Positions 1 through 64,000 of a stretch of 64,000 nt of DNA are shown piece by piece. The DNA is taken from assembly GCA_017522105.1 (NCBI GenBank), contig JAFXAA010000024.1, forward strand, positions 1 through 64,000, in the 5' to 3' direction. Each line of letters begins with the position of its first letter. Position 1 is the stretch's first letter. Source of the DNA: Bacteroidales bacterium. Its GTDB lineage: Bacteria > Bacteroidota > Bacteroidia > Bacteroidales > P3. Position numbers and translations under genes: made by a program. The notes beneath the pieces were generated by a model that ran no database searches, had not been told where the DNA came from, and worked only from the letters and a program-made list of their open reading frames with translations.

Positions 1-99
1 GAGTGCTGCGAAGTACTGCTTGCCGCGGGTGACGCGACCGACGATTTGGCCGATGCGGCCTGACTGTTTGCCGAGGACGGCTCCGAAAGTTTTTGCCAT
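1..99 (-). CDS. N-terminal 33 codons of a gene leaving the window (DUF6266-like start)
   Basis: The minus strand starts with ATG at 99 and stays open to the window edge, beginning MAKTFGAVLGKQSGRIG. The Ala-Lys start followed by a Gly-rich stretch resembles the N-terminus of DUF6266-type proteins common in Bacteroidetes mobile and phage regions. That assignment rests on a short stretch and is tentative. A minus-strand TAnnTTTG box lies 183 bp upstream, so the leader would contain three repeat arrays. Confidence 0.5.
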   Translation of the reverse strand, partial: MAKTFGAVLGKQSGRIGQIVGRVTRGKQYFAAL

Positions 100-100
100 A

Positions 101-192
101 GTTGTTTGGTTTTAGTTGTTGGTTTTAGTTGTTGGTTTTGAAGGGGAGTGAGAAGGAGTGAGAGAGGGAGTGAAGGGGGAGTGAGGGGGACA
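101..192. repeat. two short tandem repeat arrays upstream of the left-edge gene
   Basis: Positions 101-140 hold about three copies of a 14-bp unit containing GTTGTTGGTTTTA. Positions 141-192 hold about five degenerate copies of an 8-10 bp unit around GGGAGTGA. Both lie in what would be the transcribed leader of the minus-strand gene at 1-99. They belong to the wider set of word-like repeats seen across the window. Confidence 0.8.
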
Positions 193-222
193 AATGTTTT
201 GTTGGCGCCAAACTTAACACTA

Positions 223-270
223 TCCACTGACCACTGTCCACTGACCACTGACCACTGACCACTGACCACT
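223..270. repeat. CCACTGA tandem repeat array
   Basis: A 7-bp word CCACTGA/CCACTGT recurs about seven times in a row. The same word family returns at 16925-16974 between genes and at 63664-63699 inside purL. Reading frames through it give SGQWSV-type peptides, which are not genes here. Confidence 0.9.
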
Positions 271-281
271 TGTTTCGAATG

Positions 282-289
282 CAAAGGTA
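282..289 (-). promoter_or_regulatory. Bacteroidetes-type -7 box (TACCTTTG) for the left-edge gene
   Basis: CAAAGGTA on the plus strand reads TACCTTTG on the minus strand, matching TAnnTTTG. No clear -33 TTTG is present at the usual distance, so confidence is moderate. Confidence 0.4.
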
Positions 290-377
290 CGAGGTTTTTT
301 CGGGGGTGGATGACGATTGCGGTGTTTCGGTCGTGATTGGTCGCGATTGTTCCCGATTTGTCGTGGAAGGGGGCTCC

Positions 378-452
378 TCAGGGAGCCCCAAGCCAGTCGC
401 AAATGGCCTTGACTTCGCGGGGTGTGAAGGTTTTTTTGGTGGTTTTTGCCGG
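378..452 (-). pseudogene. fragment of a DUF4248-like C-terminus (copy 1)
   Basis: The minus strand reads KKTFTPREVKAICDWLGAP followed by a stop at 378. The same C-terminal sequence occurs at 1323-1445. The pattern (a Gly/Arg-rich stretch, then TPxxVxxIxxxLGxP) resembles the end of DUF4248-type DNA-binding proteins of Bacteroidetes mobile elements. No credible N-terminal part or start is present upstream, so this is a remnant. The family name is recalled, not searched. Confidence 0.5.
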
Positions 453-501
453 TGGCCGGATGTCCGACAGCGGGGCCTGGCTCTGACAAAGATGAAAATA
501 A

Positions 502-533
502 TTTGCAAGGTTTGCGAAAAGTTTGTATCTTTG
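502..533 (+). promoter_or_regulatory. promoter of the kinase-like gene (TTTG - 20 bp - TATCTTTG)
   Basis: TTTG at 502-505 and TATCTTTG at 526-533 are separated by 20 bp, the standard Bacteroidetes sigma-ABfr arrangement. Transcription should begin near 540. This rules out the upstream TTG at 523 as the translation start of the following gene. Confidence 0.75.
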
Positions 534-555
534 CAATTCGGAATTATACAAAGAA

Positions 556-1200
556 ATGAACCATGACATTCATCAACAAGTTTCACAAAGAGGTGACGGA
601 GCGCAAGATGCGGAAAATCGCCGCATCGCGGAAATCGCCGATGAGCTCAACCGACTTTGCCGAGTACATGAAGCGGAATCTGGCTCTGGCGAAGCAGATG
701 TAAAGCACCGTGAGTTGGAGCAGCGGGCTGCCGAACAGATGGCCAAAGCCCGAGGTTTCTGGTTTCCGATGATGGATGTTGTGAGGCTCGGTGTTCCAGG
801 TCCGAGCGGTCATGAGAACGACACTTACGTTGCCGAGACGGGGATTTACAAGGTGAACAACCTTCTCAACAATAAGGGGAGCATTGTGTCGCTGCTCAGA
901 AAGATATTGCTACACAACATCATTTTCCCTGATACGGCGTATTCTTTCTATGGCTTTGCGGGTTTCGACGGACGTTTGGTGCAGCCTATTCTTTTCCAAC
1001 CGAGGGTTGCCGACGCCCGACCGGCAAGGCAGGTGATGATCGACACCTATATGGCGGCGTTGGGGTTCGAGAAGGGTGCTGACGAGGGCCGTTATACCAA
1101 CGGGGAGTACGAGGTGTGGGATCTCCTTCCTCGCAATGTGTTGGTTGACGACGACGGGGATCTTTTTGTCGTCGACGCTGAGATAAGGCTTTTGCAATAA
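556..1200 (+). CDS. kinase-like protein of the polyvalent-protein type
   Basis: The C-terminal half (about residues 75-214) carries the conserved features: a GVPGPSGHENDTY block, YKVNNLLN, FPDTAYSFYGF, and then WDLLPRNVLVDDDGDLFVVDAEI. The D-x4-N followed by VDAE resembles the catalytic loop and metal-binding Asp of protein kinases. The block as a whole matches the small kinase domain found in polyvalent proteins of Bacteroidetes mobile elements. The first 60 residues are not obviously conserved and overlap a separate 46-aa frame, so translation may really start later (TTG 715 or ATG 739). ATG 556 is the first start after the predicted transcription start. The gene stands alone between two copies of the same DUF4248-like fragment, as if it were cargo. 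Substrate is unknown. Confidence 0.7.
   Translation: MNHDIHQQVSQRGDGAQDAENRRIAEIADELNRLCRVHEAESGSGEADVKHRELEQRAAEQMAKARGFWFPMMDVVRLGVPGPSGHENDTYVAETGIYKVNNLLNNKGSIVSLLRKILLHNIIFPDTAYSFYGFAGFDGRLVQPILFQPRVADARPARQVMIDTYMAALGFEKGADEGRYTNGEYEVWDLLPRNVLVDDDGDLFVVDAEIRLLQ
563..703 (+). CDS. possible 46-aa basic peptide overlapping the kinase-like gene
   Basis: An ATG at 563 opens a frame ending at TAA 701-703 with a Lys/Arg-rich product beginning MTFINKFHKEVTERKMRKIA. It lies 20-odd bases after the predicted transcription start and reads more like a real protein than the overlapping kinase frame does. It could be a genuine small gene or the original N-terminal part of the kinase gene separated by a frameshift. 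Not recognised. Confidence 0.4.
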   Translation: MTFINKFHKEVTERKMRKIAASRKSPMSSTDFAEYMKRNLALAKQM

Positions 1201-1322
1201 TTGGCTGGCTTGCATGTCTCTTGTTGGGGGGCGAGGCGCTGTCGATGTAAGGCACCGTTCCGTCACCTGGGAGATGTATGCATGGTGCATCATATCCCAG
1301 GTGGCGATGTGTGTCTGGTTTT

Positions 1323-1445
1323 TTACGGGGCCCCGATCCAGTCGAAGATGGCTTGCACTTCGCGGGGGGTGAAGGTTTTTCGGCGGTTGTAGTAGCCCAT
1401 CTCCTGCAGTTCGTCCCACAGCATGTCGTTGCGGCCATTAACCAT
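1323..1445 (-). pseudogene. truncated DUF4248-like gene (copy 2)
   Basis: The minus-strand frame reads NDMLWDELQEMGYYNRRKTF, continues as TPREVQAIFDWIGAP and stops at 1323. This is a better-preserved version of the fragment at 378-452. The frame has lost its N-terminal half exactly where the ACCATGA repeat array begins (1439 onward). An ATG inside that repeat (1445) gives a 40-aa open frame, but the missing half makes it a remnant. The two copies lie on the same strand on either side of the kinase-like gene. Confidence 0.55.
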
Positions 1446-1506
1446 GAACCATGAACCCTTAACCCCACCTAAACGGCTAGTAAACGGCTCCTAGACGGCT
1501 GGTAGA
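1439..1506. repeat. ACCATGA and AACGGCT short repeats
   Basis: The sequence contains ACCATGAACCATGAACCC followed by three degenerate copies of TAAACGGCTAG/CTAGACGGCTGG. It sits exactly at the broken ends of two remnants (1323-1445 and 1508-1803), so the repeats mark the junctions. Confidence 0.75.
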
Positions 1507-1507
1507 C

Positions 1508-1803
1508 CTACCATTCCCGAAGCCTTCCCCCTGCGCCAGCCTCGACGAGGAGTGACAATTGGCCCTTGTTACCCCCACTTTCGGCCACGAGGTTGGCCAT
1601 TTGGCCGCAAGTTTCCTTCCAGCTGAGGTCGGAATACTGAAATTCAGAACCGCTCATGTGAGCGCCAAGAGGGGGGGGAGCATCGGAACGAGGGGTTCGT
1701 GCATGTCTTTCGAGGCCTGTGAGAGGAGAATTTTGATACATTCTGTCCCTTTTCCGAGGGGTGGCATGGCGGGTGCCTTGGGTTTGGTGATGTCGTATTT
1801 CAT
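1508..1803 (-). pseudogene. frameshifted, truncated mobile-element protein (DUF3987/primase-like N-terminus)
   Basis: From ATG 1803 the first frame reads MKYDITKPKAPAMPPLGKG and runs to a premature TGA at 1654-1656. A second frame picks up without a gap through PPLGAHMSGSEFQYSDLSWK and continues with the residues CGQMANLVAESGGNKGQLS, ending at 1508. The switch is at a run of eight G/C pairs (1671-1678). One added base would restore a single frame. The joined sequence resembles the start of a DUF3987/primase-type protein carried by Bacteroides mobile elements, which is normally several hundred residues long. Here only about 95 codons survive before the AACGGCT repeats. The frameshift is seen; the family name is recalled. 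Confidence 0.55.
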
Positions 1804-1842
1804 TGTCTGTTTGCCTTTTAGGTGAATCTGTCGTTCTTGAAA

Positions 1843-2012
1843 TCTTACAATTACAGTTCTTACAGTTTATTTTTGAGGGGTATCATTTTTCTATTTAACC
1901 CCTTTTCTTATTTATATATATCTAATTATTAATTATTTATAAGTATTATAAAGAGGGGTTTTTGAAATTAGGGGGTACCTTTTTTTTAATTGTAAGAACT
2001 GTAATTGTAAGA
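1843..2012. repeat. 22-bp perfect inverted repeat around an AT-rich core
   Basis: TCTTACAATTACAGTTCTTACA (left arm, 1843-1864) is the exact reverse complement of 1991-2012. Each arm also holds an internal direct repeat of AATTGTAAG-type words. The 126 bp between them are very A/T-rich, with further short inverted words (ACCCC/GGGGT). It lies immediately upstream of the broken replication-type gene at 1803. An iteron-type origin or regulator site of the former element is the simplest reading. Nothing protein-coding is visible. Confidence 0.7.
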
Positions 2013-2034
2013 AATTGTTAGTTTACGTCGTTGT

Positions 2035-2230
2035 TGACTTCTTCTCTATGAGGCCTTTGCGACCTTTTCTCTTGAGAATTGTGCGTGCGGTCCATTTTCT
2101 GTGCGATGCTCAGCGCCTGGTGCACGAGGCGGTCTGGCAGCAAGTCGAGCTAATCCTCGGGGATGGTGAATACGAAGTGGTAGCGGTGGTCGCGGCCGAG
2201 GGTGAGGGAGCTGTTGTCCTCGCTGAAGAT
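2035..2230 (-). pseudogene. unrecognised coding remnant with an internal stop
   Basis: One minus-strand frame reads IFSEDNSSLTLGRDHRYHFV then FTIPED, a TAG at 2150-2152, then LDLLPDRLVHQALSIAQKMD and a basic tail. The composition is protein-like and would be continuous without the stop. It has no visible start and is cut at about 2230 where the opposite-strand fic fragment begins. I do not recognise the family. Confidence 0.35.
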
Positions 2231-2637
2231 GGGTGTGTTGCCCGTCAAGGTGCTCAAAGAAGACAAGGCCGAGTATATACAGGCGTTGGTCGACACCCGC
2301 GAGCGAGAGGATATCAGCCTCTTCTACAAATGCATGACTGAGTTACATTGTCGGCATCTGCAAGCCGATATCGACCAATATGAACGGTCGACGGACGAGG
2401 AAGTGGTTGATAAATCGGTTTTGAAGCAGAAAATGGTCGATAAAGCCCGCTTTGGCCGAGAAACTGGCCGATATTATAGTTTTTGTGGGCGATAAAGGCC
2501 ACATCACGACGGAAGTTGTCGTCAATCATTTTGGTTTCACTCCCACTACAGCCAAGCGCTACCTTCGCCAGCTTACCGAGTTTGGCTATCTGGAGGCACA
2601 AGGTGGCAACAGGAACCGGTCGTATCGGAAAAGATAG
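2226..2637 (+). pseudogene. 3' fragment of a Fic-family gene, frameshifted
   Basis: The plus strand reads GVLPVKVLKEDKAEYIQALV then DTREREDISLFYKCMTELHC, the typical region after the Fic catalytic core. A second frame from about 2440 then reads ALAEKLADIIVFVGDKGHIT and ends in a winged-helix tail GYLEAQGGNRNRSYRKR. The two frames are one base out of register somewhere in 2400-2445. The HPFxxGNGRxxR AMPylation motif is missing because the 5' half is gone, so the gene is inactive. Confidence 0.75.
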
Positions 2638-2874
2638 AGTCATTCAAGTGATGACAAACAACTAAACGACAGGCGACAACTGAATATAGAAACACTCCCT
2701 TCGAGTAATTCGCCCATAATTTACCTGCGTATCTTAGCTTAATTCGAATAATTCGCCGTTCTCTTCCAATTATCAATTTAGACGTCGTCGTGCTCGATGC
2801 CGCGCTGTGTGGCTGAAGAAAAAAATATCGGAAAAGTTATCCACAGGGCCTTCGCGCGGGCGAGAACATTTTTT
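2638..2874. other. non-coding stretch before the defence operon
   Basis: No coding frame is supported in these 237 bases or in the following leader to 3028. TAATTCG occurs at about 2707 and 2750, and TTATCCACA at about 2836 matches a DnaA-box-like 9-mer once only. Nothing else stands out. A 73-codon frame at 2807-3028 crosses the predicted promoter and is rejected. Confidence 0.5.
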
Positions 2875-2906
2875 TTTGGTCAATCCGGAAAAAGTTCGTA
2901 TTTTTG
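2875..2906 (+). promoter_or_regulatory. promoter of the DUF4007-led operon
   Basis: TTTG at 2875-2878 and TATTTTTG at 2899-2906 are 20 bp apart. The leader to ATG 3029 is about 115 nt and starts with a short inverted pair CTTAC...GTAAG around 2912-2931. No other promoter is evident before 13.8 kb, so all seven genes downstream are probably one transcript. Confidence 0.75.
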
Positions 2907-3028
2907 CAATCGCTTACGCGTGTGATGTAAGCCAGCAAGAAAAGCATTGCTATTTTGAAGCACACGAGTCTCATGCCTTTCTTATTGTTGAACAATCACC
3001 CGTTGGAGGCTTACGGGAACTGAAATGA

Positions 3029-3898
3029 ATGACAGACACGCAAGTGACAAAATATTGCTTCTCGGGACATGAGTCGTTCCCCTGCAAGACCCTCTGGCTG
3101 AAGAAGGGATACGATTTCGTCAGCGCAGGACTCGATTTCAATGCCCCCGATGCTGTGGTGCACCTTGGAGTGGGTAAGAATATGGTGGCTTCTATCCGCT
3201 ATTGGATGCGGGCCTTTGGTATATTAGATAGTTCCGAACTGACATCATTAGCTCATTACATCTTCGATGATACCTCCGGCTGCGATCGTTATCTGGAAGA
3301 CATAGCCTCTCTGCAACTACTTCACTTCGTACTAGTAAACAACGGAGAAGCGTCCATCTATCGGATGCTCTTCTGCGGTCTTCAACGTGAACGCAACACT
3401 TTCGACCGTGAACAGGTGCTAAACTATGTGTCGCTTAAGATGGCGGAAGCCGGCAAACAGAAACTCTTCAACGCAAACACCGTGAAGAAGGATATTGCTG
3501 TCTTGTTGCAGAATTATTGCCTTCCCCGCAAGCCGCAGGGCAACGAAGACTTCTCATCGCTAATGATTGACCTTGACTTTATCCGTCAGAACAGCGAGGA
3601 CGGCAACTACTATTTCAACACCGAGGGGAAGCGTCCAATCATTTCGGACGTTTTCCTTTGCGCACTCCTTATGCTGCGAACCGAAACAGGCGACAGTAGC
3701 ATCCCCTTCGATACCATCCAAAGCCGTATCGGTCTCACCTATTGTATGACAGACAGCGAAACCACCAGTATGCTACGTGGTCTTTCGACCGACTATCCCG
3801 ACCTACTCTCCTACAATGATGTGGCTGGTGTACGGCAAATACAGCTTGTCGGGGATATTGATTATTACAAAGTGTTAGACAATTACTATGGCAAATAA
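3029..3898 (+). CDS. DUF4007 family protein, first gene of the candidate phosphorothioation-type operon
   Basis: The 289-aa product opens with YCFSGHESFPCKTLWLKKGY at about residues 9-28 and then VVHLGVGKNMVASIRYWMRA at about 45-64. These are the hallmark blocks of DUF4007. In known genomes this family sits beside PAPS-reductase-family (DndC-like) genes and phosphorothioate-type restriction genes. Its biochemical role is not established. A helical, DNA-binding or adaptor role is only a guess. The stop overlaps the start of the ATPase gene by 11 bp, so the two are translationally coupled. Codon use is more A/T-rich than the backbone genes. Confidence 0.85.
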   Translation: MTDTQVTKYCFSGHESFPCKTLWLKKGYDFVSAGLDFNAPDAVVHLGVGKNMVASIRYWMRAFGILDSSELTSLAHYIFDDTSGCDRYLEDIASLQLLHFVLVNNGEASIYRMLFCGLQRERNTFDREQVLNYVSLKMAEAGKQKLFNANTVKKDIAVLLQNYCLPRKPQGNEDFSSLMIDLDFIRQNSEDGNYYFNTEGKRPIISDVFLCALLMLRTETGDSSIPFDTIQSRIGLTYCMTDSETTSMLRGLSTDYPDLLSYNDVAGVRQIQLVGDIDYYKVLDNYYGK

Positions 3899-6800
3899 AA
3901 TATCCCTCTCCGCTAATCTTGAGAACGGATTCTCCGATAGTTCAAGTTATATTGCCACTCCTAATGTGCGGCAAAGTATCCGTACTATCATTGACGACTT
4001 TCATGCAGGCATTCATTCCTTTACCTTAGTTGGCTCATATGGTACAGGAAAATCCAGCTTCCTTCTTGCTGTTGAATCTGACCTAAAGGGACATAACAAG
4101 AAACCTCTTTTGTTCAACTCGTCGACTCTCTCGTCAGCTGATAGATACAACATCGTTAATATAGTAGGTGACTATGAGGAGTTGTCCGTATTGCTCAAAA
4201 GAGCACTTTGTGTGGAGGGGAGCCGTATTAGCGCTGTGGATGAAGTGAAACACCATTATAGCGTCTGTCAGAAAAAGGGAGAGTTCCTGGTTCTTGTGAT
4301 AGATGAATTTGGTAAAGTACTGGAACATGCGGCAAAACACAACCCAGAGAAAGAGCTATATCTCTTGCAAAAGATAGCTGAATTTGCAAATGGTGCAGAT
4401 AGACAGATGCTTTTCATTACTACATTGCATCAAAACTTTGGCGCATATGCAAAGAGTCTTTCACAAGAGCAACTGAATGAATGGACGAAAGTGAAAGGCC
4501 GTTTTAAGGAGATACCCTTTGTGGAACCCATAGAACAGATCTTGCAACTTGCAGCACAGAAATATACTATACAACACAACAAACCCACAAAGGCTATCAA
4601 AAAGCTCTGGAAGTTGGCTCGAGAAACACAAATGGTTTCTCCAGAGTTTACTCTCCAGTCAGCAGAGCAAATCTATCCTCTTGACCCATTTTCAGCATTT
4701 GTTGTTACCTCTGCCATTCGTAAGTATGGACAGAATGAGCGCTCTCTATTCACGTTTTTGGCATCTAAAGGGAATGGGTCGGTTTCCGACTTCTCGCCCA
4801 AAGAAAACCTCACATACAATCTCGTTGACGTATACGACTACATAGTGTACAATTTCCAGTCATACATTCGAGATACGAACGTTGATATTATGAACTGGAA
4901 TGCTATGCAAGTGGCCATTGAGAGAGTTGAGGGACAAGTCTGGGAAGACCACAAGCAAATGATAGCTGCCATAGGACTTACAAAAGCCATTGGATTGCTC
5001 AATCTGTTTGGAATTGCTGGGTTTAAGTTGGATGAAAAACAGTTCTCGGAATATGCACAATCAGCAATGATGATGCCTGGTGCAGATGAGATAATCCGCA
5101 AACTTAAAGAAATGAAGATTGTTCGATATGCAACTTACCGTGAACGCCTGATGTTATTCGAGGGAACAGATGTAGATATTGAAGCAGAAATTCGCGAGGC
5201 TTCGCTTGTTGTTCCTCGTCCGGTGGCGTTTGTTGATGAGTTGAATGTTTTCTTCAATAAACGTATATCGCCCGTAAAAGCGCATTTCTATCAAAAAGGC
5301 ACTCCGAGATTTTTCGACTATCTTGTGCTTGATGCTCCAACGAACATCTCACCATCTGGAGATACTGACGGGTATATTGAACTGATATTTTCCACCCCAA
5401 AAGATATTCTGGAAGAAGTAAAGAAAGCAAGTACAGATTCAGACAACGCCCTGATATTTGCCGTTTTTCTTAACACTAACAATATCGTTGACCACCTCCA
5501 TAACATCAAAAAATACTCGTATCTTCTCGACCGAGTACTAGACAAGAACGATCGTGTGGCTGTCTCGGAGATAAAGAAAATGAAGGAGTACGAAGAAAGC
5601 TTATTGAACAAGGCTATCAGCGACAATCTCTTTTCCTATCGCGACCGTGTTGTATGGGTATTCAATGGGAAGGAGCAACGGGTTGAATCTCATCGCGACT
5701 TCAATAGGTTGCTTTCTACAGTTTGCGACAAAGTCTATTCTCTCACGCCCGTATTAAGCAATGAATTGTGTAACAAACACAAACTGAGTGGTACCATTTC
5801 TGCCGCTCGAAAGAATTATCTTGTACAACTCGTAGAACACAATCAGGAAACTGATATGGGATTCCCAGAGGATAAATTTCCTCCAGAGAAGACCATCTAT
5901 TATTCTCTGTTGAAGAATACTGGTTTGCATCTCAATGGGGAATTCACAGACAAACCTTCGAACGATGGTTTTATGCCAATATGGCAGGCTTGTGAAGATT
6001 TTCTCAGCACCACAGTCAACAAACCGCGCAAGGTTTCGGAGTTAATAAAGCTGCTCTCCAATCGCCCATATAAAGTAAAGCAGGGATTGCTCGATTTCTG
6101 GATTCCAACCTATCTATTCATGAGACGACAGGAATTTGCTCTCTATGATAGTAATACCGGAGCTTTCATTCCGAATGTGAATATGGAATTCTTTGAGTTG
6201 TTGCAGAAACATCCTTCAGATTTTGAAGTTAAGAAATTCGCTGTTGATGGAGTGAAACTTGGTTTCTTCAATCAATATCGTCGGTTTGTGAACCTTGGGG
6301 ACGAATTTGCCATTACCAATACAAGTTTCATTGAAACCATCAAGCCATTCCTGGCATTCTATGCGAGATTGAATGATTACACAAAACATACTCGCAAACT
6401 TGACCACGAGTCAACTCTTCGATTCCGCGAAGTTCTTTCAAAAGCTAAAGATCCGGAGAAAGCGTTCTTTGAGGATTTGCCGGAAGCACTCGGCTTTGAT
6501 AAAAATCAATTGAAGCAAGAAGAATTCATCAACCAGTATGGTGATATTGTCCAAAGAGCCATCCGTGAATTACGCACATGCTACACGCAGCTAATAGATC
6601 GTATTGAGCAGTGTGTTGTTGAAGGGTTAGGACTTGATTCATATGATTACAACGAGTATATCCTCGAAATACGCAAAAGACTTGCAAATATTAAAACCCA
6701 TTTGCTGACAGACAAACAGCGTGAATTCTACCAGCACGCCACCACAGAATATGACAATCGTATTCAATGGTATCAGTCAATATGCTATACAATATTGGAG

Positions 6801-7112
6801 CAGAGGCTTGATACAATGCGGGATGAGCAAGAGGAGAAACTGACAGAAGACCTAGTGTATATGTTCCGTGAGTGCGAGAAGTATGCAGATATTTCAAAAG
6901 TGCTCAGTGAGAACGACAAGAGTGATGCCTATTCCATTGATATGGTGACAAACCGAGGGACGAATGTTAGAACAATGACATACAAATTGCCGGAAAAGGA
7001 TAAGGCAGCATCTGCAAAGTTGGAGAAAGAAATAGGAAAGTTGCTTAAGGGAGACGACAATATGGTCGTATGCACTCTTCTGTCGATACTCAACAAAAAA
7101 CTGACGAAATGA
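3888..7112 (+). CDS. large P-loop ATPase of the candidate defence operon
   Basis: This 1074-aa protein has a Walker A motif GSYGTGKSSF at residues 48-57 and a Walker B-like segment LVLVIDEFGKVLEH at about 134-147. A conserved LFITTLHQNFGAYA follows at about 175. The rest (about 250-1074) is a long, mostly helical region without a motif I recognise. It resembles the big ATP-binding partners found with DUF4007, comparable in size to BrxC- or DptH-class ATPases but without a HerA signature. The likely role is ATP-driven sensing or complex assembly in phage restriction. It overlaps DUF4007 by 11 bp upstream and the DndC-like gene by an ATGA (7109-7112) downstream. No frameshift is seen. Confidence 0.8.
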   Translation: MANKISLSANLENGFSDSSSYIATPNVRQSIRTIIDDFHAGIHSFTLVGSYGTGKSSFLLAVESDLKGHNKKPLLFNSSTLSSADRYNIVNIVGDYEELSVLLKRALCVEGSRISAVDEVKHHYSVCQKKGEFLVLVIDEFGKVLEHAAKHNPEKELYLLQKIAEFANGADRQMLFITTLHQNFGAYAKSLSQEQLNEWTKVKGRFKEIPFVEPIEQILQLAAQKYTIQHNKPTKAIKKLWKLARETQMVSPEFTLQSAEQIYPLDPFSAFVVTSAIRKYGQNERSLFTFLASKGNGSVSDFSPKENLTYNLVDVYDYIVYNFQSYIRDTNVDIMNWNAMQVAIERVEGQVWEDHKQMIAAIGLTKAIGLLNLFGIAGFKLDEKQFSEYAQSAMMMPGADEIIRKLKEMKIVRYATYRERLMLFEGTDVDIEAEIREASLVVPRPVAFVDELNVFFNKRISPVKAHFYQKGTPRFFDYLVLDAPTNISPSGDTDGYIELIFSTPKDILEEVKKASTDSDNALIFAVFLNTNNIVDHLHNIKKYSYLLDRVLDKNDRVAVSEIKKMKEYEESLLNKAISDNLFSYRDRVVWVFNGKEQRVESHRDFNRLLSTVCDKVYSLTPVLSNELCNKHKLSGTISAARKNYLVQLVEHNQETDMGFPEDKFPPEKTIYYSLLKNTGLHLNGEFTDKPSNDGFMPIWQACEDFLSTTVNKPRKVSELIKLLSNRPYKVKQGLLDFWIPTYLFMRRQEFALYDSNTGAFIPNVNMEFFELLQKHPSDFEVKKFAVDGVKLGFFNQYRRFVNLGDEFAITNTSFIETIKPFLAFYARLNDYTKHTRKLDHESTLRFREVLSKAKDPEKAFFEDLPEALGFDKNQLKQEEFINQYGDIVQRAIRELRTCYTQLIDRIEQCVVEGLGLDSYDYNEYILEIRKRLANIKTHLLTDKQREFYQHATTEYDNRIQWYQSICYTILEQRLDTMRDEQEEKLTEDLVYMFRECEKYADISKVLSENDKSDAYSIDMVTNRGTNVRTMTYKLPEKDKAASAKLEKEIGKLLKGDDNMVVCTLLSILNKKLTK

Positions 7113-8209
7113 ACGTGAGGCACATATTAGGCATTTCTGGAGGAAAAGACAGCGCAGCCCTTTCCATCTATCTCAAACAGAAGTATCCTGAATTGAAGAT
7201 AGAGTACTACAATTCTGATACAGGTTGTGAACTGGCAGAAACAGAGTTGCTCATTGACCGTCTCGAAGCATATTTGGGGAAGATAGTTCGATTACGTGCG
7301 GCAAAAGAAAGTCCTGAACCTACGCCATTTCATCATTTCCTTAAAGCAGCCGGCGGCTTTCTCCCTTCTCCACAAGCTCGCTGGTGCACTCAGAAGATGA
7401 AGTTGCAGGAGTTTGAGCGATATGTGGGTGACGATATGGCTGTATCATACGTTGGCATTCGTGGTGACGAAGACCGTGATGGTTATATCTCCTCCAAACC
7501 GAATATTCAGGCGGTATTTCCATTCCGCAAAAATATTTGGAGTCTTGATGTTATCAACAAGTTCCTTGGTAACGACAATCTCGACCAGCTGGTGGCACTC
7601 TATGAACAGTTGTGTCCGCAGGGATTGATGCACGATGAGATAATTGAGACGGCCAAGCGCAAAATAGATAAACAGTTCTTCTATTCGAAGAAACTGAATG
7701 CACTACTCGATTACGATGTTCGCCTATTTAATCACGCAGTATTTGAGTATTTGAAGACAACCGACTATCCCGTAGGCAAGCTGGATAAATTCCCTCTGCT
7801 AGATAATACGGATGTGCTGGTAAAAGAAGATATTTTCCGTTTATTGCGCGAAAGCGGAGTGGGGGTTCCTGCCTATTATGAGGAGATACCCTTTGAGGTG
7901 GACGGAAAGCAAGGGGCATATTGTCGCAGCCGTTCTGGGTGTTATTTCTGTTTCTTCCAACAAAAGATAGAGTGGGTGTGGCTTCTCGAACAACATCCCG
8001 ACTTGTACAAAAAAGCCATGGAGTTTGAGAAAGATGGCTACACATGGAATCAAGGAGAAAGTCTGGCTGAACTTGCGAAACCTGAACGTGTGCGCCAAAT
8101 TAAACTTGATATAATCAAACGTCAGGAAGAAAACCGCCAGCAGAATAAAGGCACAACGCTGGTGGACATTCTTGGTGGTGATATAATGTGTTCAAATTGT
8201 TTCATCTGA
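7109..8209 (+). CDS. DndC-like phosphoadenosine phosphosulfate reductase-family protein
   Basis: I start at ATG 7109, which overlaps the preceding stop (ATGA), giving 366 aa. The PP-loop SGGKDS is at residues 10-15. RWCTQKMK places Cys93, and YCRSRSGCYFCFF gives Cys272, Cys278 and Cys281. One plus three cysteines in this order is the pattern that holds the [4Fe-4S] cluster in DndC/SspD-type proteins. Another pair, CSNC, sits at residues 361-364 near the C-terminus. The family adenylates or activates substrates at the PP-loop; DndC/SspD members act in replacing a DNA backbone oxygen with sulfur. Assimilatory sulfate reduction is unlikely given the neighbours. A cysteine desulfurase (DndA/SspA) is not in the window and would have to be supplied by IscS or SufS elsewhere. 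Confidence 0.85.
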   Translation: MNVRHILGISGGKDSAALSIYLKQKYPELKIEYYNSDTGCELAETELLIDRLEAYLGKIVRLRAAKESPEPTPFHHFLKAAGGFLPSPQARWCTQKMKLQEFERYVGDDMAVSYVGIRGDEDRDGYISSKPNIQAVFPFRKNIWSLDVINKFLGNDNLDQLVALYEQLCPQGLMHDEIIETAKRKIDKQFFYSKKLNALLDYDVRLFNHAVFEYLKTTDYPVGKLDKFPLLDNTDVLVKEDIFRLLRESGVGVPAYYEEIPFEVDGKQGAYCRSRSGCYFCFFQQKIEWVWLLEQHPDLYKKAMEFEKDGYTWNQGESLAELAKPERVRQIKLDIIKRQEENRQQNKGTTLVDILGGDIMCSNCFI

Positions 8210-8210
8210 T

Positions 8211-10487
8211 ATGGGAAACCTACAAGAAATAGAATGGCCTAAGAGCCGACGTTATAAATCGGGAACCGAATGGGAACCTGCTGGTTTTTTCAGCGACGGT
8301 TTACTGGAGGCTTCCAGGTTTGACTTAATGTTGGGCTTTTTCTCATCTACAGCCATCAATGTACTTGCTGACGGCTTTGCTGCATTCATTGCCAATGGGG
8401 GAAGGATGCGAATGATTATCAATGATATCTTGAGTTTTGAGGATTGGAATGCATTCCATGTGGCTGAAGACAATAGCACCTCAATCACTTATTTTGACCT
8501 TTCCAACATTCAGCAGTTGAAGTCAGTTCTCAGTAAACGAGGGAAGCACTTTTTTGAATGCTTATCTTGGATGATACGAAATAATCGCATTGATATTCAG
8601 ATTGTTGTTCCTAAAAGTGGCATTGGAATAGCTCATACAAAATGTGGCCTTTTCTCTGACGGTACAAACAATGTTGCATTTGAAGGATCTTGTAATTTCT
8701 CATCTACCGCATTGCTACAAAACAACGAAAGCTTATCGGTTTTCTGTTCATGGGATGGGGAACGTGACAAATATCGTATTGATTGTATCGCAGAAGACTT
8801 TGAAAAAACTTTTTCTGGCAACGACCAATCCGTCAAATACCTTAAAGTTGATGAGATTTCAGCTCAAATAACTGATACATTTGAGCAAAAGCAATTGTCA
8901 CAATTAATAACTGACGAGAAGGATATTATAAAAAAAGGTTTGTCAACGACAGTTGAGAAAGCCCTTCAACGAGCAAAAAAAAGAGTTTTAGATGCATTGC
9001 AGGATTATTCCCCTAAAGACGAGAATTCATCCGAATTAACTGATTTTTGCATTCCACATTTCCCATATCCATCAGGACCTCGCGACTACCAAAAAAAAGC
9101 ATTCGATAACTGGAAAAACAACGGCCAAAAAGGCCTTTTCGCGATGGCTACTGGAACAGGTAAAACCATTACATCATTAAATTGTCTGTTGGAGATATAT
9201 CAACGTAAAGGTTACTACAAAGCCCTTATCTTGGTCCCTACCCTGACTCTTGTTGAACAATGGGAAGGTGAGTGTCGGAAATTCAATTTTGATAACATTG
9301 TAAAGGTTTGTTCCAATAACGATACATGGGAATCGTCTATAGCAAATTTAACGGCGATAGAACTATCTACCGATGACACAAACAAAATTTCTTATATTAT
9401 TATTTGCACTTACGCTTCTTTTGCTCATTCATCGGTATTCATGAGGTTGAACAGATTTCCTGAAGACAAAGTATTACTGATTGCAGACGAGGCTCACAAT
9501 ATTGGCGGAGGCAAAGTGGCACAACGTTTGTCTGATATAGTTTATTTCCGCAGAATAGGTCTCTCCGCTACCCCTGAAAGGCAATTCGACGATGAAGGAA
9601 ATAATAGGTTGAAAGAATTTTTCGGATGTGATGGTGACTATACCTTTGAATATTCTATGCAAAAGGCCATTCAGAACGGAGCTCTGTGTCCCTATTATTA
9701 CTATCCTCATATTATCAGACTAACAGATCGGGAAATGTCAGATTATGTCGACATTACCATGAGAATTGTACGGATTATGGGATATAGTGACGAGCAAAGC
9801 AAAGAAACCTTAAAAAGACTCTTGCTAAAACGCAAACGTATAATACATAAGGCTGAGCATAAAGTAGAAACGCTCAAAGAAATTGTAGAAAAAAGATTTA
9901 CGGAAACCGGTTCATTGAAATACACTTTAGTATATGTACCCGAAGGAAATAAACCCGATGATCAAACAGCGGATATTTTTGACACCAGCGATTTTTTGGA
10001 GAAAAACGACGATGACCAACATCTTATCGATAAATATACTGCGATAATTCGCGATATTGACCGACACGTTGTTGTAAGGCAGTTTACTTCTGAATCATCA
10101 GAAAGAGAAAAAATGCTTCGTGAATTTGCAAATGGAGATTTGCATGTACTAACCTCAATGAAATGCCTAGATGAAGGTGTTGATGTTCCGCGAAGCGAAT
10201 TCGCCATCTTCTGTTCAAGCACAGGTAATCCTCGCCAATTCATTCAACGCAGGGGGCGTGTGCTTCGAACACATCCAGAAAAACCTTTTGCAACAATACA
10301 CGATATGATTGTTTTACCATACGAATCTGAAGCCCCAAGTGGTGATTTGTTTGCAATCGAAAAAAGTATGGTGGAGAGCGAAGTAAAGCGAGTTAGAGAT
10401 TTTGCATTGCTGTCAAAAAACTGCCATACTACAATCAACACATTAGATAAAATACTGGAAATGTATAATATATCAATATTTGAATAA
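8211..10487 (+). CDS. PLD-nuclease/SF2 helicase restriction protein
   Basis: The 758-aa protein has an N-terminal phospholipase D-like region with AHTKCGLFSDGT near residue 140 followed by FEGSCNFSSTAL, a single HKD-type site. It has a superfamily 2 helicase core: ATGTGKT at about 314-320, ADEAHN near 424, SATPERQ near 452 and QRRGRVLR near 678. The same architecture is known as a DNA phosphorothioation system restriction enzyme. It is the only clear nuclease candidate of the operon, so it probably translocates on and cuts unmodified DNA. The start is 1 bp after the preceding stop. HxK is followed by Asp at x5 instead of the usual x4, which may be a family feature. Confidence 0.85.
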   Translation: MGNLQEIEWPKSRRYKSGTEWEPAGFFSDGLLEASRFDLMLGFFSSTAINVLADGFAAFIANGGRMRMIINDILSFEDWNAFHVAEDNSTSITYFDLSNIQQLKSVLSKRGKHFFECLSWMIRNNRIDIQIVVPKSGIGIAHTKCGLFSDGTNNVAFEGSCNFSSTALLQNNESLSVFCSWDGERDKYRIDCIAEDFEKTFSGNDQSVKYLKVDEISAQITDTFEQKQLSQLITDEKDIIKKGLSTTVEKALQRAKKRVLDALQDYSPKDENSSELTDFCIPHFPYPSGPRDYQKKAFDNWKNNGQKGLFAMATGTGKTITSLNCLLEIYQRKGYYKALILVPTLTLVEQWEGECRKFNFDNIVKVCSNNDTWESSIANLTAIELSTDDTNKISYIIICTYASFAHSSVFMRLNRFPEDKVLLIADEAHNIGGGKVAQRLSDIVYFRRIGLSATPERQFDDEGNNRLKEFFGCDGDYTFEYSMQKAIQNGALCPYYYYPHIIRLTDREMSDYVDITMRIVRIMGYSDEQSKETLKRLLLKRKRIIHKAEHKVETLKEIVEKRFTETGSLKYTLVYVPEGNKPDDQTADIFDTSDFLEKNDDDQHLIDKYTAIIRDIDRHVVVRQFTSESSEREKMLREFANGDLHVLTSMKCLDEGVDVPRSEFAIFCSSTGNPRQFIQRRGRVLRTHPEKPFATIHDMIVLPYESEAPSGDLFAIEKSMVESEVKRVRDFALLSKNCHTTINTLDKILEMYNISIFE

Positions 10488-10488
10488 T

Positions 10489-10725
10489 ATGGGACACAAT
10501 CTTACAAATGCAGACAAGATTCTGCAAGCGGTACTAAAAGACCCTGGCCTAGTTAATTTAGGTGAATATCGGCCTCAGGAGTACGAAACTATTTCCGATG
10601 CTTTAAACTCGGATAATGCGTACGTATACACCGTTGCCAAAATAATTGACGAGGGAAGTATGGGGAATAAGTCAGAAAAACAGCTGTACAACGAGATTGC
10701 AAACTATTTATTTAAGAACATATGA
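10489..10725 (+). CDS. 78-aa small operon protein
   Basis: ATG 10489 follows the helicase stop by 1 bp, and the last codons overlap the next ATG (ATGA at 10722-10725). The product is small, acidic and probably all-helical, with LTNADKILQAVLKDPGLVNL near the N-terminus and QLYNEIANYLFKNI at the end. It occupies the place where Dnd clusters often keep a small protein (DndE or a Dnd-associated small protein), but I see no DndE motif. The tight coupling on both sides makes it a real gene. Function unknown; a stoichiometric partner of the DndD-like ATPase is plausible. Confidence 0.75.
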   Translation: MGHNLTNADKILQAVLKDPGLVNLGEYRPQEYETISDALNSDNAYVYTVAKIIDEGSMGNKSEKQLYNEIANYLFKNI

Positions 10726-12878
10726 TACTAAAGCAGATAACAATAAAAAATTTCCGCCTGTATTATGATAAGAATACATTCGACTTATCGGATAGGCTTA
10801 CTCTCATCATTGGCGACAATAACGATGGAAAAACGACGTTCTTTGAGGCTTTGGAATGGTTGTTTGACACATCAACAGAAGATAAAAATATAGTCAATAT
10901 TTCTGCTAAACGAAAGTCCGAGTTAAGTATTGGCGAATCTGATACAATGAGTGTATCAATCGTGTTTGATCATGATGGGGAAAAGGAGATTGAAAAACAA
11001 TTCACTTTTACCAAGCAGGCAGATAGATCGATTAACACTAGTGGCTTCAAGTTTATTGGCTACGAAGAGCGTGGTTCTGAACGGGTACAGGTATCTGGTA
11101 AATCATTACTGGAAAGTTGCTTTGAGGCAACGATTAGAAAGTATTGTCTTTTCAAGGGTGAATCTGACTTGAAAGTGTTTGATAATGAAACGGCATTAAA
11201 AACGTTGGTAAATAAGTTTTCCAATATTCGAGAGATTGACAAATACCTAGAACTTGCTGAACGATTTGAAGCCGACTCGCAATCTGTTGTGGCCAAAGAA
11301 ATGAGGAACAACAAGAAAACTGAACAAAAAGCAAAACTTTTAGAAGCAGATCGTTTAGAAAACAATAAAGCGTTGCAGCGTATTAGAAACGAGATGCAAG
11401 AAACGCGTGAAGAGATTAACAGTTACTCTATCCGTATAGATAAGCTTGAACAAAATCAAGATAAGTTTGAAATTTTCCAAGAACTGAAAAAAAGAATAGA
11501 GAATCTAATAAGCAAAAAAAATGAAGTTGCCAGAAGGGCTTATTGCGAGTATAATACCAATCTTTTGGATAGATTATGGATTCTTCAGTCGTTCCCCCAA
11601 ATATTAGACGAGTTCCAGAAAAAAGCCGACGAATTGAGTCGTAAAAAGAGAGATCTGGAAACAAAAGACATTGAAAGAAAGGCTGTGGAGAAGGGGAAAA
11701 AAGAGCTTGCAGATAGTTTAATGAATGGTGCAACACCTCTCCCGTGGTATGTTCCAGATGAAAATACTATGCGGGAAATGATTGACGAACACATCTGTAA
11801 GGTATGTGGCCGAGAGGCGCCAGAAGGTTCTGAGGCTTATAATTTCATGGTAAAGAAGTTGAATGATTTTCTAGCAATGCAGAGTAAGAAGTCTGAGAAA
11901 GTAATTGAAGACGAGACTCCTCTGTTTTCCAATCAGTACATTGATGAAATAAGAACAATGTCCAATGCTTTGGGTGGTTGGTCTAAAAAAGAAATCATTA
12001 GTTTGAGAAAAAAGATTGCAGACGAACTTGACTTTGTGCAGGCACGAAAACGTGATCTTGATAAGATAAACCAACAAATTACTGAATCAGAAGAAGAGAA
12101 AACTCGGTTGTTGCTACAAGCACAAGGATTGTCTGAAGATATGCTCGAAAAGGGATACCGTGATTACAAAGGGTTTAATGACAGGAAAAAAGATGCCGAA
12201 GTCAAAATAGCAAGATTAGAGAAAGACCTCGAGTTTGCTTTAAAAGAAAAAGAAAGGATTGATAACGAATTTAATAATCTGGCGCCACAAAGTGGCACAA
12301 CGGCAATCTTTAATCGCGTTCATCTTGCCTTTGACATGATTATGAAGGCCTTCTCTAAAGCAAAAGACCGAAATATAACAGAGTTTCTGGAAGACCTCGA
12401 AACCCAAACAAACGACTATTTCGAGAAGTTGAACATTGATGATTTTAGAGGCCGTATTGGGATATACAGAAGTGTCGATGGTACAGCATCCATAAAACTA
12501 TATAGTTCTGACGGTACCCTTATTGAGAAACCCGGTGGAGCACAAATGACCACAATGTATATGTCTGTCCTTTTTGCAATCTCAAACATCACGACATTGA
12601 AGCGAGAACAAGACTATCCTCTAATATTCGATGCTCCTACTTCATCTTTTGGAGAATACAAGGAGGACGGTTTCTACAATATTGTTGACAACATTGACAA
12701 GCAATGTATTATAGTGACTAAAGATTTGCTTATTGTAGACAAAGCCGCTAACACAAAGAAAATCGATGAAAGCGTTTTGAAGAATATGACATGCAAAGTA
12801 TATCAAATATGCAAACATCCTGGGTTTGACGATAAAGATTACACCACTCTTTTCACCACTCTTAAAAAAATACAATAA
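10722..12878 (+). CDS. DndD/Rad50-like SMC-type ATPase with zinc hook
   Basis: The 718-aa protein starts MILKQITIKNFRLYYDKNTF, the standard SMC/RecF-family first strand. Walker A GDNNDGKTTFFEAL is at residues 31-44. Two long coiled-coil arms (about 190-350 and 400-540) flank a CKVC at 359-362, a Rad50-type zinc hook. The C-terminal half-site has a signature region GGAQMTTMYMSVLFAI and Walker B YPLIFDAPTSS near 630. DndD proteins in phosphorothioation systems share this layout and are thought to open or remodel DNA for the DndC step. Its linkage with the DndC-like gene supports that role, though Rad50-like ATPases also act in other defence systems. Confidence 0.85.
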   Translation: MILKQITIKNFRLYYDKNTFDLSDRLTLIIGDNNDGKTTFFEALEWLFDTSTEDKNIVNISAKRKSELSIGESDTMSVSIVFDHDGEKEIEKQFTFTKQADRSINTSGFKFIGYEERGSERVQVSGKSLLESCFEATIRKYCLFKGESDLKVFDNETALKTLVNKFSNIREIDKYLELAERFEADSQSVVAKEMRNNKKTEQKAKLLEADRLENNKALQRIRNEMQETREEINSYSIRIDKLEQNQDKFEIFQELKKRIENLISKKNEVARRAYCEYNTNLLDRLWILQSFPQILDEFQKKADELSRKKRDLETKDIERKAVEKGKKELADSLMNGATPLPWYVPDENTMREMIDEHICKVCGREAPEGSEAYNFMVKKLNDFLAMQSKKSEKVIEDETPLFSNQYIDEIRTMSNALGGWSKKEIISLRKKIADELDFVQARKRDLDKINQQITESEEEKTRLLLQAQGLSEDMLEKGYRDYKGFNDRKKDAEVKIARLEKDLEFALKEKERIDNEFNNLAPQSGTTAIFNRVHLAFDMIMKAFSKAKDRNITEFLEDLETQTNDYFEKLNIDDFRGRIGIYRSVDGTASIKLYSSDGTLIEKPGGAQMTTMYMSVLFAISNITTLKREQDYPLIFDAPTSSFGEYKEDGFYNIVDNIDKQCIIVTKDLLIVDKAANTKKIDESVLKNMTCKVYQICKHPGFDDKDYTTLFTTLKKIQ

Positions 12879-12884
12879 TACAAC

Positions 12885-13460
12885 ATGGAAAACATTAGAC
12901 TTTTTGACAAATGGTTAACCATAGATCCTCAATGGGAAACAAGATACACCGATATACTGACCACATTCTGCAATTATGGTAGCGGGGAGAATTCTCTTCG
13001 TGAATCGAAGGGAAAGATATTCGGTGCTGGCTATGAACTGTTTATCGTGGCATTCTTTATTGGGCTATATTATAACCAGCGCAAGCCTCTCACAAGTGAT
13101 GCCGCCAAAAGAAAATCCTTTGGACATAGAGTGGAATATTGGGGAAATATAGAAACACGTTTAGGTCGTCAGGCATACCCTAAGATTCGTGATTATATGT
13201 TTGCCGCGTTGATCGCTCGTACAGATATTGATTTTATTGCGTTGGAAAAAGACGAACTTCCCCTGAAAGATGCCGTTTCTGCACTAAAATGCACAATGGA
13301 GGAATATGCCAATTATGGTTTTTCTTTCATTCAGGATAAGGTTGACGAAGACTCGGGATTCTTCTATAAAGATCCTGGTTTTCTCGAGGTATTCCTTGAG
13401 ATAGGCCAGCAGAAACACGTATCCAATCCGCCAATAAATGAGCCGGAATCGCTAGATTGA
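12885..13460 (+). CDS. 191-aa last protein of the defence operon (possible Dnd-associated protein)
   Basis: It begins 6 bp after the DndD-like stop. A central block SKGKIFGAGYELFIVAFFIG followed by LYYNQRKPL resembles the hydrophobic motif of small phosphorothioation-associated proteins. The rest, including a C-terminal acidic stretch, I do not recognise. There is no signal peptide and the hydrophobic block is short for a membrane span, so it is probably cytoplasmic. It ends the A/T-rich operon; the next 450 bp are non-coding or decayed. Confidence 0.7.
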   Translation: MENIRLFDKWLTIDPQWETRYTDILTTFCNYGSGENSLRESKGKIFGAGYELFIVAFFIGLYYNQRKPLTSDAAKRKSFGHRVEYWGNIETRLGRQAYPKIRDYMFAALIARTDIDFIALEKDELPLKDAVSALKCTMEEYANYGFSFIQDKVDEDSGFFYKDPGFLEVFLEIGQQKHVSNPPINEPESLD

Positions 13461-13508
13461 ATGGAATATCCGTAATACCGCTATTGCTCGCCGGTGGTGT
13501 CGAGGAAG

Positions 13509-13757
13509 ATGAGTGAGGAATACCCTAAAGAGAGCGCCCCGATAAACGGTTTCTACGTTACCTATCACGGTGACAACAATGCGAAGAAGAAAGTGCTGGA
13601 AGAAATCGCCGAACGATTGGAGAAACGGATAGAGGTGGAAATTGTCTGACCCGATACCATCGAGAACTCCAAAGACGTGGGAGTGAAATTGACCAAGGAC
13701 GTACTTTGGAGCAGATTCCCGACCAGCTGCATCTCGGTTTGAAGGTGGAAATAGTCT
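13509..13757 (+). pseudogene. decayed coding remnant between the defence operon and the ATPase gene
   Basis: An ATG at 13509 opens 46 codons ending with EIAERLEKRIEVEIV and a TGA at 13647. Further protein-like sequence follows (DTIENSKDVGVKLTKDVLW), then a second segment KVEIV with a TGA. The near-identical ends (AGGTGGAAATTGTCTGA and AGGTGGAAATAGTCTGA) suggest an internal duplication. It is too broken to name. Confidence 0.35.
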
Positions 13758-13825
13758 GATGGCAGAAACGATTTGCGTTGAAGTATAGTATTGATTTTGT
13801 GTTGTATAATACAGAAACGACAAAA

Positions 13826-13860
13826 AGTTCACAACTTTGTGGACCACAAAGTTGTGAACT
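13826..13860. promoter_or_regulatory. perfect 17-bp-arm palindrome, probable repressor operator
   Basis: AGTTCACAACTTTGTGG (13826-13842) and its exact reverse complement (13844-13860) flank a single A. The site covers the -33 region of the promoter whose -7 box (TAATTTTG) is at 13874-13881. A dimeric repressor bound here would block transcription of the ATPase gene. It is not a terminator, as no U-run follows it. Confidence 0.75.
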
Positions 13861-13873
13861 CTAAAAAATGTTG

Positions 13874-13881
13874 TAATTTTG
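13874..13881 (+). promoter_or_regulatory. -7 box TAATTTTG of the ATPase gene
   Basis: TAATTTTG matches TAnnTTTG. It lies 14 bp after the palindrome and 28 bp before ATG 13910. The -33 element would fall inside the palindrome. Confidence 0.6.
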
Positions 13882-13909
13882 CAGTCGGAATACATAAAAA
13901 CTCAAGACA

Positions 13910-15037
13910 ATGAAAAAAGCTTTTGTATATGGTGTTGCTGTTGAAGGAGAGAACTTTACGGACCGCATTGAGGAGACCCGACGACTGAAAAGGGATTTTG
14001 AAAACGGCCAAAATGTAGTGTTGATATCCCCTCGCCGAATGGGGAAAACATCATTGGTGAGACGTGTGATATCCCAAGTGGACACCAACAAGATTGCCGT
14101 TGTACACCTCGACATCTACGACTGCCGTACGGAGTATGAATTCTACAACAAGTTGGCGACAGCGGTGCTGAAACAGGTCTCGAAGAAAGGGGAGTTGATG
14201 CTCCGCAACATCAAGGAATTCCTGACACGGTTGACACCCAGGGTCTCGTTCGGCATCGACCCCGCCAACGAGATGTCGGTGTCGTTGGGTATTGCCCCCG
14301 AAGACTATTCACCCGAAGAGATACTGCAACTGCCGGAGAAGATGGCACACAAGATAGGGAAACATATCGTGATATGTATCGACGAATTCCAGCAGATAGG
14401 CAATTTCCCCGACTCGATAGATGTGCAGAAGCGCATACGTGGGGTGTGGCAGCTACAAGAAGAGGTGTCCTACTGTCTCTACGGCAGCAAGAAGCATATG
14501 CTGACCAACCTGTTCCAGAACAAACGGATGCCGTTCTATCAGTTTGGAGATATCCGATTTCTCCAGCCCATAGCCCTCGATGACTGGATTCCTTTCATCC
14601 GAGGTAAATTTGAGGAGAGCGGGCTGTTGATCTCCGATGAGCAAATCACAAGGATATGCGAGACGGTGGAGTACCAGTCGTCGTATGTGCAGCAGTTGGC
14701 GTGGAATGTGATGCTATGTTGTGACAAAGTGGTGGATGAGACGGCGATGGAGGAGGCCTTGGACGACCTTATTGGCCAAAGCTCGATCCTTTTCCTGCAG
14801 CAGACAGAAGGTCTGTCGTCTTACCAGATGAATTTCCTCAAAGCCCTCGTGGCGGGTGAGACAGGCGATTTTACATCGGCCGCCATTCTCAAGAAATATC
14901 ACTTAGGGACAAAATCAAATATCAGCCGACTGACGGACACACTGATCAAGAAAGAGCTGATAGAGAAAACGGGCCGCACGATAACCATAGCAGATCCCGT
15001 GTTCCGCTTGTGGATGCAGCGTGAGCATAACGATTAA
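13910..15037 (+). CDS. ATPase_2 (archaeal-type AAA) family protein
   Basis: The 375-aa product has Walker A SPRRMGKTSLV at residues 39-49 and Walker B HIVICIDEFQQI near 150. A C-terminal winged-helix region (about 285-375) includes DPVFRLWMQ. This is the typical layout of the ATPase_2/DUF234 STAND-like family, common in Bacteroidetes and archaea and often linked to defence or mobile DNA. The exact role is unknown. The promoter carries a perfect palindrome, which suggests control by a dimeric repressor or self-control by the winged helix. The AlbA_2 gene follows after 27 bp on the same strand. Confidence 0.85.
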   Translation: MKKAFVYGVAVEGENFTDRIEETRRLKRDFENGQNVVLISPRRMGKTSLVRRVISQVDTNKIAVVHLDIYDCRTEYEFYNKLATAVLKQVSKKGELMLRNIKEFLTRLTPRVSFGIDPANEMSVSLGIAPEDYSPEEILQLPEKMAHKIGKHIVICIDEFQQIGNFPDSIDVQKRIRGVWQLQEEVSYCLYGSKKHMLTNLFQNKRMPFYQFGDIRFLQPIALDDWIPFIRGKFEESGLLISDEQITRICETVEYQSSYVQQLAWNVMLCCDKVVDETAMEEALDDLIGQSSILFLQQTEGLSSYQMNFLKALVAGETGDFTSAAILKKYHLGTKSNISRLTDTLIKKELIEKTGRTITIADPVFRLWMQREHND

Positions 15038-15064
15038 GAATACTAACCAATAATATATTGATAT

Positions 15065-16786
15065 ATGGCTACGATTGAATATAAAGTAGGCGAAATGTAC
15101 GAGCTTGAGACCATCGAGATTCGTCAGACGCCTTTTGGCAGCGACTATATTGCGCTCCGTGACGATGTGCGTGACACCTATCGGGCGTACAATATCCTGA
15201 AGTGCCAATACGAAACGTTGCCGAAAAAGATACAGGTGGAGTGTGTCTCCGTTGATGAATTTGGACGTCCCAAGTTGCGTCAGGATTTCTATCCCATCTT
15301 GAAAAGTCTTTACAAGAAAGGGGAATGCTACAGGTTTACCGTGACCGATGTGAAAACCGACTACAACTCGATGGATAAGGTATCTTACTATCAAGTTGAA
15401 GACGACAACGCCATTCATCGTATGTATATCCACGATGGGAAGCCCAATCTGGAAATCGGCAAGGAGGTTGTCCTGCAAGTGGATTTGATCAATGCAAAGG
15501 GATACCTTGACCTGAAAGTGCCCGAAGTGGAGCCGACAGTCGTAGTTGACACACAGGTAGGAGTGGCGAATGTCTCGGTAAGAACCGGCAAGCGACCCAG
15601 AATCAAGAAGGGAGAACCGGCACCTACTCTGCTTGACGTCAACGAGGACACCCACAATGAGTTGAAGACCTCAATCGTATTCAAGGAGGGCAAAGCAGAC
15701 ATAGACAACCAGATGTTTGTCATAGCCAGAGAGTTGGTTGCATTGATGAACACCGATGGCGGCAACCTGTATATCGGTGTGACCGACCAGGATCACAGGG
15801 TACAGGGTATAGAGGCCGACTACCCCTTCTTGAACAGCAGCGAGAACGACGACTACAACGGTTCATACAAAGAGTCGGAGGACGGTTACGAACTAAAGAT
15901 CCGCAACTATATGCGATGGGCCTCACAAGGTGTAGCCAATGAATTGATGGAGTTCGAGTTCAAGAGGACTGCCGATGGCAAGACCTATTGCATAATCAAT
16001 GTCAAGAAATCCAGCCGTCCGGTATGGCTGAGAGGTAACCTGCTTTATATTAGAACCGGTAACAAGGTGGATTTGAAAACGGGCGACAACCTGACCGATT
16101 TCATCATCAGGAAGATGAGTCGGCAAATCAATCCGGGTATTACGGAAGAGCAGATTACCAAGAGTTTCCTGGAAATGCTGAATGTGCATAGAAAATCGGT
16201 TGCCGCCGCCCCCAAACCACAGACGTCGGAAATAGCTTACTACCTGAGCTGGAAGGACGATGCCACCTGTGTCAGGACAAAGAAACCGTTAACTGACACC
16301 AATGTCATTTTCCAGATACCCGTTACCAAAGACCTTTATACTGCCGACCTCTATTTCTGTTATGATAGTGGCACTGTGAATAAAATCAGTCTTAAGAAGT
16401 TTAAGCAAGGCTGCAATTTGGGCGATACGATTAATCGCGCATATTACACAAAACGCAAGTTGATGAATATATTCCTTGCACATGGAACGCAATTTATCGC
16501 CGTGTATGGGGCCGACGAACATGGATACGAATATGTAAAGGTACACCGTATGACCGATCTTCCATCCACAAAAAGTGCAGAAAACCAAGGTTCGAGAATT
16601 GTCCCTACTGGTATGGAGGCGCGTAAATACAAGCTGGTTCATGCTATAGATATCAATAACTGCAGGCGGCTGCTGGTGGATTTGGCAGCTGGCCGCACGA
16701 ACAACCCGGGTACTGCCTTAAATAGTGTTGCCTGTCCGGATGATATAAAGTATATCGACAACTATCCATTACATTTAACCGATTAA
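15065..16786 (+). CDS. AlbA_2/Schlafen-like putative DNA-binding protein
   Basis: In this 573-aa protein residues about 195-350 form an AlbA_2 domain: FKEGKADIDNQMFVIAREL then LVALMNTDGGNLYIGVTDQD, and later LLYIRTGNKVDLKTGDNLT. The N-terminal 190 residues are a beta-rich region I do not recognise, perhaps OB-like repeats (two similar KxxxYRFTVTDV-type strands). The C-terminal 200 residues are also unrecognised. AlbA_2 proteins occur in transcription regulation and in defence-associated Schlafen-like proteins. It is probably co-transcribed with the ATPase and with the 51-aa ORF that follows 2 bp after its stop. Confidence 0.75.
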   Translation: MATIEYKVGEMYELETIEIRQTPFGSDYIALRDDVRDTYRAYNILKCQYETLPKKIQVECVSVDEFGRPKLRQDFYPILKSLYKKGECYRFTVTDVKTDYNSMDKVSYYQVEDDNAIHRMYIHDGKPNLEIGKEVVLQVDLINAKGYLDLKVPEVEPTVVVDTQVGVANVSVRTGKRPRIKKGEPAPTLLDVNEDTHNELKTSIVFKEGKADIDNQMFVIARELVALMNTDGGNLYIGVTDQDHRVQGIEADYPFLNSSENDDYNGSYKESEDGYELKIRNYMRWASQGVANELMEFEFKRTADGKTYCIINVKKSSRPVWLRGNLLYIRTGNKVDLKTGDNLTDFIIRKMSRQINPGITEEQITKSFLEMLNVHRKSVAAAPKPQTSEIAYYLSWKDDATCVRTKKPLTDTNVIFQIPVTKDLYTADLYFCYDSGTVNKISLKKFKQGCNLGDTINRAYYTKRKLMNIFLAHGTQFIAVYGADEHGYEYVKVHRMTDLPSTKSAENQGSRIVPTGMEARKYKLVHAIDINNCRRLLVDLAAGRTNNPGTALNSVACPDDIKYIDNYPLHLTD

Positions 16787-16788
16787 TT

Positions 16789-16944
16789 ATGGAATACAGA
16801 CCTATATTTTATAACAAAACCGAACTGTGTTTGGTTGACGGGCGCTGGTGTTTGACTAACAATTGTTATGGCACTAGTCTTGAGGAGATGTTTGGCAAGC
16901 CGACAAGAAGTGTGGTGGCAGATGCACTAACCACTAGCCACTAG
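16789..16944 (+). CDS. 51-aa ORF ending inside a repeat array
   Basis: ATG 16789 is 2 bp after the preceding stop, so it is coupled to the AlbA_2 gene. The first 45 residues read like a normal domain (MEYRPIFYNKTELCLVDGRW, then CLTNNCYGTSLEEMFG). The last residues and the TAG are encoded by the CCACTAG repeats. The gene was probably longer and has been cut by the array, or uses the array as its end. Not recognised. Confidence 0.6.
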   Translation: MEYRPIFYNKTELCLVDGRWCLTNNCYGTSLEEMFGKPTRSVVADALTTSH

Positions 16945-16974
16945 TCACTAACCACTATCCACTAACCACTCTTA
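16925..16974. repeat. CCACTAA/CCACTAG tandem repeat array
   Basis: About six copies of a 7-9 bp word (ACTAACC, ACTAGCC, ACTATCC) fill the gap between convergent genes. It runs from the last codons of the 51-aa ORF into the stop of the helicase gene at 16972. It is related to the CCACTGA family at 223-270 and in purL. Confidence 0.85.
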
Positions 16975-19968
16975 CATCGCTATCAGGTGACCTAACACCG
17001 AATAGTAGATCAGGCGGTCACGGACGGTGATGCCTGCCGCATGGAGGGCACGCTCGTAGGCGGAGAGCTGCACGGCATATTTGCCGACATATTCGGGTTT
17101 GTCCTTGCTCAAGACGTTGGCGACGACGCCGGGATAGTTCTTGAAGTCGATGAGCACACATTCCTTGGGCGAGGTGTACCACAGCAGGTCTATCTCGCCG
17201 ACGACGACCTGGCCGTCGAGCTGGTGGCGGAAGGGCACCTCGTGAGCTATCTTGAAGGCTTTGCCGTAGCGGCGCTCGAGGAAGCCGTAGAGTGCGGCGA
17301 CAGAGCGGAGGATGCTGTCGGCATCGGGCAGCATGCGGCCCATGCCGTAGGCGTCGATGATGCGTTGTGCGCGGCGCAGCATCTGCGTGCGGTCGGCCTC
17401 GGGGCGGTAGATGGCGTAGATGTTGTGGATGCAGGTGCCCATGATGTCGTATTCGTCGCCTGTGCCACGCTGGATGCGCTGCGGGGTTTCGTCCTGGACG
17501 GGGTATATCACGCGGGGCTGCACACTCGCCTGCAGCGTGGGGTCTTCCATACGGCTTGGCGAGAGGCATTTGCCTTCGGGTTCGGATGAGAGTGGGTTGT
17601 CTTTGCGGTGGAGATAGGAGGATGGCTCGGGCAGGCTCTGATAGGTGCCGTCGTCGTTCACGCGCACAAACCTGGAGAGCTCGGCGCCCGGGATGTTGCC
17701 CCACACGGCGCGGAAGTCGTTGTTGCCATCGAGCTGGGGTGTGATGCCGCAATTTATGAGCCACGAGAGTTTTTTCCCCTCGAGGGAGGTGGTGACGAGG
17801 TAGTCGCGCGCGCGTGTCACACCGACATAGAGGAGGCGGCGGAGCTCGTAGCTCACGCGGTCGACATAATGCACATAGGGTGTCAGGTTGCGGATGGCGT
17901 TGGCCATTGCGTCGGGGAGTTTGGAGTTGGAGGCGGCCAGGAACGGCGGCAGGCAGGTGAGGTAGTAGTCGGAATAGAGCTGGAGGGCGCTGGGGTCGCT
18001 CACCCTGACGTAGTTGACACCGATGGCGAAGCGTCTGAGGAGGCTGTTCTCTATCAGCTCGTCGTTGTCGAGCGAGCAGAGGATGACGATGTGCCACTGC
18101 AGTCCTTTTGAGTTGTGGTAGTTCATCACGTGGACACCTTCCTGGAAGAAGCCTTTTTTGACGACGACGCCCCCGTTCTCGTCGTCGAGGTGGTCGAGGT
18201 AGTGTTCGACCGTGGAGGCCTCGCCCAAGGTCTCGGCTGTGGTGTCGAAGTTTTTGGCGTCCTCGATGACGGCCTGCAGGTTGCGCTGGCGCTGTGCGGC
18301 CTTGCCCCATTGCTGGCAGCGGTTCATGAGGTCGAGTTCGATGACGATGGACTTCACCATGTCGGCCACAGGGAGTATTTTGAGGCGCTCTTTCATGGCG
18401 TCGAGGCGGCAGAAGTCGGGCAGGTCGTTGCCTTTCAGGACCTCTTCGGCTGGCATGCCGTAGAGCAGGTGTGCTATCTCCGCCTTGAGGAGCGGCGATT
18501 CGTCAATCATGAAGTTGAGGAGCAGGCGTACGAGGCGCAGCTCTTTGCTGTTGCTGTCGACCTTGCTTTCGCAGACCACGGGGATGTCCTTGGCCTTCAA
18601 GGCATTGGTGATGTTGTTGACGTCCTCGTTGGTGCGTGCGAGGATGGCGATGTCGGAGAGCGTCACGGGGCGCGGTTGGCCGGAGTGCTGGTCGATGACC
18701 TGCGTGATGTCGCCGTTGCCGTCGACCATTGCCCTCACCTGGCGCGCTATGGATCGGAAGAGCTTCTCTTTGTTTACCGAAGGTCTCTGCTTGCCGTCTT
18801 CGAGGGTTTTCATCTGTTCCCAATGCCAGAGTGCGGGGGTGCCGTTAGGCAGCGGCTCTGTGCGGTAGGCTTCGAGGCGTACCATATCGGGGTTGATGTC
18901 GTCGAAGACAGGGACGAAGACGGCGGAGGTGGTGTCGACCAGCGGCTTCACCGAGCGTCGCGAGAGCTTGAGGGTGTCGTAATCCATGCCGTTGACGCCG
19001 TTGTTCTTGTCTTGGATGATGCGGTCGGTCAGCGCCTGGACGAGCAGGGTGTCGCAGCCGCGGAAGCCGTAGATGGCCTGTTTGGGGTCGCCCACCCAGA
19101 AGCTGCGTTCCACGAGGTCGGACAGGAGGTCGAAGATCTTGATTTGTTTCGGGTTGGAGTCCTGGAATTCGTCGACGAAGACGTATTTTATCGTTCGGGA
19201 AATCTCGGCGCACACCTCGTCGTCCTGGAGGAGGGTGATGAACTTGTTCTCCATGTCGTTGAACTCGATGAGTCCATACTCCTCCTTGAAGTTGTCGAAC
19301 AGCCGCTGCCAGTCGCTGGCGATGCGGAAGATGCGCTGGATGCAGTCGTAGTAGATGGAGCGCAGTTCGTCCTCGCTTTTTGGGGTGTTGTTCAGGAAGG
19401 AGAAGCTGCCGTTGGGGTCCATGAGGAGGTGTGCCAGCTGGAGCGACTTCTCGCGTGAAAGGGAGAGGTCGTTGATGCCGAAGGTGTCGGCTTTGTCGAC
19501 AAGGTCCTGCACCAGGGGTTTCCAGAAGCCGTAGTTGAACTTGTTGGTTGTGGCTTTTTTGATGTTGAATGCCTCGGCATATTCCATGAAAGCGGCGAAA
19601 TCGTCGTCGGTGACCACCTTGGTCATCGTGCGGTTGAGGTAGTCCTTCTTGGAGGCGTCGGTGATGGTCTCGACCGAAGCGCTCAGTCCCAGCTTGTACC
19701 AATACTTCTTGATGTAGAGGAGGCCGATGGAGTGTACGGTGCCTATGGCTGCGGAGTCGAGCTCGGCGGCCTGTGCAATCAACCCATCATGCAGGAACTT
19801 CTCGCGGGCGTTCTTCTTGAGGTCGTCGGCAGCGGCGTTGGTGAATGTGGATGCGATGATCTGCGAGGGTGAGCAGAGGCCCTTCTTCACCTTGTCGACC
19901 ATCTCGGAGGTGAGGCGGTAGGTCTTGCCCGAGCCGGCGCCGGCGTTGATATATGTGATGTTTTTCAT
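16972..19968 (-). CDS. UvrD/RecB-type helicase-nuclease (AddA-like)
   Basis: The 998-aa protein has all superfamily 1A landmarks: INAGAGSGKTYRL (Walker A, residues 7-19), VFVDEFQDSN, GDPKQAIYGFRG, LSRRS, and LRRLLYVGVTRARDYL. Its C-terminal PD-(D/E)xK nuclease reads VVGEIDLLWY then CVLIDFKNYPG. It should unwind and degrade double-strand ends with its partner, in recombination repair or defence. The start overlaps the stop of the AddB-like gene (ATGA). At under 1000 aa it is shorter than most Bacteroidetes AddA/RecB proteins. The antisense strand has long open frames that are shadows. Confidence 0.85.
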   Translation of the reverse strand: MKNITYINAGAGSGKTYRLTSEMVDKVKKGLCSPSQIIASTFTNAAADDLKKNAREKFLHDGLIAQAAELDSAAIGTVHSIGLLYIKKYWYKLGLSASVETITDASKKDYLNRTMTKVVTDDDFAAFMEYAEAFNIKKATTNKFNYGFWKPLVQDLVDKADTFGINDLSLSREKSLQLAHLLMDPNGSFSFLNNTPKSEDELRSIYYDCIQRIFRIASDWQRLFDNFKEEYGLIEFNDMENKFITLLQDDEVCAEISRTIKYVFVDEFQDSNPKQIKIFDLLSDLVERSFWVGDPKQAIYGFRGCDTLLVQALTDRIIQDKNNGVNGMDYDTLKLSRRSVKPLVDTTSAVFVPVFDDINPDMVRLEAYRTEPLPNGTPALWHWEQMKTLEDGKQRPSVNKEKLFRSIARQVRAMVDGNGDITQVIDQHSGQPRPVTLSDIAILARTNEDVNNITNALKAKDIPVVCESKVDSNSKELRLVRLLLNFMIDESPLLKAEIAHLLYGMPAEEVLKGNDLPDFCRLDAMKERLKILPVADMVKSIVIELDLMNRCQQWGKAAQRQRNLQAVIEDAKNFDTTAETLGEASTVEHYLDHLDDENGGVVVKKGFFQEGVHVMNYHNSKGLQWHIVILCSLDNDELIENSLLRRFAIGVNYVRVSDPSALQLYSDYYLTCLPPFLAASNSKLPDAMANAIRNLTPYVHYVDRVSYELRRLLYVGVTRARDYLVTTSLEGKKLSWLINCGITPQLDGNNDFRAVWGNIPGAELSRFVRVNDDGTYQSLPEPSSYLHRKDNPLSSEPEGKCLSPSRMEDPTLQASVQPRVIYPVQDETPQRIQRGTGDEYDIMGTCIHNIYAIYRPEADRTQMLRRAQRIIDAYGMGRMLPDADSILRSVAALYGFLERRYGKAFKIAHEVPFRHQLDGQVVVGEIDLLWYTSPKECVLIDFKNYPGVVANVLSKDKPEYVGKYAVQLSAYERALHAAGITVRDRLIYYSVLGHLIAM

Positions 19969-22607
19969 CAGATGAGTCCTCCTTTCAGCACGATGTTTTT
20001 GTTTCTATAACTGTTCTCCTTGAGTGTGTTTTTGTTGTAGTCGCGTCTTAACGGGTAGAGATTTCTTGCAGCGGTGTCCTTCATATATTGCAGGTCGGCC
20101 AGTTCCAGACCTTCGCCTTCTTCGATGACGCCGGCCTTGAGCTGTTCCATACGGTAGAGGTATGAGTTCCTTGCCAGAAGCATCAGGTCGTTGTTGTTCT
20201 CGCTCACGAGTTGCTGCAGGTGTTCGCCGTTGTACTTCAGCGTGTCGCACAGCGTGTAGAGGGTGTGGCGAGGCAGCACATAGTAGCCTGTGAAGATCAC
20301 CTTGCGGTCGGAGCCTTGATCCTCCAGATACTTGTCGATGACGGCGCGATAGACGGCGAGCTGTAGGGCGTCGTTATGTTCGAGTTTCTCTTTGTAGGTC
20401 TTGCTTTCGTTCCATTTGAAGTCGATGACGACGTAATTGCCGTCGGGTGCTTTGAGCACAAAGTCGACGGTGGCATTCATCCTGCCGATGTCGGGTATGT
20501 CGGCCTCGTACTTTTGCTCCGAGCCGACGATGGAGAGATTGTTTTGTTCGATGATGTCGAGCAGGATGTCCACGCTCTTCACCAGCAGGGTTTTGAAATG
20601 CTTGAATTCCATGTCGTTCTCCTCGAGCAAGAGCAGGGCGCCCTTTGTCTGTGCCAAGAGGTCGAGGTTGCTGGAGAAGCGGCTGTTGTGGATTTTGCGC
20701 ATCTCCGACACGTTGTGATTGCCTTGGGCTGTCAACAACTCCACATAGGCATGCGCCACATGTCCTTTCAGGGTGTCGAGGTCGTCCATCGCCGCCTTGC
20801 CGTATTGTTTGAGATGCAGAATGTAATCCATCACATAGTCGAACGGGCGCTGGATGAGTTCGTCGAGGCTGCTGTAGCTTTCCGAGTCGCGCTTGAAGTC
20901 GACGGGGTCGACTACATATTCGCCCTTCTTGGCGGAAGCTGCCTTCACCTTTCCTGTGACCATATCATGCTGCTGCGGTGTCTGGCGGAGTGCTGAGAGT
21001 GCGCCCTGGAGGCGTAGCTCGGTGGCCACAGGGGCCTCTTTTGTGACGTTTCCCCCTTTCACGTCGCACTCGAGGAGGACGATGCGACCACGCACCTTGG
21101 ACAGCGCGGAGAGCGTCAGCGCGCGGTCGGTACGGAGGAGCGTTTCCCTGTCGGGCACATCGATGCCGCTGGCCTTGAGGATGTCGGCCTCGCCGGGGTT
21201 CAGGAAATCCAATTCGTGTGCGAAATGGTATTCTGTCATCGTGCAGTCCCAATAGAGCGTTGTCGGCGGCGTGTGGATGTCGGTCGCCGCATCGGTCACA
21301 TTGAGCGAGCCTTTGCGTGCCGTCAAGGTGGCGAGTTCGACCGGCCGGCTGACCTGTGCCGCCCAAAGCTTCAGGTGGTGGGTACTGATGGTGTCGGCCT
21401 CGTCTTCCAGAATCAGCAGCATTGTCTCGCAGTTGTCGGCGATGGCGCTGAATTGGGATGCGCGCTTCTCGTCATAGAGATTTGTCTTGGCCCATTTCCT
21501 CATCCGGTTGAGGAAATCCACCACCAGGGACTTCTCGACGGTGGCGTTGTCGCCTTGTCCGGCAACAGCTTTCCACTGGTTGATGAACGACAATGTGTTT
21601 TTCCTTTTGTCAGATTTCGACACATCGTTGCCCTCGTAGTCGAACACAGCCTCATCGATGAGAGCGTCCCATTCGTCGCCGATGCCGTTGTCGGACAGCA
21701 GCTGGTTGAACAACACGCTGCGCAGGGACTTGTAATAATCTTCACCGTCGCTATTCTGGCGTTTCAGGGCCAGGTTGTTCAACGGCGTCGCCGGCAGCTG
21801 CAGGTAGGCCAGCAAAGTGTTCACATCGACAGGATTGCTGAACAGTTCCAATCCCAGGGTGAAGATCTGCATGATGGCTCCGATGGCATTGTTCTCCGAG
21901 CCCACCTGGGGTTTGCCTTCGAGAGCCAGTTGGAGGTTGAGGATGGAGGTGTCGTTGCACACCAGAAGGTCGTTGTCGCCCAGCTGCTGTCCGGCCAGCC
22001 ATTCGGCCATCTCTATGTCGTTAGCGAACGAAAAGAGGTCGACCTTGGTGTGGAGGTCGTCGCTGATGGGCGATGGAGTGTAGTGCACCTTGCTGCCCTT
22101 GTTCTCCATGCTGTCGAACAGCTGGCGCCAGAGTGGTTCGAGATGATCTTTATTGCAGGCCACCTCGATGCTGTCGTCCTCGTCGATGATGGCTGTGTCT
22201 TGGGCATACTCGAGGATGCTGCGCCATCGGTCGGCTTCGCCTTTTGCATCGAAGAGAGGCTCCACAAGCGCCAGGTCGTCGAGGCGCCGGCAGCCGGTGA
22301 TGGTGCTGTTCCAGCCAATCTTCACGAGGGCATCGCGCCATTTGAGAAGGATGATGGCGGTGCCGAGTTTATCTTTGTCGTACGACTGTGCGAAGAACAG
22401 GTCGGGGTTCGCCAGGAGCGCCTTCTTCAAGGCTCGGGAATAGAGGACCGCCCGCTGGAAGTCGTCGAGGAACCTCCCTGTGAGACCGGCGCGGAGTTCC
22501 AATTCGGAGAGGAGGCCCTGCGGTCCCACCACCTTCTCGTCGATGGTGCAGCCGTCGGACTTCACATAGACCTTGGAGTCATAGCATGGGTTAAAGATCA
22601 GCTTCAT
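19968..22607 (-). CDS. PD-(D/E)xK nuclease, AddB-like partner
   Basis: The 879-aa protein has no intact Walker A but a clear C-terminal RecB-type nuclease: MNATVDFVLKAPDGNYVVID then FKWNESKTYKEKLEHNDAL and LAVYRAV. An inactivated helicase-like N-terminus with a C-terminal nuclease is the AddB pattern. It overlaps AddA by ATGA, so they form one complex. The order AddB then AddA matches AddAB operons. The Fe-S cysteines seen in Bacillus AddB are not evident. Alternatives are a defence-type RecB pair in place of the housekeeping AddAB. Confidence 0.75.
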   Translation of the reverse strand: MKLIFNPCYDSKVYVKSDGCTIDEKVVGPQGLLSELELRAGLTGRFLDDFQRAVLYSRALKKALLANPDLFFAQSYDKDKLGTAIILLKWRDALVKIGWNSTITGCRRLDDLALVEPLFDAKGEADRWRSILEYAQDTAIIDEDDSIEVACNKDHLEPLWRQLFDSMENKGSKVHYTPSPISDDLHTKVDLFSFANDIEMAEWLAGQQLGDNDLLVCNDTSILNLQLALEGKPQVGSENNAIGAIMQIFTLGLELFSNPVDVNTLLAYLQLPATPLNNLALKRQNSDGEDYYKSLRSVLFNQLLSDNGIGDEWDALIDEAVFDYEGNDVSKSDKRKNTLSFINQWKAVAGQGDNATVEKSLVVDFLNRMRKWAKTNLYDEKRASQFSAIADNCETMLLILEDEADTISTHHLKLWAAQVSRPVELATLTARKGSLNVTDAATDIHTPPTTLYWDCTMTEYHFAHELDFLNPGEADILKASGIDVPDRETLLRTDRALTLSALSKVRGRIVLLECDVKGGNVTKEAPVATELRLQGALSALRQTPQQHDMVTGKVKAASAKKGEYVVDPVDFKRDSESYSSLDELIQRPFDYVMDYILHLKQYGKAAMDDLDTLKGHVAHAYVELLTAQGNHNVSEMRKIHNSRFSSNLDLLAQTKGALLLLEENDMEFKHFKTLLVKSVDILLDIIEQNNLSIVGSEQKYEADIPDIGRMNATVDFVLKAPDGNYVVIDFKWNESKTYKEKLEHNDALQLAVYRAVIDKYLEDQGSDRKVIFTGYYVLPRHTLYTLCDTLKYNGEHLQQLVSENNNDLMLLARNSYLYRMEQLKAGVIEEGEGLELADLQYMKDTAARNLYPLRRDYNKNTLKENSYRNKNIVLKGGLI

Positions 22608-22653
22608 AACATAGTTTTAATTTTATATGATCACCGAGGTGAGCGCTACAGTG

Positions 22654-23391
22654 CTAATTCTTGGAGGCGCAGTATTCTGCGAAGGCGACGAAGGGGTTGT
22701 CGAAGAGGCCGGCGGCGGGGATGTTGTCGCGTCCGCCGAGGGGCTTGAGGATGGCGTCGACGTCGTCGTTGAACTCGGTCATGAAGATGGCAGAGGTCTC
22801 GAATGGTGAGGTGACGTCGTTCATGATCTTGACGGCGACCTCGGGCAGGGCGCGGCGGAGTCCGTCGAAGGAGAGCTGGTGCGGGGCGTAGAGCAACTCG
22901 GTGAGGACCTGGATGTACTGTTCGTCGGTGAGGTTGGCGATAAGGTTGTCGTCGGAGACTTCGTTGCCCTCGGCGTCGAAGCGTCTGACGCGGAAAGAAT
23001 AGCAGTAGATGAAGTCGTCGAAGTGGATATTTTTGAGGTCGGCGTACTCGTAGGGCTCGCTGAGGTATTCGACTACATTGATATTCAATTCGGAGATGAT
23101 GTCGCCATACACTTCGGTGGCGTGCTCCTTGTCGGTAGGGCCATTCTCCTCGATGTCTTTCTGGATGGCTGCCTGTACTTCGTCGAGGATCTCCTGCGGG
23201 AGGCGGAGGTAGCTGTTGTCGTCGGCCTCGGGAACGTAGTAGTCGCAATGGTAGTATTTGCGGCGTTCTTTCTTGGCGAGGTACTCGCGGGCTTGCTGTT
23301 CGCACCACTGGCGGCGCTCCTGATACTTGGCCTTGATGGCATCGGACACCTCCTTGTCGGAGAATTCCTGGTTGTTGTAATATAACGGCAT
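22654..23391 (-). CDS. 245-aa acidic protein of unknown function
   Basis: I use ATG 23391 (MPLYYNNQEFSDKEVSDAIK), 4 bp after the preceding gene's stop. The longer frame to 23472 overlaps that gene out of frame. The protein is Asp/Glu-rich and soluble, with an Arg/Lys/Tyr-rich helix AREYLAKKERRKYYHCDYYV near residue 35 and a block PHQLSFDGLRRALPEVAVKI near 180. I do not recognise it. The tight position between the 145-aa protein and the AddB-like gene suggests one transcript. Confidence 0.75.
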   Translation of the reverse strand: MPLYYNNQEFSDKEVSDAIKAKYQERRQWCEQQAREYLAKKERRKYYHCDYYVPEADDNSYLRLPQEILDEVQAAIQKDIEENGPTDKEHATEVYGDIISELNINVVEYLSEPYEYADLKNIHFDDFIYCYSFRVRRFDAEGNEVSDDNLIANLTDEQYIQVLTELLYAPHQLSFDGLRRALPEVAVKIMNDVTSPFETSAIFMTEFNDDVDAILKPLGGRDNIPAAGLFDNPFVAFAEYCASKN

Positions 23392-23395
23392 AATG

Positions 23396-23833
23396 CTATT
23401 GTTTTTTGTTGTTTTTCTGGATGAAATGGTCGGGGATGCGGCAGACGAAAGCATCGCTGACGTCGATGGCATCGCCGTAGGTGGCGAGCATATAGTCGAT
23501 GTCGCGTTCGAAGTCCCACTGGCGCCCCCAGTCGACGGGGCAGAGGCTTAGGTCGACAGAGTCGATGTCGAAGAGCTCGAAGAACACACGGGGATAGATG
23601 GCGTCGAAAAAGCGTTTGTGGAGTTCGGGGGCGCCGGCTTTGAGGATGGGCATGAGGTCGTTTTCTTGGCCAATGGGATTGTGGTGGCGGCTGACGAGGT
23701 TTTGGATGGTGGCTAATTCGTCGTCGGAGAGCGGGATGTTAACGGTGAATTCAACATCGTCCTTATAATAACCGCCGAAAACGAATACCGAGAAGGTGTG
23801 ATTTGAGGGCTCCATGTTGCTGCTGGTTTTCAT
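23396..23833 (-). CDS. 145-aa protein of unknown function
   Basis: The product starts MKTSSNMEPSNHTFSVFVFG and contains NIPLSDDELATIQNLVSRHH and VFFELFDIDSVDLSLCPVDW. It is acidic, with no signal peptide and no membrane span. The next gene follows after 4 bp. Met7 (23815) is a possible alternative start. Not recognised; its role is probably tied to the neighbouring 245-aa protein. Confidence 0.7.
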   Translation of the reverse strand: MKTSSNMEPSNHTFSVFVFGGYYKDDVEFTVNIPLSDDELATIQNLVSRHHNPIGQENDLMPILKAGAPELHKRFFDAIYPRVFFELFDIDSVDLSLCPVDWGRQWDFERDIDYMLATYGDAIDVSDAFVCRIPDHFIQKNNKKQ

Positions 23834-23877
23834 ATATATAACGTGCGTTTACGATTTTTATTGCAAGGGGGGCAGGC

Positions 23878-24018
23878 TTACAGGCTCAACAGGAAGACGA
23901 GGAGGAGGAAAAGGGCGATGGGGATGATTGTCCAAAGGGCGACGATGAGGACGCGGTTGACGAAGTTCTCCCAAAATAATTGCCAGTTGCTTTTGTAGTC
24001 GGGATTGTTTGGTTTCAT
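23878..24018 (-). CDS. 46-aa single-span membrane peptide
   Basis: ATG 24018 opens 46 codons: a hydrophilic start MKPNNPDYKSNWQLFWENFV, then a continuous hydrophobic segment LIVALWTIIPIALFLLLVFL ending in LSL. It is a clear one-pass membrane peptide. It lies between the AAA+ ATPase and the two unknown proteins on the same strand. Small membrane peptides in such settings can be effectors or anchors, but nothing here shows which. Confidence 0.65.
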   Translation of the reverse strand: MKPNNPDYKSNWQLFWENFVNRVLIVALWTIIPIALFLLLVFLLSL

Positions 24019-24106
24019 GTGGCATTATTCTTTTTCCCTATAACGGGTCAGAGGATGATTTCTTACAGGATTGCAATTTTTTTTTTCAAGGTTTATGGTC
24101 GTCTTG

Positions 24107-25363
24107 TCAGGCGCTGACGCGGAATCCGAGGTTGTTTTTGTGAGGTGCGAGTGTCTCATGGATGCAGAAATCGCGTAGGCGCTGGAGCGTGATGTCGGTG
24201 CCGTGCAGGGCGGTGTCGATGATGGCCTTGCGGCCCACGTTGACGATCTGTCCACCTGCGAAGGCTGGGTATTCGTCGGCGAGGGTGCGGCAGTCGTCGG
24301 CCGAGAGGGAGGGTATGACGGACTGCCAGAGGCGTGAGCGCACGTCGGCGTCGGGGAGCGTGAAGTGCATCTTGAAGAGGAAGCGACGTTCGAAGGCCGG
24401 GTCGAAAAGATTTTCGAGGTTGGTGGTGGCAATGAGTATGCCCTGGAAGTCCTCGAGGGCCTGGAGGATGATGTTCTGCACGCGGTTGTACATCTGGCCT
24501 GTGGAGGTATCGGTGTATTCGAGGCGGCGGTTGATTATGGCGTCGGCCTCGTTGAGAAGAAGAATTGGAGTGCTCTTGCATTTGAGGATCTGGGCGAAGT
24601 ACTGTGTGAAGATCTGGCGTGCGTTCTTCTCGCTTTCGCCGACCCACTTGCCGTGGATCTGGCTCATGTCGGCCTGGAAGAGTGGGCGGCCTGTAGCGTT
24701 GGCCAGCTGGTAGACGGCCTCGGTCTTGCCGGTTCCCGGAGGGCCGTAGAAGAGGCATGTGAAGCCTGCCTTGAGGCCTGCCTCCCTGAGGCGTCGGTTG
24801 ATCTGGCTGAGGTTGTCGTTTTGGAGGAGTGTGGCGAGCTCGTCGTACTGTGCCTGCACGTCGGGCGAGAAGAAGAGCTGCTTGGCTGGGTGTTTCATGG
24901 CAGGCAGGAGGAGGTCCTGGTGGCCGTCGTCGGCCTCGGTGACGCCCGCGAGGGGGCGGTCGTCGCTTGGGGGTGTGCGACGGGGCTTGTCGACGGAGGC
25001 GGCAGGCGCTTTGTTTTCGCAGAAGGCCTCGAGGACGCCGGAGAGGACGAAGAACTTGGGCTCGGAGTTGCGGACGGTGCGGCGGGCGAAGCCCTTGTCG
25101 ACCAAGGTGTTGAAGTCGGGCATCATGCTGTAGAGGTCCATTACGCTGCATCCGAAGCCATTGGAGAGGTTTACCATCCCCGCGCCGTCGTAGGGTGAGA
25201 GGGCTACGATGGCCGCCAGCAACACGCATTGGCGGTCGGAGAGGTTGAGGTGCGCCGAGAGACTGTCGATCTCGCGTCCGCATACCTTGCGGATTTCCAC
25301 CATGTTGAGGCGTGTGTCGGCGCTGGCGTTGAAGATTTTTTTTAGGGAAAGGAATATGTTCAT
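24107..25363 (-). CDS. AAA+ ATPase with N-terminal helical domain
   Basis: The 418-aa protein has FYGPPGTGKTEAVYQLANAT (Walker A, about residues 209-228), ILLLNEADAIINRR (Walker B with Asn in place of the first Asp), sensor 1 IATTNLE and an arginine-finger region AFERRFLFK. The N-terminal 130 residues are helical (CGREIDSLSAHLNLSDRQCV) and probably bind a substrate. This is a classic AAA+ remodelling type common in Bacteroidetes, not FtsH or ClpX. It is transcribed toward the small membrane peptide and may share its transcript. Confidence 0.8.
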   Translation of the reverse strand: MNIFLSLKKIFNASADTRLNMVEIRKVCGREIDSLSAHLNLSDRQCVLLAAIVALSPYDGAGMVNLSNGFGCSVMDLYSMMPDFNTLVDKGFARRTVRNSEPKFFVLSGVLEAFCENKAPAASVDKPRRTPPSDDRPLAGVTEADDGHQDLLLPAMKHPAKQLFFSPDVQAQYDELATLLQNDNLSQINRRLREAGLKAGFTCLFYGPPGTGKTEAVYQLANATGRPLFQADMSQIHGKWVGESEKNARQIFTQYFAQILKCKSTPILLLNEADAIINRRLEYTDTSTGQMYNRVQNIILQALEDFQGILIATTNLENLFDPAFERRFLFKMHFTLPDADVRSRLWQSVIPSLSADDCRTLADEYPAFAGGQIVNVGRKAIIDTALHGTDITLQRLRDFCIHETLAPHKNNLGFRVSA

Positions 25364-25460
25364 TGAAAATTGAGAATTGCTAAGTTTTAATTGTTAAGCT
25401 TTAAGTTTTAAGTGAAAGTTGTTAAGTTTTAAGTGATTATTGGGAGTTGAAAAGTGGGTG
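25364..25460. repeat. TTAAGTTTTAAG-type repeat region
   Basis: The gap between the LRR gene and the AAA+ gene is filled by degenerate copies of TAAGTTTTAA, TTAAGCTTTAAG and GTTAAGTTTTAAGTG. A sister family (TTTTGAGTTTTGAG) fills 33132-33222. No hairpin with a U-run is visible. Confidence 0.8.
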
Positions 25461-25464
25461 GTGG

Positions 25465-27264
25465 TTAGTATTCGATGATGGTGTTGCAGCCTTGGGGGGC
25501 GAGTCGGTGGAACTGTCCGGCTGTACCTTTTGGCACACGGAATGTTGTCAAGGGGATGATGCCTATCGAGCGGGGAACGCCTGCGAAGGTGACCTCGACA
25601 TTTTGTGAGAAGGCGTGGCTTTCCAGGATCTCGACGCTCTGCGGGATGACGACATCGTTGAGGGCGTTGCAGTCGTAGAAGGCGAGTCGGCCGATGTGTG
25701 TGAGGCCCTCGTTTAGGTCGACATGCGTCAGCGCCCTGCAGTTGGAGAATGCCGACGAGCCTATGGTGGAGAGGGCTGAGGGGAGGTGGAGTTCCACGAG
25801 GTTGTTGCATTGGATGAAGGTCCTTTCGCCTATGCAGCGCAGCGATGCCGGCAGGACGATGCGGCGCAGGTCGTTGTTACACAAGAAGGCGTTGGCGCCT
25901 ATCTGCAGGATGCCGTCGGGAACGGTGACTTCGTCGGCGTGGCCGAAGTAGGCCAGCAGTGTGTCGGAGCAGCAGTCGACGAGCATCTCGTTTTCGACCT
26001 TGAAATTGGGACTGTGGCTCACGACGGTAGCCACAGCGCTGCAGGCTATGGGGTTGTCGGCTATGTGCTCGAGGTAGGGTGGCAGGGTGAGGGTCTTAAG
26101 GCTCGAGCAATTATGGAAGGCGCCGGAATGGATGCTCTTGATGCTGTCGGGCAGCGTCAGCTCCTCGAGCGCCGTGCAGCCGCCGAAGAGGTTGTCTTCA
26201 AGGTCCACGACGGGGCCGGAGATGGAGACGGCCTTGAGGGCTGTGCAGTCAGCGAAGGCGGAGTTGCCGATGATGCCCACATGCGGGGGTATGGTGATTG
26301 AGACGAGGCCCGTGCATCTGCAGAACGCCGATGAGCCAATGATGATGAGATTCAGAGGCAGGACGACCTGACGGACTGTGTCGTTTTCGGCGAAGGCCAA
26401 AGCGCCTATGGTGTTGATGTCGTCGGGTATGACGACCTCGCTGTCGGCGCCATAGTAGCCCACCAGCACGTTGAAGGTCACGTCCTTGTCGTTGCTAAGG
26501 AAGCCGTTGTTGAAATGGTAGCTGGAGTTTGGGTCGGTGTGGATGTTGAGGAGATGGCAGCCTACGAAGGGGTTCTCGCAGAGTGTGGCGCTCGCCGGCA
26601 GCGAGAGGCTTCGGAGCGATGTGCAACCGCCGAAGGCGTTGCGTCCGATGCGTATCTCGTCGCCATCGGTCGTGGGGGCTGAGAAGTTGAGCGAAGAGAG
26701 CCACTGTTGACCGTAGAAGGCGAAATTGTAGATGAAGATGTCCGTCGAGAGGATGTCGACCCGTTCGAGTTGGCTGACAGGCTCCGGCTGACTCCCCGCC
26801 AAGGGGATCACAGTGAGGCCATCGTCGGAGATATCGAGGCTGGCGTCGCCGAAAGGATCGGCCTCGAAGGCTCCCCAGCCGATGAAGCGCACGGAGGAGG
26901 GAATGACGAGGTGCTTCACGCGGCGGAGTCCCCGGAAAGCGTCGTCGGCGATTACCTCAAGGCCTTCGGGGAGGATGAGTTCCTCGAGGTCGTCGAAGCA
27001 ACCCAGAGCCGAAAGGGTGAAGCCGGAGTCATCGCTGCAGCATATCACGCGGCAGCCATCCTTCACGGCGTAGCGGCGGGGGAGGCGCTGCTCGAAGCCG
27101 AGGAGGCGCGTGCCGTCGGAGGAGTAGCGCACGCCAAAGGGGTCGAGGACAGAATCTTCCACATCTTCGGCAGAGGCCTGATAGGCGACGGGGATGTGGC
27201 ATCCCTCGGAGATCTCGACCGGTCCGAAGCAGCGGTCGTCAGGTTGCGTGAAATCTTTTTTCAT
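25465..27264 (-). CDS. BspA-type leucine-rich repeat protein
   Basis: The 599-aa product consists largely of LRR_5 (BspA-like) repeats of about 23 residues. Typical units are LEELILPEGLEVIADDAFRG, VKHLVIPSSVRFIGWGAFEA and LRRIVLPASLRCIGERTFIQ. The N-terminus MKKDFTQPDDRCFGPVEISE has no signal peptide, and there is no T9SS sorting domain, so the protein seems to be cytoplasmic, unlike the surface BspA adhesins. The final 30 residues contain a different beta-rich cap. It is divergent from the methyltransferase-like gene across a 216-bp A/T-rich region. Confidence 0.85.
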   Translation of the reverse strand: MKKDFTQPDDRCFGPVEISEGCHIPVAYQASAEDVEDSVLDPFGVRYSSDGTRLLGFEQRLPRRYAVKDGCRVICCSDDSGFTLSALGCFDDLEELILPEGLEVIADDAFRGLRRVKHLVIPSSVRFIGWGAFEADPFGDASLDISDDGLTVIPLAGSQPEPVSQLERVDILSTDIFIYNFAFYGQQWLSSLNFSAPTTDGDEIRIGRNAFGGCTSLRSLSLPASATLCENPFVGCHLLNIHTDPNSSYHFNNGFLSNDKDVTFNVLVGYYGADSEVVIPDDINTIGALAFAENDTVRQVVLPLNLIIIGSSAFCRCTGLVSITIPPHVGIIGNSAFADCTALKAVSISGPVVDLEDNLFGGCTALEELTLPDSIKSIHSGAFHNCSSLKTLTLPPYLEHIADNPIACSAVATVVSHSPNFKVENEMLVDCCSDTLLAYFGHADEVTVPDGILQIGANAFLCNNDLRRIVLPASLRCIGERTFIQCNNLVELHLPSALSTIGSSAFSNCRALTHVDLNEGLTHIGRLAFYDCNALNDVVIPQSVEILESHAFSQNVEVTFAGVPRSIGIIPLTTFRVPKGTAGQFHRLAPQGCNTIIEY

Positions 27265-27480
27265 GGTGTATGTTGTTTTGTTTATATAAGTCGTTCGCGT
27301 TTGCTCACTCCTATAACGTTAAAAAAGCAATTTTATTACAACCGGTCAAAAATTTTTTTGGCTCCAAACCATAGGAACATAGTAATTGTCTTCAAAATAC
27401 AAAATAAATAGTAACAATCCTTAAATAAATAAAATAATATTATAGGATTTGAGTTATAGGAATTATCGACAAATAAAAAG

Positions 27481-28362
27481 ATGAAAAAATCCATCAAATA
27501 TAACCCGCAGATGACGGTGGAAGAAAACGCTGCCGAGAATGAAGTGTCGATTTCGGCCGTGAGAAACTACCTACAGCGCAACCAAATAGACCAAAGCGGG
27601 GACCGCCAGCGACTACTATTCGATGAGATCCACAAACTGATGGCCGACCATCCGGGTGTCAGCATCTATTGGCTGGCGAAGAAGCTGAAGGTGGATTACA
27701 AGACCGCCAAGCGCTATGCAGCGATGGAGGAGCGCCCAGAGGTGAGGAAAGGGAAACAGTCGGCACTCAAGCCGGGGTTCAATATTGTGAAGAGTGTGTA
27801 TTACAGGGAGAAAGAAATCCTGGAAGGCATTATGGCGCTGTACTTGAAGAAAGGCAGGTTTGATGCTGACATGACCTATTCCAGGGGAGGATTCTACCGC
27901 TACATACCGCAACCGCGCCTAAAATACGACATTGAACCGAAGGGAGATGATGTGCGGCAGCTGGAAGAGTTTGACGAGCTGGCCGACGGCAGCTTGGAGA
28001 GCGTGGTTATCGACCTGCCGTTCTTCGTTGCCCCCGAGCCGGGAGAGTTTTACTATGCAGAGCGGTATGGCACATTCCATTCTGTCGACGAGTTATTAAA
28101 GACACATGCCGACATGATGCGACGTGCAACAAGAAAACTGATGGCACATGGCCTGCTGGTCATGAAGACGCAGTCGTTCGTCTATGGCAACCGACAGATA
28201 TGGACAAACTATCATCTCTACGAATATGCGCGGGAGCTGAACCTGGAGATGGTAGACGAGTTTGTGTCGGTAAACCCCAGGCGTATGCTGCGCATAAGCG
28301 GCAAACAGCAGCATGCACGGCGATTCCACGCCTACTTTCTCTGTTTCATGAAAGAAAAATAG
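27481..28362 (+). CDS. divergent DNA methyltransferase-like protein with N-terminal helix-turn-helix region
   Basis: The 293-aa protein has an N-terminal helical region (residues about 10-85, VEENAAENEVSISAVRNYLQ and YWLAKKLKVDYKTAKRYAAM) with two possible HTH units. The rest matches an N6/N4 methyltransferase layout. FDADMTYSRGGFYR corresponds to the start of the SAM region, and LESVVIDLPFFV holds DLPF where DPPF or DPPY is expected. MKTQSFVYGNRQIWTNYHLY and a terminal QHARRFHAYFLCFMK match the later strands. The Asp-Leu-Pro-Phe change at the catalytic motif makes activity uncertain. No restriction nuclease is next to it, so it is an orphan. Confidence 0.6.
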   Translation: MKKSIKYNPQMTVEENAAENEVSISAVRNYLQRNQIDQSGDRQRLLFDEIHKLMADHPGVSIYWLAKKLKVDYKTAKRYAAMEERPEVRKGKQSALKPGFNIVKSVYYREKEILEGIMALYLKKGRFDADMTYSRGGFYRYIPQPRLKYDIEPKGDDVRQLEEFDELADGSLESVVIDLPFFVAPEPGEFYYAERYGTFHSVDELLKTHADMMRRATRKLMAHGLLVMKTQSFVYGNRQIWTNYHLYEYARELNLEMVDEFVSVNPRRMLRISGKQQHARRFHAYFLCFMKEK

Positions 28363-28419
28363 AGTCTTTAATTGCGGCGCAATTGGCAGAAGCCGTCTTA
28401 TAGTATTTCCAATGGATGG

Positions 28420-28809
28420 TTATCTGGGTACGATTTCGATGTGGCTGCTGCCGGTGTTGCCTTGTGGTATGAGGCGTATCTGCGTGGTGATGCGTTCGGA
28501 CATGGTGTTGGTGTGGCTGATGACGCCGACTTTCTTGCCCTGCGAGGACTGGAGCACGGCGAGGGAGTCGATGACGGTGGCGAGGGTGTCGGGGTCGAGG
28601 GTGCCGAAGCCTTCGTCGATGAAGAGGTCGTCGAATGAGATGTTCCTGGAGGAGAGCGAGGAGAGACCGAGAGCGAGGCCCAGGATGCCGATACCTGTCC
28701 AGCCGGGCAGTGTAAGACCTAGCACGGCGCCTATCGTCAGGCCGATGGCTATTCTCAGCAAGAGGCTGAAGGAAGTGTATTTGAGTAGTAATTTCTTAGT
28801 TATGTTCAT
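28420..28809 (-). CDS. in-frame chimera: SstT-like N-terminus joined to SbcC C-terminus
   Basis: Residues 1-44 (MNITKKLLLKYTSFSLLLRI, then AIGLTIGAVLGLTLPGWTGI) match the start of a dicarboxylate/Ser-Thr:Na+ symporter such as SstT. From residue 45 the sequence is the C-terminus of the SbcC exonuclease: LALGLSSLSSRNISFDDLFI, then DEGFGTLDPDTLATVIDSLA and VGVISHTNTMSERI. That part holds the Walker B and D-loop but no Walker A, coiled coil or zinc hook. A deletion with ends in two genes has fused them in frame at about 28675-28690, at a shared LG. The 129-aa product can be neither transporter nor nuclease. It follows the GNAT gene by 6 bp. Confidence 0.85.
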   Translation of the reverse strand: MNITKKLLLKYTSFSLLLRIAIGLTIGAVLGLTLPGWTGIGILGLALGLSSLSSRNISFDDLFIDEGFGTLDPDTLATVIDSLAVLQSSQGKKVGVISHTNTMSERITTQIRLIPQGNTGSSHIEIVPR

Positions 28810-28815
28810 GGCTTT

Positions 28816-29346
28816 TTATTGTTTGTTTAGAGTGTTGTCCAATCGCATGATGCGCACTGGCTTGTCGCCCCCGAGCTGCAGGTGGCTGCAGCGGTTTGTC
28901 ATTCCGGTGTCGTGGAAGCCGCACTTCTCCATCACCTTGCCTGAGGCCGGGTTCTCGGGGAAGTAGTCGGCCCACAGGGTGCTGAACCCTTTGTCGCGGA
29001 AGCAGTGGTCCACCAGCAGCCGCAGGGCCTCTGTGCAGATGCCGCGGTTCCAGTAGGGACGTGCCACCCAATATCCAGCTTCGGCGTCGTTCTCGCCAAT
29101 GTCGATATTGCTCTCGCCGTGGGCGTAGTAGCCTATGCAGCCGATAGCCTCACCCGTCTCTTTGAGCTCGATGGCCCAGATGTGGTCGCTGCGGAAGAGG
29201 GTGCGGATAATCTCAAGGCTTTCCTCCACACTCTTGTGCGGCGGCCAGCCGGCGCGTGGCCCAACCTCGGGGTCTGAGGCGTATTTATACAGTGCTGCGG
29301 CATCGCCGTCGCTCCACGGACGTAGCAGTATACGTTCTGTTTGCAT
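28816..29346 (-). CDS. RimJ/RimL-type GNAT N-acetyltransferase
   Basis: From ATG 29346 the 176-aa protein begins MQTERILLRPWSDGDAAALY, the standard start of RimJ/RimL-type acetyltransferases. It continues with IGCIGYYAHGES and GYWVARPYWNRGICTEALRL (acetyl-CoA-binding loop). ATG 29358 is an alternative start 12 bp upstream. It transfers acetyl from acetyl-CoA to an amino group of an unknown protein or small molecule. The promoter at 29387-29417 drives it and probably the chimera 6 bp downstream. Confidence 0.85.
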   Translation of the reverse strand: MQTERILLRPWSDGDAAALYKYASDPEVGPRAGWPPHKSVEESLEIIRTLFRSDHIWAIELKETGEAIGCIGYYAHGESNIDIGENDAEAGYWVARPYWNRGICTEALRLLVDHCFRDKGFSTLWADYFPENPASGKVMEKCGFHDTGMTNRCSHLQLGGDKPVRIMRLDNTLNKQ

Positions 29347-29386
29347 GGTTCTTTGCATTGACAAATCAGTGCTTGGTTGCACGCTG

Positions 29387-29417
29387 CAAAGATACGAAAT
29401 AATAGCCAATCTGCAAA
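29387..29417 (-). promoter_or_regulatory. promoter of the GNAT gene
   Basis: On the minus strand TTTG (29414-29417) and TATCTTTG (29387-29394) are separated by 19 bp. This is the left half of a divergent promoter region. Confidence 0.7.
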
Positions 29418-29445
29418 AACAATTGTCACAATCTCGGAAAAAATG

Positions 29446-29453
29446 TATTTTTG
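29446..29453 (+). promoter_or_regulatory. -7 box TATTTTTG of the SGNH esterase gene
   Basis: TATTTTTG lies 26 bp before ATG 29479. A weak -33 (ATTG, 29422-29425) is 20 bp upstream. Confidence 0.6.
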
Positions 29454-29478
29454 CATTGTTTTTTGACAAGGTGAACCT

Positions 29479-30750
29479 ATGAATAAGACATTGTGTAAGT
29501 GTTGGGCTTTCAGTATGATGATGGCTTTGTCGGCACTTATGGCCACCGGCGTGAGCGGGCAGGCTGACGTGCTCTTTGTAGGCAACAGTTATATCTACAC
29601 AAACAATCTGCCGCAGATGACGGCCGACGTCGCCTCCAGTGCCGGCTACAGGATGACGTGGGAGAGCAATGCCCCCGGCGGCTGCACCTTCAGCCAGCAC
29701 TGCACCAATCAGAGCATGACGATGATACGCAACGGCGGGTGGGATTTCGTGGTGCTGCAGGAGCAGAGCCAGTATCCGTCGTTCCCGCAGTGGCAGGTGG
29801 AGGCCGAGGTGTTTCCTTATGCTGCGCGCCTTGTCGACTCTGTCTATGCCGCCAACCCCTGCGCCGAGCCCATGTTCTACATGACCTGGGGGCGTAGGGA
29901 CGGCGATGCCTCCAACGCCGCCGTCTTCCCCGTGCTGGGCACATACGAGGGTATGGACAGCATGCTCTACGAGCGCTATATGCAGATGGCTGCAGATAAC
30001 GACGCCTCCGTTTGCCCCGTGGGGCGTGTGTGGCGCTACCTGAGGACCAACCACCCATCTATAGAGCTCTACCAGAGTGACGGCAGCCATCCGTCCGTGG
30101 CCGGCACCTACGCGGCGGCGTGCTCCTTCGCCGTCATGTTCTTCGGCTTGGACCCGAGGACCGTCCACTATTGCCCGACAGCCATCAGCCAGCAGGTGGC
30201 CGATACCATACGGCAGGCGGTCTATACGGTCGTCTACAGCCAGTTGCCGCAATGGCGTCGCCCGGTGCCGCAGGCCACCGTCGCGCTACAGGGTGTCGGT
30301 GGCCGCGAGGCTGTCCTTACGGCTCACATCGCCAATGCCGACGGCCTCGTATGGCATTTCGGCGACGGCGACAGCATGACAACCCATGACAGCGTCGTCA
30401 CCCATACCTATGCCGACACCGGCAGCTACACGGTGTCGGTTGTCGCCACCCGTCACTGCATGTCCGACACGGCGCTGCTTACCATCCACATTCAGGACAG
30501 CATGTCTGTAGGCATAGTCGCGGCAACACAAGGCATGACGGCGGTCGTCTACCCAAATCCGGCCAGCGACCGTGTGGAGGTCGTCGTCGACGGCTGCGAT
30601 GTCACCCTGCAGGACAACGAGGTGACACTCCTCTCGTCCGACGGCCGCAGCTACGCCCTGCAGCGCTTCGCCGACCTGCCGTCGGGGCTCTACACTGTGC
30701 GTGTTGTCCATCGGGGGCATCAGCATCTCGGCAAGGTCATAAAACGGTAG
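29479..30750 (+). CDS. secreted SGNH/GDSL-type esterase with PKD domain and T9SS sorting domain
   Basis: The 423-aa protein has an N-terminal signal sequence (MMALSALMATGVSGQA). The SGNH-type nucleophile block is VGNSYIYTNNLP near residue 34, and the catalytic DGSHPSVAGTY lies near 197. A PKD-like segment with WHFGDGDSMTTHD and HTYADTGSYTVSV covers about 290-335. The C-terminus (VVYPNPASDRVEV ... GLYTVRVVHRGH) is a type A T9SS sorting signal, so the enzyme is exported and anchored or released at the surface. The substrate is probably an acetylated or acylated polymer. A strong hairpin terminator follows. Confidence 0.8.
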   Translation: MNKTLCKCWAFSMMMALSALMATGVSGQADVLFVGNSYIYTNNLPQMTADVASSAGYRMTWESNAPGGCTFSQHCTNQSMTMIRNGGWDFVVLQEQSQYPSFPQWQVEAEVFPYAARLVDSVYAANPCAEPMFYMTWGRRDGDASNAAVFPVLGTYEGMDSMLYERYMQMAADNDASVCPVGRVWRYLRTNHPSIELYQSDGSHPSVAGTYAAACSFAVMFFGLDPRTVHYCPTAISQQVADTIRQAVYTVVYSQLPQWRRPVPQATVALQGVGGREAVLTAHIANADGLVWHFGDGDSMTTHDSVVTHTYADTGSYTVSVVATRHCMSDTALLTIHIQDSMSVGIVAATQGMTAVVYPNPASDRVEVVVDGCDVTLQDNEVTLLSSDGRSYALQRFADLPSGLYTVRVVHRGHQHLGKVIKR

Positions 30751-30752
30751 CC

Positions 30753-30802
30753 AATAAAAGACAGCGGGCCCGCAATGAATTGCGGGCCCGCTGTCTTTTA
30801 TT
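30753..30802. terminator. bidirectional hairpin terminator
   Basis: Perfect 23-bp arms (30753-30775 and 30780-30802) with core GACAGCGGGCCCGCAA, a TGAA loop, and A/T runs at both ends. It separates the convergent esterase and aminopeptidase genes. Confidence 0.9.
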
Positions 30803-30811
30803 GTCGTGTTG

Positions 30812-32239
30812 CTACTCCTCCGGGGCGAACATCGGGTCCCAGGCGGGGAGCATGACGGGCTTCTGGTCCATCATGGCGCGGATGTTGGCGGGGATGTACT
30901 TCTCCTCCAGCACCACGCGGAACATGTACTCGTTGAACCAGTCGTTGGTCATGATCAGGTTGCCCTGCCAGCCGTAGTTGGGGCCCCAGCTGTTCTCCAC
31001 CATCCACTTCAGCGGCTTGCCGTCCTTGTCGAGGTCGACGGCGCAGAGTGTCATGGCGTGGCTGCTGCCGCTGGCGAAGGTGCTGACGCGCTGCTTCTTG
31101 TCCATGCCGAAGGTGGTGCCCATGAGGCTCTCGTAGTCGTAGTTGTTCATATCCATCAGGCCGTTGTCGCGGTTGAGGAACTTGCCCACGTCGCAGCTGA
31201 AGTACATCATCGTGCTGTCCTTGATGGAGGCTATGCACATGGGGGCGATGTCCTCCATGGGCAGGTTGAGGTAGCGCCAGTTCTGGCCGTCGTAGACGTG
31301 GCGGTCGTACTGTATCTCATAGACTTTGTAGTACTCGCGCGTGGGGTCGTTCATCACCATGTAGTACTTGCTGAAGTCGGTCTTGGCGAACTTCTCGTAG
31401 AACTCCTTGGGAGTGTAGGTGGCGGTCTCCACGATCTCGCCCTTGGCGTTCTTCTGCTGCCAGGTGAACTGCGCCGGGGGCTCGCCCATGGTGAGGGCCA
31501 GCATGCGGTAGATGGTGCCGAGCATCTCGGTCTTCTTGGCCTGGAGTTTTGCGGGCGTTATGCCCTTCTGGGCGGCCATCTCGCGCAGCTGAAGGCCATC
31601 CTCGCGCAGCTTGAGGGCGATGAGGTTGCTGATGCTGCTGGTGTTGTTGGTGTTGTAGGTCTCCGGCATCACGTCGGCAGGCACGAGGCCATACTTGTCT
31701 ATCAGGTTGGCCACTCCGGTGAACTGGCCGCCGTCGCCAATGGGGTTCTTGAAGAGCCACTCCACCTCCTGGTCGTTCATGGGCTTTTTGTACGTGTCTA
31801 TCATGGCCTGCAGGAAGAGGTTGCTCTTCTCCAGCTGGTCGTAGAAGAAGAGGTAGGCCTGCGAGAACTGGAAGTCGGCAGGCAGGTGGTGCTTGCGGAT
31901 GGCCTGGTTGCGGAGCACGTTCATGCCGGTGAACATCCAGCAGCGGCCGCTGCTCTTCTGGTCGGTGACGGCCTTGCTGACCACGCGGTTGGAGAAGTGC
32001 GAGTCAAACTTCGTGGCGTTCTCATAGTTCATGGCCAGCTTCTGCGGGCTCTGGTTCACCATGATGTTGCGCAGGGCCTTGTCGGAGGCCGAGCCGCCGA
32101 AGCCCTTCTTCATCTGCTGCATCATCTCGGTAGTGATGCCTCCGTTGTAGTCGGGCTGAGCCTGTTTCTTCTTCTGTGCCGTGGCGCCGCCGCAGACGAG
32201 CATGGCGCCGATGGCTAATGCTAAATATTTCTTCGTCAT
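30812..32239 (-). CDS. pepC: aminopeptidase C (bleomycin hydrolase family), exported
   Basis: I start at ATG 32239 (MTKKYLALAIGAMLVCGGAT), 30 bp after the minus-strand promoter box. The longer frame to 32449 crosses that promoter. The 475-aa product has a signal peptide. Catalytic Cys lies in TDQKSSGRCWMFTGMN, His in ASGSSHAMTLCAVD and Asn in WMVENSWG, the C1B papain-type triad. It should cleave N-terminal residues from peptides in the periplasm or outside the cell. Exported PepC copies are common in Bacteroidales. Confidence 0.9.
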   Translation of the reverse strand: MTKKYLALAIGAMLVCGGATAQKKKQAQPDYNGGITTEMMQQMKKGFGGSASDKALRNIMVNQSPQKLAMNYENATKFDSHFSNRVVSKAVTDQKSSGRCWMFTGMNVLRNQAIRKHHLPADFQFSQAYLFFYDQLEKSNLFLQAMIDTYKKPMNDQEVEWLFKNPIGDGGQFTGVANLIDKYGLVPADVMPETYNTNNTSSISNLIALKLREDGLQLREMAAQKGITPAKLQAKKTEMLGTIYRMLALTMGEPPAQFTWQQKNAKGEIVETATYTPKEFYEKFAKTDFSKYYMVMNDPTREYYKVYEIQYDRHVYDGQNWRYLNLPMEDIAPMCIASIKDSTMMYFSCDVGKFLNRDNGLMDMNNYDYESLMGTTFGMDKKQRVSTFASGSSHAMTLCAVDLDKDGKPLKWMVENSWGPNYGWQGNLIMTNDWFNEYMFRVVLEEKYIPANIRAMMDQKPVMLPAWDPMFAPEE

Positions 32240-32268
32240 ATTGTGTTGTGTTTTGTCATTTCGCGGTG

Positions 32269-32276
32269 CAAAGATA
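32269..32276 (-). promoter_or_regulatory. -7 box TATCTTTG of pepC
   Basis: CAAAGATA on the plus strand, 30 bp upstream of the pepC start. It is part of a divergent promoter pair with 32309-32316. Confidence 0.65.
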
Positions 32277-32308
32277 CATATTTTTTCCCACATGTTGAAA
32301 ATAATGTG

Positions 32309-32316
32309 TACTTTTG
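32309..32316 (+). promoter_or_regulatory. -7 box TACTTTTG of the glutathione peroxidase gene
   Basis: TACTTTTG lies 30 bp before ATG 32346. No clean -33 TTTG is seen at 20 bp. Confidence 0.55.
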
Positions 32317-32345
32317 CAGCCTGAAAAACATAAACAACAACACAA

Positions 32346-32987
32346 ATGAAACACAGACAAATCCTTATGCTGGCCGCTGCGGTGCTGATGCTCTTCGGCG
32401 CCTGCAAGCAGAAGACGGAGGCTCCCGTGGAGCAGCCCCAGGACAACATCTACCAGTTCACCGTGCTCGACGGCGCCGGCAACCCCGTCAGCCTTGCCGA
32501 CTACGGCGGTCAGGTGCTGCTGGTGGTCAACACCGCCACGCAGTGTGGCTTCACGCCGCAGTATGAAGCCCTTGAGGCTCTGTACAAAAAGTATGCCGAG
32601 AGAGGCTTCATGGTGCTCGACTTCCCCTGCAACCAGTTCGGCGCCCAGGCTCCCGGCAGCAACGAGGAGATTCACGCTTTCTGCACCGGCACCTACAACG
32701 TGACCTTCCCGCAGATGGCCAAGATCGACGTCAACGGCGACAGCGCCGCGGCCCTCTTCACGTGGCTCAAGTCCAAGGCCCCCTTCGGCGGCTTCGATAC
32801 CACCGACCCGCGCGGCGCCTACCTCGACAAGATGTTCCGCCAGCAGGACAGCCTCTATGACCAGAATCCCGACATCAAGTGGAACTTCTCCAAGTTCCTC
32901 ATCGACCGCGACGGCAACGTGGTGCGCCGCTTCGAGCCCACAGACCCGATGAGCGCCGTGGCCGAGGCCGTGGAGGGTGCGCTCTGA
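32346..32987 (+). CDS. glutathione peroxidase-family lipoprotein
   Basis: The 213-aa protein has a lipobox LFGAC (Cys20), so it is a lipoprotein. NTATQCGFTPQY holds the peroxidatic Cys67, CNQFGAQAPGS is the second conserved block, and KWNFSKFLIDRDG ends the fold. Cys replaces Sec, as in most bacterial homologues, which use thioredoxin. It should reduce hydroperoxides at the envelope. It is transcribed divergently from pepC and followed by a hairpin terminator. Confidence 0.9.
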   Translation: MKHRQILMLAAAVLMLFGACKQKTEAPVEQPQDNIYQFTVLDGAGNPVSLADYGGQVLLVVNTATQCGFTPQYEALEALYKKYAERGFMVLDFPCNQFGAQAPGSNEEIHAFCTGTYNVTFPQMAKIDVNGDSAAALFTWLKSKAPFGGFDTTDPRGAYLDKMFRQQDSLYDQNPDIKWNFSKFLIDRDGNVVRRFEPTDPMSAVAEAVEGAL

Positions 32988-33064
32988 TCCCCGGCGGCAG
33001 GCGGGGATGTGGATGTTGTGACGCGACGACAGCTCTACAATATGCCCCGCCAGGCGACAACAAT

Positions 33065-33099
33065 TAGAAAACCCCGTCCTTTGCAGGGCGGGGTTTCTA
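33065..33099. terminator. hairpin terminator after the glutathione peroxidase gene
   Basis: AAAACCCCGTCCT pairs with AGGGCGGGGTTT with a short loop and one bulge. TCTAG follows. Confidence 0.75.
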
Positions 33100-33131
33100 G
33101 ATCATAAAATCTAAAACAAATTACCTTTCTT

Positions 33132-33222
33132 TCAGTTTTAAGTTTTGAGTTTTGAGTTTTGAGTTTCAAGAGGAGGTTCCTACTTAATACTTAAAACTCA
33201 CAGCTCACAACTCCTTACTCGG
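33132..33222. repeat. TTTTGAGTTTTGAG repeat region
   Basis: About four copies of GTTTTGA are followed, after 20-odd bases, by the opposite-strand form ACTTAAAACTCACAGCTCACAACTC. This is the same word style as 25364-25460. It occupies the gap between convergent genes. Confidence 0.8.
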
Positions 33223-33258
33223 CCTTCTTGTACCGGGGCGGTACTTCAAGCAGCCCGA

Positions 33259-33522
33259 TTACTCGGCCTTCTTGGCGTACTTTTTGTATTTGTTCATGAA
33301 CTTGTCGACGCGACCGGCGGTGTCAACGAGTTTCAGCTTGCCGGTGAAGAAGGGGTGCGAGGTGTTGGAGATTTCCAGCTTCACGACCGGATATTCCTTG
33401 CCGTCGGTGTAGACCACGGTCTCCTTGGTGTTGGCGCAGCTCTTGGTGAGGATCATGTTGTCGTTGCTCATGTCTTTGAACACCACGAGGCGGTAGTTTT
33501 CGGGATGGATTCCTTTTTTCAT
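33259..33522 (-). CDS. rpmE2: 50S ribosomal protein L31 type B
   Basis: The 87-aa protein MKKGIHPENYRLVVFKDMSN has TKETVVYTDGKEYPVVKLEI and SHPFFTGKLKLVDTAGRVDK. It is a full-length type B L31, the form without the zinc-binding CxxC, usual in Bacteroidetes. It binds the ribosome at the central protuberance. It has its own promoter (-7 box TATCTTTG at 33596-33603). Confidence 0.95.
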   Translation of the reverse strand: MKKGIHPENYRLVVFKDMSNDNMILTKSCANTKETVVYTDGKEYPVVKLEISNTSHPFFTGKLKLVDTAGRVDKFMNKYKKYAKKAE

Positions 33523-33595
33523 TTCTTTGATTTTTGCCGTCTAACCCGTTTGTTGTCAGACGATTGTTTATAATTCGGTTACTAATTTCGTGCTG

Positions 33596-33603
33596 CAAAG
33601 ATA
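33596..33603 (-). promoter_or_regulatory. -7 box TATCTTTG of rpmE2
   Basis: CAAAGATA on the plus strand, 74 bp upstream of the rpmE2 start. Confidence 0.6.
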
Positions 33604-33740
33604 CGAACTTTTTTCATACTGGCAAAATTTTTTTATTGTATGTGTGTTTTTGTGCCTCGGCTCCGGCTCGCACCCTCCACGGAGTCCCTATGCCCGTTCT
33701 TCCGCCGAGGGGCGTAGTTCCGTCGCCTCCGCGACGGCAC

Positions 33741-33807
33741 TTCTTCAGTAGTTCTTCAGTAGTTCTTCAGTCAAACACTGAAGAACTACTGAAGAACTAC
33801 TGAAGAA
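33741..33807. repeat. perfect 31-bp-arm hairpin made of a 10-bp repeat word
   Basis: Left arm 33741-33771 consists of three TTCTTCAGTAG-type units. The right arm 33777-33807 is its exact reverse complement, with a 5-nt loop (CAAAC). GGCCGTAGGGACTCCGTAGGGG follows. The rest of the 33604-33972 gap is G-rich, with short GTAGGG and GGCGG words and no coding frame. It has no U-run, so it is not a typical terminator. Confidence 0.9.
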
Positions 33808-33972
33808 CGGCCGTAGGGACTCCGTAGGGGAAGGGTAGGGGGACGGATGTGGCGGGGGTTGACGGGCGGAAGGTGACGGCGGCGGGAGCGGGTTGGAAAA
33901 AAGTTTGCGGTGCCGTACAATATTATTGCGATGCGCGCGTTGTTGTGTGATAATAGTAAAAAAGCAATAGTC

Positions 33973-34719
33973 ATGAAGAAACACTACCTGTTTTTTGTCA
34001 TTGTGCCGCTGCTGGCGGCTTCGTGCAGCATTTACCATCCCAACGCGGTTGACATACCGTTGATCAACCACAAGGGCGATGTGCGTGTGGATGCGTCGTT
34101 GTCGATGTCGTCGTGGGTGTTGCCCGACGTGATGAGTGTCAATGCCACGGCGAGTTTCGGCGTCACCGACTGGCTGGCTGCGCAGGCTCATGTCAACTAC
34201 GGTGGCGACAACGTCTACGGCCAGGTGGCTCCGGGTTTCTACATCCCGCTGAGCGAGCATGCCGTCGTTGAGGGCTATGCAGGCCTTGGCGGCGGTGCCG
34301 TGTGGCGCGACCGTCACAGTACCACGGAGCGCGAAGCGGATGGCGAGGTCAGCTCCACATCGCAGGAGAGCGAGTATTCGGGCTCTTTCGCGCTGCCTTT
34401 CGTGCAGCTCAATTTCGGCTGGCACGACCTGTCGAAGGCCCACATAGAGGTGGGCTTCGGTGTGAAGGCCGGCGCCTACCAGCCCGACTTCACCTACCGT
34501 GCCTATGACAGCCAGGGGCAGCTGATAGAAAGCTCCACCTACCGCTACACTCGCACCAACATGCTGGTGGAGCCGCAGTTCCAGTTCAGCGTCGGCGGCG
34601 AGAAGGTGCGCTACAGCATCCATCTGGGCTTTGCTTTCCTGGATGACATTCCCGCCAACGCCTCGCGGTTCACCTACGACTGGCTGACGCTGGGCATGGG
34701 TCTCACGTTCACCCTCTGA
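33973..34719 (+). CDS. predicted outer-membrane beta-barrel lipoprotein
   Basis: From ATG 33973 the 248-aa product has a lipobox LLAASC (Cys18). It continues as alternating strands with aromatic girdles, ending in GMGLTFTL, the C-terminal signature of outer-membrane proteins. No family is recognised. It is probably a small barrel or surface lipoprotein of the porin_OMP-b-brl kind. It is followed by the alpha/beta hydrolase after 5 bp, so both may be one unit. Confidence 0.75.
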   Translation: MKKHYLFFVIVPLLAASCSIYHPNAVDIPLINHKGDVRVDASLSMSSWVLPDVMSVNATASFGVTDWLAAQAHVNYGGDNVYGQVAPGFYIPLSEHAVVEGYAGLGGGAVWRDRHSTTEREADGEVSSTSQESEYSGSFALPFVQLNFGWHDLSKAHIEVGFGVKAGAYQPDFTYRAYDSQGQLIESSTYRYTRTNMLVEPQFQFSVGGEKVRYSIHLGFAFLDDIPANASRFTYDWLTLGMGLTFTL

Positions 34720-34724
34720 CGCCT

Positions 34725-35648
34725 ATGAGACGGTTTGTCTTGGTCGCGTTGCTGCTCGCTGCCGTCAGCGCCTGGGGGCAGGAGGGGTGCGAGACCTATG
34801 TGTATGCCGGCCGCGACTCGGCGCTGCGGCTCGACGTGTGGCGTCCGGCCACGCCGCGTGCCGATTCGGCCTGCGTGGTGGCGGTGTTCGGCGGCGGCTT
34901 CGTCACCGGTGCGCGCAACGACAGCTACCAGCGCGAGGTGGCCCGGGTGCTCACCGAGCGGGGATTCACCGTGGTGAGCCCCGACTACCGTCTGGGCCTC
35001 AAGGACAGCGCCATGGTGGCGCACTATTCCAACATCTCGGGGGTGCGGACGCTCTTCCAGTGGGTGATAGATATGGCCGCCGAGGACGTGGCCGCCGCCT
35101 GTGCATGGGTGGTGGCTCATGCCAAGGAGCTCGGCGTGAGGGCCGACCGCATGGTGCTCACGGGCAGTTCCGCCGGGGCCATAGCCGTGTTGCAGCTTGA
35201 CTGGTGCCGCGCCAACGGTAAGGCCGAGGCGTCTGCGCTGCCCGAAGGGTGGAAGCCCGCCGCCGTGGTGCCCTACGCCGGAGCCATCATGTGCAAGGGC
35301 AAGCCGCAGTGGAAGACCCCTCCGGCGCCCACGATGCTGATGCACGGCATGAAGGACAAGATAGTGGCCTACAAACGGTTCCCCCCGATGGTTGGCCATG
35401 CGCTCTATGGTGCCGACGTTGTGGCGGAGCGGATGCGCAAGGGTGGCTACCCGCTGTGGATAGTGCGCTTCGAGGATGTGGGCCACGAGGTGGCCAGCTG
35501 GCTGCCCGGGAGCGTGGACCTGTTCTGCGCCTTTGTGGGGCAGGCGCTGGCCGGGCGCGTCAGCACGCTGGACGCCACGATGACCGACAGCAAGCTGACG
35601 CCTACGAAATGGACGGAGATGAACGTCATAGACCTGTACAAGCAATGA
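34725..35648 (+). CDS. exported alpha/beta-hydrolase (esterase-type)
   Basis: This 307-aa protein has a signal peptide (MRRFVLVALLLAAVSAWGQE). VVAVFGGGFVTGARND is the HGG-like oxyanion region, VLTGSSAGAIAVLQ holds the nucleophile elbow GxSxG, and DVGHEVASW contains the probable catalytic His. This is the BD-FAE/carboxylesterase type. It should hydrolyse acyl or feruloyl esters outside the cytoplasm. The stop overlaps the U32 start by ATGA. Confidence 0.8.
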   Translation: MRRFVLVALLLAAVSAWGQEGCETYVYAGRDSALRLDVWRPATPRADSACVVAVFGGGFVTGARNDSYQREVARVLTERGFTVVSPDYRLGLKDSAMVAHYSNISGVRTLFQWVIDMAAEDVAAACAWVVAHAKELGVRADRMVLTGSSAGAIAVLQLDWCRANGKAEASALPEGWKPAAVVPYAGAIMCKGKPQWKTPPAPTMLMHGMKDKIVAYKRFPPMVGHALYGADVVAERMRKGGYPLWIVRFEDVGHEVASWLPGSVDLFCAFVGQALAGRVSTLDATMTDSKLTPTKWTEMNVIDLYKQ

Positions 35649-36895
35649 GCGACAAGATAGAGATCATGGCTCCCGTGGGTTCGTGGGAGAGCCTGCGGGC
35701 GGCCATACAGGGCGGCGCCGACGCCGTGTACTTCGGCGTGGGGAAGCTCAATATGCGCTCGCGCAGTGCCGCCAATTTCACTGCCGGCGACCTGCCGCGC
35801 ATAGTGCAGACCGCCGCCGAGGCAGGGGTGCGCACCTACCTGACGGTGAACACCATCATCTACAACGACGAGATCGGGGAGATGCACGCCCTGGTGGACG
35901 CTGCCAAAGAGGCGGGTGTCAACGCCATCATCGCCAGCGATATGGCGGTCATAGCCTATGCCAACAGCGTCGGCGTGGAGGTGCACATCTCGACGCAGTG
36001 CAACGTGAGCAACACTGAGGCTGTGCGCTGGTATGCGCAGTTTGCCGACGTGATAGTCACCGCCCGCGAACTGCCGTTGCGCCAGGTGGCGGAAATCACG
36101 CAGTACATACGCGACAACGACGTGCGCGGCCCCAAGGGGGAGCTGGTGCAGGTGGAGGTCTTCGCCCACGGCGCCCTGTGCATGAGTGTCAGCGGCAAGT
36201 GCTACCTCTCGCTCGACAACTACAACTACTCGGCCAACCGTGGGGCCTGCCTGCAGGTGTGCCGCCGCGGCTACATAGTGAAAGACAAGGAGAGCGACCT
36301 GGAGCTGGAGATTGACAACGAATACATCATGTCGCCCAAGGACTTGTGCACCATAGGCTTCCTTGACAAGATAGTGAAGGCCGGAGTGAGGGTGCTGAAG
36401 ATTGAGGGGCGGGGGAGGAGCGCCGACTATGTGCGGACGGTGACGGAATGCTACCGCGAGGCCGTGGAGGCCATTGCCGACGGCACCTACAGCAGGGAGA
36501 AGATTGAGGAGTGGACGCGGAGGCTTGCCACGGTGTTCAACCGCGGCTTCTGGGACGGCTACTATCTGGGGCGCAAGATGGGCGAATGGAGCGAGCGCTA
36601 CGGCAGCCAGGCCACGGAGAACAAGGTGTACCTAGGGCCGGTGAAGAACTGGTTTGGACGCATCGGCGTTGCCGAGGTGCAGCTGCAGACCGCCGAGGTG
36701 CTGCGCGTGGGCGACGAGGTGATGGTCACCGGCGAGACCACCGGCGTCTACCGCGCCACGGTGGAGGAGCTGCGCACCGACCGCGACCCCGTGCCGGAGG
36801 TGCGGCAGGGCGACTGCTTCAGCCTCAAGGCCGGCGAGACCCTGCACCGCGGCGACAAGGTCTACCGTGTGGACAAGGTGGTCGACGAATACTGA
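35645..36895 (+). CDS. U32 family peptidase (YegQ/TrhP type)
   Basis: I start at ATG 35645, which overlaps the hydrolase stop; the much longer frame from 35249 is a shadow of that gene joined in frame. The 416-aa protein begins MSDKIEIMAPVGSWESLRAA and contains the U32 signature EVFAHGALCMSVSGKCYLS near residue 172. YegQ/TrhP relatives act with RlhA in hydroxylating tRNA or rRNA; this copy could do either. A C-terminal beta domain (about 310-416) is normal for the family. Confidence 0.85.
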   Translation: MSDKIEIMAPVGSWESLRAAIQGGADAVYFGVGKLNMRSRSAANFTAGDLPRIVQTAAEAGVRTYLTVNTIIYNDEIGEMHALVDAAKEAGVNAIIASDMAVIAYANSVGVEVHISTQCNVSNTEAVRWYAQFADVIVTARELPLRQVAEITQYIRDNDVRGPKGELVQVEVFAHGALCMSVSGKCYLSLDNYNYSANRGACLQVCRRGYIVKDKESDLELEIDNEYIMSPKDLCTIGFLDKIVKAGVRVLKIEGRGRSADYVRTVTECYREAVEAIADGTYSREKIEEWTRRLATVFNRGFWDGYYLGRKMGEWSERYGSQATENKVYLGPVKNWFGRIGVAEVQLQTAEVLRVGDEVMVTGETTGVYRATVEELRTDRDPVPEVRQGDCFSLKAGETLHRGDKVYRVDKVVDEY

Positions 36896-36921
36896 TGAAT
36901 GACTAAACAATACGGACTCTG

Positions 36922-38577
36922 ATGATAGCGTTACTGTTGATATTTGCGGCAATACTCTTTGCCAGCGTTTTCCTGAACAGGATTTCCTTCAAGATTGGCG
37001 TGCCTGTGCTGCTGCTGTTCCTGCTGGTGGGTTTCGTCGTCGGGCTCGGCGTGGACATTATTGGCAACGTGGATGCAAGCCGTATGGTCGAGCTTGGCTG
37101 CACGGTGGCCCTGATATTCATTATGTTCTACGGCGGTTTCGGCACGCGGTGGAGCTCGGCCAAACCCGTGGCCGTGGAGGCGGGGCTGTTGGCCTCGGTG
37201 GGTGTGTTCCTGACGGCGGGTATCACAGGTCTCTTCTGCCACTACGCCCTCGGCTGGTCGTGGGTGAAGAGCATGATGCTCGGCGCCGTGATCAGCTCCA
37301 CTGATGCCGCGTCGGTATTCTCCATACTCCGCACACGCAAGCTGGGCTTGAAGAACAATACGGCGCCGATGATAGAGATGGAGAGCGGCTCCAACGACCC
37401 CTGCGCCTACATGGTGACGGTGCTCATGCTGGCGGTGGCCAACGCCGCCGACCCGGCCTCGACGGCGCACGTCACGGTGTGGTACGCACTGTGGACGGTC
37501 TTCTCGCAGCTGGTCTTCGGTGCCGCCGGCGGTCTGCTGATAGCCTGGGGCGCCGCCTTCCTGTTGAAACGCTACAAGTTCGCCGCCGACGGTTTCAACA
37601 CACTCTTCATCTTCGCCGTGGCCATAGCTGCTTATGCCCTGCCCAACCTTGTGGGAGGCAACGGCTACCTGAGCGCCTACATCGTGGGCATAGTGCTCGG
37701 CAACACGGAGTTCGAGGGGCGCAGGCCGCTGGTGGGCTTCTTCGACGGGGTGACGAGCCTGATGCAGATAGCCATCTTCTTCGCCTTGGGCATGATGGCC
37801 GACGTGCACCGCATCCCTGCCGCCATACTGCCGGCCCTGGCCATCTTCGCCTTCATGCTCCTTGTGGCGCGTCCGGCGGCGGTGTTCGGCATCCTGGCTC
37901 CCTTCAAGAAATACCCTGCCAACCAGATGGGATTCATATCCTTCGTGGGCCTTCGCGGTGCCTCGTCCATAGTTTTCGCCATAGTGACCATCACGCAGGT
38001 GCTGCCCGGCGCGCGCCCGCTCATAGAGGGTGGCAGCGTCGACATCTTCAGCGTGGTGTTCTGCGTGGTGGTGATATCCATACTGGCGCAGGGCACGTTG
38101 ATACCCTTCATGGCCAAGAAGATGAAGATGGTGGATGAGAGCGCCGACGTCATGACCACCTTCAGCGACTTCACCGAACAGTCGGAGGCCACCTTCGGGC
38201 GCTTCACCGTCGGCGAAGGCAGCAAGTGGGCTGGTCACTGCACCAAGGAGATGACCCTGCCGGACGGCATGGTGCTGGTGCTGCTCAGGCGCGGCGACAA
38301 GACTTTGGTGCCCAAAGGCCACACCTACTATGAGGTCGGCGACGAGATAATCTACTGCACACGCGGCTTCCGCGAGGACACACACCAGCACCTGGTGCGC
38401 GACGTGGTGGAGCCCAACAGTCGCTGGATAGGCAAGACCATCAAGGAATACCCCTACAAGGACGGCATGGTCTTCGTGATGATTGAGCGCGACGGGCAGT
38501 CCATCATACCCACAGCCGACGGTATGACGCGCTTCTGCGCCGGCGACGTGCTGTACATCTACAAGCAGCAGCTATGA
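36922..38577 (+). CDS. potassium/proton antiporter, CPA1 type with TrkA-C domain
   Basis: The 551-aa protein has about 12 hydrophobic spans in the first 390 residues, including VISSTDAASVFSILRTR with the conserved Asp pair. MESGSNDPCAYMVTVLML is typical of NhaP2/CvrA-type exchangers. The C-terminal part (about 415-551) is a TrkA-C regulatory domain (two beta-rich halves: LPDGMVLVLLRRGDKTLVPK and PYKDGMVFVMIERDGQSII). It exchanges K+ or Na+ for H+. It overlaps the ThrE gene by an ATGA. Confidence 0.9.
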   Translation: MIALLLIFAAILFASVFLNRISFKIGVPVLLLFLLVGFVVGLGVDIIGNVDASRMVELGCTVALIFIMFYGGFGTRWSSAKPVAVEAGLLASVGVFLTAGITGLFCHYALGWSWVKSMMLGAVISSTDAASVFSILRTRKLGLKNNTAPMIEMESGSNDPCAYMVTVLMLAVANAADPASTAHVTVWYALWTVFSQLVFGAAGGLLIAWGAAFLLKRYKFAADGFNTLFIFAVAIAAYALPNLVGGNGYLSAYIVGIVLGNTEFEGRRPLVGFFDGVTSLMQIAIFFALGMMADVHRIPAAILPALAIFAFMLLVARPAAVFGILAPFKKYPANQMGFISFVGLRGASSIVFAIVTITQVLPGARPLIEGGSVDIFSVVFCVVVISILAQGTLIPFMAKKMKMVDESADVMTTFSDFTEQSEATFGRFTVGEGSKWAGHCTKEMTLPDGMVLVLLRRGDKTLVPKGHTYYEVGDEIIYCTRGFREDTHQHLVRDVVEPNSRWIGKTIKEYPYKDGMVFVMIERDGQSIIPTADGMTRFCAGDVLYIYKQQL

Positions 38578-39809
38578 CCGAAGAGCAGGAACGCGCCTTG
38601 CGGCTGGCCACCGAGGCCGGCCACATACTCCTCGAAAATGGGGCCGAGATAGGCCGTGTGGAGGAGACCATGGAACACATGGCCAAGTCGTATGGCGTGG
38701 AGGACGAGAGCTTCTTCGTGCTGAGCAACGGCATCATAGCCACCGGCCAGCACTATGCACGCGCCGAGTTTATCCCCATCAAGGGCACGCAGCTGGCCCG
38801 CGTGGTGGCGGTGAACCAGCTGAGCCGCGACATCGACGGCGGCGCCATGCCCCTTGACGAGGTGGAGCGCCGCCTGAAAGCCATACGCACCATGGGCGCC
38901 AAGCCGTGGTGGGAGCTTGTGCTCGGCGTGGCGCTCGGCGTGGGAGCCTTCAGCATCCTCTTCGGCGGCAGCCTTGTCGACGCCGCCGCCACCTTCTCGT
39001 GCGGCCTGCTGCTGGGGGCTTTCATGGCCTTCGTGTCGCCCCACCTGAGCCGCATCTTCGGCAGCCTCGTGGGCGGCCTGGTGGGCGGCCTGCTCTGCAT
39101 CCTCGCCGTGGCCGTGGGCTTCGGCGAACACCTGCCCAACATGATTATAGGCACCATCATAGCCCTCGTGCCCGGAGTGCCCTTCACCAACGGCATGCGC
39201 GACCTGGCCAACGAAGACTACCTGGCCGGAGCCACGCGCCTGCTCGACGCCTTCCTCGTCTTCCTCTGCATAGCCCTCGGCGTGGTTGTGGCCTTCGTGG
39301 TGGAAGAGACCCTCACCGGCGACCTTATGGTGCTCGACGCCCCGGTGACCGACCCCATGACGTCGGCCTGGTATGTGCAACTGGCGTCGGCCTTCGTGGG
39401 CACCGTTGGCTTCGCGGCCCTCTTCGGTGCGCCGAGGCGCTACTATGCGGGCAGCGGCCTGGTGGGCATGGCGGGATGGGCAGTATACTTGCTGTGCAGC
39501 GTGTGGACGTCGGCCTTCAGCGTGGTGGGCGCGGCCTTCGCGGCGGCGCTGGTCATCACCGTGCTGAGCCACCTGTTGGCCGTGCTGATGCGCGCCCCGG
39601 TGACGGTGTTCCTCATCTGCGGCATCATCCCCCTGGTGCCGGGAGGCGGCATCTTCTGGACGGCCTACTACCTGGTCAGCAACCAGCTGCGCATGGCCGC
39701 CGCCACGGGCTTCACGGCCCTCAAGGTGACCATCGCCATCGCCGCAGGCATCATACTGGCGGCGGCGGTATATGTCAAGATAATGAAAACAAGGAAGAAG
39801 AATGGCTAA
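38574..39809 (+). CDS. ThrE-family threonine/serine exporter
   Basis: The 411-aa protein starts with a hydrophilic domain (LRLATEAGHILLENGAEIGR, then VEETMEHMAKSYGV) and carries about ten hydrophobic spans after residue 115. It contains PHLSRIFGSLVGGL and LVPGVPFTNGMRDLANEDYL, both conserved in the ThrE family. It fuses the ThrE and ThrE-2 halves in one chain, as in Corynebacterium ThrE. It exports threonine and serine using the proton gradient. It overlaps both neighbours, so antiporter, exporter and radA are one transcript. Confidence 0.9.
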   Translation: MTEEQERALRLATEAGHILLENGAEIGRVEETMEHMAKSYGVEDESFFVLSNGIIATGQHYARAEFIPIKGTQLARVVAVNQLSRDIDGGAMPLDEVERRLKAIRTMGAKPWWELVLGVALGVGAFSILFGGSLVDAAATFSCGLLLGAFMAFVSPHLSRIFGSLVGGLVGGLLCILAVAVGFGEHLPNMIIGTIIALVPGVPFTNGMRDLANEDYLAGATRLLDAFLVFLCIALGVVVAFVVEETLTGDLMVLDAPVTDPMTSAWYVQLASAFVGTVGFAALFGAPRRYYAGSGLVGMAGWAVYLLCSVWTSAFSVVGAAFAAALVITVLSHLLAVLMRAPVTVFLICGIIPLVPGGGIFWTAYYLVSNQLRMAAATGFTALKVTIAIAAGIILAAAVYVKIMKTRKKNG

Positions 39810-41187
39810 AGCAAAGACCTATTATTTTTGCCAGGAGTGCGGCTACCAGTCGTCGGGCTGGCTCGGCCGCTGCCCGGAGTGCGGCAAGTTTGGCACCTTC
39901 GCCGAGGAAGTGGTGAAGGCCGAGAGCGGGAAACGGAAAGCGGAAAGCGGAAACCCCGGCATGTCGGTGCCGAAGCGCATACAGGAGGTGAGCTACAGCG
40001 AGACCAAGCGTATAGCCACGGGCTGCGGCGAGTTCGACCGCGTCCTCGGCGGCGGCATAGTGCCCGGCAGCCTGCTGCTGCTCGGCGGCGAGCCAGGCAT
40101 CGGCAAGAGCACCCTGCTGCTGCAGACGGCTTTGGCCATCAAAGATAAACGCCTCCTCTACGTCAGCGGCGAGGAAAGCGAACAGCAGATAAAGATGAGG
40201 GCCGACAGGCTCGGTCTCGCCCCGGAAAATGCCGACGGCGGACGCGGCGGGATGTACGTCGTCAGCGAGACGGTGACGCAGCGCATCTTCGAGCATGTGG
40301 ACGCCGTGCAGCCCGACATGCTCATCGTGGACTCCATACAAACCGTCACCACCGAGGACGTAGACTCGCCGGCCGGCAGCGTGAGCCAGATACGCCAGTG
40401 CACCACAGAGTTCCAGCACTACGCCAAGACGACCGGCGTGCCGGTGCTCCTCATAGGCCACATCACCAAAGACGGCACCCTGGCGGGCCCCAAGGTGATG
40501 GAGCACATAGTGGACGCCGTACTCCAGTTCGAGGGCGACCGCCACTACGGCTTCCGCATACTGCGCGCGCTGAAGAACCGTTTCGGCAGCACGGCGGAGA
40601 TAGGCCTCTTCGAGATGCTCGGCAGCGGCCTGCACGAGGTGCCCAACCCCAGCGAGCTGCTCCTCAGCCAGCGCGACGAGACCCTCAGCGGCGCCGCCGT
40701 GGCCGCCACCCTCGAGGGCGTAAGGCCTATGTTCATAGAGGTGCAGAGCCTCGTCAGCTCGGCCGTCTACGGCACCCCGCAGCGCAACGCCAACGGCTTC
40801 GACATGCGGCGCCTCAACATGCTTCTGGCCATCCTCGAGAAACGCTGCGGCTTCAAGCTCGGCGCCAAAGACGTCTTCCTCAACATCGCCGGCGGCATCA
40901 AGGTGAACGACCCGGCCATAGACCTCGCCGTGGCCTGCGCCGTCCTGTCGTCGAACGTCGACATGCCGGTGTCGCCGCGCTACTGCTTCGCCGCCGAGCT
41001 GGGCCTGAACGGCGAAGTGCGCCCCGTGAGCCGCGTGGAGCAGCGCATCGCCGAGGCCGACCGTCTGGGCTTCGAGCGCATCTTCATCTCCAAATACAAC
41101 GCCCGCTCCATCGACAAGAAACGCTACAAGATTGAGATCGTTGCCGTTGGAGTGATAGAGGAAGCCTTCCGCGCCCTCTTCGCCTGA
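39802..41187 (+). CDS. radA: DNA repair protein RadA/Sms with in-frame repeat insert
   Basis: The 461-aa protein has an N-terminal zinc finger (Cys10, Cys13, Cys24, Cys27), Walker A GGEPGIGKSTLLLQ near residue 94, the RadA motif KNRFGS near 257 and a C-terminal Lon-protease-like domain. RadA is a branch-migrating helicase in recombination. Residues 40-51 between the zinc finger and the RecA domain read AESGKRKAESGN and come from a 12-bp repeat at 39919-39954. The linker there is normally variable, so function is probably kept. The start overlaps ThrE by 8 bp. Confidence 0.95.
   Translation: MAKAKTYYFCQECGYQSSGWLGRCPECGKFGTFAEEVVKAESGKRKAESGNPGMSVPKRIQEVSYSETKRIATGCGEFDRVLGGGIVPGSLLLLGGEPGIGKSTLLLQTALAIKDKRLLYVSGEESEQQIKMRADRLGLAPENADGGRGGMYVVSETVTQRIFEHVDAVQPDMLIVDSIQTVTTEDVDSPAGSVSQIRQCTTEFQHYAKTTGVPVLLIGHITKDGTLAGPKVMEHIVDAVLQFEGDRHYGFRILRALKNRFGSTAEIGLFEMLGSGLHEVPNPSELLLSQRDETLSGAAVAATLEGVRPMFIEVQSLVSSAVYGTPQRNANGFDMRRLNMLLAILEKRCGFKLGAKDVFLNIAGGIKVNDPAIDLAVACAVLSSNVDMPVSPRYCFAAELGLNGEVRPVSRVEQRIAEADRLGFERIFISKYNARSIDKKRYKIEIVAVGVIEEAFRALFA
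39919..39954 (+). repeat. GCGGAAA-type repeat inside radA
   Basis: GAGAGCGGGAAACGGAAAGC followed by GGAAAGCGGAAA encodes AESGKRKAESGN. The same word family (read AESGKTK) lies in purL at 62619-62652, in the same frame and coding direction. Confidence 0.85.
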
Positions 41188-41224
41188 CCTTTTCACCACC
41201 GTCCTCTGTACCGTTCCTGTACCG

Positions 41225-41325
41225 ACCCTCTACGGCACTTCTACGGTACTTCTACGGTTTTTCTACGCTTTAAACCGTAGAAATACCGTAGAAGTACCGT
41301 AGAAATACCGTAGAAATGCCGAAGG
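41225..41325. repeat. CTACGGTACTT inverted repeat array
   Basis: Three to four CTTCTACGGTA words (41231-41262) face four TACCGTAGAAG/A words (41275-41318), giving a long imperfect hairpin. The same TACGG/CCGTAG motif recurs at 33808-33830 and 54036-54095. It fills the gap between radA and the MNT gene. Confidence 0.85.
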
Positions 41326-41416
41326 GGGTGCGTAGCGGGGCGGCGGCGGAAGTGTGAAAAAGTGTTAAAAAAGCGCTCCTGTTGAAAAATAATGTTCGCG
41401 GCATTGAAAAAATGTG

Positions 41417-41424
41417 TACTTTTG
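41417..41424 (+). promoter_or_regulatory. -7 box TACTTTTG of the MNT/HEPN pair
   Basis: TACTTTTG lies 24 bp before ATG 41448. No clean -33 TTTG is seen at 20 bp upstream. Confidence 0.55.
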
Positions 41425-41447
41425 CATCGTCTAAAAGACATCATACC

Positions 41448-41774
41448 ATGACACGCAGAACACAGGAGATAATAGACGCCATAAGGCCAGAGCTGCAGCG
41501 TGTGGTGCCCGAAGGCAGCCAGGTGTTGCTCTTCGGTTCGCGTGCACGCGGCGACGAGCGCGAGGATTCGGACTTCGACATCTTGGTGCTGCTGGACCGC
41601 GAGGGCCGCGCCACCACGGAGGACAACATGGGCGTGGGGTATGATGTTAATGTCCTGTTCTGGAATCGCGACTATGATGTGGGCACTATTGTGCAGACAA
41701 AGAAAGAGTGGGGCAACCAGTATTTTACGCCGTTTTATCATAACGTAATGAAAGAAGCTGTAGCAATAGTATGA
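41448..41774 (+). CDS. MNT-domain nucleotidyltransferase (antitoxin-type)
   Basis: From ATG 41448 the 108-aa product carries GSRARGDEREDSDFDILVLL, the nucleotidyltransferase GSxARG plus DxD signature. The MNT family AMPylates and thereby silences HEPN toxins. It overlaps the next gene (ATGA at 41771-41774), as is standard for these pairs. Confidence 0.85.
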   Translation: MTRRTQEIIDAIRPELQRVVPEGSQVLLFGSRARGDEREDSDFDILVLLDREGRATTEDNMGVGYDVNVLFWNRDYDVGTIVQTKKEWGNQYFTPFYHNVMKEAVAIV

Positions 41775-42181
41775 GTTTGTCGGAAGAAGATAGGAATACA
41801 CTGATAGACTTCCGGATGGAAAAGTCTGACGAGGCAATGAAGGATGTGGAACTTCTTGTCGGCAACGGACGATGGACTGCTGCGGCCAACCGTTTGTATT
41901 ATGCGGCATACTATGCTGTATCGGCTCTCATGTTGTGCTACAGGATAGAGGCGAAAACACACGAGGGAATTATCCGCATGTTCAGCAAGGAGTTTGTGTT
42001 GACTGGCATCTTTGAGGTGAAATACGGTCGGTTGTACAGTGATTTGTACACCAAGCGTATTACGGGTGATTACAGTGACAGTTTCAATGTTGAACAAGTA
42101 GACGTGGAACCTCTTGTAGAACCTACACATAGTTTTATAGAAAAGGTGAAAGCTTTGGTGAATGCAAAAAGAAATAGTTAA
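41771..42181 (+). CDS. HEPN-domain protein (toxin-type)
   Basis: The 136-aa product has a HEPN fold pattern: KSDEAMKDVELLVGNGRWTA, then AANRLYYAAYYAVSALMLCY. Near 95-105 it has YTKRITGDYSDSF, where the usual RxxxxxH catalytic motif of HEPN RNases would be replaced by an R...DY type motif, as in UPF0332 proteins. It is probably the partner of the MNT protein. With the motif altered, RNase activity is uncertain. Confidence 0.8.
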   Translation: MSLSEEDRNTLIDFRMEKSDEAMKDVELLVGNGRWTAAANRLYYAAYYAVSALMLCYRIEAKTHEGIIRMFSKEFVLTGIFEVKYGRLYSDLYTKRITGDYSDSFNVEQVDVEPLVEPTHSFIEKVKALVNAKRNS

Positions 42182-42199
42182 TCACAAATACACACAACT

Positions 42200-44869
42200 A
42201 TGAAAAAAGTAGTATTATTTTTGGCTGCAGCCCTGATGGGCATGGCCGCAAGCGCCCAGGTGACCACGTTCCCCTGGACGGAGGGCTTTGAGAATGGAGC
42301 CACCGGCTGGACGATTATCGACAGCGACGGTGACGGTATCACCTGGCAGCTGAGTGACACCAGCAGCCAGATTGCCAATTTTGCCGCCACGTATCCGCGC
42401 ACTGGCAACAGCTGCATCATTGCGCTGTCTTACGACAACCTCACTTACGAGGCGTTGACCCCCGACGAGTGGCTCATCAGCCCCGCCATTACCATCCCCG
42501 CAGGCGTGAGCTACACCCTCTCCTTCTATGACAACGGCACAAATCCTTCGTATGCCGCTGAGCACTACGCTGTGCACGTGGCCAGTGCCAACACTGTGGC
42601 TGCCATGAGCGCCACCACGGCTTTGATGGAGCAGACGCTGAGCACGGGCGACTGGATTAAGCGCACCGTTGATCTTTCGGCCTATGCCGGACAGACCATC
42701 TACATCGGCTTCCGCCATTTCGGCTGCACCGACCAGTTCTGCCTGGGTATTGACGACATCCGTGTCGGCGGTGCGGATCTGCCCACGCTGAGCCTTGCAG
42801 GACTGAGCAATGTTGCACTGAACTCTTCTGCCACTTTCACCGCTACGAGCGATGTGACACCCCTTGCCTGGTATGTTGACGGCGTGCAGCAGACTGAGAC
42901 CGGCACCACCTTCACCACAACCTTCACCACGCTGGGTAACCACACCGTCAAGGTGAGCGCCACCAATGCGGCCGGCACTGCTTCGGACAGCATTGTTGTC
43001 AATGTGGTGAATGCCAGCGTGACCACCTTCCCCTGGGTCGAGGACTTCGAGGCTAACGCCACCGCCAGTGGGTTCGGCACCTTCCCCGTGGGTTGGACCA
43101 CCTATGCCGATAACGTAGCAAACTACAGCCAGTATGCCGAATTCGGGCAGAGCTGGAGCGTGTATGACTTCGGTTGGTTCGGCGACGGCAGCGCCATCTG
43201 CATGACCTACACCAACAGTACCACAGCCTGCGACCGCTGGCTGGTCACCCCGCAGCTCGTAATTCCCGCCACGGGCGACTTTAAACTGAAGTTCGACGTC
43301 TATGGCTCGCAGTACAGCGAGAAGCTCGGCGTTCTGGTGAGCACCACCGGCAACGCCAAGACCGACTTCACGCAGACCGTGATGCCGCAGACCACCCTGG
43401 CCGCTGGAGCCAACACCATGCTGTTCGACCTGTCCGCCTACGTCGGACAGAGCATCTACATTGCATTCCGCTGCACCACCACCGACGGCATTTACACGTT
43501 GGTTGACAACGTGACTGTCTCCGCCGACATGCCCGCCGCTGGCATCTCCTATACCGACGGTATGGTTCAGGGCTATGCCCCCATGGGCACGAACTTCAGC
43601 TTCTACACCATGGTGAGGAACGAGGGCACGACCCCAATGACGAGCTACACGCTGACCTACACTGTCAACGGCACCGCCCAGACACGCAACGTCACCGGCA
43701 TCAACGTGGCTCCGTTTGCCTACTATATCGACACCGTCACCATCAGCCACCCCACCGCCGAGGCTGTTACCATAGCCCTCACTGTGAGCGCCCCCAACGG
43801 CGTGGCCGACCCCGACGCTTCTGACAACAGCGGCAGCCTGTCGCTGACGGTCTACGACCCCGCCACTGTGGCGGAGCGTACAACGCTGCTCGACCACTTC
43901 ACGACGGCCGTCTGCCCGAACTGCCCGTCTGCCCACACGCGTCTTGGCGCTGTGATGGAGAACATTGATGCCAATCGTGTGGCATGGGTTGCCCACCATG
44001 TTGGCTATGGTACTGACAACATGACTCTGGCTGAGGATGCCGCCAATACCGGTGTTATGGGGTTCTATAATGGTACTTCGACGTTTGCTCCCGCCATGCT
44101 CCTTGACCGCGATACTGAAAATGTGCCTGGTGAATACAACGGTATGGTGGGTGGCATAACCACCAATGCTGCCACCTTGCAGAATCAGTTCAGCAACGCT
44201 ATCTCCAAGCCTGCTTTTGTCACCGTGGGACTTGAGAACATCACCTACGACGCCAGCACGCGCCAGGTGAGCTTCGACGTGAACGGCATGTTCAAGTCCA
44301 GCTTGACCGGCACCATCAACCTCACTGTCTATATCACCGAAGACAGCATCATGGGAACGCAGAGCGGCGCCACCGGCAACTACCGACACGACCACGTGCT
44401 GCGTGGTGTTGTCACCAGCTATTGGGGTGACGCCCTCACCAGCACCAACGCCAACGACACCTACAGCAAGCACTACACCTACACGCTGCCCGCCACGTGG
44501 AACTATAAGAAGTGCCGTCTTATTGCTTTCGTGAACAATCACTCAAACAATGTTACTGAGCGCAAGGTGCTGAATGCCACCAAGAGTGCCTTCCTGACCG
44601 CCGGCCAGGTCGGCATCGAGGATGTGAAGCCCGCCATCAGCGTGAAGATGTGGCCGAACCCCGTGGCCGAGATGGCCTTCGTTGAGGCCGAGAGCACCAT
44701 CCGCAGCTACAGCGTAGTGAACTCCGTTGGACAGGTGGTTGAGAGCCACGAGAACGTCAACGCCAGCGCCCTTGAGCTGAATGTCAGCAACTACGCCGCC
44801 GGTGTCTACTTCGTCAGCGTGACCACCGACAACGGTGTCTCCACCGAGCGCCTGAGCGTGGTGAAGTAA
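42200..44869 (+). CDS. secreted adhesin-like protein with choice-of-anchor J domains, Omp28-like region and T9SS signal
   Basis: The 889-aa product has a signal peptide (MKKVVLFLAAALMGMAASAQ). Two choice-of-anchor J (jelly-roll) domains are at about 20-190 and 275-455, each with a W-containing start (TTFPWTEGFENGATGWTIID and TTFPWVEDFEANATASGFGT). An Omp28-like thioredoxin-type region with FTTAVCPNCPSAHTRL lies at about 570-790. The T9SS type A sorting domain closes the protein (KMWPNPVAEMAFVEAES). It should be exported and cell-surface attached. Its ligand or substrate is unknown. Confidence 0.85.
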   Translation: MKKVVLFLAAALMGMAASAQVTTFPWTEGFENGATGWTIIDSDGDGITWQLSDTSSQIANFAATYPRTGNSCIIALSYDNLTYEALTPDEWLISPAITIPAGVSYTLSFYDNGTNPSYAAEHYAVHVASANTVAAMSATTALMEQTLSTGDWIKRTVDLSAYAGQTIYIGFRHFGCTDQFCLGIDDIRVGGADLPTLSLAGLSNVALNSSATFTATSDVTPLAWYVDGVQQTETGTTFTTTFTTLGNHTVKVSATNAAGTASDSIVVNVVNASVTTFPWVEDFEANATASGFGTFPVGWTTYADNVANYSQYAEFGQSWSVYDFGWFGDGSAICMTYTNSTTACDRWLVTPQLVIPATGDFKLKFDVYGSQYSEKLGVLVSTTGNAKTDFTQTVMPQTTLAAGANTMLFDLSAYVGQSIYIAFRCTTTDGIYTLVDNVTVSADMPAAGISYTDGMVQGYAPMGTNFSFYTMVRNEGTTPMTSYTLTYTVNGTAQTRNVTGINVAPFAYYIDTVTISHPTAEAVTIALTVSAPNGVADPDASDNSGSLSLTVYDPATVAERTTLLDHFTTAVCPNCPSAHTRLGAVMENIDANRVAWVAHHVGYGTDNMTLAEDAANTGVMGFYNGTSTFAPAMLLDRDTENVPGEYNGMVGGITTNAATLQNQFSNAISKPAFVTVGLENITYDASTRQVSFDVNGMFKSSLTGTINLTVYITEDSIMGTQSGATGNYRHDHVLRGVVTSYWGDALTSTNANDTYSKHYTYTLPATWNYKKCRLIAFVNNHSNNVTERKVLNATKSAFLTAGQVGIEDVKPAISVKMWPNPVAEMAFVEAESTIRSYSVVNSVGQVVESHENVNASALELNVSNYAAGVYFVSVTTDNGVSTERLSVVK

Positions 44870-44937
44870 TAACGGTTGCAGGTTATTGGTTATGGGTTAC
44901 CGAAAAGATACTTAGCCAGTAGCTTATAAAAAAAATG

Positions 44938-44970
44938 ACGCGGGATGCAATATTATGTTGCATCCCGCGT
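44938..44970. terminator. hairpin terminator after the T9SS protein gene
   Basis: ACGCGGGATGCAA (44938-44950) pairs perfectly with TTGCATCCCGCGT (44958-44970) across a 7-nt loop, followed by TATTATG. A/T-rich flanks. Confidence 0.8.
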
Positions 44971-44997
44971 TATTATGTCTAAATTATTAAAATATAC

Positions 44998-45594
44998 ATG
45001 AAAAGAACACTGACAATAGTTGCTTTGGTGCTGATGGCCACGGCGGGATTCTCGCAGCAGGTGGCATCGCGGGCCAAGGCTATGCGCATGATGAGTTTCA
45101 GCCGTCCGGAATACCTCATCAAGGATATCAAGGTGTATACGGACACGATGACCGTGTACTCGCTGGCAGGCTATGTTATCTATCCTTTCGGCGAGTGGAG
45201 CTCTGTGGAGCAGTATATCACCGACAACCAGCTGAGTTGGTACCGCGACATAGGCTACAAGAAGTACTACGACTCGATGGAGGTGAGCGTGAACCGCATG
45301 CGCCGCTATGACGACAGCTACATTGACCTGTACTACAGCATCTGGACGAAGAAGGTGGAGCTGCTCGGCGGCTACATCACCGACCGGGAGGTGAAGCTGG
45401 TGAACGGTCTGCATGTGGGTATGACGAAGGACGAGGTGTTCAATGTGTTCTTCAAGAAGTACCCGAAGTCGTACACTGCCGACGTGGCGGTGCTGAAGGT
45501 GATAAGCGGCGCCGGCGAGGTGGCCGAGATATACACCTTCCGCGGACAGAAATTGAGACACATAAAGATAGAGACGGCGTACAAATACTATTGA
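44998..45594 (+). CDS. 198-aa exported protein of unknown function
   Basis: It has a signal peptide (MKRTLTIVALVLMATAGFSQ). The mature part is Tyr/Asp-rich with YYDSMEVSVNRMRRYDDSYI, then DLYYSIWTKK, and ends in KIETAYKYY. GLHVGMTKDEVFNVFFKKYP resembles the SmpA/BamE-like or YtfP-type beta-barrel accessory repeat, but this is weak. The stop overlaps the nadD start (TGATG). It is probably periplasmic. Confidence 0.7.
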   Translation: MKRTLTIVALVLMATAGFSQQVASRAKAMRMMSFSRPEYLIKDIKVYTDTMTVYSLAGYVIYPFGEWSSVEQYITDNQLSWYRDIGYKKYYDSMEVSVNRMRRYDDSYIDLYYSIWTKKVELLGGYITDREVKLVNGLHVGMTKDEVFNVFFKKYPKSYTADVAVLKVISGAGEVAEIYTFRGQKLRHIKIETAYKYY

Positions 45595-46169
45595 TGAAAC
45601 GCACGGCTCTTTTCTTTGGGTCGTTCAACCCGATACATGTGGGGCACCTCATCATTGCCGAGACCATGCAGCAGCAGGAAGGCATCGATGAGGTGTGGTT
45701 TGTGGTGAGTCCGCAGAACCCGCTGAAGGAGCGTGCCACCCTGCTTGCCGACCACCACAGGCTGCAGATGGTGAGGAGGGCCGTGGATGACAACTACAGC
45801 CTGCGGGCTTGTGATATAGAGATGCACCTGCCGGTGCCGAGCTACACGGTGGTGACGCTGGCGGCGCTGAGCGAAAAATATCCCGACAGGGAGTTCTGCC
45901 TTGTCATGGGCAGCGACAACCTGGCGAGCCTGCACCGATGGCGCAACTATGAGTACATACTGGAGCACTACCGCATAATGGTCTATCCACGCCCCGGCAG
46001 TGAGAACTGTAGACTGCGGGAGCATCCTAATGTGACGATGGTGGATGTGCCGATGATGGACATCAGCTCCAGCTATATCAGGGCGCAGATAGCGGCACGC
46101 AAGGATGTGCGCTACCTGCTGACGGAGCCTGTGTACAAATACCTCACAGAGATGCATTTCTATGAATGA
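45594..46169 (+). CDS. nadD: nicotinate-nucleotide adenylyltransferase
   Basis: I start at ATG 45594, which overlaps the previous stop; a TTG at 45591 is the alternative. The 191-aa protein begins MKRTALFFGSFNPIHVGHLI with the nucleotidyltransferase GSFNPIHxGH motif. It ends with the ISSSYIRAQIA signature. It makes nicotinate adenine dinucleotide from NaMN and ATP in NAD synthesis. Full-length, no oddities. Confidence 0.95.
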   Translation: MKRTALFFGSFNPIHVGHLIIAETMQQQEGIDEVWFVVSPQNPLKERATLLADHHRLQMVRRAVDDNYSLRACDIEMHLPVPSYTVVTLAALSEKYPDREFCLVMGSDNLASLHRWRNYEYILEHYRIMVYPRPGSENCRLREHPNVTMVDVPMMDISSSYIRAQIAARKDVRYLLTEPVYKYLTEMHFYE

Positions 46170-46198
46170 GAAGTTAAGAAGTCAAAGAAGTCAAAAAG
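46168..46198. repeat. AAGTTAAGAAGTCAAAGAAG short repeat
   Basis: Three copies of AAGTCAA/AAGTTAA lie between nadD and the DUF748 gene, just before ATG 46200. The start is therefore immediately downstream of the repeat. Confidence 0.6.
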
Positions 46199-46199
46199 T

Positions 46200-48227
46200 A
46201 TGAAAAAGGGATTGAAGATATTGCTGTGGGTTGTCGGCGTGGTGCTGGCCCTGCTTGTCATTGTGTCGCTATTGGCAGGCCCTATAGCGAAGGGGTATAT
46301 CAACAACCACGGTGAGGAGCTGACGGGGCGCAGGGTGCAGGTGGACCATGTTGGGGTCAACCTCTTCAGCGGCAACGTCAATGTGCGTGGACTCAACATG
46401 TATGAGGATGATGGCGTGGAAGTCTTTGCGGGCTTCGACACGCTTGATGTGGGCCTGCGCCTGCTGAAGATACCGTTCAAGACGCTGCACTTCGGCCATA
46501 TCACCCTCGCCGGTCTGCATGCCAACGTGGTACAGGAGGGCGACAGGTTCAACTTTGCCAGTCTTATAGAGCACTTCTCGTCGCCGGACAGCACGGCGGA
46601 GAAGGACACCACCCCCAGCGGTTGGGTGATGAAGTTCTACAACATAGACATAAGCCACGCCAGTCTCAACTATGACGACATGATTAACCACAAGGGTATG
46701 CACCTGCCCGATGTCAACCTGCGTGTGCCGGGCTTTGTTCTCGGTGGCGAGGAGGGGAGCGAAGGCGGCTTGAGCATAGGCTTTGACAAGGGCGGCAGGC
46801 TTAACGTCGACGCCAACTACGACACCAAAGAGAAGGCCTACCATGTGGATGTGAACCTTGACGGTTTTGCTGTGAAGAACCTCGATACCTATCTGGCCGA
46901 CATGCTGCGGTATGAGGCTTTGGAAGGCAACGTGGACGCCCATCTGACAGCCGACGGCAGTGTGAACGACATCATGAAGAGCCACATAGCCGGCACCGTG
47001 GCAGTGAACAATGTAGAGCTCACGGGCGCGAGCGGCCCGGTGGCAGGCTTCAACACACTCTTGGTGACGGTGAACAGCATCAACCTTGACGACAACAGCT
47101 TGGACATTGATGAGGTGAAGCTCAGCGGGCTGAATGCTACATACGAGCAGAGGAAGGACTACAGCAACGTCAGCCAGCTGTTGCCCCAGAAAGAGCCGAA
47201 GAGTGTCACCATGCAGAGCGGCATTGACGAAGGCAAAGAGGAGCCTGCGGCAGAGGCGACGGAGGAACAGAAGCCATCGAAGCCCATGCAGCTGCATGTG
47301 GCCAGGTTCAGGGTTGAGGACGCCGCGGTGACATACAACGACCATACATTGCCTGATGAGTTCCATTTCCCGGTTACGGGTTTAAGTGTCAGCGCCGACG
47401 ACCTCACCACCGCCGGTGGCAACAATGCCCAGGTGCGCGCCACCCTGCCCGGAGGCGGTCACCTCATGATGCGCTGGAAGGGCAACCTCGCCAGTTGGAA
47501 GGATTATCAGGACCTCTTCCTCTCCATAAAAGGTCTCGACATGCGGCAGCTCAGTCCGTGGGCGGTGGCCTACACGGCATACCCAATTGAAGACGGCATC
47601 TTCGGCCTCACCACACGCCTGACCATCACCAACAGCGCCCTTGACAACCAGAACAAGATAGACATCTTCAAGGCCAAAGTGGGCAACCGTCGCAAGGACA
47701 TCGATGCCAACGTGAAGATACCCCTCAAAGCGGCCCTTTATGTGCTGAAAGACAAAGATGACAAGATACTCATTGACATGCCGGTGAGCGGCAACATTGA
47801 CAACCCGGAGTTCAACTATATGAAGGTGGTGTGGAAGACGCTGGGCAACTTGCTTGTCAAGGTGGCCACTTCGCCCGCCCGCGCTCTCGGCAACGCCTTG
47901 GGTATCAATGGCGACGGGCTTGAGTTTATGGAGGTTACGCCCGGCCAGCATGGCCTCACCTCGGAGCAGTACCACATACTGTCAGACCTCTCCACCATAG
48001 CCCTCAGCGACTCGCTCTTCACCATCACCCTCACTCAGCACATGCCAGCCTCCGACGACGAGAACGCCGCCAAGTATGCCGAATGGCTCAACGGGCAGGT
48101 GAGGAGCTACATTGGCGAGCAGGGGGTGCCGGAGGGACGCATCATTGTCGTAGCTGGCGAGCCGCTCACCGACCCCAAGGCAAAGGCTGGCTACGCCATA
48201 ACATCAGCAATGAAAATAGAAGAATAG
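46200..48227 (+). CDS. AsmA/DUF748-type envelope protein
   Basis: The 675-aa product begins with one transmembrane helix (LLWVVGVVLALLVIVSLLAG, residues 8-27). The rest is the AsmA/DUF748 beta-rich fold: RRVQVDHVGVNLFSGNVNVR, then a repeated IDxxHxxLNYDD-type and ADGSVNDIMKSHIAGTVAVN. Members of this family span the periplasm and carry lipids or support outer-membrane assembly. A C-terminal OmpA-like stretch (about 590-675: TITLTQHMPA...VVAGEPL) is present. Transcribed with parE 3 bp downstream. Confidence 0.8.
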   Translation: MKKGLKILLWVVGVVLALLVIVSLLAGPIAKGYINNHGEELTGRRVQVDHVGVNLFSGNVNVRGLNMYEDDGVEVFAGFDTLDVGLRLLKIPFKTLHFGHITLAGLHANVVQEGDRFNFASLIEHFSSPDSTAEKDTTPSGWVMKFYNIDISHASLNYDDMINHKGMHLPDVNLRVPGFVLGGEEGSEGGLSIGFDKGGRLNVDANYDTKEKAYHVDVNLDGFAVKNLDTYLADMLRYEALEGNVDAHLTADGSVNDIMKSHIAGTVAVNNVELTGASGPVAGFNTLLVTVNSINLDDNSLDIDEVKLSGLNATYEQRKDYSNVSQLLPQKEPKSVTMQSGIDEGKEEPAAEATEEQKPSKPMQLHVARFRVEDAAVTYNDHTLPDEFHFPVTGLSVSADDLTTAGGNNAQVRATLPGGGHLMMRWKGNLASWKDYQDLFLSIKGLDMRQLSPWAVAYTAYPIEDGIFGLTTRLTITNSALDNQNKIDIFKAKVGNRRKDIDANVKIPLKAALYVLKDKDDKILIDMPVSGNIDNPEFNYMKVVWKTLGNLLVKVATSPARALGNALGINGDGLEFMEVTPGQHGLTSEQYHILSDLSTIALSDSLFTITLTQHMPASDDENAAKYAEWLNGQVRSYIGEQGVPEGRIIVVAGEPLTDPKAKAGYAITSAMKIEE

Positions 48228-48230
48228 CAC

Positions 48231-50135
48231 ATGGCAGAAGATATATTCACCCCACAGACTAACGCCGCCGACTATAACGACGACAGCATAGTACACCTCG
48301 AAGACATGGAGCATATCCGGTTGCGTCCGGGTATGTATATTGGCAAACTCGGCGACGGCTCAAGCCACGACGACGGCATCTATGTCCTCATCAAGGAGGT
48401 TATTGACAACTCAATAGACGAGTTCACCTCGGGCTTCGGCAAGAAAATTGAGGTGAAGATAAACTTTGCAGAACGACGCGTCAGCATCCGTGATTATGGC
48501 CGTGGCATCCCGCTGGGCAAGCTGGTGGAAGCCGTCAGCAAGCTCAATACAGGAGCCAAGTATGACAGCAAAGTCTTCCAGAAGTCGGTGGGCTTGAATG
48601 GTGTTGGTACCAAAGCTGTCAACGCCCTAAGCAGTTATTTCCGCGTACAGTCCTTCCGCGACGGCAAGACACGCTGGGCCGAGTTTGCTGAAGGCAAGCT
48701 CTCGGACGACAGTGGTATCGTCGCCGACAACAGCACTGACACAGGCACACTTGTGGAGTTTGTCCCTGACAGCAAGCTCTTCGGCAACTATCACTTCATC
48801 AGCGAATACGTCGAGCGTCGTATATGGAACTATGCCTATCTCAACCGCGGTCTCACCATGTACTACAACGACCGCCGCTACTATTCCAAGAACGGATTGC
48901 TTGACTTGTTGGAACACAACCTGCAGAGTGATCCGCTCTACCCGATAATCCATATCAAGGATGGCGACTTCGAGGCGGCATTTACCCATATCAATGGTCA
49001 GAACAACGACTATTATTATTCTTTCGTCAATGGCCAGCACACCACCGAGGGAGGTACCCATCAGAGTGCTTTCCGCGAGGCGTATGCCCGTGTTGTCAAG
49101 GAGTTCATCAAGAAGGACTACGCCCCCGAGGTGATACGCGGTGGCCTTGTATGCGCCCTATGTGTGCGCATACAAGAACCTGTCTTCGAGGCACAGACCA
49201 AGACCAAACTCGGTTCAACGCACTTGGAGCCGAACAAAGTGGACGGTAGCAACGACAGCCCCCTGCTGAAGACCTATGTTCTCGACATCCTCAAGCGCCA
49301 CCTCGACAACTACCTGCACATCCATGCCGACACCGCCGAGGCTCTTCTCAACAAGATAAACGCCAACGAGAAGGAGCGCAAAGAGATTGCCGGCATCAAA
49401 AAGGTGGCACGCGAGGCAAGCAAGAAAGCTTCCCTCAACAACCGCAAGTTGCGCGACTGTCACGTGCATTACAACACCAACCATGCCCGCCGTCTTGAGA
49501 GCACCATCTTTATCACCGAGGGCGATTCGGCGTCCGGCTCCATCACCAAGAGCCGCGATGTGGACACGCAGGCGGTCTTCTCCCTCCGAGGCAAGCCGAA
49601 GAATACCTACAGCATCAGCAAGGTTGACGTGTATAAGAACGAGGAACTCAATCTTCTCCATAACGCTCTTGACATTGACGACTCCCTCGACAACCTGCGC
49701 TACAACAATGTTGTCATAGCCACCGATGCCGATGTCGATGGCATGCATATCAGGCTCCTGCTCCTCACGTTCTTCCTCCGCTTCTACCCAGAGCTTATCT
49801 CTTCGGGGCATGTCTACATCCTCCAGACCCCGCTTTTCCGTGTGCGCAACAAGCAGAAAACCACATACTGCTATACTGATGACGAGCGTGTGGCTGCCAT
49901 CAAGGCTACACCGGGTGCCGAAATCACGCGATTCAAAGGCCTGGGCGAAATATCGCCGGAGGAGTTCAAGAATTTCATCGGCAAAGATATGCGCCTCGAC
50001 CCCGTGTTGTTGCACAAGGAGTTTGACACCGACCGCACACTGACGTTCTATATGGGTGAGAACACTCTCGAACGCCGCGAGTTCATCATGCAGAACCTGC
50101 GCGTTGAGGATGACGAGAGTATTGTCGTTGCTTAA
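48231..50135 (+). CDS. parE: type IIA DNA topoisomerase subunit B (ParE type)
   Basis: The 634-aa protein carries the GHKL ATPase motifs ([37 protein letters not shown]) and a TOPRIM domain ([21 protein letters not shown]). It ends in the GyrB-type tail ([15 protein letters not shown]). The short start [20 protein letters not shown] and length fit topoisomerase IV subunit B in Bacteroidetes rather than GyrB. The ParC partner is not next to it in this window. Confidence 0.9.
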
Positions 50136-50190
50136 AAAAATTTGGCTATATTAATATTTATTTTTAATATTGCACCCAAATCACACAACT

Positions 50191-51030
50191 ATGGCAACTA
50201 CAAGAAAACGCAAAAAGAACCTGATTGTCAGCTACAAGAACCTCACTGACGACCTTAAAAATTTGTTTAAAGAAGCCTATCCCGACGGCTATAACAACTA
50301 CATCACCAAGTTTGTGAAGCCCAACGGCGAGGCTATTTTTGTTGTCCCTTTTGAAACAGAAGACACTGCCTACATGGTCAAGTTCGACGTCAAGGTGGAC
50401 ACCCTCGGCGAAGACCTCGACAAGGCCCTCTTCGATGATGACGGCGACGAGCCGGGCGAGGAGACCGAGTTCGACACTCTCAACGAGACCCGTGAAAAGG
50501 AAGAAGGCATTGTCACCCACCGCGAGGAGCACCTCCGCCATGGCGACTTTGAGGATGTCCTTTCCGACGACAAGAAAAAGAAGGCCTCGCTTGGGGTTGA
50601 CAAGGAGGGCCTGAAGGAAGCTTTCGCCGATGACGAGGAGGCCGACGAGCTCGACAGTTATGAGACCCTCGATGAAGAGGATGAGTCTGCTGACGACGAC
50701 TTCGAGCCATCCGACGAGGAGCTGCGCGGCATCGAGGACGAATTTCTCGACGCCGAGATACCGCCCCTTGATGCCACTATTCCCGAGGAGGAGATGGTGA
50801 AGATAGAAAAGCCTGCAAAAAAGGCTTCCAAGGCGGTGGCAAAACCTTCGTCCAAAGCTGTCAAAGCCACAGCTAAAACGGCTTCAAAACCTGCCGCAAA
50901 GGCTCCTTCCAAGACATCTTCCAAGCCTACTGCCAAACCAGCTGCCAAGGCTCCGGCCAAATCTGCGGCCAAAGCATCTACCAAGCCTGCTGCCAAACCC
51001 GCAGCCAAGAAGCCCGCAGCCAAGAAATAG
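50191..51030 (+). CDS. protein with histone H1-like Lys/Ala/Pro C-terminal tail
   Basis: I start at ATG 50191 (MATTRKRKKNLIVSYKNLTD). The first 105 residues form a small conserved domain common in Bacteroidales next to topoisomerase genes. An acidic middle (about 110-195, DEEADELDSYETLDEEDESA) follows. The last 75 residues are a KPAAK/KASTKPAAK repeat as in bacterial histone H1-like Hc proteins. The tail probably binds DNA or RNA non-specifically. The A/T-rich upstream DNA (50136-50190) may be its promoter. Confidence 0.75.
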   Translation: MATTRKRKKNLIVSYKNLTDDLKNLFKEAYPDGYNNYITKFVKPNGEAIFVVPFETEDTAYMVKFDVKVDTLGEDLDKALFDDDGDEPGEETEFDTLNETREKEEGIVTHREEHLRHGDFEDVLSDDKKKKASLGVDKEGLKEAFADDEEADELDSYETLDEEDESADDDFEPSDEELRGIEDEFLDAEIPPLDATIPEEEMVKIEKPAKKASKAVAKPSSKAVKATAKTASKPAAKAPSKTSSKPTAKPAAKAPAKSAAKASTKPAAKPAAKKPAAKK

Positions 51031-51086
51031 GCAGCTGGCATCCCTGTAATTCAAGTGAAAACAATCAACAAACAATAACAGACAAA

Positions 51087-51821
51087 ATGAAGAAGACAGT
51101 AAAACTTTTGTGCCTCACAGCCTTAATGGCTTTTGTCGGCGTCAGCGCCCAAGCGCAGTTCCGCCAGTCTATTTTCCTCAATGGTGCCCTCCCAACCGGC
51201 CAGTTCGCCTCCAAGGTGAGCACTGACCGCGGCCCCTTAAACGGCACGGTACCCTTGTACCGCGAGGAAGTTGGCAAGGCCGCCACTCCGGGCTTCGGCC
51301 TCGGCTACCGCGTCAGCTACCGTTTCGACGTTGGAATGGGCGAGGTGGCTCCCTTCGCGCAAGCCGATTTCTTCTGGAACTTCATGAAGAGTGAGTGGAC
51401 TGACAAGTACGTGCAGGCCAAGGGCAAAGCCCCCAACTACTTCAACATCCCCATCATGCTTGGTGTCAGCTACCTCTACGACGAGCTCTGGAACGACATC
51501 ACCCCCTATGCCGAGTTCGGCGTCGGCGGCGACCTCTTTATCATCGGCAGTGAAAAGGTGGTGAACAGCATCGACAACAAGACTTACACCTATGGCTACA
51601 AACCCACCATCACCATGTCGTGGATGTTCGGTCTCGGTGCCTATTTTGGCCGCCATGTCAGCGCCGGTATCTACTATTACGGCCTCGGCAAGCATGTCGT
51701 TGCCTATTCTGACAAGACTTATAAGAGCTTTAGCGACGCCGAGAAGCTTGTCGTCGACAATGGCACCATCCCCACCCGCACCGTCGGCGAGTTCGCCATC
51801 CGCATCGGTTTCCACTTCTGA
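51087..51821 (+). CDS. predicted outer-membrane beta-barrel protein
   Basis: The 244-aa protein has a signal peptide (MKKTVKLLCLTALMAFVGVS). The rest alternates beta strands and ends GEFAIRIGFHF, an outer-membrane insertion-type C-terminal Phe. GYRVSYRFDVGMGEVAPFAQ and PYAEFGVGGDLFIIGSEKVV are typical strands. It resembles PorT/OmpW-type barrels of Bacteroidetes. Followed by a hairpin terminator. Confidence 0.8.
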   Translation: MKKTVKLLCLTALMAFVGVSAQAQFRQSIFLNGALPTGQFASKVSTDRGPLNGTVPLYREEVGKAATPGFGLGYRVSYRFDVGMGEVAPFAQADFFWNFMKSEWTDKYVQAKGKAPNYFNIPIMLGVSYLYDELWNDITPYAEFGVGGDLFIIGSEKVVNSIDNKTYTYGYKPTITMSWMFGLGAYFGRHVSAGIYYYGLGKHVVAYSDKTYKSFSDAEKLVVDNGTIPTRTVGEFAIRIGFHF

Positions 51822-51840
51822 TTGCTTGGCAAAGATAAAT

Positions 51841-51872
51841 AAACAGGCGCGTCCGTCAAGGCGCGCCTGTTT
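51841..51872. terminator. hairpin terminator between convergent genes
   Basis: AAACAGGCGCG pairs with CGCGCCTGTTT across a 9-nt loop, with a T-rich flank on the plus side. Confidence 0.8.
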
Positions 51873-51899
51873 GTTGTTTTATGACAAATTGCTGTCTTT

Positions 51900-53174
51900 T
51901 TAGTCTATCTTGTCAAATCCCAGGTAGGGTCGCAGGCATTCGGGCATCACTATTCCTTCGGGTGTCTGGTTGTTCTCCAGCAATGCAGCCACTATGCGCG
52001 GCAGTGCCAGGGCCGACCCGTTCAGCGTGTGGCAGAGCTGCATCTTGCCGTTCTCGTCCTTGAAGCGCAGCTTCATGCGGTTGGCCTGGAAGGTCTCGAA
52101 GTTGCTCACCGAGCTCACCTCCAGCCAGCGCTTCTGCGCGGCGCTCCACACCTCGAAGTCAAAGGTCATGGCGCTCGTGAAGCTGATGTCTCCGCCGCAG
52201 AGTTTCAATATGTGGTAGGGGAGGCCCAGCTTGTCGAGCAGGCCGCCCACATGCTTCTTCATCTCTTCCAGCATCGCGTAGCTGCGGTCGGGGTGCTCGA
52301 TGACCACAATCTCCACCTTCGAGAATTCGTGCAGGCGGTTCAGCCCGCGCACGTCCTTGCCGTAGCTGCCGGCCTCGCGGCGGAAGCACTCGCTGTAGCC
52401 CACGCGTTTGATGGGCAACTGCTTCGGGTCTACCACTTCGCCGCGGAAGATGTTGGTGATGGGCACCTCGGCCGTGGGGATCATGTAGAACCCGTCCAGC
52501 GGCACAGCGTACATCTGTCCCTCCTTGTCTGGCAGCTGACCCGTGCCGAGGCCGGAGGCTTCGTTGACCATCAACGGCGGCTGAATCTCCAAGAAGCCGG
52601 CGTCGGCAGCCTCGTTGAGGAAGAAGTTGATCAACGCGCGCTGCAGGCGGGCGCCCTTGCCCTTGTAGAAGGGGAATCCGGCGCCGGTCACCTTGTTGCC
52701 GAGCTCGAAGTCTATGATGTCGTACTTGGCGCAGAGATCCCAGTGCGGCAGTGCGTCGGCGGGCAGGTTGGGCTTCGTGCCGTATTCTCCGACAACCACG
52801 TTGTCGGCCTCGCTCTTGCCGGCAGGCACACTCGGGTGCGGCGCGTTGGGCAGCGAGATGAGCTTCTCGTTGAGGGTCTTCTCCGTGGCGGCCTGCTCCT
52901 CGCCGAGGGCTTTCTCCTCGCCCTTCAGCTCTGCCGTGCGGGCTTTTGCCTTCTCGGCCTCCTCGCGGAGCCCCTGCTTCATAAGCATCCCTATCTCCTT
53001 GGCCATGCGGTTCTGCTCCGCCTTCACGGCGTCGGCCTTAACCTGCAGGGCGCGGCGCTGGGCGTCGAGCTCCAGTATCTCGGCGATGCGCTCTTCTACG
53101 TTCTGTACATTCTTGATCTTCAGTCGTGAGATTATCTCTTCGGTATGATCTTTGATATATTGCAGCTGTAGCAT
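51900..53174 (-). CDS. serS: seryl-tRNA synthetase
   Basis: The 424-aa protein has the N-terminal coiled-coil arm (residues about 25-105) that grips tRNA-Ser. It has the class II motifs FRREAGSYGKDVRGLNRLHE and LCHTLNGSALALPRIVAALL. It charges tRNA-Ser, and a tRNA-Ser gene lies 530 bp upstream on the same strand. Length is normal. Confidence 0.95.
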   Translation of the reverse strand: MLQLQYIKDHTEEIISRLKIKNVQNVEERIAEILELDAQRRALQVKADAVKAEQNRMAKEIGMLMKQGLREEAEKAKARTAELKGEEKALGEEQAATEKTLNEKLISLPNAPHPSVPAGKSEADNVVVGEYGTKPNLPADALPHWDLCAKYDIIDFELGNKVTGAGFPFYKGKGARLQRALINFFLNEAADAGFLEIQPPLMVNEASGLGTGQLPDKEGQMYAVPLDGFYMIPTAEVPITNIFRGEVVDPKQLPIKRVGYSECFRREAGSYGKDVRGLNRLHEFSKVEIVVIEHPDRSYAMLEEMKKHVGGLLDKLGLPYHILKLCGGDISFTSAMTFDFEVWSAAQKRWLEVSSVSNFETFQANRMKLRFKDENGKMQLCHTLNGSALALPRIVAALLENNQTPEGIVMPECLRPYLGFDKID

Positions 53175-53228
53175 ATCTTTGTTTTTTTTACGTTCTATGT
53201 AACGGCGCCGTATCCTGTTTATTATGTG

Positions 53229-53612
53229 TCACAATATTTTTTTTATCTGCTCCAGCACCGCCTCGTCGGCCGGCAGCCATCGCACCGTGTGTAGTTCGGC
53301 AGCTGTGAGCCAGCGTGCTGCGCTGTGTTCCAGCAGTGTTGGTGCGCTCAGCGGCAGGCAGCGGTACAGGTGCATGAGCAGATGAAAATCTGCGTAGTCA
53401 TATTCCACATCGTCAATATGTTCGCGCACCTCAACCTCCATGTCCAGCTCTTCGAGCAGCTCGCGCCGCAAGGCCTCTTCACGGCTTTCTCCGTGTTCCA
53501 TCTTGCCGCCGGGAAATTCCCACCACCCGGACCATGGGCCGTAGCCTCGCTGTGTGGCCAGCACCTTGCCGTCGTGCACTATGGCACCCGCCACCACTTC
53601 TATTGTCTTCAT
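53229..53612 (-). CDS. NUDIX hydrolase, MutT type
   Basis: From ATG 53612 the 127-aa protein has the Nudix box GGKMEHGESREEALRRELLE with downstream ELDM. The N-terminus VVAGAIVHDGKVLATQRGYG is typical of MutT/8-oxo-dGTP hydrolases, and no second domain is present. It cleaves oxidised nucleoside triphosphates or similar diphosphates. The longer frame to 53690 crosses the hairpin and is rejected. Confidence 0.9.
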   Translation of the reverse strand: MKTIEVVAGAIVHDGKVLATQRGYGPWSGWWEFPGGKMEHGESREEALRRELLEELDMEVEVREHIDDVEYDYADFHLLMHLYRCLPLSAPTLLEHSAARWLTAAELHTVRWLPADEAVLEQIKKIL

Positions 53613-53641
53613 TTGCAATAATCTTCTTGTGATAAATGAAT

Positions 53642-53682
53642 TATAGGTTATCGGTTCTTTGTTTGTCCTCCGATAACCTATA
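53642..53682. terminator. hairpin after tRNA-Ser (minus)
   Basis: TATAGGTTATCGG (53642-53654) and CCGATAACCTATA (53670-53682) form a perfect stem with a 15-nt loop. It lies just past the 3' end of the tRNA on the minus strand. There is no strong U-run, so it may be a processing or termination structure or one of the repeat hairpins. Confidence 0.5.
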
Positions 53683-53703
53683 GCTTTCATTTGTTTCCCT
53701 CAG

Positions 53704-53788
53704 CGGAGAGAGAGGGATTCGAACCCCCGGACCCTCGCAGGTCAACGGTTTTCAAGACCGCCGCAATCGACCGCTCTGCCATCTCTCC
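53704..53788 (-). tRNA. tRNA-Ser (TGA)
   Basis: The minus strand folds into an 85-nt class II tRNA. The acceptor GGAGAGA pairs with TCTCTCC, the D-arm contains GCAGAGCGGTC, and the anticodon loop CTTGAAA has anticodon TGA. There is a long variable arm and a T-loop GGGTTCGAATCCC. CCA is not encoded. A TACCTTTG promoter box lies 17 bp upstream. Confidence 0.95.
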
Positions 53789-53804
53789 GTCCTTTTTGGG
53801 TGTG

Positions 53805-53836
53805 CAAAGGTACCACTTTTTGCCGATATGGCCAAA
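53805..53836 (-). promoter_or_regulatory. promoter of tRNA-Ser
   Basis: Minus-strand TTTG at 53833-53836 and TACCTTTG at 53805-53812, 20 bp apart. Confidence 0.75.
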
Positions 53837-54028
53837 AATTTTTTGCAATATTTTGTTGTTCAGTGTTTTGGTTGCATGTCGTGTTGCGCCTGTATGGTTG
53901 CTTTTCTCTTGCATGGAGTGCCGTGTGTACATGCATTTTGCCATTTGTTTTGGCTGATATGCTAAAGTGTGGAAAATCAGTATGCTATGTAGTGCTGTTT
54001 TGGCAAAATCCTTGGTGGCACTGCGTTT

Positions 54029-54100
54029 GTACGGAGTCCCTACGGAGCCCCTACGGCCCCCCTACGGCCGTTCTTCAGTGGAAGGCCGTAGGGGAATGGT
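54029..54100. repeat. CCCTACGG/CCGTAGGG repeat cluster
   Basis: Four CCTACGG-type words are followed by GTTCTTCAGT and then GGCCGTAGGGG, related to the arrays at 33741-33830 and 41225-41325. It lies in the 445-bp gap between tRNA-Ser and pepD, which holds no gene. Confidence 0.8.
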
Positions 54101-54154
54101 CGGGAATGGGTAGAGATCCCGAAGGGGATACGGCGCGTTGCTTTGTTAATGTGA

Positions 54155-54209
54155 TAATGCGTTAGTTGTTGAATTGCAGGCGGGCTGGCAATTCAACGCT
54201 AACGCATTA
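54155..54209. repeat. near-perfect hairpin with GCGTTAATGCG-type arms
   Basis: TAATGCGTTAGTTGTTGAATTGC (54155-54177) faces GCAATTCAACGCTAACGCATTA (54188-54209), an almost perfect hairpin. The words match the LTHSH-coding repeats in cobW and purL. TTCTTTACTTCAG direct copies follow up to the pepD stop at 54234. Confidence 0.85.
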
Positions 54210-54233
54210 ACGAATTCTTTACTTCAGTGTTCT

Positions 54234-55697
54234 TTACTTCAGTTTTTTCAGTATTTCGAGGGTCTGGTTCCAGAACATTTCGACGGTCTTGATCTCGATG
54301 CGTTCGTCGGGACTGTGCACGCCGCGCAGCGTTGGGCCGTAGCTGATCATGTCCATCTGGGGGTACTTCTCGCCGATGAGGCCGCACTCCAGTCCGGCAT
54401 GTATGGCGCGCACCACAGGCTCCTTGCCGTACATCTTCTTGTACACCTCGACACCCACCTTCAGCACGCGGCTGTCGGGGTTGGGGGTCCAGCCGGGGTA
54501 GCCGTCGCTGTGGTTGACGCGGCATCCGGCGAGGCGGAAGGTGGCCTCGAGTTTGGCTGCTGCGGCCTGCTTGGCGCTCTCCACCGAGCTGCGTTGGCTG
54601 GTGGCGATGCGTATGATGCCGTCTACCATCTTGATGGATGCCAGATTGGTGCTCGTTTCGACGAAGTTCTCAATCTCGCGGCTCATGGCGAGCACGCCGT
54701 GGGCGCAGGCGTAGACGAGGTTGACGAGGCGCTCCTGGGTGTCGACGTCAATGACCTTCTTGGGCATGTCGGCGTCGCGCAGCTCGAACTCCATGTCGGG
54801 CTCGGTGCTGCGGAATTCGAAGACCATGGCTTTGCCCATCTTGGTGACCATGGTTTTGAAGGCGCGCACCTTGTCCTCAGGCACGCAGACGAGGGCTTCG
54901 GCCTCGCGGGCGATGGCGTTGCGCAGGTTGCCGCCGTCGATGGTGGCCAGGCGCATGTCGTGGCGGTAGGTGCCCTCCCAGAGGATTCGGTTCAGCAGCT
55001 TGTTGGCGTTGGCGCGGCCGCGGTTGATGTCGTCGCCGCTGTGGCCGCCGACGAGGCCGGAAACCTTGACGATGAAGGCCTTGCAACCCTTGGGGGCGGC
55101 GACGAGTTTGTAGTCCATCTCGGCGACGGTGTCAATGCCGCCGGCGCAGCCGATGCAGTACTCGCCTTCGTCCTCGTCGTCGAAGTTGAGGAGTACCTCG
55201 CTCTTCAGCCAGCTCTTGCTGAGTCCGTTGGCGCCGGTGAGGCCAGTCTCTTCGTCCACGGTGATGAGGGCTTCGAGGGCGGGATGCTGCAGTTTGGGGT
55301 CTTCGAGGATGGCGAGGATGGCGGCCACGCCGATGCCGTCGTCGGCGCCGAGGGTGGTGCCGTCGGCGGTGAGCCACTCACCGTCCAGCACGGGCTGTAT
55401 GGCGTCCTTCATGAAGTTGAACTGCTTGGTGCTGTTCTTCTCGCAGACCATGTCCATGTGGGCCTGCAGTGCCACACAAGGCGATTTCTCGTAGCCCTTG
55501 GAGGCGGGTTTGCGGATGAGGACGTTGCCGAGCTTGTCGCTCTTGGTTTCGAGGCCGTGGTCCTTGCCCCACTGCACGAGCCAGGCGGAGATGCGCTCCT
55601 CGTGCTTCGAGGGCCGCGGAATCTGCATGATTTCACCAAACCAGTGCCACACGCGCTCCGGCTTGAGGCCTTTGAGAATGTCTTTCTGCTGTTTCAT
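54234..55697 (-). CDS. pepD: aminoacyl-histidine dipeptidase (M20)
   Basis: The 487-aa protein matches PepD: LQAHMDMVCEKN (metal ligands), TTLGADDGIGVAAILAIL and TVDEETGLTGANGLS, followed by GLVGGHSGDDINRGRANANK. It cleaves X-His dipeptides with two zinc ions. It has its own promoter (TAATTTTG, 55730-55737). Confidence 0.95.
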   Translation of the reverse strand: MKQQKDILKGLKPERVWHWFGEIMQIPRPSKHEERISAWLVQWGKDHGLETKSDKLGNVLIRKPASKGYEKSPCVALQAHMDMVCEKNSTKQFNFMKDAIQPVLDGEWLTADGTTLGADDGIGVAAILAILEDPKLQHPALEALITVDEETGLTGANGLSKSWLKSEVLLNFDDEDEGEYCIGCAGGIDTVAEMDYKLVAAPKGCKAFIVKVSGLVGGHSGDDINRGRANANKLLNRILWEGTYRHDMRLATIDGGNLRNAIAREAEALVCVPEDKVRAFKTMVTKMGKAMVFEFRSTEPDMEFELRDADMPKKVIDVDTQERLVNLVYACAHGVLAMSREIENFVETSTNLASIKMVDGIIRIATSQRSSVESAKQAAAAKLEATFRLAGCRVNHSDGYPGWTPNPDSRVLKVGVEVYKKMYGKEPVVRAIHAGLECGLIGEKYPQMDMISYGPTLRGVHSPDERIEIKTVEMFWNQTLEILKKLK

Positions 55698-55729
55698 AGA
55701 TATGATGTTTTATTTGTTTTTCGCGACTG

Positions 55730-55737
55730 CAAAATTA
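55730..55737 (-). promoter_or_regulatory. -7 box TAATTTTG of pepD
   Basis: CAAAATTA on the plus strand, 33 bp upstream of the pepD start. Confidence 0.6.
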
Positions 55738-55792
55738 CGCATTTTCACTCACATGGCCAAATAAAATATTGTACCGTGTGGAATAACGGCGC

Positions 55793-57052
55793 TTAGAAGC
55801 CAGTCTTGCATAGGCACTCGTCGAGGGCGGCGGTGATGGCGGCGCGGTCGAGGTGCTGGCCGATGAAGACGAGTTTCTGCATGCGGTCGCCGTAGGTGTC
55901 GTCCCAGTCGCGCTGGAGGTCGGGGTTGCGGCGCATGAAGTCGAGTAGCTCGTCGTCGGGCATAGTGGCGTACCATTGGCCGGTGTCGCGCAGGGAGACC
56001 TGTTTGCCGGCCTGCTCGAAGAGGTAGCAGGTGTCGGGTTCGGAGAGGAACCAGCAGATGCCTTTGGCGCGGATGACGCCCTCGGGCCAATGGCGGGCGA
56101 CGAACTCGTCGAAGCGTGAGATGTTCATGGGCTCGCGACGGTAGTAGACGAAGGTGGAGATGCCGTACTCTTCGGCTTCGCCTTCGTCGTGGTGATGATG
56201 ATGGTGGTGCTCCAATGCGTGATTGTGTGAATGCGTTAATGCGTCAGTGGCTGGCGCGTCATCGTCGTCATCATCGTGGCCGTGGTGGTGTTCGTGTTCT
56301 TCCTCTTCATCGTCTTCATCGTCGTGGTGACCTTCGATTTCGTTGATCCAGGTGGCCGATGTCGCCACCTTGTCGAAGTCGAACATGCCGGTGTGAAGGA
56401 TGTGGTCGAAGTCGATGTCGCAGTAGTCGCAGGGGATGATTTCGGCCTTGGACTGTATGGCGCGGATGATTTCGCGGATGTGGCCGAGCTCGTCGGCGCT
56501 GACTTCGGAGGCTTTGTTGAGCAGGATGATGTTGCAGAACTCTATTTGCTGGATGACGAGGTTTTCGATGTCCTCTTCGGCGAGGCCGGGCTTGAGCAGA
56601 TTCTTGCCGCTGCCGAATTCGTCGCGCATGCGGAGGGCATCGACGACGGTGACAATGCTGTCCACCACCGGCACGCCGTCGCGTACGTACTCGGGCCCCA
56701 TGGTGGGCATCGAGCAGATGGTCTGCGCGATGGGGGCGGGCTCGCAGATGCCGCTGGCTTCGATGACGATGTAGTCGAATCGGCGCTGCGAAGTGATGTC
56801 GCGCAGCTGCTCGACAAGGTCCATCTTGAGCGTGCAGCAGATGCAGCCGTTCTGGAGGGCCACGAGGTTGTCGTCCTTCTGGCCGACGATACCGCCCTTC
56901 TCGATGAGGTCGGCGTCGATGTTCACCTCGCCAAGGTCGTTGACGATGACGGCGAAGCGGATGCCGCGGCGGTTGGAGAGGATGCGGTTGAGCAGGGTGG
57001 TCTTGCCGCTGCCGAGGTAGCCGGTGAGTAATAAAACGGGTATTGTATTCAT
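55793..57052 (-). CDS. CobW/COG0523-family G3E GTPase (metallochaperone)
   Basis: The 419-aa protein has the P-loop GYLGSGKTT (residues 11-19), the metal-binding CICC at 70-73 and the C-terminal CobW_C domain. An Asp/Glu/His-rich linker (about 240-295) contains several His runs (HHHHHHHDEGEAEEYG). Residues 268-280 of that linker, TDALTHSHNHALE, come from a GCGTTAATGCG repeat (56212-56250). Zinc or cobalt delivery is the known job of COG0523 proteins. The His-rich insert could bind metal but its origin looks like repeat expansion. Confidence 0.9.
   Translation of the reverse strand: MNTIPVLLLTGYLGSGKTTLLNRILSNRRGIRFAVIVNDLGEVNIDADLIEKGGIVGQKDDNLVALQNGCICCTLKMDLVEQLRDITSQRRFDYIVIEASGICEPAPIAQTICSMPTMGPEYVRDGVPVVDSIVTVVDALRMRDEFGSGKNLLKPGLAEEDIENLVIQQIEFCNIILLNKASEVSADELGHIREIIRAIQSKAEIIPCDYCDIDFDHILHTGMFDFDKVATSATWINEIEGHHDDEDDEEEEHEHHHGHDDDDDDAPATDALTHSHNHALEHHHHHHHDEGEAEEYGISTFVYYRREPMNISRFDEFVARHWPEGVIRAKGICWFLSEPDTCYLFEQAGKQVSLRDTGQWYATMPDDELLDFMRRNPDLQRDWDDTYGDRMQKLVFIGQHLDRAAITAALDECLCKTGF
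56212..56250 (-). repeat. AATGCGT repeat inside the CobW gene
   Basis: Four copies of the AATGCGT/AATGCGTT word encode DALTHSHNHALE on the coding strand. The LTHSH reading is repeated in purL at 62569-62594. Confidence 0.85.
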
Positions 57053-57064
57053 GTTATTTGTTAT

Positions 57065-57898
57065 TTATTCTTTGATGTAGCTTTCGGGGCCGAAGATGCG
57101 CTTGGCGTAGGGCGTGAGTTCGACGTGCTTGGAGAGCCAGAAGATGGGCAGCACGACGGAGGGGATGCCGCAGGCGTAGGGCTGGATGTGATAGAGGTCG
57201 TAGCTGACGGTGATGTTGTTGCGGGCGCTGTCGATGAAGAAGCTGGCGGGCATGGGCATGCGGTCAGCACCTTGGTACTCGTCGAAGAGGCATTCACGGA
57301 TGTCGCGGTTGGCGTCGAGGTCGAAGATGGCGCGGGCGATGGCCTCGCAGAGCAGGTTGGTGTCGCTGACGAGGTCGGTGAGGCGGACGACGTTGCCGCT
57401 CTCGAGGTCGACGGTGAGCGTGTGCGACGAGTAGAGGCCGTGTGCGGCGCCGGCGCCGAAGGTTTCGATGCCGACATGGAAGGTTGCCAGCGCGCTGTCG
57501 TGTGTGGCTGTGCTGCGGACGGCCATGTAGCTGTACTCGCTGCTTTCGTCGAGGGTGTCGACGGTTTTGACGTGCGGCGCCTCGCCGTCATCGGTGTAGA
57601 TGTAAGGTTTGGCGAGCCATTGGCGTGCGGCCTTGTCGGCATTGGTGGAGGTGCTGTCGTCGAAGCAGAGCTTCATCAGCTCTCGTTCGGCGTCGGCGGA
57701 GAGGAACCCTTTGGCGGGCCATTCCACTTCGAGGACTTTTTTCAGGCCGAGGGTGTCGCCCCAGGGCCCCATCTGCTCGTCATAGCTCAGCAGGTAGCAC
57801 TGTGTGGCGCTGATGGTGCGGGTGGTGAATTCTTGGTCTCGGTTGCACCCGGCCAAGAACAGGGCCGCGAGTGCGAAGGTGATTGTGAGTTTTTTCAT
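57065..57898 (-). CDS. exported DUF3298/DUF4163-type lipoprotein
   Basis: The 277-aa product has a lipobox LFLAGC (Cys18). It carries GIETFGAGAAHGLYSSHTLT near 142 and VVLPIFWLSKHVELTPY at the end, which fit DUF4163 plus DUF3298 of RsiV-like lipoproteins. It is anchored in the envelope. Located 12 bp upstream of the CobW gene on the same strand. Function unknown; in RsiV the same fold binds lysozyme. Confidence 0.75.
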   Translation of the reverse strand: MKKLTITFALAALFLAGCNRDQEFTTRTISATQCYLLSYDEQMGPWGDTLGLKKVLEVEWPAKGFLSADAERELMKLCFDDSTSTNADKAARQWLAKPYIYTDDGEAPHVKTVDTLDESSEYSYMAVRSTATHDSALATFHVGIETFGAGAAHGLYSSHTLTVDLESGNVVRLTDLVSDTNLLCEAIARAIFDLDANRDIRECLFDEYQGADRMPMPASFFIDSARNNITVSYDLYHIQPYACGIPSVVLPIFWLSKHVELTPYAKRIFGPESYIKE

Positions 57899-57937
57899 AA
57901 TAATGTAGTTAAATAAATAAAGTTTAGAGTTTCGTAA

Positions 57938-58255
57938 TTAATGTCTTTTGGGCTTTGGGTCTGGCAGCTCGGCGCAGGTGGCGCGCACCAGCGACGAGAG
58001 GTAGTCGCGGTCGTCGACGTCCTCGATGTAGAAGTGTGGCTTGGCGCCGGGGTACGGCGGGCGCATGTCTTCGGCGCGGAGCAGGCGGCGCCCCGCATCG
58101 GTGGGTTTGAGGTAGAGCCCGTTGTCGCAGATGAGGCCGAAGGGTTTGCTGCCACAATAGACGCAGTAGTCGCCGAACATCTTTCGGGCTGTAATCTCGC
58201 CAGCTCCGCCGCATTGGTCGACGATGTATTGCACAAAGTCTGGGTTGCTTGCCAT
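57938..58255 (-). CDS. TfoX/Sxy N-terminal domain protein
   Basis: The 105-aa protein begins MASNPDFVQYIVDQCGGAGE and includes ITARKMFGDYCVYCGSKPFG, then LICDNGLYLKPTDAGR. This is the TfoX N-terminal domain, linked elsewhere to competence but common as an orphan. Its start overlaps the thioesterase stop by one base (TAATG). Function here is unknown. Confidence 0.9.
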   Translation of the reverse strand: MASNPDFVQYIVDQCGGAGEITARKMFGDYCVYCGSKPFGLICDNGLYLKPTDAGRRLLRAEDMRPPYPGAKPHFYIEDVDDRDYLSSLVRATCAELPDPKPKRH

Positions 58256-59058
58256 TATTGTTGCGGTATTTGTTCTCTGATGAGCGCTTGGGCTATGTCT
58301 GGCGTGTCAGTGGCCGGTTGCCAGTGGCTGAGCATCTCGCAGACCACCGCGCCGGTGTCGTTGGTGATGGTGTGTAGCAGGCTGTCCGGCTCGCCGTCGA
58401 TGCGGCAGGTCTGGCAGAGCAAGCGGTCGTCGAGGTGCGACTCGCGCAGCCAGTGGACACTCATATGCGCCAGTCGCTGGCTGTGCAGCAATTCGTCGGG
58501 CACCGCCAGCAGCGCAATGTCGATATAGCTGCGGTTGCCCATGTGGCCGTTGAAGTCGACGTCAAGCCGCGAAACCTGATGCTCCATCTGCACCAGCGGT
58601 GTAGTGGCCTTTGGGAAGCGCTGTTTTTTGTGACCCGGTGTCATCAGTTCGGGCAGCACGGCGAAGCGGCTCTGCAGGAAGTCGGTCGGCTCCAGCCGGT
58701 GTGTCTCGGTGTTGAGAATGTTCATTTGGAATGTCCCCGAGGCAACCATCCGCTCGTCGTCGGCTCGCAGGATGCGGAAGTCGGTGTAGATGCGGAGCGA
58801 CGTCAGCTCGCTGACCCACAGCTCCACCACTATGTCCTCCGACCAGAACGCGGGTGTGGGGAGGATGTCGGAGGTATACTCGGTGATGACCCACATGCGG
58901 TGGTCTTTGACCACGTCGAAGGCTGCCACGCGGCAGAGGGTCATCATGCGGGCGAAGCAGTCCTGCGCATACATCAGCATCGCGTTGGGTGTCAGGGTGT
59001 ACTGCGCCGTCATGTCCGATGCCGTGATAGTGTATCTGTGTCTGTATCTCTCTATCAT
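58255..59058 (-). CDS. acyl-ACP thioesterase
   Basis: The 267-aa protein is a double hot-dog acyl-ACP thioesterase (FatA/FatB type). The N-terminal half starts with YRHRYTITASDMTAQYTLTP. The C-terminal half has LDVDFNGHMGNRSYIDIALL with the Asp, Asn and His of the active site. It releases fatty acids from acyl-ACP. Translation starts 8 bp after the upstream gene's stop, so it may be co-transcribed with the flavin-domain gene upstream. Confidence 0.9.
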   Translation of the reverse strand: MIERYRHRYTITASDMTAQYTLTPNAMLMYAQDCFARMMTLCRVAAFDVVKDHRMWVITEYTSDILPTPAFWSEDIVVELWVSELTSLRIYTDFRILRADDERMVASGTFQMNILNTETHRLEPTDFLQSRFAVLPELMTPGHKKQRFPKATTPLVQMEHQVSRLDVDFNGHMGNRSYIDIALLAVPDELLHSQRLAHMSVHWLRESHLDDRLLCQTCRIDGEPDSLLHTITNDTGAVVCEMLSHWQPATDTPDIAQALIREQIPQQ

Positions 59059-59066
59059 TTGTTCTA

Positions 59067-59825
59067 TTATTTTTCACGCACACGCTTGCCGCTCATGTGT
59101 TCGATGTGCATTTCGAGCACATAGGCGCGCGGGGCGTTTTTCTGCATATCGTCTTCGATGTCGTAGCCCTGCGGGAAGTATTTGGCACCCAGACGCCGCA
59201 GAAGGGCGTCGGTGCGCTGCGGGTCGTCCACGATGCCGATGCGTCCGAAGCAGATGACGCTCTCGAAGTGGTACCACCAGCTGTCGGGCTCTTTCACGCC
59301 TTCGCTGAGCACGCAGAACGAGGCTTTGTCGCAACGGCGTATTGCGTCGAGCTTGTGGCCCTCGCGGGCGCAGTGAAAATAGAGGCAGCCGTCGGCGTGG
59401 ATGAAGTCGAGCGGCACGGTGTAGGGGTAGCCGCCGTCGCCCAGCACGGCGAGTATGCCGCGGGGCGCTTGCTCGAGCAGGGCCGCACACTCTTCGTCGC
59501 TCATCTGCTGCTTGAAGCGCCGCACGGGACGGAACGTGGTATGCTCCTCGGCTATACAGGCATATTTTTCAAGTGTACGATGACGTTCCAGGAGGTTCCA
59601 GATGGCATCCTCGCTGAGCACGCCTCGCTTGAGGTCCTGTGGCAGGCGTCCGGCCTCGTCGTCGGCGCGGTCGGCGTGCCATTCGGGACTGCCGAGGTAT
59701 GTGTCCAGCTCCGCAAGGTCGTCCTGCACGGCGGCGTATTGTCCGAGGGCAACTTCCAAGGCTTCGACAGCCGCCGACGCGCGGTTGAGCCGTTGCTCCA
59801 TTTCGGTTATTCTGTTGGTATCCAT
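59067..59825 (-). CDS. fusion of DUF4298 and a NimA/PNPOx-like flavin-binding domain
   Basis: From ATG 59825 (MDTNRITEMEQRLNRASAAV) the 252-aa product has a helical N-terminal DUF4298 domain (to about residue 92, RGVLSEDAIWNLLERH). A pyridoxamine 5'-phosphate oxidase/NimA-like split-barrel follows from about residue 110 (PRGILAVLGDGGYPYTVPLD, then DGCLYFHCAREGHKLDAIRR). The barrel should bind FMN or heme. I do not know this fusion as a standard protein. A longer start to 59873 is possible. Confidence 0.75.
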   Translation of the reverse strand: MDTNRITEMEQRLNRASAAVEALEVALGQYAAVQDDLAELDTYLGSPEWHADRADDEAGRLPQDLKRGVLSEDAIWNLLERHRTLEKYACIAEEHTTFRPVRRFKQQMSDEECAALLEQAPRGILAVLGDGGYPYTVPLDFIHADGCLYFHCAREGHKLDAIRRCDKASFCVLSEGVKEPDSWWYHFESVICFGRIGIVDDPQRTDALLRRLGAKYFPQGYDIEDDMQKNAPRAYVLEMHIEHMSGKRVREK

Positions 59826-59837
59826 ATCTGTTCTTAT

Positions 59838-59955
59838 TTTTCGGGGGAGATAGGGGAAGTTAAGTGGAGGCAAAGGAGATAGAGGACGAATGTATACTGT
59901 ATTTTACCTTCCTTTATCTTCCTTTATCTCCTTTTATCTCCCTTTATCTCCTATT
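59838..59955. repeat. TTATCTCC / GGAGATAA repeat region
   Basis: Positions 59841-59885 hold degenerate GGAGATAG words. Positions 59908-59955 hold five to six TTTATCTCC/TTTATCTTCC units. The second array runs over the end of the gamma carbonic anhydrase, whose last codons (KGEIGDKGR) and stop are written in the repeat. Confidence 0.8.
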
Positions 59956-60452
59956 TCCCCTTTCATGTATTCACGTGCGTAGGCCACATAGTGGGCGGCG
60001 TTGTCGGTGGGCGTGGCTGGCTTAAGGTAGCGCGCCGGCACGCCGCCCCATATCTCGCAGGGCGGTATCTTGGTGCCTTGCAGCACGAGCGCCCCTGCTG
60101 CCACGATGGCCCCTTCGCCCACTTCGCAGCCGTCAAGCAGCGTGGCCCCCATGCCTATGAGTGCGCGGTCGCGGATGGTGCAGGCGTGGACAGTCACGTT
60201 GTGGCCTATCGTCACATCGCTGCCTATATGGGTGGGACCCGTGTCGTGGGTCACATGCACGCAGCTGCCGTCCTGTATGTTGGTGCGGTCGCCGATGGTA
60301 ATGGGCGCCACATCGCCCCGCACCACGGCGTTGAACCACACCGAGCATTCGTCGCCCAGTGTCACATCGCCCACCAAAGTGGCGTTCTCGCTGAAGTAGC
60401 AGTCCCGTCCCCAGCGGGGTGTAAGCCCTTTGTATGTTTTTATCAGTGCCAT
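59934..60452 (-). CDS. gamma-class carbonic anhydrase family protein
   Basis: From ATG 60452 (MALIKTYKGLTPRWGRDCYF) the 172-aa protein is a left-handed beta-helix of hexapeptide repeats: AVVRGDVAPITIGDRTNIQD and VTIGHNVTVHACTIRDRALI. The His residues at THDTGPTH and GHNVTVH can hold the zinc. It is a YrdA/CaiE/Cam-type enzyme that hydrates CO2 or is an inactive relative. The last ten codons come from the TTATCTCC repeat. Start 60473 overlaps the beta-CA stop and is rejected. Confidence 0.85.
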   Translation of the reverse strand: MALIKTYKGLTPRWGRDCYFSENATLVGDVTLGDECSVWFNAVVRGDVAPITIGDRTNIQDGSCVHVTHDTGPTHIGSDVTIGHNVTVHACTIRDRALIGMGATLLDGCEVGEGAIVAAGALVLQGTKIPPCEIWGGVPARYLKPATPTDNAAHYVAYAREYMKGEIGDKGR

Positions 60453-60466
60453 AGTCTGTGTTCTAT

Positions 60467-61012
60467 TTAGCATGCCACTTCGTCCAGTTTTCCGGTCTCG
60501 CTGTCGATGATAAAACCGCGGACGGTGACGTCGCGAGGCACCAACGGGTGGTTGCGTATGGTGTCTACCGTGCGGCGCACGCTCTCCTCGGTGTCGCGGA
60601 ACCCTTCGAGCCAGTGGTCGAGGTCTATGCCGCAGCGGCGTATGGTGTCGAGCTTCTGGTCTGTGACACCGCGCGCAAGCATCGCCTCGTGGAAGTGGTC
60701 GTAGCTCATGTGGCAGGCGCCGCAGTGTGAATGCGCCACCACCATGATGCTGTCCACCCCAAGCTCGTATATGGCCACCACCAGGCTGCGGATGGCCGAG
60801 TCAAATGGGGTGATGACGAGCCCGCCTGCGTTCTTGATGATTTTGGCGTCGCCGTTGCGTAGCCCCAGCGCGGCGGGCAGCAGCTCCGTCAGACGCGTGT
60901 CCATGCACGAAAGCACCGCCAGCTTCTTGTCGGGATATTTGTCGGTCTTGTACCGTTCGTAGCCCTTCTCGGCCACAAATCGCCGGTTGTATTCCAGTAT
61001 TTGGTCTATCAT
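60467..61012 (-). CDS. beta-class carbonic anhydrase
   Basis: The 181-aa protein has zinc ligands Cys36 (SCMDTRL), His94 and Cys97 (AHSHCGAC) and the Asp-Arg dyad at 38-40. It hydrates CO2. Its gene lies directly upstream of a gamma-class enzyme, a different protein fold with the same reaction. Alternative start not needed. Confidence 0.95.
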   Translation of the reverse strand: MIDQILEYNRRFVAEKGYERYKTDKYPDKKLAVLSCMDTRLTELLPAALGLRNGDAKIIKNAGGLVITPFDSAIRSLVVAIYELGVDSIMVVAHSHCGACHMSYDHFHEAMLARGVTDQKLDTIRRCGIDLDHWLEGFRDTEESVRRTVDTIRNHPLVPRDVTVRGFIIDSETGKLDEVAC

Positions 61013-61070
61013 TGGAGGTTAAGGGTTTGTTTGAGTTTTGTCTGAACCAGGCCTCTCTCTGCTTCGAGGG

Positions 61071-61700
61071 TCACAACCCCTTCACGAAGCTCCAGCTGCC
61101 CATCTTGTGGCCGCGGCAGTCGAGCTTTTGGTAGTCGGCTACCTGGAAACCCAAATGCCGGTAGAACTGCACGTTGCTCTCACTGTTGGTGAAGAAACAG
61201 AGGCGGGTGCCGCCACGCTGACGGACGTAGGGTATGACGCAATCCATCAGCATCTCGCGGCCGTAGCCTTTTCCCTGCTGGTCTGTGCTGACGGTCAGCG
61301 AACTGAGGTACCACGTGGTGCCGCCCAGCAGCGAGTGACAATAGCTGCCGGCCCGCTCGTCCATCGCCAGCCATTTTTTGACCACATCCTGATTAGGCAA
61401 CCGCAGCACTCGACCCCAGCCGTGCAGTAGATACTGCAGGTCCGAGGGCTTCTTCCACTCCGGCGGAAAGAGGTCGGCCACTGCCACAGGCTTCCCCTCG
61501 CTCTGCCCGACGAGGAAGTGCGCCCTGCGCCGCGTGGTGCGGTACTCGCTGCGGATCATCGCCCGCATGAAGGCCAGCCGCTCCTCGCGGTTGGGGTAGA
61601 AGTGGGTGAAATACTCGTAGTCGGCAAAGGCCTGCACCGACAGTTCGGCACACGCCTCAATGTCGCTGCCCTTCATCGTGGTCACGCTTAGTCTGTTCAT
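61071..61700 (-). CDS. GNAT-type N-acetyltransferase
   Basis: From ATG 61700 the protein is about 209 aa (ATG 61712 is possible). It has VTTMKGSDIEACAELSVQAF, a GNAT core LSSLTVSTDQQGKGYGREML with the acetyl-CoA loop QQGKGYG, and SNVQFYRHLGFQVADYQKLD. Substrate unknown. It is separated from purL by a terminator hairpin and stands alone. Confidence 0.85.
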   Translation of the reverse strand: MNRLSVTTMKGSDIEACAELSVQAFADYEYFTHFYPNREERLAFMRAMIRSEYRTTRRRAHFLVGQSEGKPVAVADLFPPEWKKPSDLQYLLHGWGRVLRLPNQDVVKKWLAMDERAGSYCHSLLGGTTWYLSSLTVSTDQQGKGYGREMLMDCVIPYVRQRGGTRLCFFTNSESNVQFYRHLGFQVADYQKLDCRGHKMGSWSFVKGL

Positions 61701-61713
61701 ATCACTAACCATT

Positions 61714-61746
61714 AAAAAGGGCGTCCCTATGTCGGAAGCGCCCTTT
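61714..61746. terminator. hairpin terminator after purL
   Basis: AAAAGGGCG and CGCCCTTTT arms with a 14-nt loop lie 20 bp past the purL stop on the minus strand. Confidence 0.7.
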
Positions 61747-61766
61747 TGTCGTCAGGTGGCAATCTG

Positions 61767-64000
61767 TTACTTGAAGTACTCTACGCCGCTCTCGAATATC
61801 TGCTGGTCGTCGTTGCCGTAGATGTTCATGGCCGAGCCCTTGCTGCGGCGCTCCGAGTGGCCCATCTTGCCGAAGACGCGTCCGTCGGGGCTGGTGATGC
61901 CCTCGATGGCCATGTAGGAGCCGTTCATGTTGTACTCCTCGTCCATCGTCGGGTTGCCATGCAGGTCCACATACTGCGTTGCCACCTGCCCGTTCTTGAA
62001 GAGACGGTCTATCCACTCCTGCGGAGCCACAAAGCGTCCCTCGCCGTGCGAGATGGGGATAACATAGGTCTTGCCAAGTTCAGCACGCCGCAGCCATGGG
62101 CTGAGATTGCTGCTGACGCGTGTGTAGGCCATCTTGCTCTGGTGGCGTCCGATGGTGTTGAAGGTCAGCGTAGGCGCATCTTCGGCCTGCGGACGTATCT
62201 CGCCGTAGGGCACGAGACCGAGTTTCACCAGTGCCTGGAATCCGTTGCAGATGCCCAGCATCAGGCCGTCGCGCTTGGTGAGCAACTCCATCACCGCGTC
62301 GGCAATCCATGGGTTGCGGAACACGCTCGTGATGAACTTCGCGCTGCCCTCTGGCTCGTCGCCTGCGCTGAAGCCGCCGGGAATCATGATAATCTGGCTG
62401 CGCTTGATCGCCTCGACGTATGCATCCACGCTCTCGCGTATCTGCTGCCCGTTCTGGTTGCGGAAGACGATAATTTCGCTCTCGGCACCGGCGCGGTTGA
62501 AGGCGCGGGCGCTGTCGTACTCGCAGTTGGTGCCCGGGAAGGCTGGAATGAAGACGTGGGGCTTGGCAGAATTAATGTGTGAATGTGTTAGTGGAGCGGA
62601 AGCCTTGAAGAGCGGCGTCTCCACTTTCGTCTTTCCACTTTCCGCTTGCTGGTTGCTGCGGGTCGGGAAGACACCTTCGAGAGTTTTCTGCCAGGCGGCG
62701 AGGGCCTCGTCGATGGTGACCTTTTCGCCGTTCACCTCGAACACACCCTTGTCCGTAACCTCGCCAATCTCCTTGCAGCGGAAGGGCAGACCCTCCACCG
62801 ACGGCACCTCGACCACAATCCAGCCGTAATGTTTGGCCGTCAGTTCTTCGTTGTTCACGCCGCTCAGTTTCACACCCAGCTTGTTGCCGAAGGCTATCTT
62901 GCTGACCGCCTCTATAATGCCGCCAAAGCCCATTACATAGGCACCGCACACCTTGCCTGCCTCAATTCCCTTACGCAGGGCGGCGTATTGGGCGAGGGCG
63001 TCGCCGTAGTCCGGCATGTCGTATTCTTTCTGCTTGATGTCGAGCAGCACCAGCTTGTTGCCCGCCTTCTTCAGCTCGGGCGTCACCACATGCTGCAAGT
63101 CGCTCATGCCGACGGCAAACGAGCACAGCGTCGGCGGCACGTCGATGTCGTTGAAGGTGCCGCTCATCGAGTCCTTGCCTCCGATGGCGGGCAGCTTCAA
63201 ACCCATCTGGGCGTTGTAGGCACCCAGCAGGGCCGCGAAAGGCTCGCCCCAGCGGTACGGGTCGTTGCCCAGCTTCTTGAAATATTCCTGGAAGGTCAGG
63301 CGCACCTTGCTGGCATCGCCGCCCGCAGCCGCTATCTTGGCCACCGACGACAGCACGGCGTATGCGGCGCCGTGGAACGGACTCCAGCTCATCTGGTATG
63401 GATCCATGCCGTAGGCCATAATGCTGACAGTGTCGCATTTGCCATCGAGCAAGGGCAGCTTGCCAATCATGCTCTGTGTGGGTGTCAGCTGGTAGCGTCC
63501 GCCGAAGGGCATCACCACGCTGCCCGCACCTATCGAACTGTCGAACATCTCCACCAGCCCCTTCTGCGAACACACATTCAGGTCGGCGAGGGTGCGGAGC
63601 CAAAGCTCTTTAGTGTTCAGTGTGCAGTGTTCAGTGTGCAGTGAGGTGGCCCCGTTTGCGTCAGCCAACTGACCACTGGCCACTGACCACTGACCACTCT
63701 CCTCCGGCATCGTCACCGAGACGGTGGTCTCCTGGTGCGCACCGTTGGTGTCTATAAAGCGGCGGCTGAGGTTAACCACCTCTTTGCCGCGCCAGCTGAT
63801 CACCATGCGCGGCTCCTCGGTTACCGTGGCCACCACCGTGGCCTCCAGGTTCTCCTCGTCGGCATAGCGCAGCATCTGGTCCACATCCTTCGGGTCTACC
63901 ACCACGGCCATTCTCTCCTGGCTCTCGCTGATAGCCAGCTCCGTGCCGTCCAGGCCCGCATATTTCTTCGGCACCTTGTCCAGGTTGATCCTCAATCCGT
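61767..64000 (-). CDS. purL: phosphoribosylformylglycinamidine synthase, 3' part
   Basis: This is the last 745 or so codons of a large single-chain PurL; the 5' part lies beyond the window. ATG 63995 is internal, not the real start. Visible landmarks are VVMPFGGRYQLTPTQSMIGK, the AIR synthase-type block LPAIGGKDSMSGTFNDIDV, and a C-terminal class I glutaminase: FIPAFPGTNCEYDSARAF, MIPGGFSAGDEPEGS, catalytic Cys in LMLGICNGFQ, and ISHGEGRF. It makes FGAM in purine synthesis. Four in-frame stretches (63664-63699, 63612-63643, 62619-62652, 62569-62594) come from short repeats in regions that look like loops. Confidence 0.95.
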   Translation of the reverse strand, partial: GLRINLDKVPKKYAGLDGTELAISESQERMAVVVDPKDVDQMLRYADEENLEATVVATVTEEPRMVISWRGKEVVNLSRRFIDTNGAHQETTVSVTMPEESGQWSVASGQLADANGATSLHTEHCTLNTKELWLRTLADLNVCSQKGLVEMFDSSIGAGSVVMPFGGRYQLTPTQSMIGKLPLLDGKCDTVSIMAYGMDPYQMSWSPFHGAAYAVLSSVAKIAAAGGDASKVRLTFQEYFKKLGNDPYRWGEPFAALLGAYNAQMGLKLPAIGGKDSMSGTFNDIDVPPTLCSFAVGMSDLQHVVTPELKKAGNKLVLLDIKQKEYDMPDYGDALAQYAALRKGIEAGKVCGAYVMGFGGIIEAVSKIAFGNKLGVKLSGVNNEELTAKHYGWIVVEVPSVEGLPFRCKEIGEVTDKGVFEVNGEKVTIDEALAAWQKTLEGVFPTRSNQQAESGKTKVETPLFKASAPLTHSHINSAKPHVFIPAFPGTNCEYDSARAFNRAGAESEIIVFRNQNGQQIRESVDAYVEAIKRSQIIMIPGGFSAGDEPEGSAKFITSVFRNPWIADAVMELLTKRDGLMLGICNGFQALVKLGLVPYGEIRPQAEDAPTLTFNTIGRHQSKMAYTRVSSNLSPWLRRAELGKTYVIPISHGEGRFVAPQEWIDRLFKNGQVATQYVDLHGNPTMDEEYNMNGSYMAIEGITSPDGRVFGKMGHSERRSKGSAMNIYGNDDQQIFESGVEYFK
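62569..62594 (-). repeat. AATGTGTGAATGTGTT repeat in purL (LTHSH)
   Basis: The coding strand reads PLTHSHINSA. The same peptide LTHSH and DNA word occur in the CobW gene at 56212-56250. It lies between the GAT domain and the preceding catalytic domain. Confidence 0.8.
62619..62652 (-). repeat. CGGAAAGTGGAAAG repeat in purL (AESGK)
   Basis: The coding strand reads QQAESGKTKVE. The word matches the radA insert (39919-39954), including the peptide AESGK. Confidence 0.8.
63612..63643 (-). repeat. CAGTGTTCAGTGTG repeat in purL
   Basis: Three copies of CAGTGTGCAGTGTT give the peptide SLHTEHCTLNTKEL on the coding strand. This family is seen only here in the window. Confidence 0.8.
63664..63699 (-). 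repeat. CCACTGA repeat in purL (SGQWS)
   Basis: Four to five CCACTGA words give SGQWSVASGQL on the coding strand. This is the same DNA word as the non-coding array at 223-270. Confidence 0.85.

Follow-up and report, generated by a model that had tools for sequence, protein, structure and literature searches.

A Bacteroidales operon joining SspBCD and PbeABCD genes, very probably a phosphorothioate-based antiphage system

Introduction

The SspABCD mark is a single-strand phosphorothioate (PT) at CCA. In the SspABCD-SspE and SspABCD-SspFGH systems, as described in the accessible part of PMC8092258, the genes for SspB, SspC and SspD follow one another in the same order as in the operon analyzed here, in which the restriction half is PbeABCD instead and SspA/IscS was not found. 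In the archaeal DndCDEA-PbeABCD system of Haloterrigena jeotgali A29, the accessible part of PMC6459918 describes a double-strand PT made at GATC by DndCDEA, a desulfurase encoded in the cluster, and PT-linked restriction by proteins encoded in the order PbeA-PbeB-PbeC-PbeD, of which the second and fourth are small. The operon resembles this system in gene order, in the small second and fourth proteins and in its presumed PT-linked restriction, but has SspBCD in place of DndCDEA. In the same source, 320 of 553 PbeAC lack dndCD.

Results

The seven-gene operon

The window, a stretch of 64,000 nucleotides from a Bacteroidales bacterium (assembly GCA_017522105.1, contig JAFXAA010000024.1), contains seven plus-strand ORFs in 3029..13460 (Table 1), all of which are open and intact and overlap their neighbors or are separated from them by a few bases. 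GC content is 40.7% in 3029-13460 vs 58.0% in 17001-64000, where the lowest value of any 10.4-kb stretch is at least 54.8% (500-base steps). Exact matches to the Bacteroidota-type promoter pattern number 8 in the window vs 0.62 expected, and one lies before the first gene; the pattern follows the Bacteroidota-type consensus TTTG-N-TAnnTTTG. These results agree with the earlier note, which had described a cluster of overlapping or nearly overlapping genes, richer in A/T than the backbone and preceded by one promoter. Since the window starts at contig base 1, sequence further 5' of the operon lies outside view.

The AT-rich operon island sits in a GC-rich genome. The genes at 13910-16786 (AAA ATPase, Schlafen/AlbA) were excluded from the operon, their GC3 being 0.65 and 0.57 vs 0.34-0.45 for SspC to PbeD; as SspB also has a GC3 of 0.57, composition alone does not settle this exclusion. 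The halves differ in GC (SspBC 0.428, PbeACD 0.381), which might have pointed to a recent fusion of the two; this reading was dropped because the sign and size of the gap vary among 19 hybrid loci.

Table 1. Predicted features of the operon and its upstream region
Feature	Description	Coordinates	Strand	Basis
Promoter	Bacteroidota-type match TTTG-N20-TAnnTTTG, predicted	2875..2906	+	exact pattern match upstream of sspB
sspB	DUF4007, 289 aa	3029..3898	+	PADLOC SspB 1.1e-83; Pfam DUF4007 233 bits, cut-off 27
sspC	BrxC-related ATPase, 1074 aa	3888..7112	+	PADLOC SspC E=0, 1196 bits; BrxC 6.4e-70
sspD	PP-loop PAPS-reductase-like predicted sulfurtransferase, 379 aa	7070..8209	+	PADLOC SspD 6.9e-87
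pbeA	N-terminal PLD/HKD nuclease + SF2 helicase fusion, 758 aa	8211..10487	+	PADLOC PbeA E=0, 1032 bits
pbeB-like	small protein, 81 aa from TTG (78 aa from first internal ATG)	10480..10725	+	position only
pbeC	coiled-coil ABC ATPase, 718 aa	10722..12878	+	best PADLOC match PbeC, weak, 1.1e-20
pbeD	probable DndE cognate, 191 aa	12885..13460	+	family and position

The SspBCD half

By profile match, the first three products belong to the SspB, SspC and SspD families. The sspB product aligns with the solved SspB 6juf (phmmer, 1.8e-12) and, by analogy, would be the DNA-reading and nicking subunit of the Ssp modification module. A Walker A motif, GSYGTGKS, can be read at residues 49-56 of SspC. SspD possesses an SGGKDS PP-loop and five cysteines, C106, C291, C294, C374 and C377, that are invariant in 12 of 12 and 18 of 18 aligned SspD sequences in two alignments. 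The four cysteines listed in the earlier note as 93, 272, 278 and 281 are present, but are numbered C106, C285, C291 and C294 from the ATG at 7070, and C285 is not general, being kept only in seven of the eight window-type sequences of the 18-sequence alignment. The same note had taken this half, with its DndC-like protein, for an unknown Dnd variant; it is instead the known SspBCD set, as DndC reaches only 1.1e-05 in PADLOC and 19 of 290 bits with TIGR03183. A plain sulfate-assimilation reductase was rejected because the SspD model matches better than the closest reductase-like model in NCBIfam (3.6e-08). A fold search with the SspD structure model (pLDDT 80.8) gave no significant match, PP-loop thiolases and PAPS reductases being among those listed, and phmmer of SspD against solved structures gave nothing.

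The PbeABCD half

The fourth product is assigned to the PbeA family by its sequence and lies below the TIGR04095 threshold (407 of 600 bits). Its HKD-site residues are H142, K144, D150, S160 and N162; in the 63 sequences tabulated of 72 aligned, the HKD and helicase motifs are kept, the exceptions being a single residue that could not be read at H142 and, at D150, three other letters. The pbeB-like protein has no family match in PADLOC, Pfam or NCBIfam, and a small ORF is found at this position in many relatives. PbeC contains a Walker A motif, GDNNDGKT, at residues 31-38 and a CxxC zinc hook (C359/C362), which is invariant in eight aligned homologues and missing from all five DndD labelled for comparison. 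Its PADLOC match to LmuB (2.7e-18) is close to that to PbeC, and an iterated profile, with the window in its training set, groups it with ATPases that carry the hook in Dnd-linked and haloarchaeal loci (556 bits). The DndD seed sent to PADLOC, which lacks the hook, scored best on a PbeC model (1e-128; DndD 1.7e-85); the PADLOC PbeC models therefore also take up a DndD and do not separate the two, and a DndD kinship of the window ATPase is compatible with these matches. The hook of the DndD/Rad50-like ATPase proposed earlier is thus present, whereas its supposed role in modification is disfavored: given the PbeC-type hook and its place with a helicase and two small proteins in PbeABCD order, the protein is probably not the modification ATPase. 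PbeD has no match in the PADLOC, Pfam or NCBIfam libraries, and its family is also found after PbeC in Dnd-linked loci. The best PDB fold match of its model (pLDDT 85.8) is DndE 4lrv, at an E of 0.71, below significance, and PbeD is a probable DndE cognate.

Recurrence of the pairing

Many genomes carry Ssp genes paired with Pbe genes, and these loci fall into separate clades when placed on the PbeA tree. Among the 395 genomes of a phylum sample, PbeA above a threshold of 700 bits was found in 8 and strong SspD in 21, with both in 5, each time within 10 kb (Fisher p=1.3e-5). DndC, identified by PADLOC, stands beside PbeA in the other three, so that a PT module adjoins PbeA in eight of eight. 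A genome scan with PbeA gave at least 591 stretches and at least 347 relatives, of which the best 80 loci were kept; SspB, SspC or SspD occurs in 28 of these 80, which is the share of loci nearest the window PbeA and not a census. Hybrid loci were found in Bacteroidota and in a separate, mostly Bacillota clade with a BrxP-like PAPS reductase (3/3 loci checked). In six of eight window-type loci, the ORF for SspD directly adjoins that for PbeA (-13 to +10 nt), and further PT genes lie between the two halves in G296 (desulfurase), L096 (DndB) and L102 (both). The halves are on opposite strands in L070, L071 and L072, and the relative RUG11609 has a short SspB, SspC not being found there. All 22 records with a PbeA relative in a plasmid search were below 60% identity. 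No description of the pairing was found in the accessible published texts, supplementary tables aside.

The PbeA tree (quick method, midpoint root) was built from 72 sequences with a minimum length of 600 aa, so that L074 and L149, for example, were left out as too short. Nine rows carry the label cut on account of a contig end, and 10 of the 72 have no PT module in view. DndC and DndD labels were based on seeds from three loci, with all three DndC seeds and the DndC of L111 confirmed by PADLOC; L099 and L107 were assigned manually to Ssp, SspD having been seen at both loci. In an AU test without the long-branched L073 and the cut rows, a single clade of the 32 Ssp-linked rows vs 30 Dnd-linked or partnerless rows was rejected (p-AU 3.9e-56), which implies two or more changes of partner. 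Support for a single clade of the 17 Ssp-linked rows from Bacteroidota is only 61. Distances of SspC correlate with those of PbeA (r 0.62, n=13; 0.44, n=15) and of PbeC (r 0.59, n=12; 0.36, n=10) in Mantel tests, correlations that shared ancestry alone can also produce.

Discussion

Proposed function and sulfur donor

The operon is very probably a PT-based antiphage system assembled from two known modules, SspBCD and PbeABCD, and, by analogy, would both mark DNA with PT and restrict phage. SspBCD, together with a cysteine desulfurase, would introduce sulfur into one DNA strand at a short motif; following published relatives, SspC with SspB may recognize and nick the site and SspD may insert the sulfur. 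In the other half, likewise modeled on published relatives, the ABC ATPase PbeC with PbeD could scan DNA, the nuclease-helicase PbeA could act on unmarked DNA, and PbeB may be a regulator or scaffold. PbeABCD would thereby restrict DNA without the PT mark, blocking unmarked phage DNA, and its activity may need PT in the cell, as in haloarchaea. The single modification and restriction unit envisaged in the earlier note is thus upheld as a variant of the PT kind, but its being a hybrid of two described modules had been overlooked.

No desulfurase is encoded in the operon, in line with the prediction that this enzyme is supplied outside the cluster. An IscS-type desulfurase was not found in the window genome, where the best match to the IscS model, at 119.6 bits, is SufS (assembly 92% complete; contig starting 3 kb upstream), nor in the assemblies of seven close relatives, which have a SufS-like enzyme only. 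SufS is the only strong cysteine desulfurase in the window assembly, and sulfur would come from outside the operon, probably from this housekeeping enzyme. An IscS-type desulfurase adjoins PbeA in many related loci, and in G296, G265, G324 and G218 the gene immediately 5' of PbeA encodes a cysteine desulfurase. In Vibrio cyclitrophicus, according to the accessible part of PMC7188994, chromosomal iscS did not compensate for the loss of sspA. Tentatively, PbeABCD might serve as a restriction module that reads PT in general and has been combined on two or more occasions with single-strand writers of the Ssp type, and the writer of the window's Bacteroidales clade might run on SufS instead of an IscS-, DndA- or SspA-type desulfurase, with the extra SspD cysteines C53 and C285 as candidate relay residues. 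Genomes of this type raise the question of whether DNA sulfur can come from the Suf pathway.

Alternative readings

It is unlikely that SspBCD is a solitary modification module and PbeABCD a separate system that merely neighbors it in a defence island. Defence genes do tend to cluster, the halves lie on opposite strands in three loci, and the accessible parts of two studies report 165 of 553 PbeAC with no modification gene in the vicinity (PMC6459918) and 2,211 of 2,678 SspBCD without SspE or SspFGH (PMC8092258). Against mere adjacency stand the abutting SspD and PbeA ORFs, the recurrence in separate PbeA clades, the PT module beside every PbeA above threshold in the phylum sample, the PT genes placed between the halves, and the correlated distances of SspC with PbeA and PbeC.

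The missing IscS-type desulfurase, in the window genome and seven close relatives alike, would also suit a PAPS-reductase-like part that makes no phosphorothioates and instead has a different modification target or works as a sensor. This is highly improbable, considering the PP-loop and five cysteines kept in SspD, its SspD model match and the IscS-type desulfurase in sister loci. The least probable reading is that the operon has decayed or fallen silent, to which the absent desulfurase, the AT-rich island in a GC-rich genome and the reduced Ssp set of RUG11609 could point; it is opposed by seven open frames with intact motifs and by the promoter match. A PT-based system combining SspBCD and PbeABCD is the preferred reading. 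The pairing would partly answer why SspBCD occurs without SspE or SspFGH and PbeAC without dndCD, and could account for some defence systems that look incomplete. It also makes testable whether PbeABCD responds to any PT, even single-strand, or only to that of one writer.

Comparison with known systems

Membership in Dnd or DndFGH was rejected, since the DndC, DndD, DndE, DndFGH and DndB models lead for none of the nine window proteins searched; DndB was not found in the window genome. A methylation partner was likewise set aside, Pfam assigning no methyltransferase family to the nine proteins. SspE was rejected as effector, the genome having no match to the one model searched, PDLC02783, and SspF, SspG and SspH are not among the PADLOC matches listed for the window proteins. 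BREX type 4 (PMC12839542) shares SspB, SspC and PAPS-reductase homologues with the window, whereas PglZ and BrxL are not among the matches listed for the nine proteins. The CxC ABC-ATPase/DndE systems, as presented in the accessible part of PMC10853773, possess an HKD nuclease-SF2 helicase, a small protein, a zinc-hook ABC ATPase and a DndE cognate, as does the window, in which PbeD would be the DndE cognate; those sets are paired with Dnd genes or with cytosine methylases, in contrast to the pairing with SspBCD here. PbeABCD has been tested with double-strand Dnd marks, and no published test with single-strand Ssp marks was found. The profile searches proposed in the earlier note for placing the set in known systems placed most single proteins, but not their combination. 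The modules themselves are already described; what appears to be new here is the combination of SspBCD with PbeABCD.

Gene content and protein identity

The seven overlapping or near-overlapping genes noticed earlier were borne out: all are on the + strand, and neighbours either overlap or stand a few bases apart. Their unusual A/T-rich composition was borne out too, with a GC content of 40.7% in the operon versus 58.0% at 17001–64000. The promoter proposed in front of them corresponds to one match to a Bacteroidota-type promoter pattern 5' of the first gene. The window starts at base 1 of its contig, and the assembly (2.28 Mb) is 92% complete. A UvrD-type helicase gene also adjoins a PD-(D/E)XK nuclease gene in the window, a pair that we take to be AddAB-like.

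PADLOC models identified proteins 1–3 as SspB (1.1e-83), SspC (E=0) and SspD (6.9e-87) and protein 4 as PbeA (E=0). Pfam placed DUF4007, helicase and ABC ATPase domains in the window proteins, the solved SspB structure 6juf matched protein 1 (1.8e-12), and the NCBIfam model TIGR04095 (Dnd restriction enzyme) scored 407 bits over the helicase region of protein 4, below its cut-off of 600. The PADLOC comparison that the earlier note had suggested as a check on novelty gave a divided answer: most of the single proteins fall in known families, the combination does not correspond to a known system, and proteins 5 and 7 have no PADLOC match.

The nearest PADLOC model to protein 6 is PbeC, at only 1.1e-20, with LmuB beside it at 2.7e-18. 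The PADLOC PbeC models are not specific, because a hookless DndD from genome G355 scores 1e-128 on PbeC versus 1.7e-85 on DndD. The zinc hook that had been reported in this Rad50-like ATPase is present (CKVC at 359–362), whereas five labelled DndD proteins have no hook motif mid-protein; judged from sequence, the hook is the feature that separates PbeC from DndD. In the account of Rakesh et al. (PMC10853773), PbeC is an ABC ATPase with a zinc hook, PbeB a small protein that evolves rapidly and PbeD a cognate of DndE; PbeB and PbeD as published are 66 and 152 aa long (PMC6459918). The 191-aa protein 7 falls in a small-protein family encoded after PbeC in related loci, Dnd-linked and haloarchaeal ones among them, and the family profile also detected a member on a plasmid of Natribaculum breve, where it comes after DndC-DndD and PbeA-PbeC. 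Its AlphaFold model (pLDDT 85.8) has DndE 4lrv as the first PDB match (E 0.71, match probability 0.38) and DndE chains as four of the seven top fold matches, which is no more than suggestive of a DndE-like fold.

Coordinates of the operon and of features in the window and related loci (L numbers, fetched loci with their own coordinates)
Feature	Position	Context	Basis
Seven-gene operon	window 3029-13460 (+)		
SspD gene	window 7070-8209		
Kinase domain known from polyvalent proteins (Kinase-PolyVal)	window 523-1200	upstream of island	Pfam PF18762
UvrD-type helicase and PD-(D/E)XK nuclease genes	window 16972-22607 (-)		domain search
807-817-aa protein	L081:5175-7598; L082:5222-7675; L083:4053-6506	near SspBCD in G188, G385, G122	
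GHKL ATPase and partner of ~630-690 aa	L073:1725-5992; L091:5252-9602	by SspBCD, two diverged loci	
SIR2-type prokaryotic Argonaute gene and two others	L094:3306-8872	RUG11609 (rumen MAG), in place of SspC	
DndB	L070:7328-8581	hybrid locus	PF14072
DndB	L096:8742-9995	hybrid locus, between SspD and PbeA	PF14072
DndB		L102, hybrid locus, between SspD and PbeA	BLAST
DndB		L104, hybrid locus	BLAST
706-aa protein	L142:7794-9914	Selenomonas hybrid locus, between desulfurase and PbeA	
Hookless DndD	L075:6328-8421	G355	PADLOC

Pairing of SspBCD with PbeABCD

In a phylum sample of 395 genomes, strong SspD (at least 164 bits) was found in 21 and strong PbeA (above 700 bits) in eight; both occurred in five genomes, the window's included, each pair lying within 10 kb (Fisher p=1.3e-5), and DndC adjoins the remaining three strong PbeA genes. 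Two further genomes (G167 and G270) carry a diverged PbeA beside SspD. The 14 other SspD loci, read across about 10 kb, have neighbours of other kinds. In four of these SspBCD loci (L080, L084, L085 and L086, from genomes G111, G211, G069 and G042), Pfam detected an SF2 helicase and a GHKL ATPase near SspD, possibly a further effector set for SspBCD. In three others, the 807-817-aa protein encoded close to SspBCD had no PADLOC match at 1e-10. In RUG11609, where the Argonaute gene and two others occupy the expected position of SspC, SspB has only 149 aa.

Among the best 80 of 347 PbeA relatives, which are the loci nearest the window's PbeA in named genomes, 28 carry SspB, SspC or SspD: 12 from Bacteroidota and 16 of a second type, mostly from Bacillota, with one Methanobrevibacter, one Fusobacteriaceae, one Acholeplasmatales and two named only as bacterium. 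A BrxP-like reductase gene is present in 14 of these 16, ahead of SspB in 12 and after SspC in L129 and L149, and in the other two the contig ends on the reductase side. PADLOC named the reductase BrxP in all three loci checked (L110, 3.2e-77; L131, 3e-78; L121, 3.2e-80), together with SspB, SspC, SspA, PbeA and PbeC in L110, and BLAST placed a desulfurase-like gene before PbeA in 15 of the 16.

The PbeA tree comprised 72 rows, of which 20 were linked to Ssp, 13 to Ssp with a BrxP-like reductase, 20 to Dnd, 10 to neither, and nine were cut. A single clade of 32 Ssp-linked rows (without the long-branched L073) against 30 Dnd-linked or partnerless rows was rejected (p-AU 3.9e-56). The minimum number of partner changes was four with L073, three without it, and two when only Ssp versus Dnd was counted. 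A branch with a support value of only 61 sets apart the 17 Ssp-linked rows from Bacteroidota, and within them the eight rows of the window and its close kin (L094–L100) form a starred set. SspC distances correlate with those of both PbeA and PbeC; for DndCD versus PbeAC, Xiong et al. reported 0.107 by another measure (PMC6459918).

Sulfur supply

In four genomes (G296, G265, G324 and G218), the gene just 5' of PbeA has IscS, NifS and DndA as best models, all below equivalog cut-offs; it lies between the Ssp and Pbe halves in G296, whereas in the other three it is the first gene of a Pbe half encoded on the opposite strand. The sole strong desulfurase of the window's genome is SufS (TIGR01979, 522 bits, cut-off 475). 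Nothing above 142 bits was found with the IscS model in the eight genomes of the window and its close kin, whereas IscS-model matches of 1e-85 or better were found in all eight hybrids of the other Bacteroidota type and in all 16 further SspBCD genomes, including G167 and G270. With PF00266, each of the former eight genomes has one or two strong enzymes (431–506 bits), which are SufS by NCBIfam in the window's genome and by likeness in the others. These eight genomes are relatives, several being draft or metagenome assemblies, and across the order 60 of 99 genomes, among them the window's, have no IscS-type match at 1e-50; the correlation may reflect lineage. The SspD cysteine pattern also differs between hybrids that lack an IscS-type desulfurase and those that have one: the window and its kin have C53 in seven of seven with the column filled and C285 in seven of eight, whereas in IscS-linked hybrids the eight aligned SspD carry Lys at 53 and Ala or Ser at 285, and in at least four of them a cysteine lies four residues N-terminal to position 53.

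Active sites and proposed mechanism

The SGGKDS motif is kept in all 12 aligned SspD, and C106, C291, C294, C374 and C377 are kept in 12 of 12 in one alignment and 18 of 18 in another. In the 63 of 72 aligned PbeA rows without a contig cut, the HKD residues H142 (62/63, the remaining one unread) and D150 (60/63) are nearly invariant, and K144, S160 and N162 and the helicase residues K318, T319, D426, E427, H429, S452, A453, T454, R680, R683 and R686 are kept throughout. The window's PbeA retains an intact HKD site, consistent with cleavage or nicking.

SspABCD places phosphorothioate (PT) on one strand at CCA, and nicking by SspB is required (PMC8092258). PbeABCD with DndCDEA lowered plating of the virus SNJ1 about 10,000-fold and required PT in the cell; PT-free cells suffered no toxicity from PbeABCD, and the Southern blots reported there were without cleavage (PMC6459918). 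Rakesh et al. considered cleavage likely, given the HKD domain (PMC10853773). By analogy, we infer that SspBCD would mark self DNA and that PbeABCD, licensed by PT, would attack or stall unmarked DNA.

Comparison with known systems

No description of the SspBCD-PbeABCD pairing was found in the open-access texts consulted. The sole paper found to name both SspBCD and PbeA does so separately (PMC8053081). A survey of human microbiome genomes tallied dnd, ssp and pbeA-D and placed Prevotella tannerae ATCC 51259 in its ssp list; the text seen sets no ssp + pbe group apart, although such strains could fall within its 'MA' class (PMC7464106). A review covers ssp and pbe without pairing them in the portion consulted (PMC12707154). 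Within this literature the protein families are known, and what is new is the combination. The PbeA tree test counts for the reading of the operon as a hybrid PT defence, and the weak PADLOC PbeC label counts against it. SspBCD homologues have also been tied to BREX type 4 in a paper whose main text contains no Pbe, CxC or DndE (PMC12839542). The operon is classed here as a probable variant of PT-based defence, not as a separate kind.
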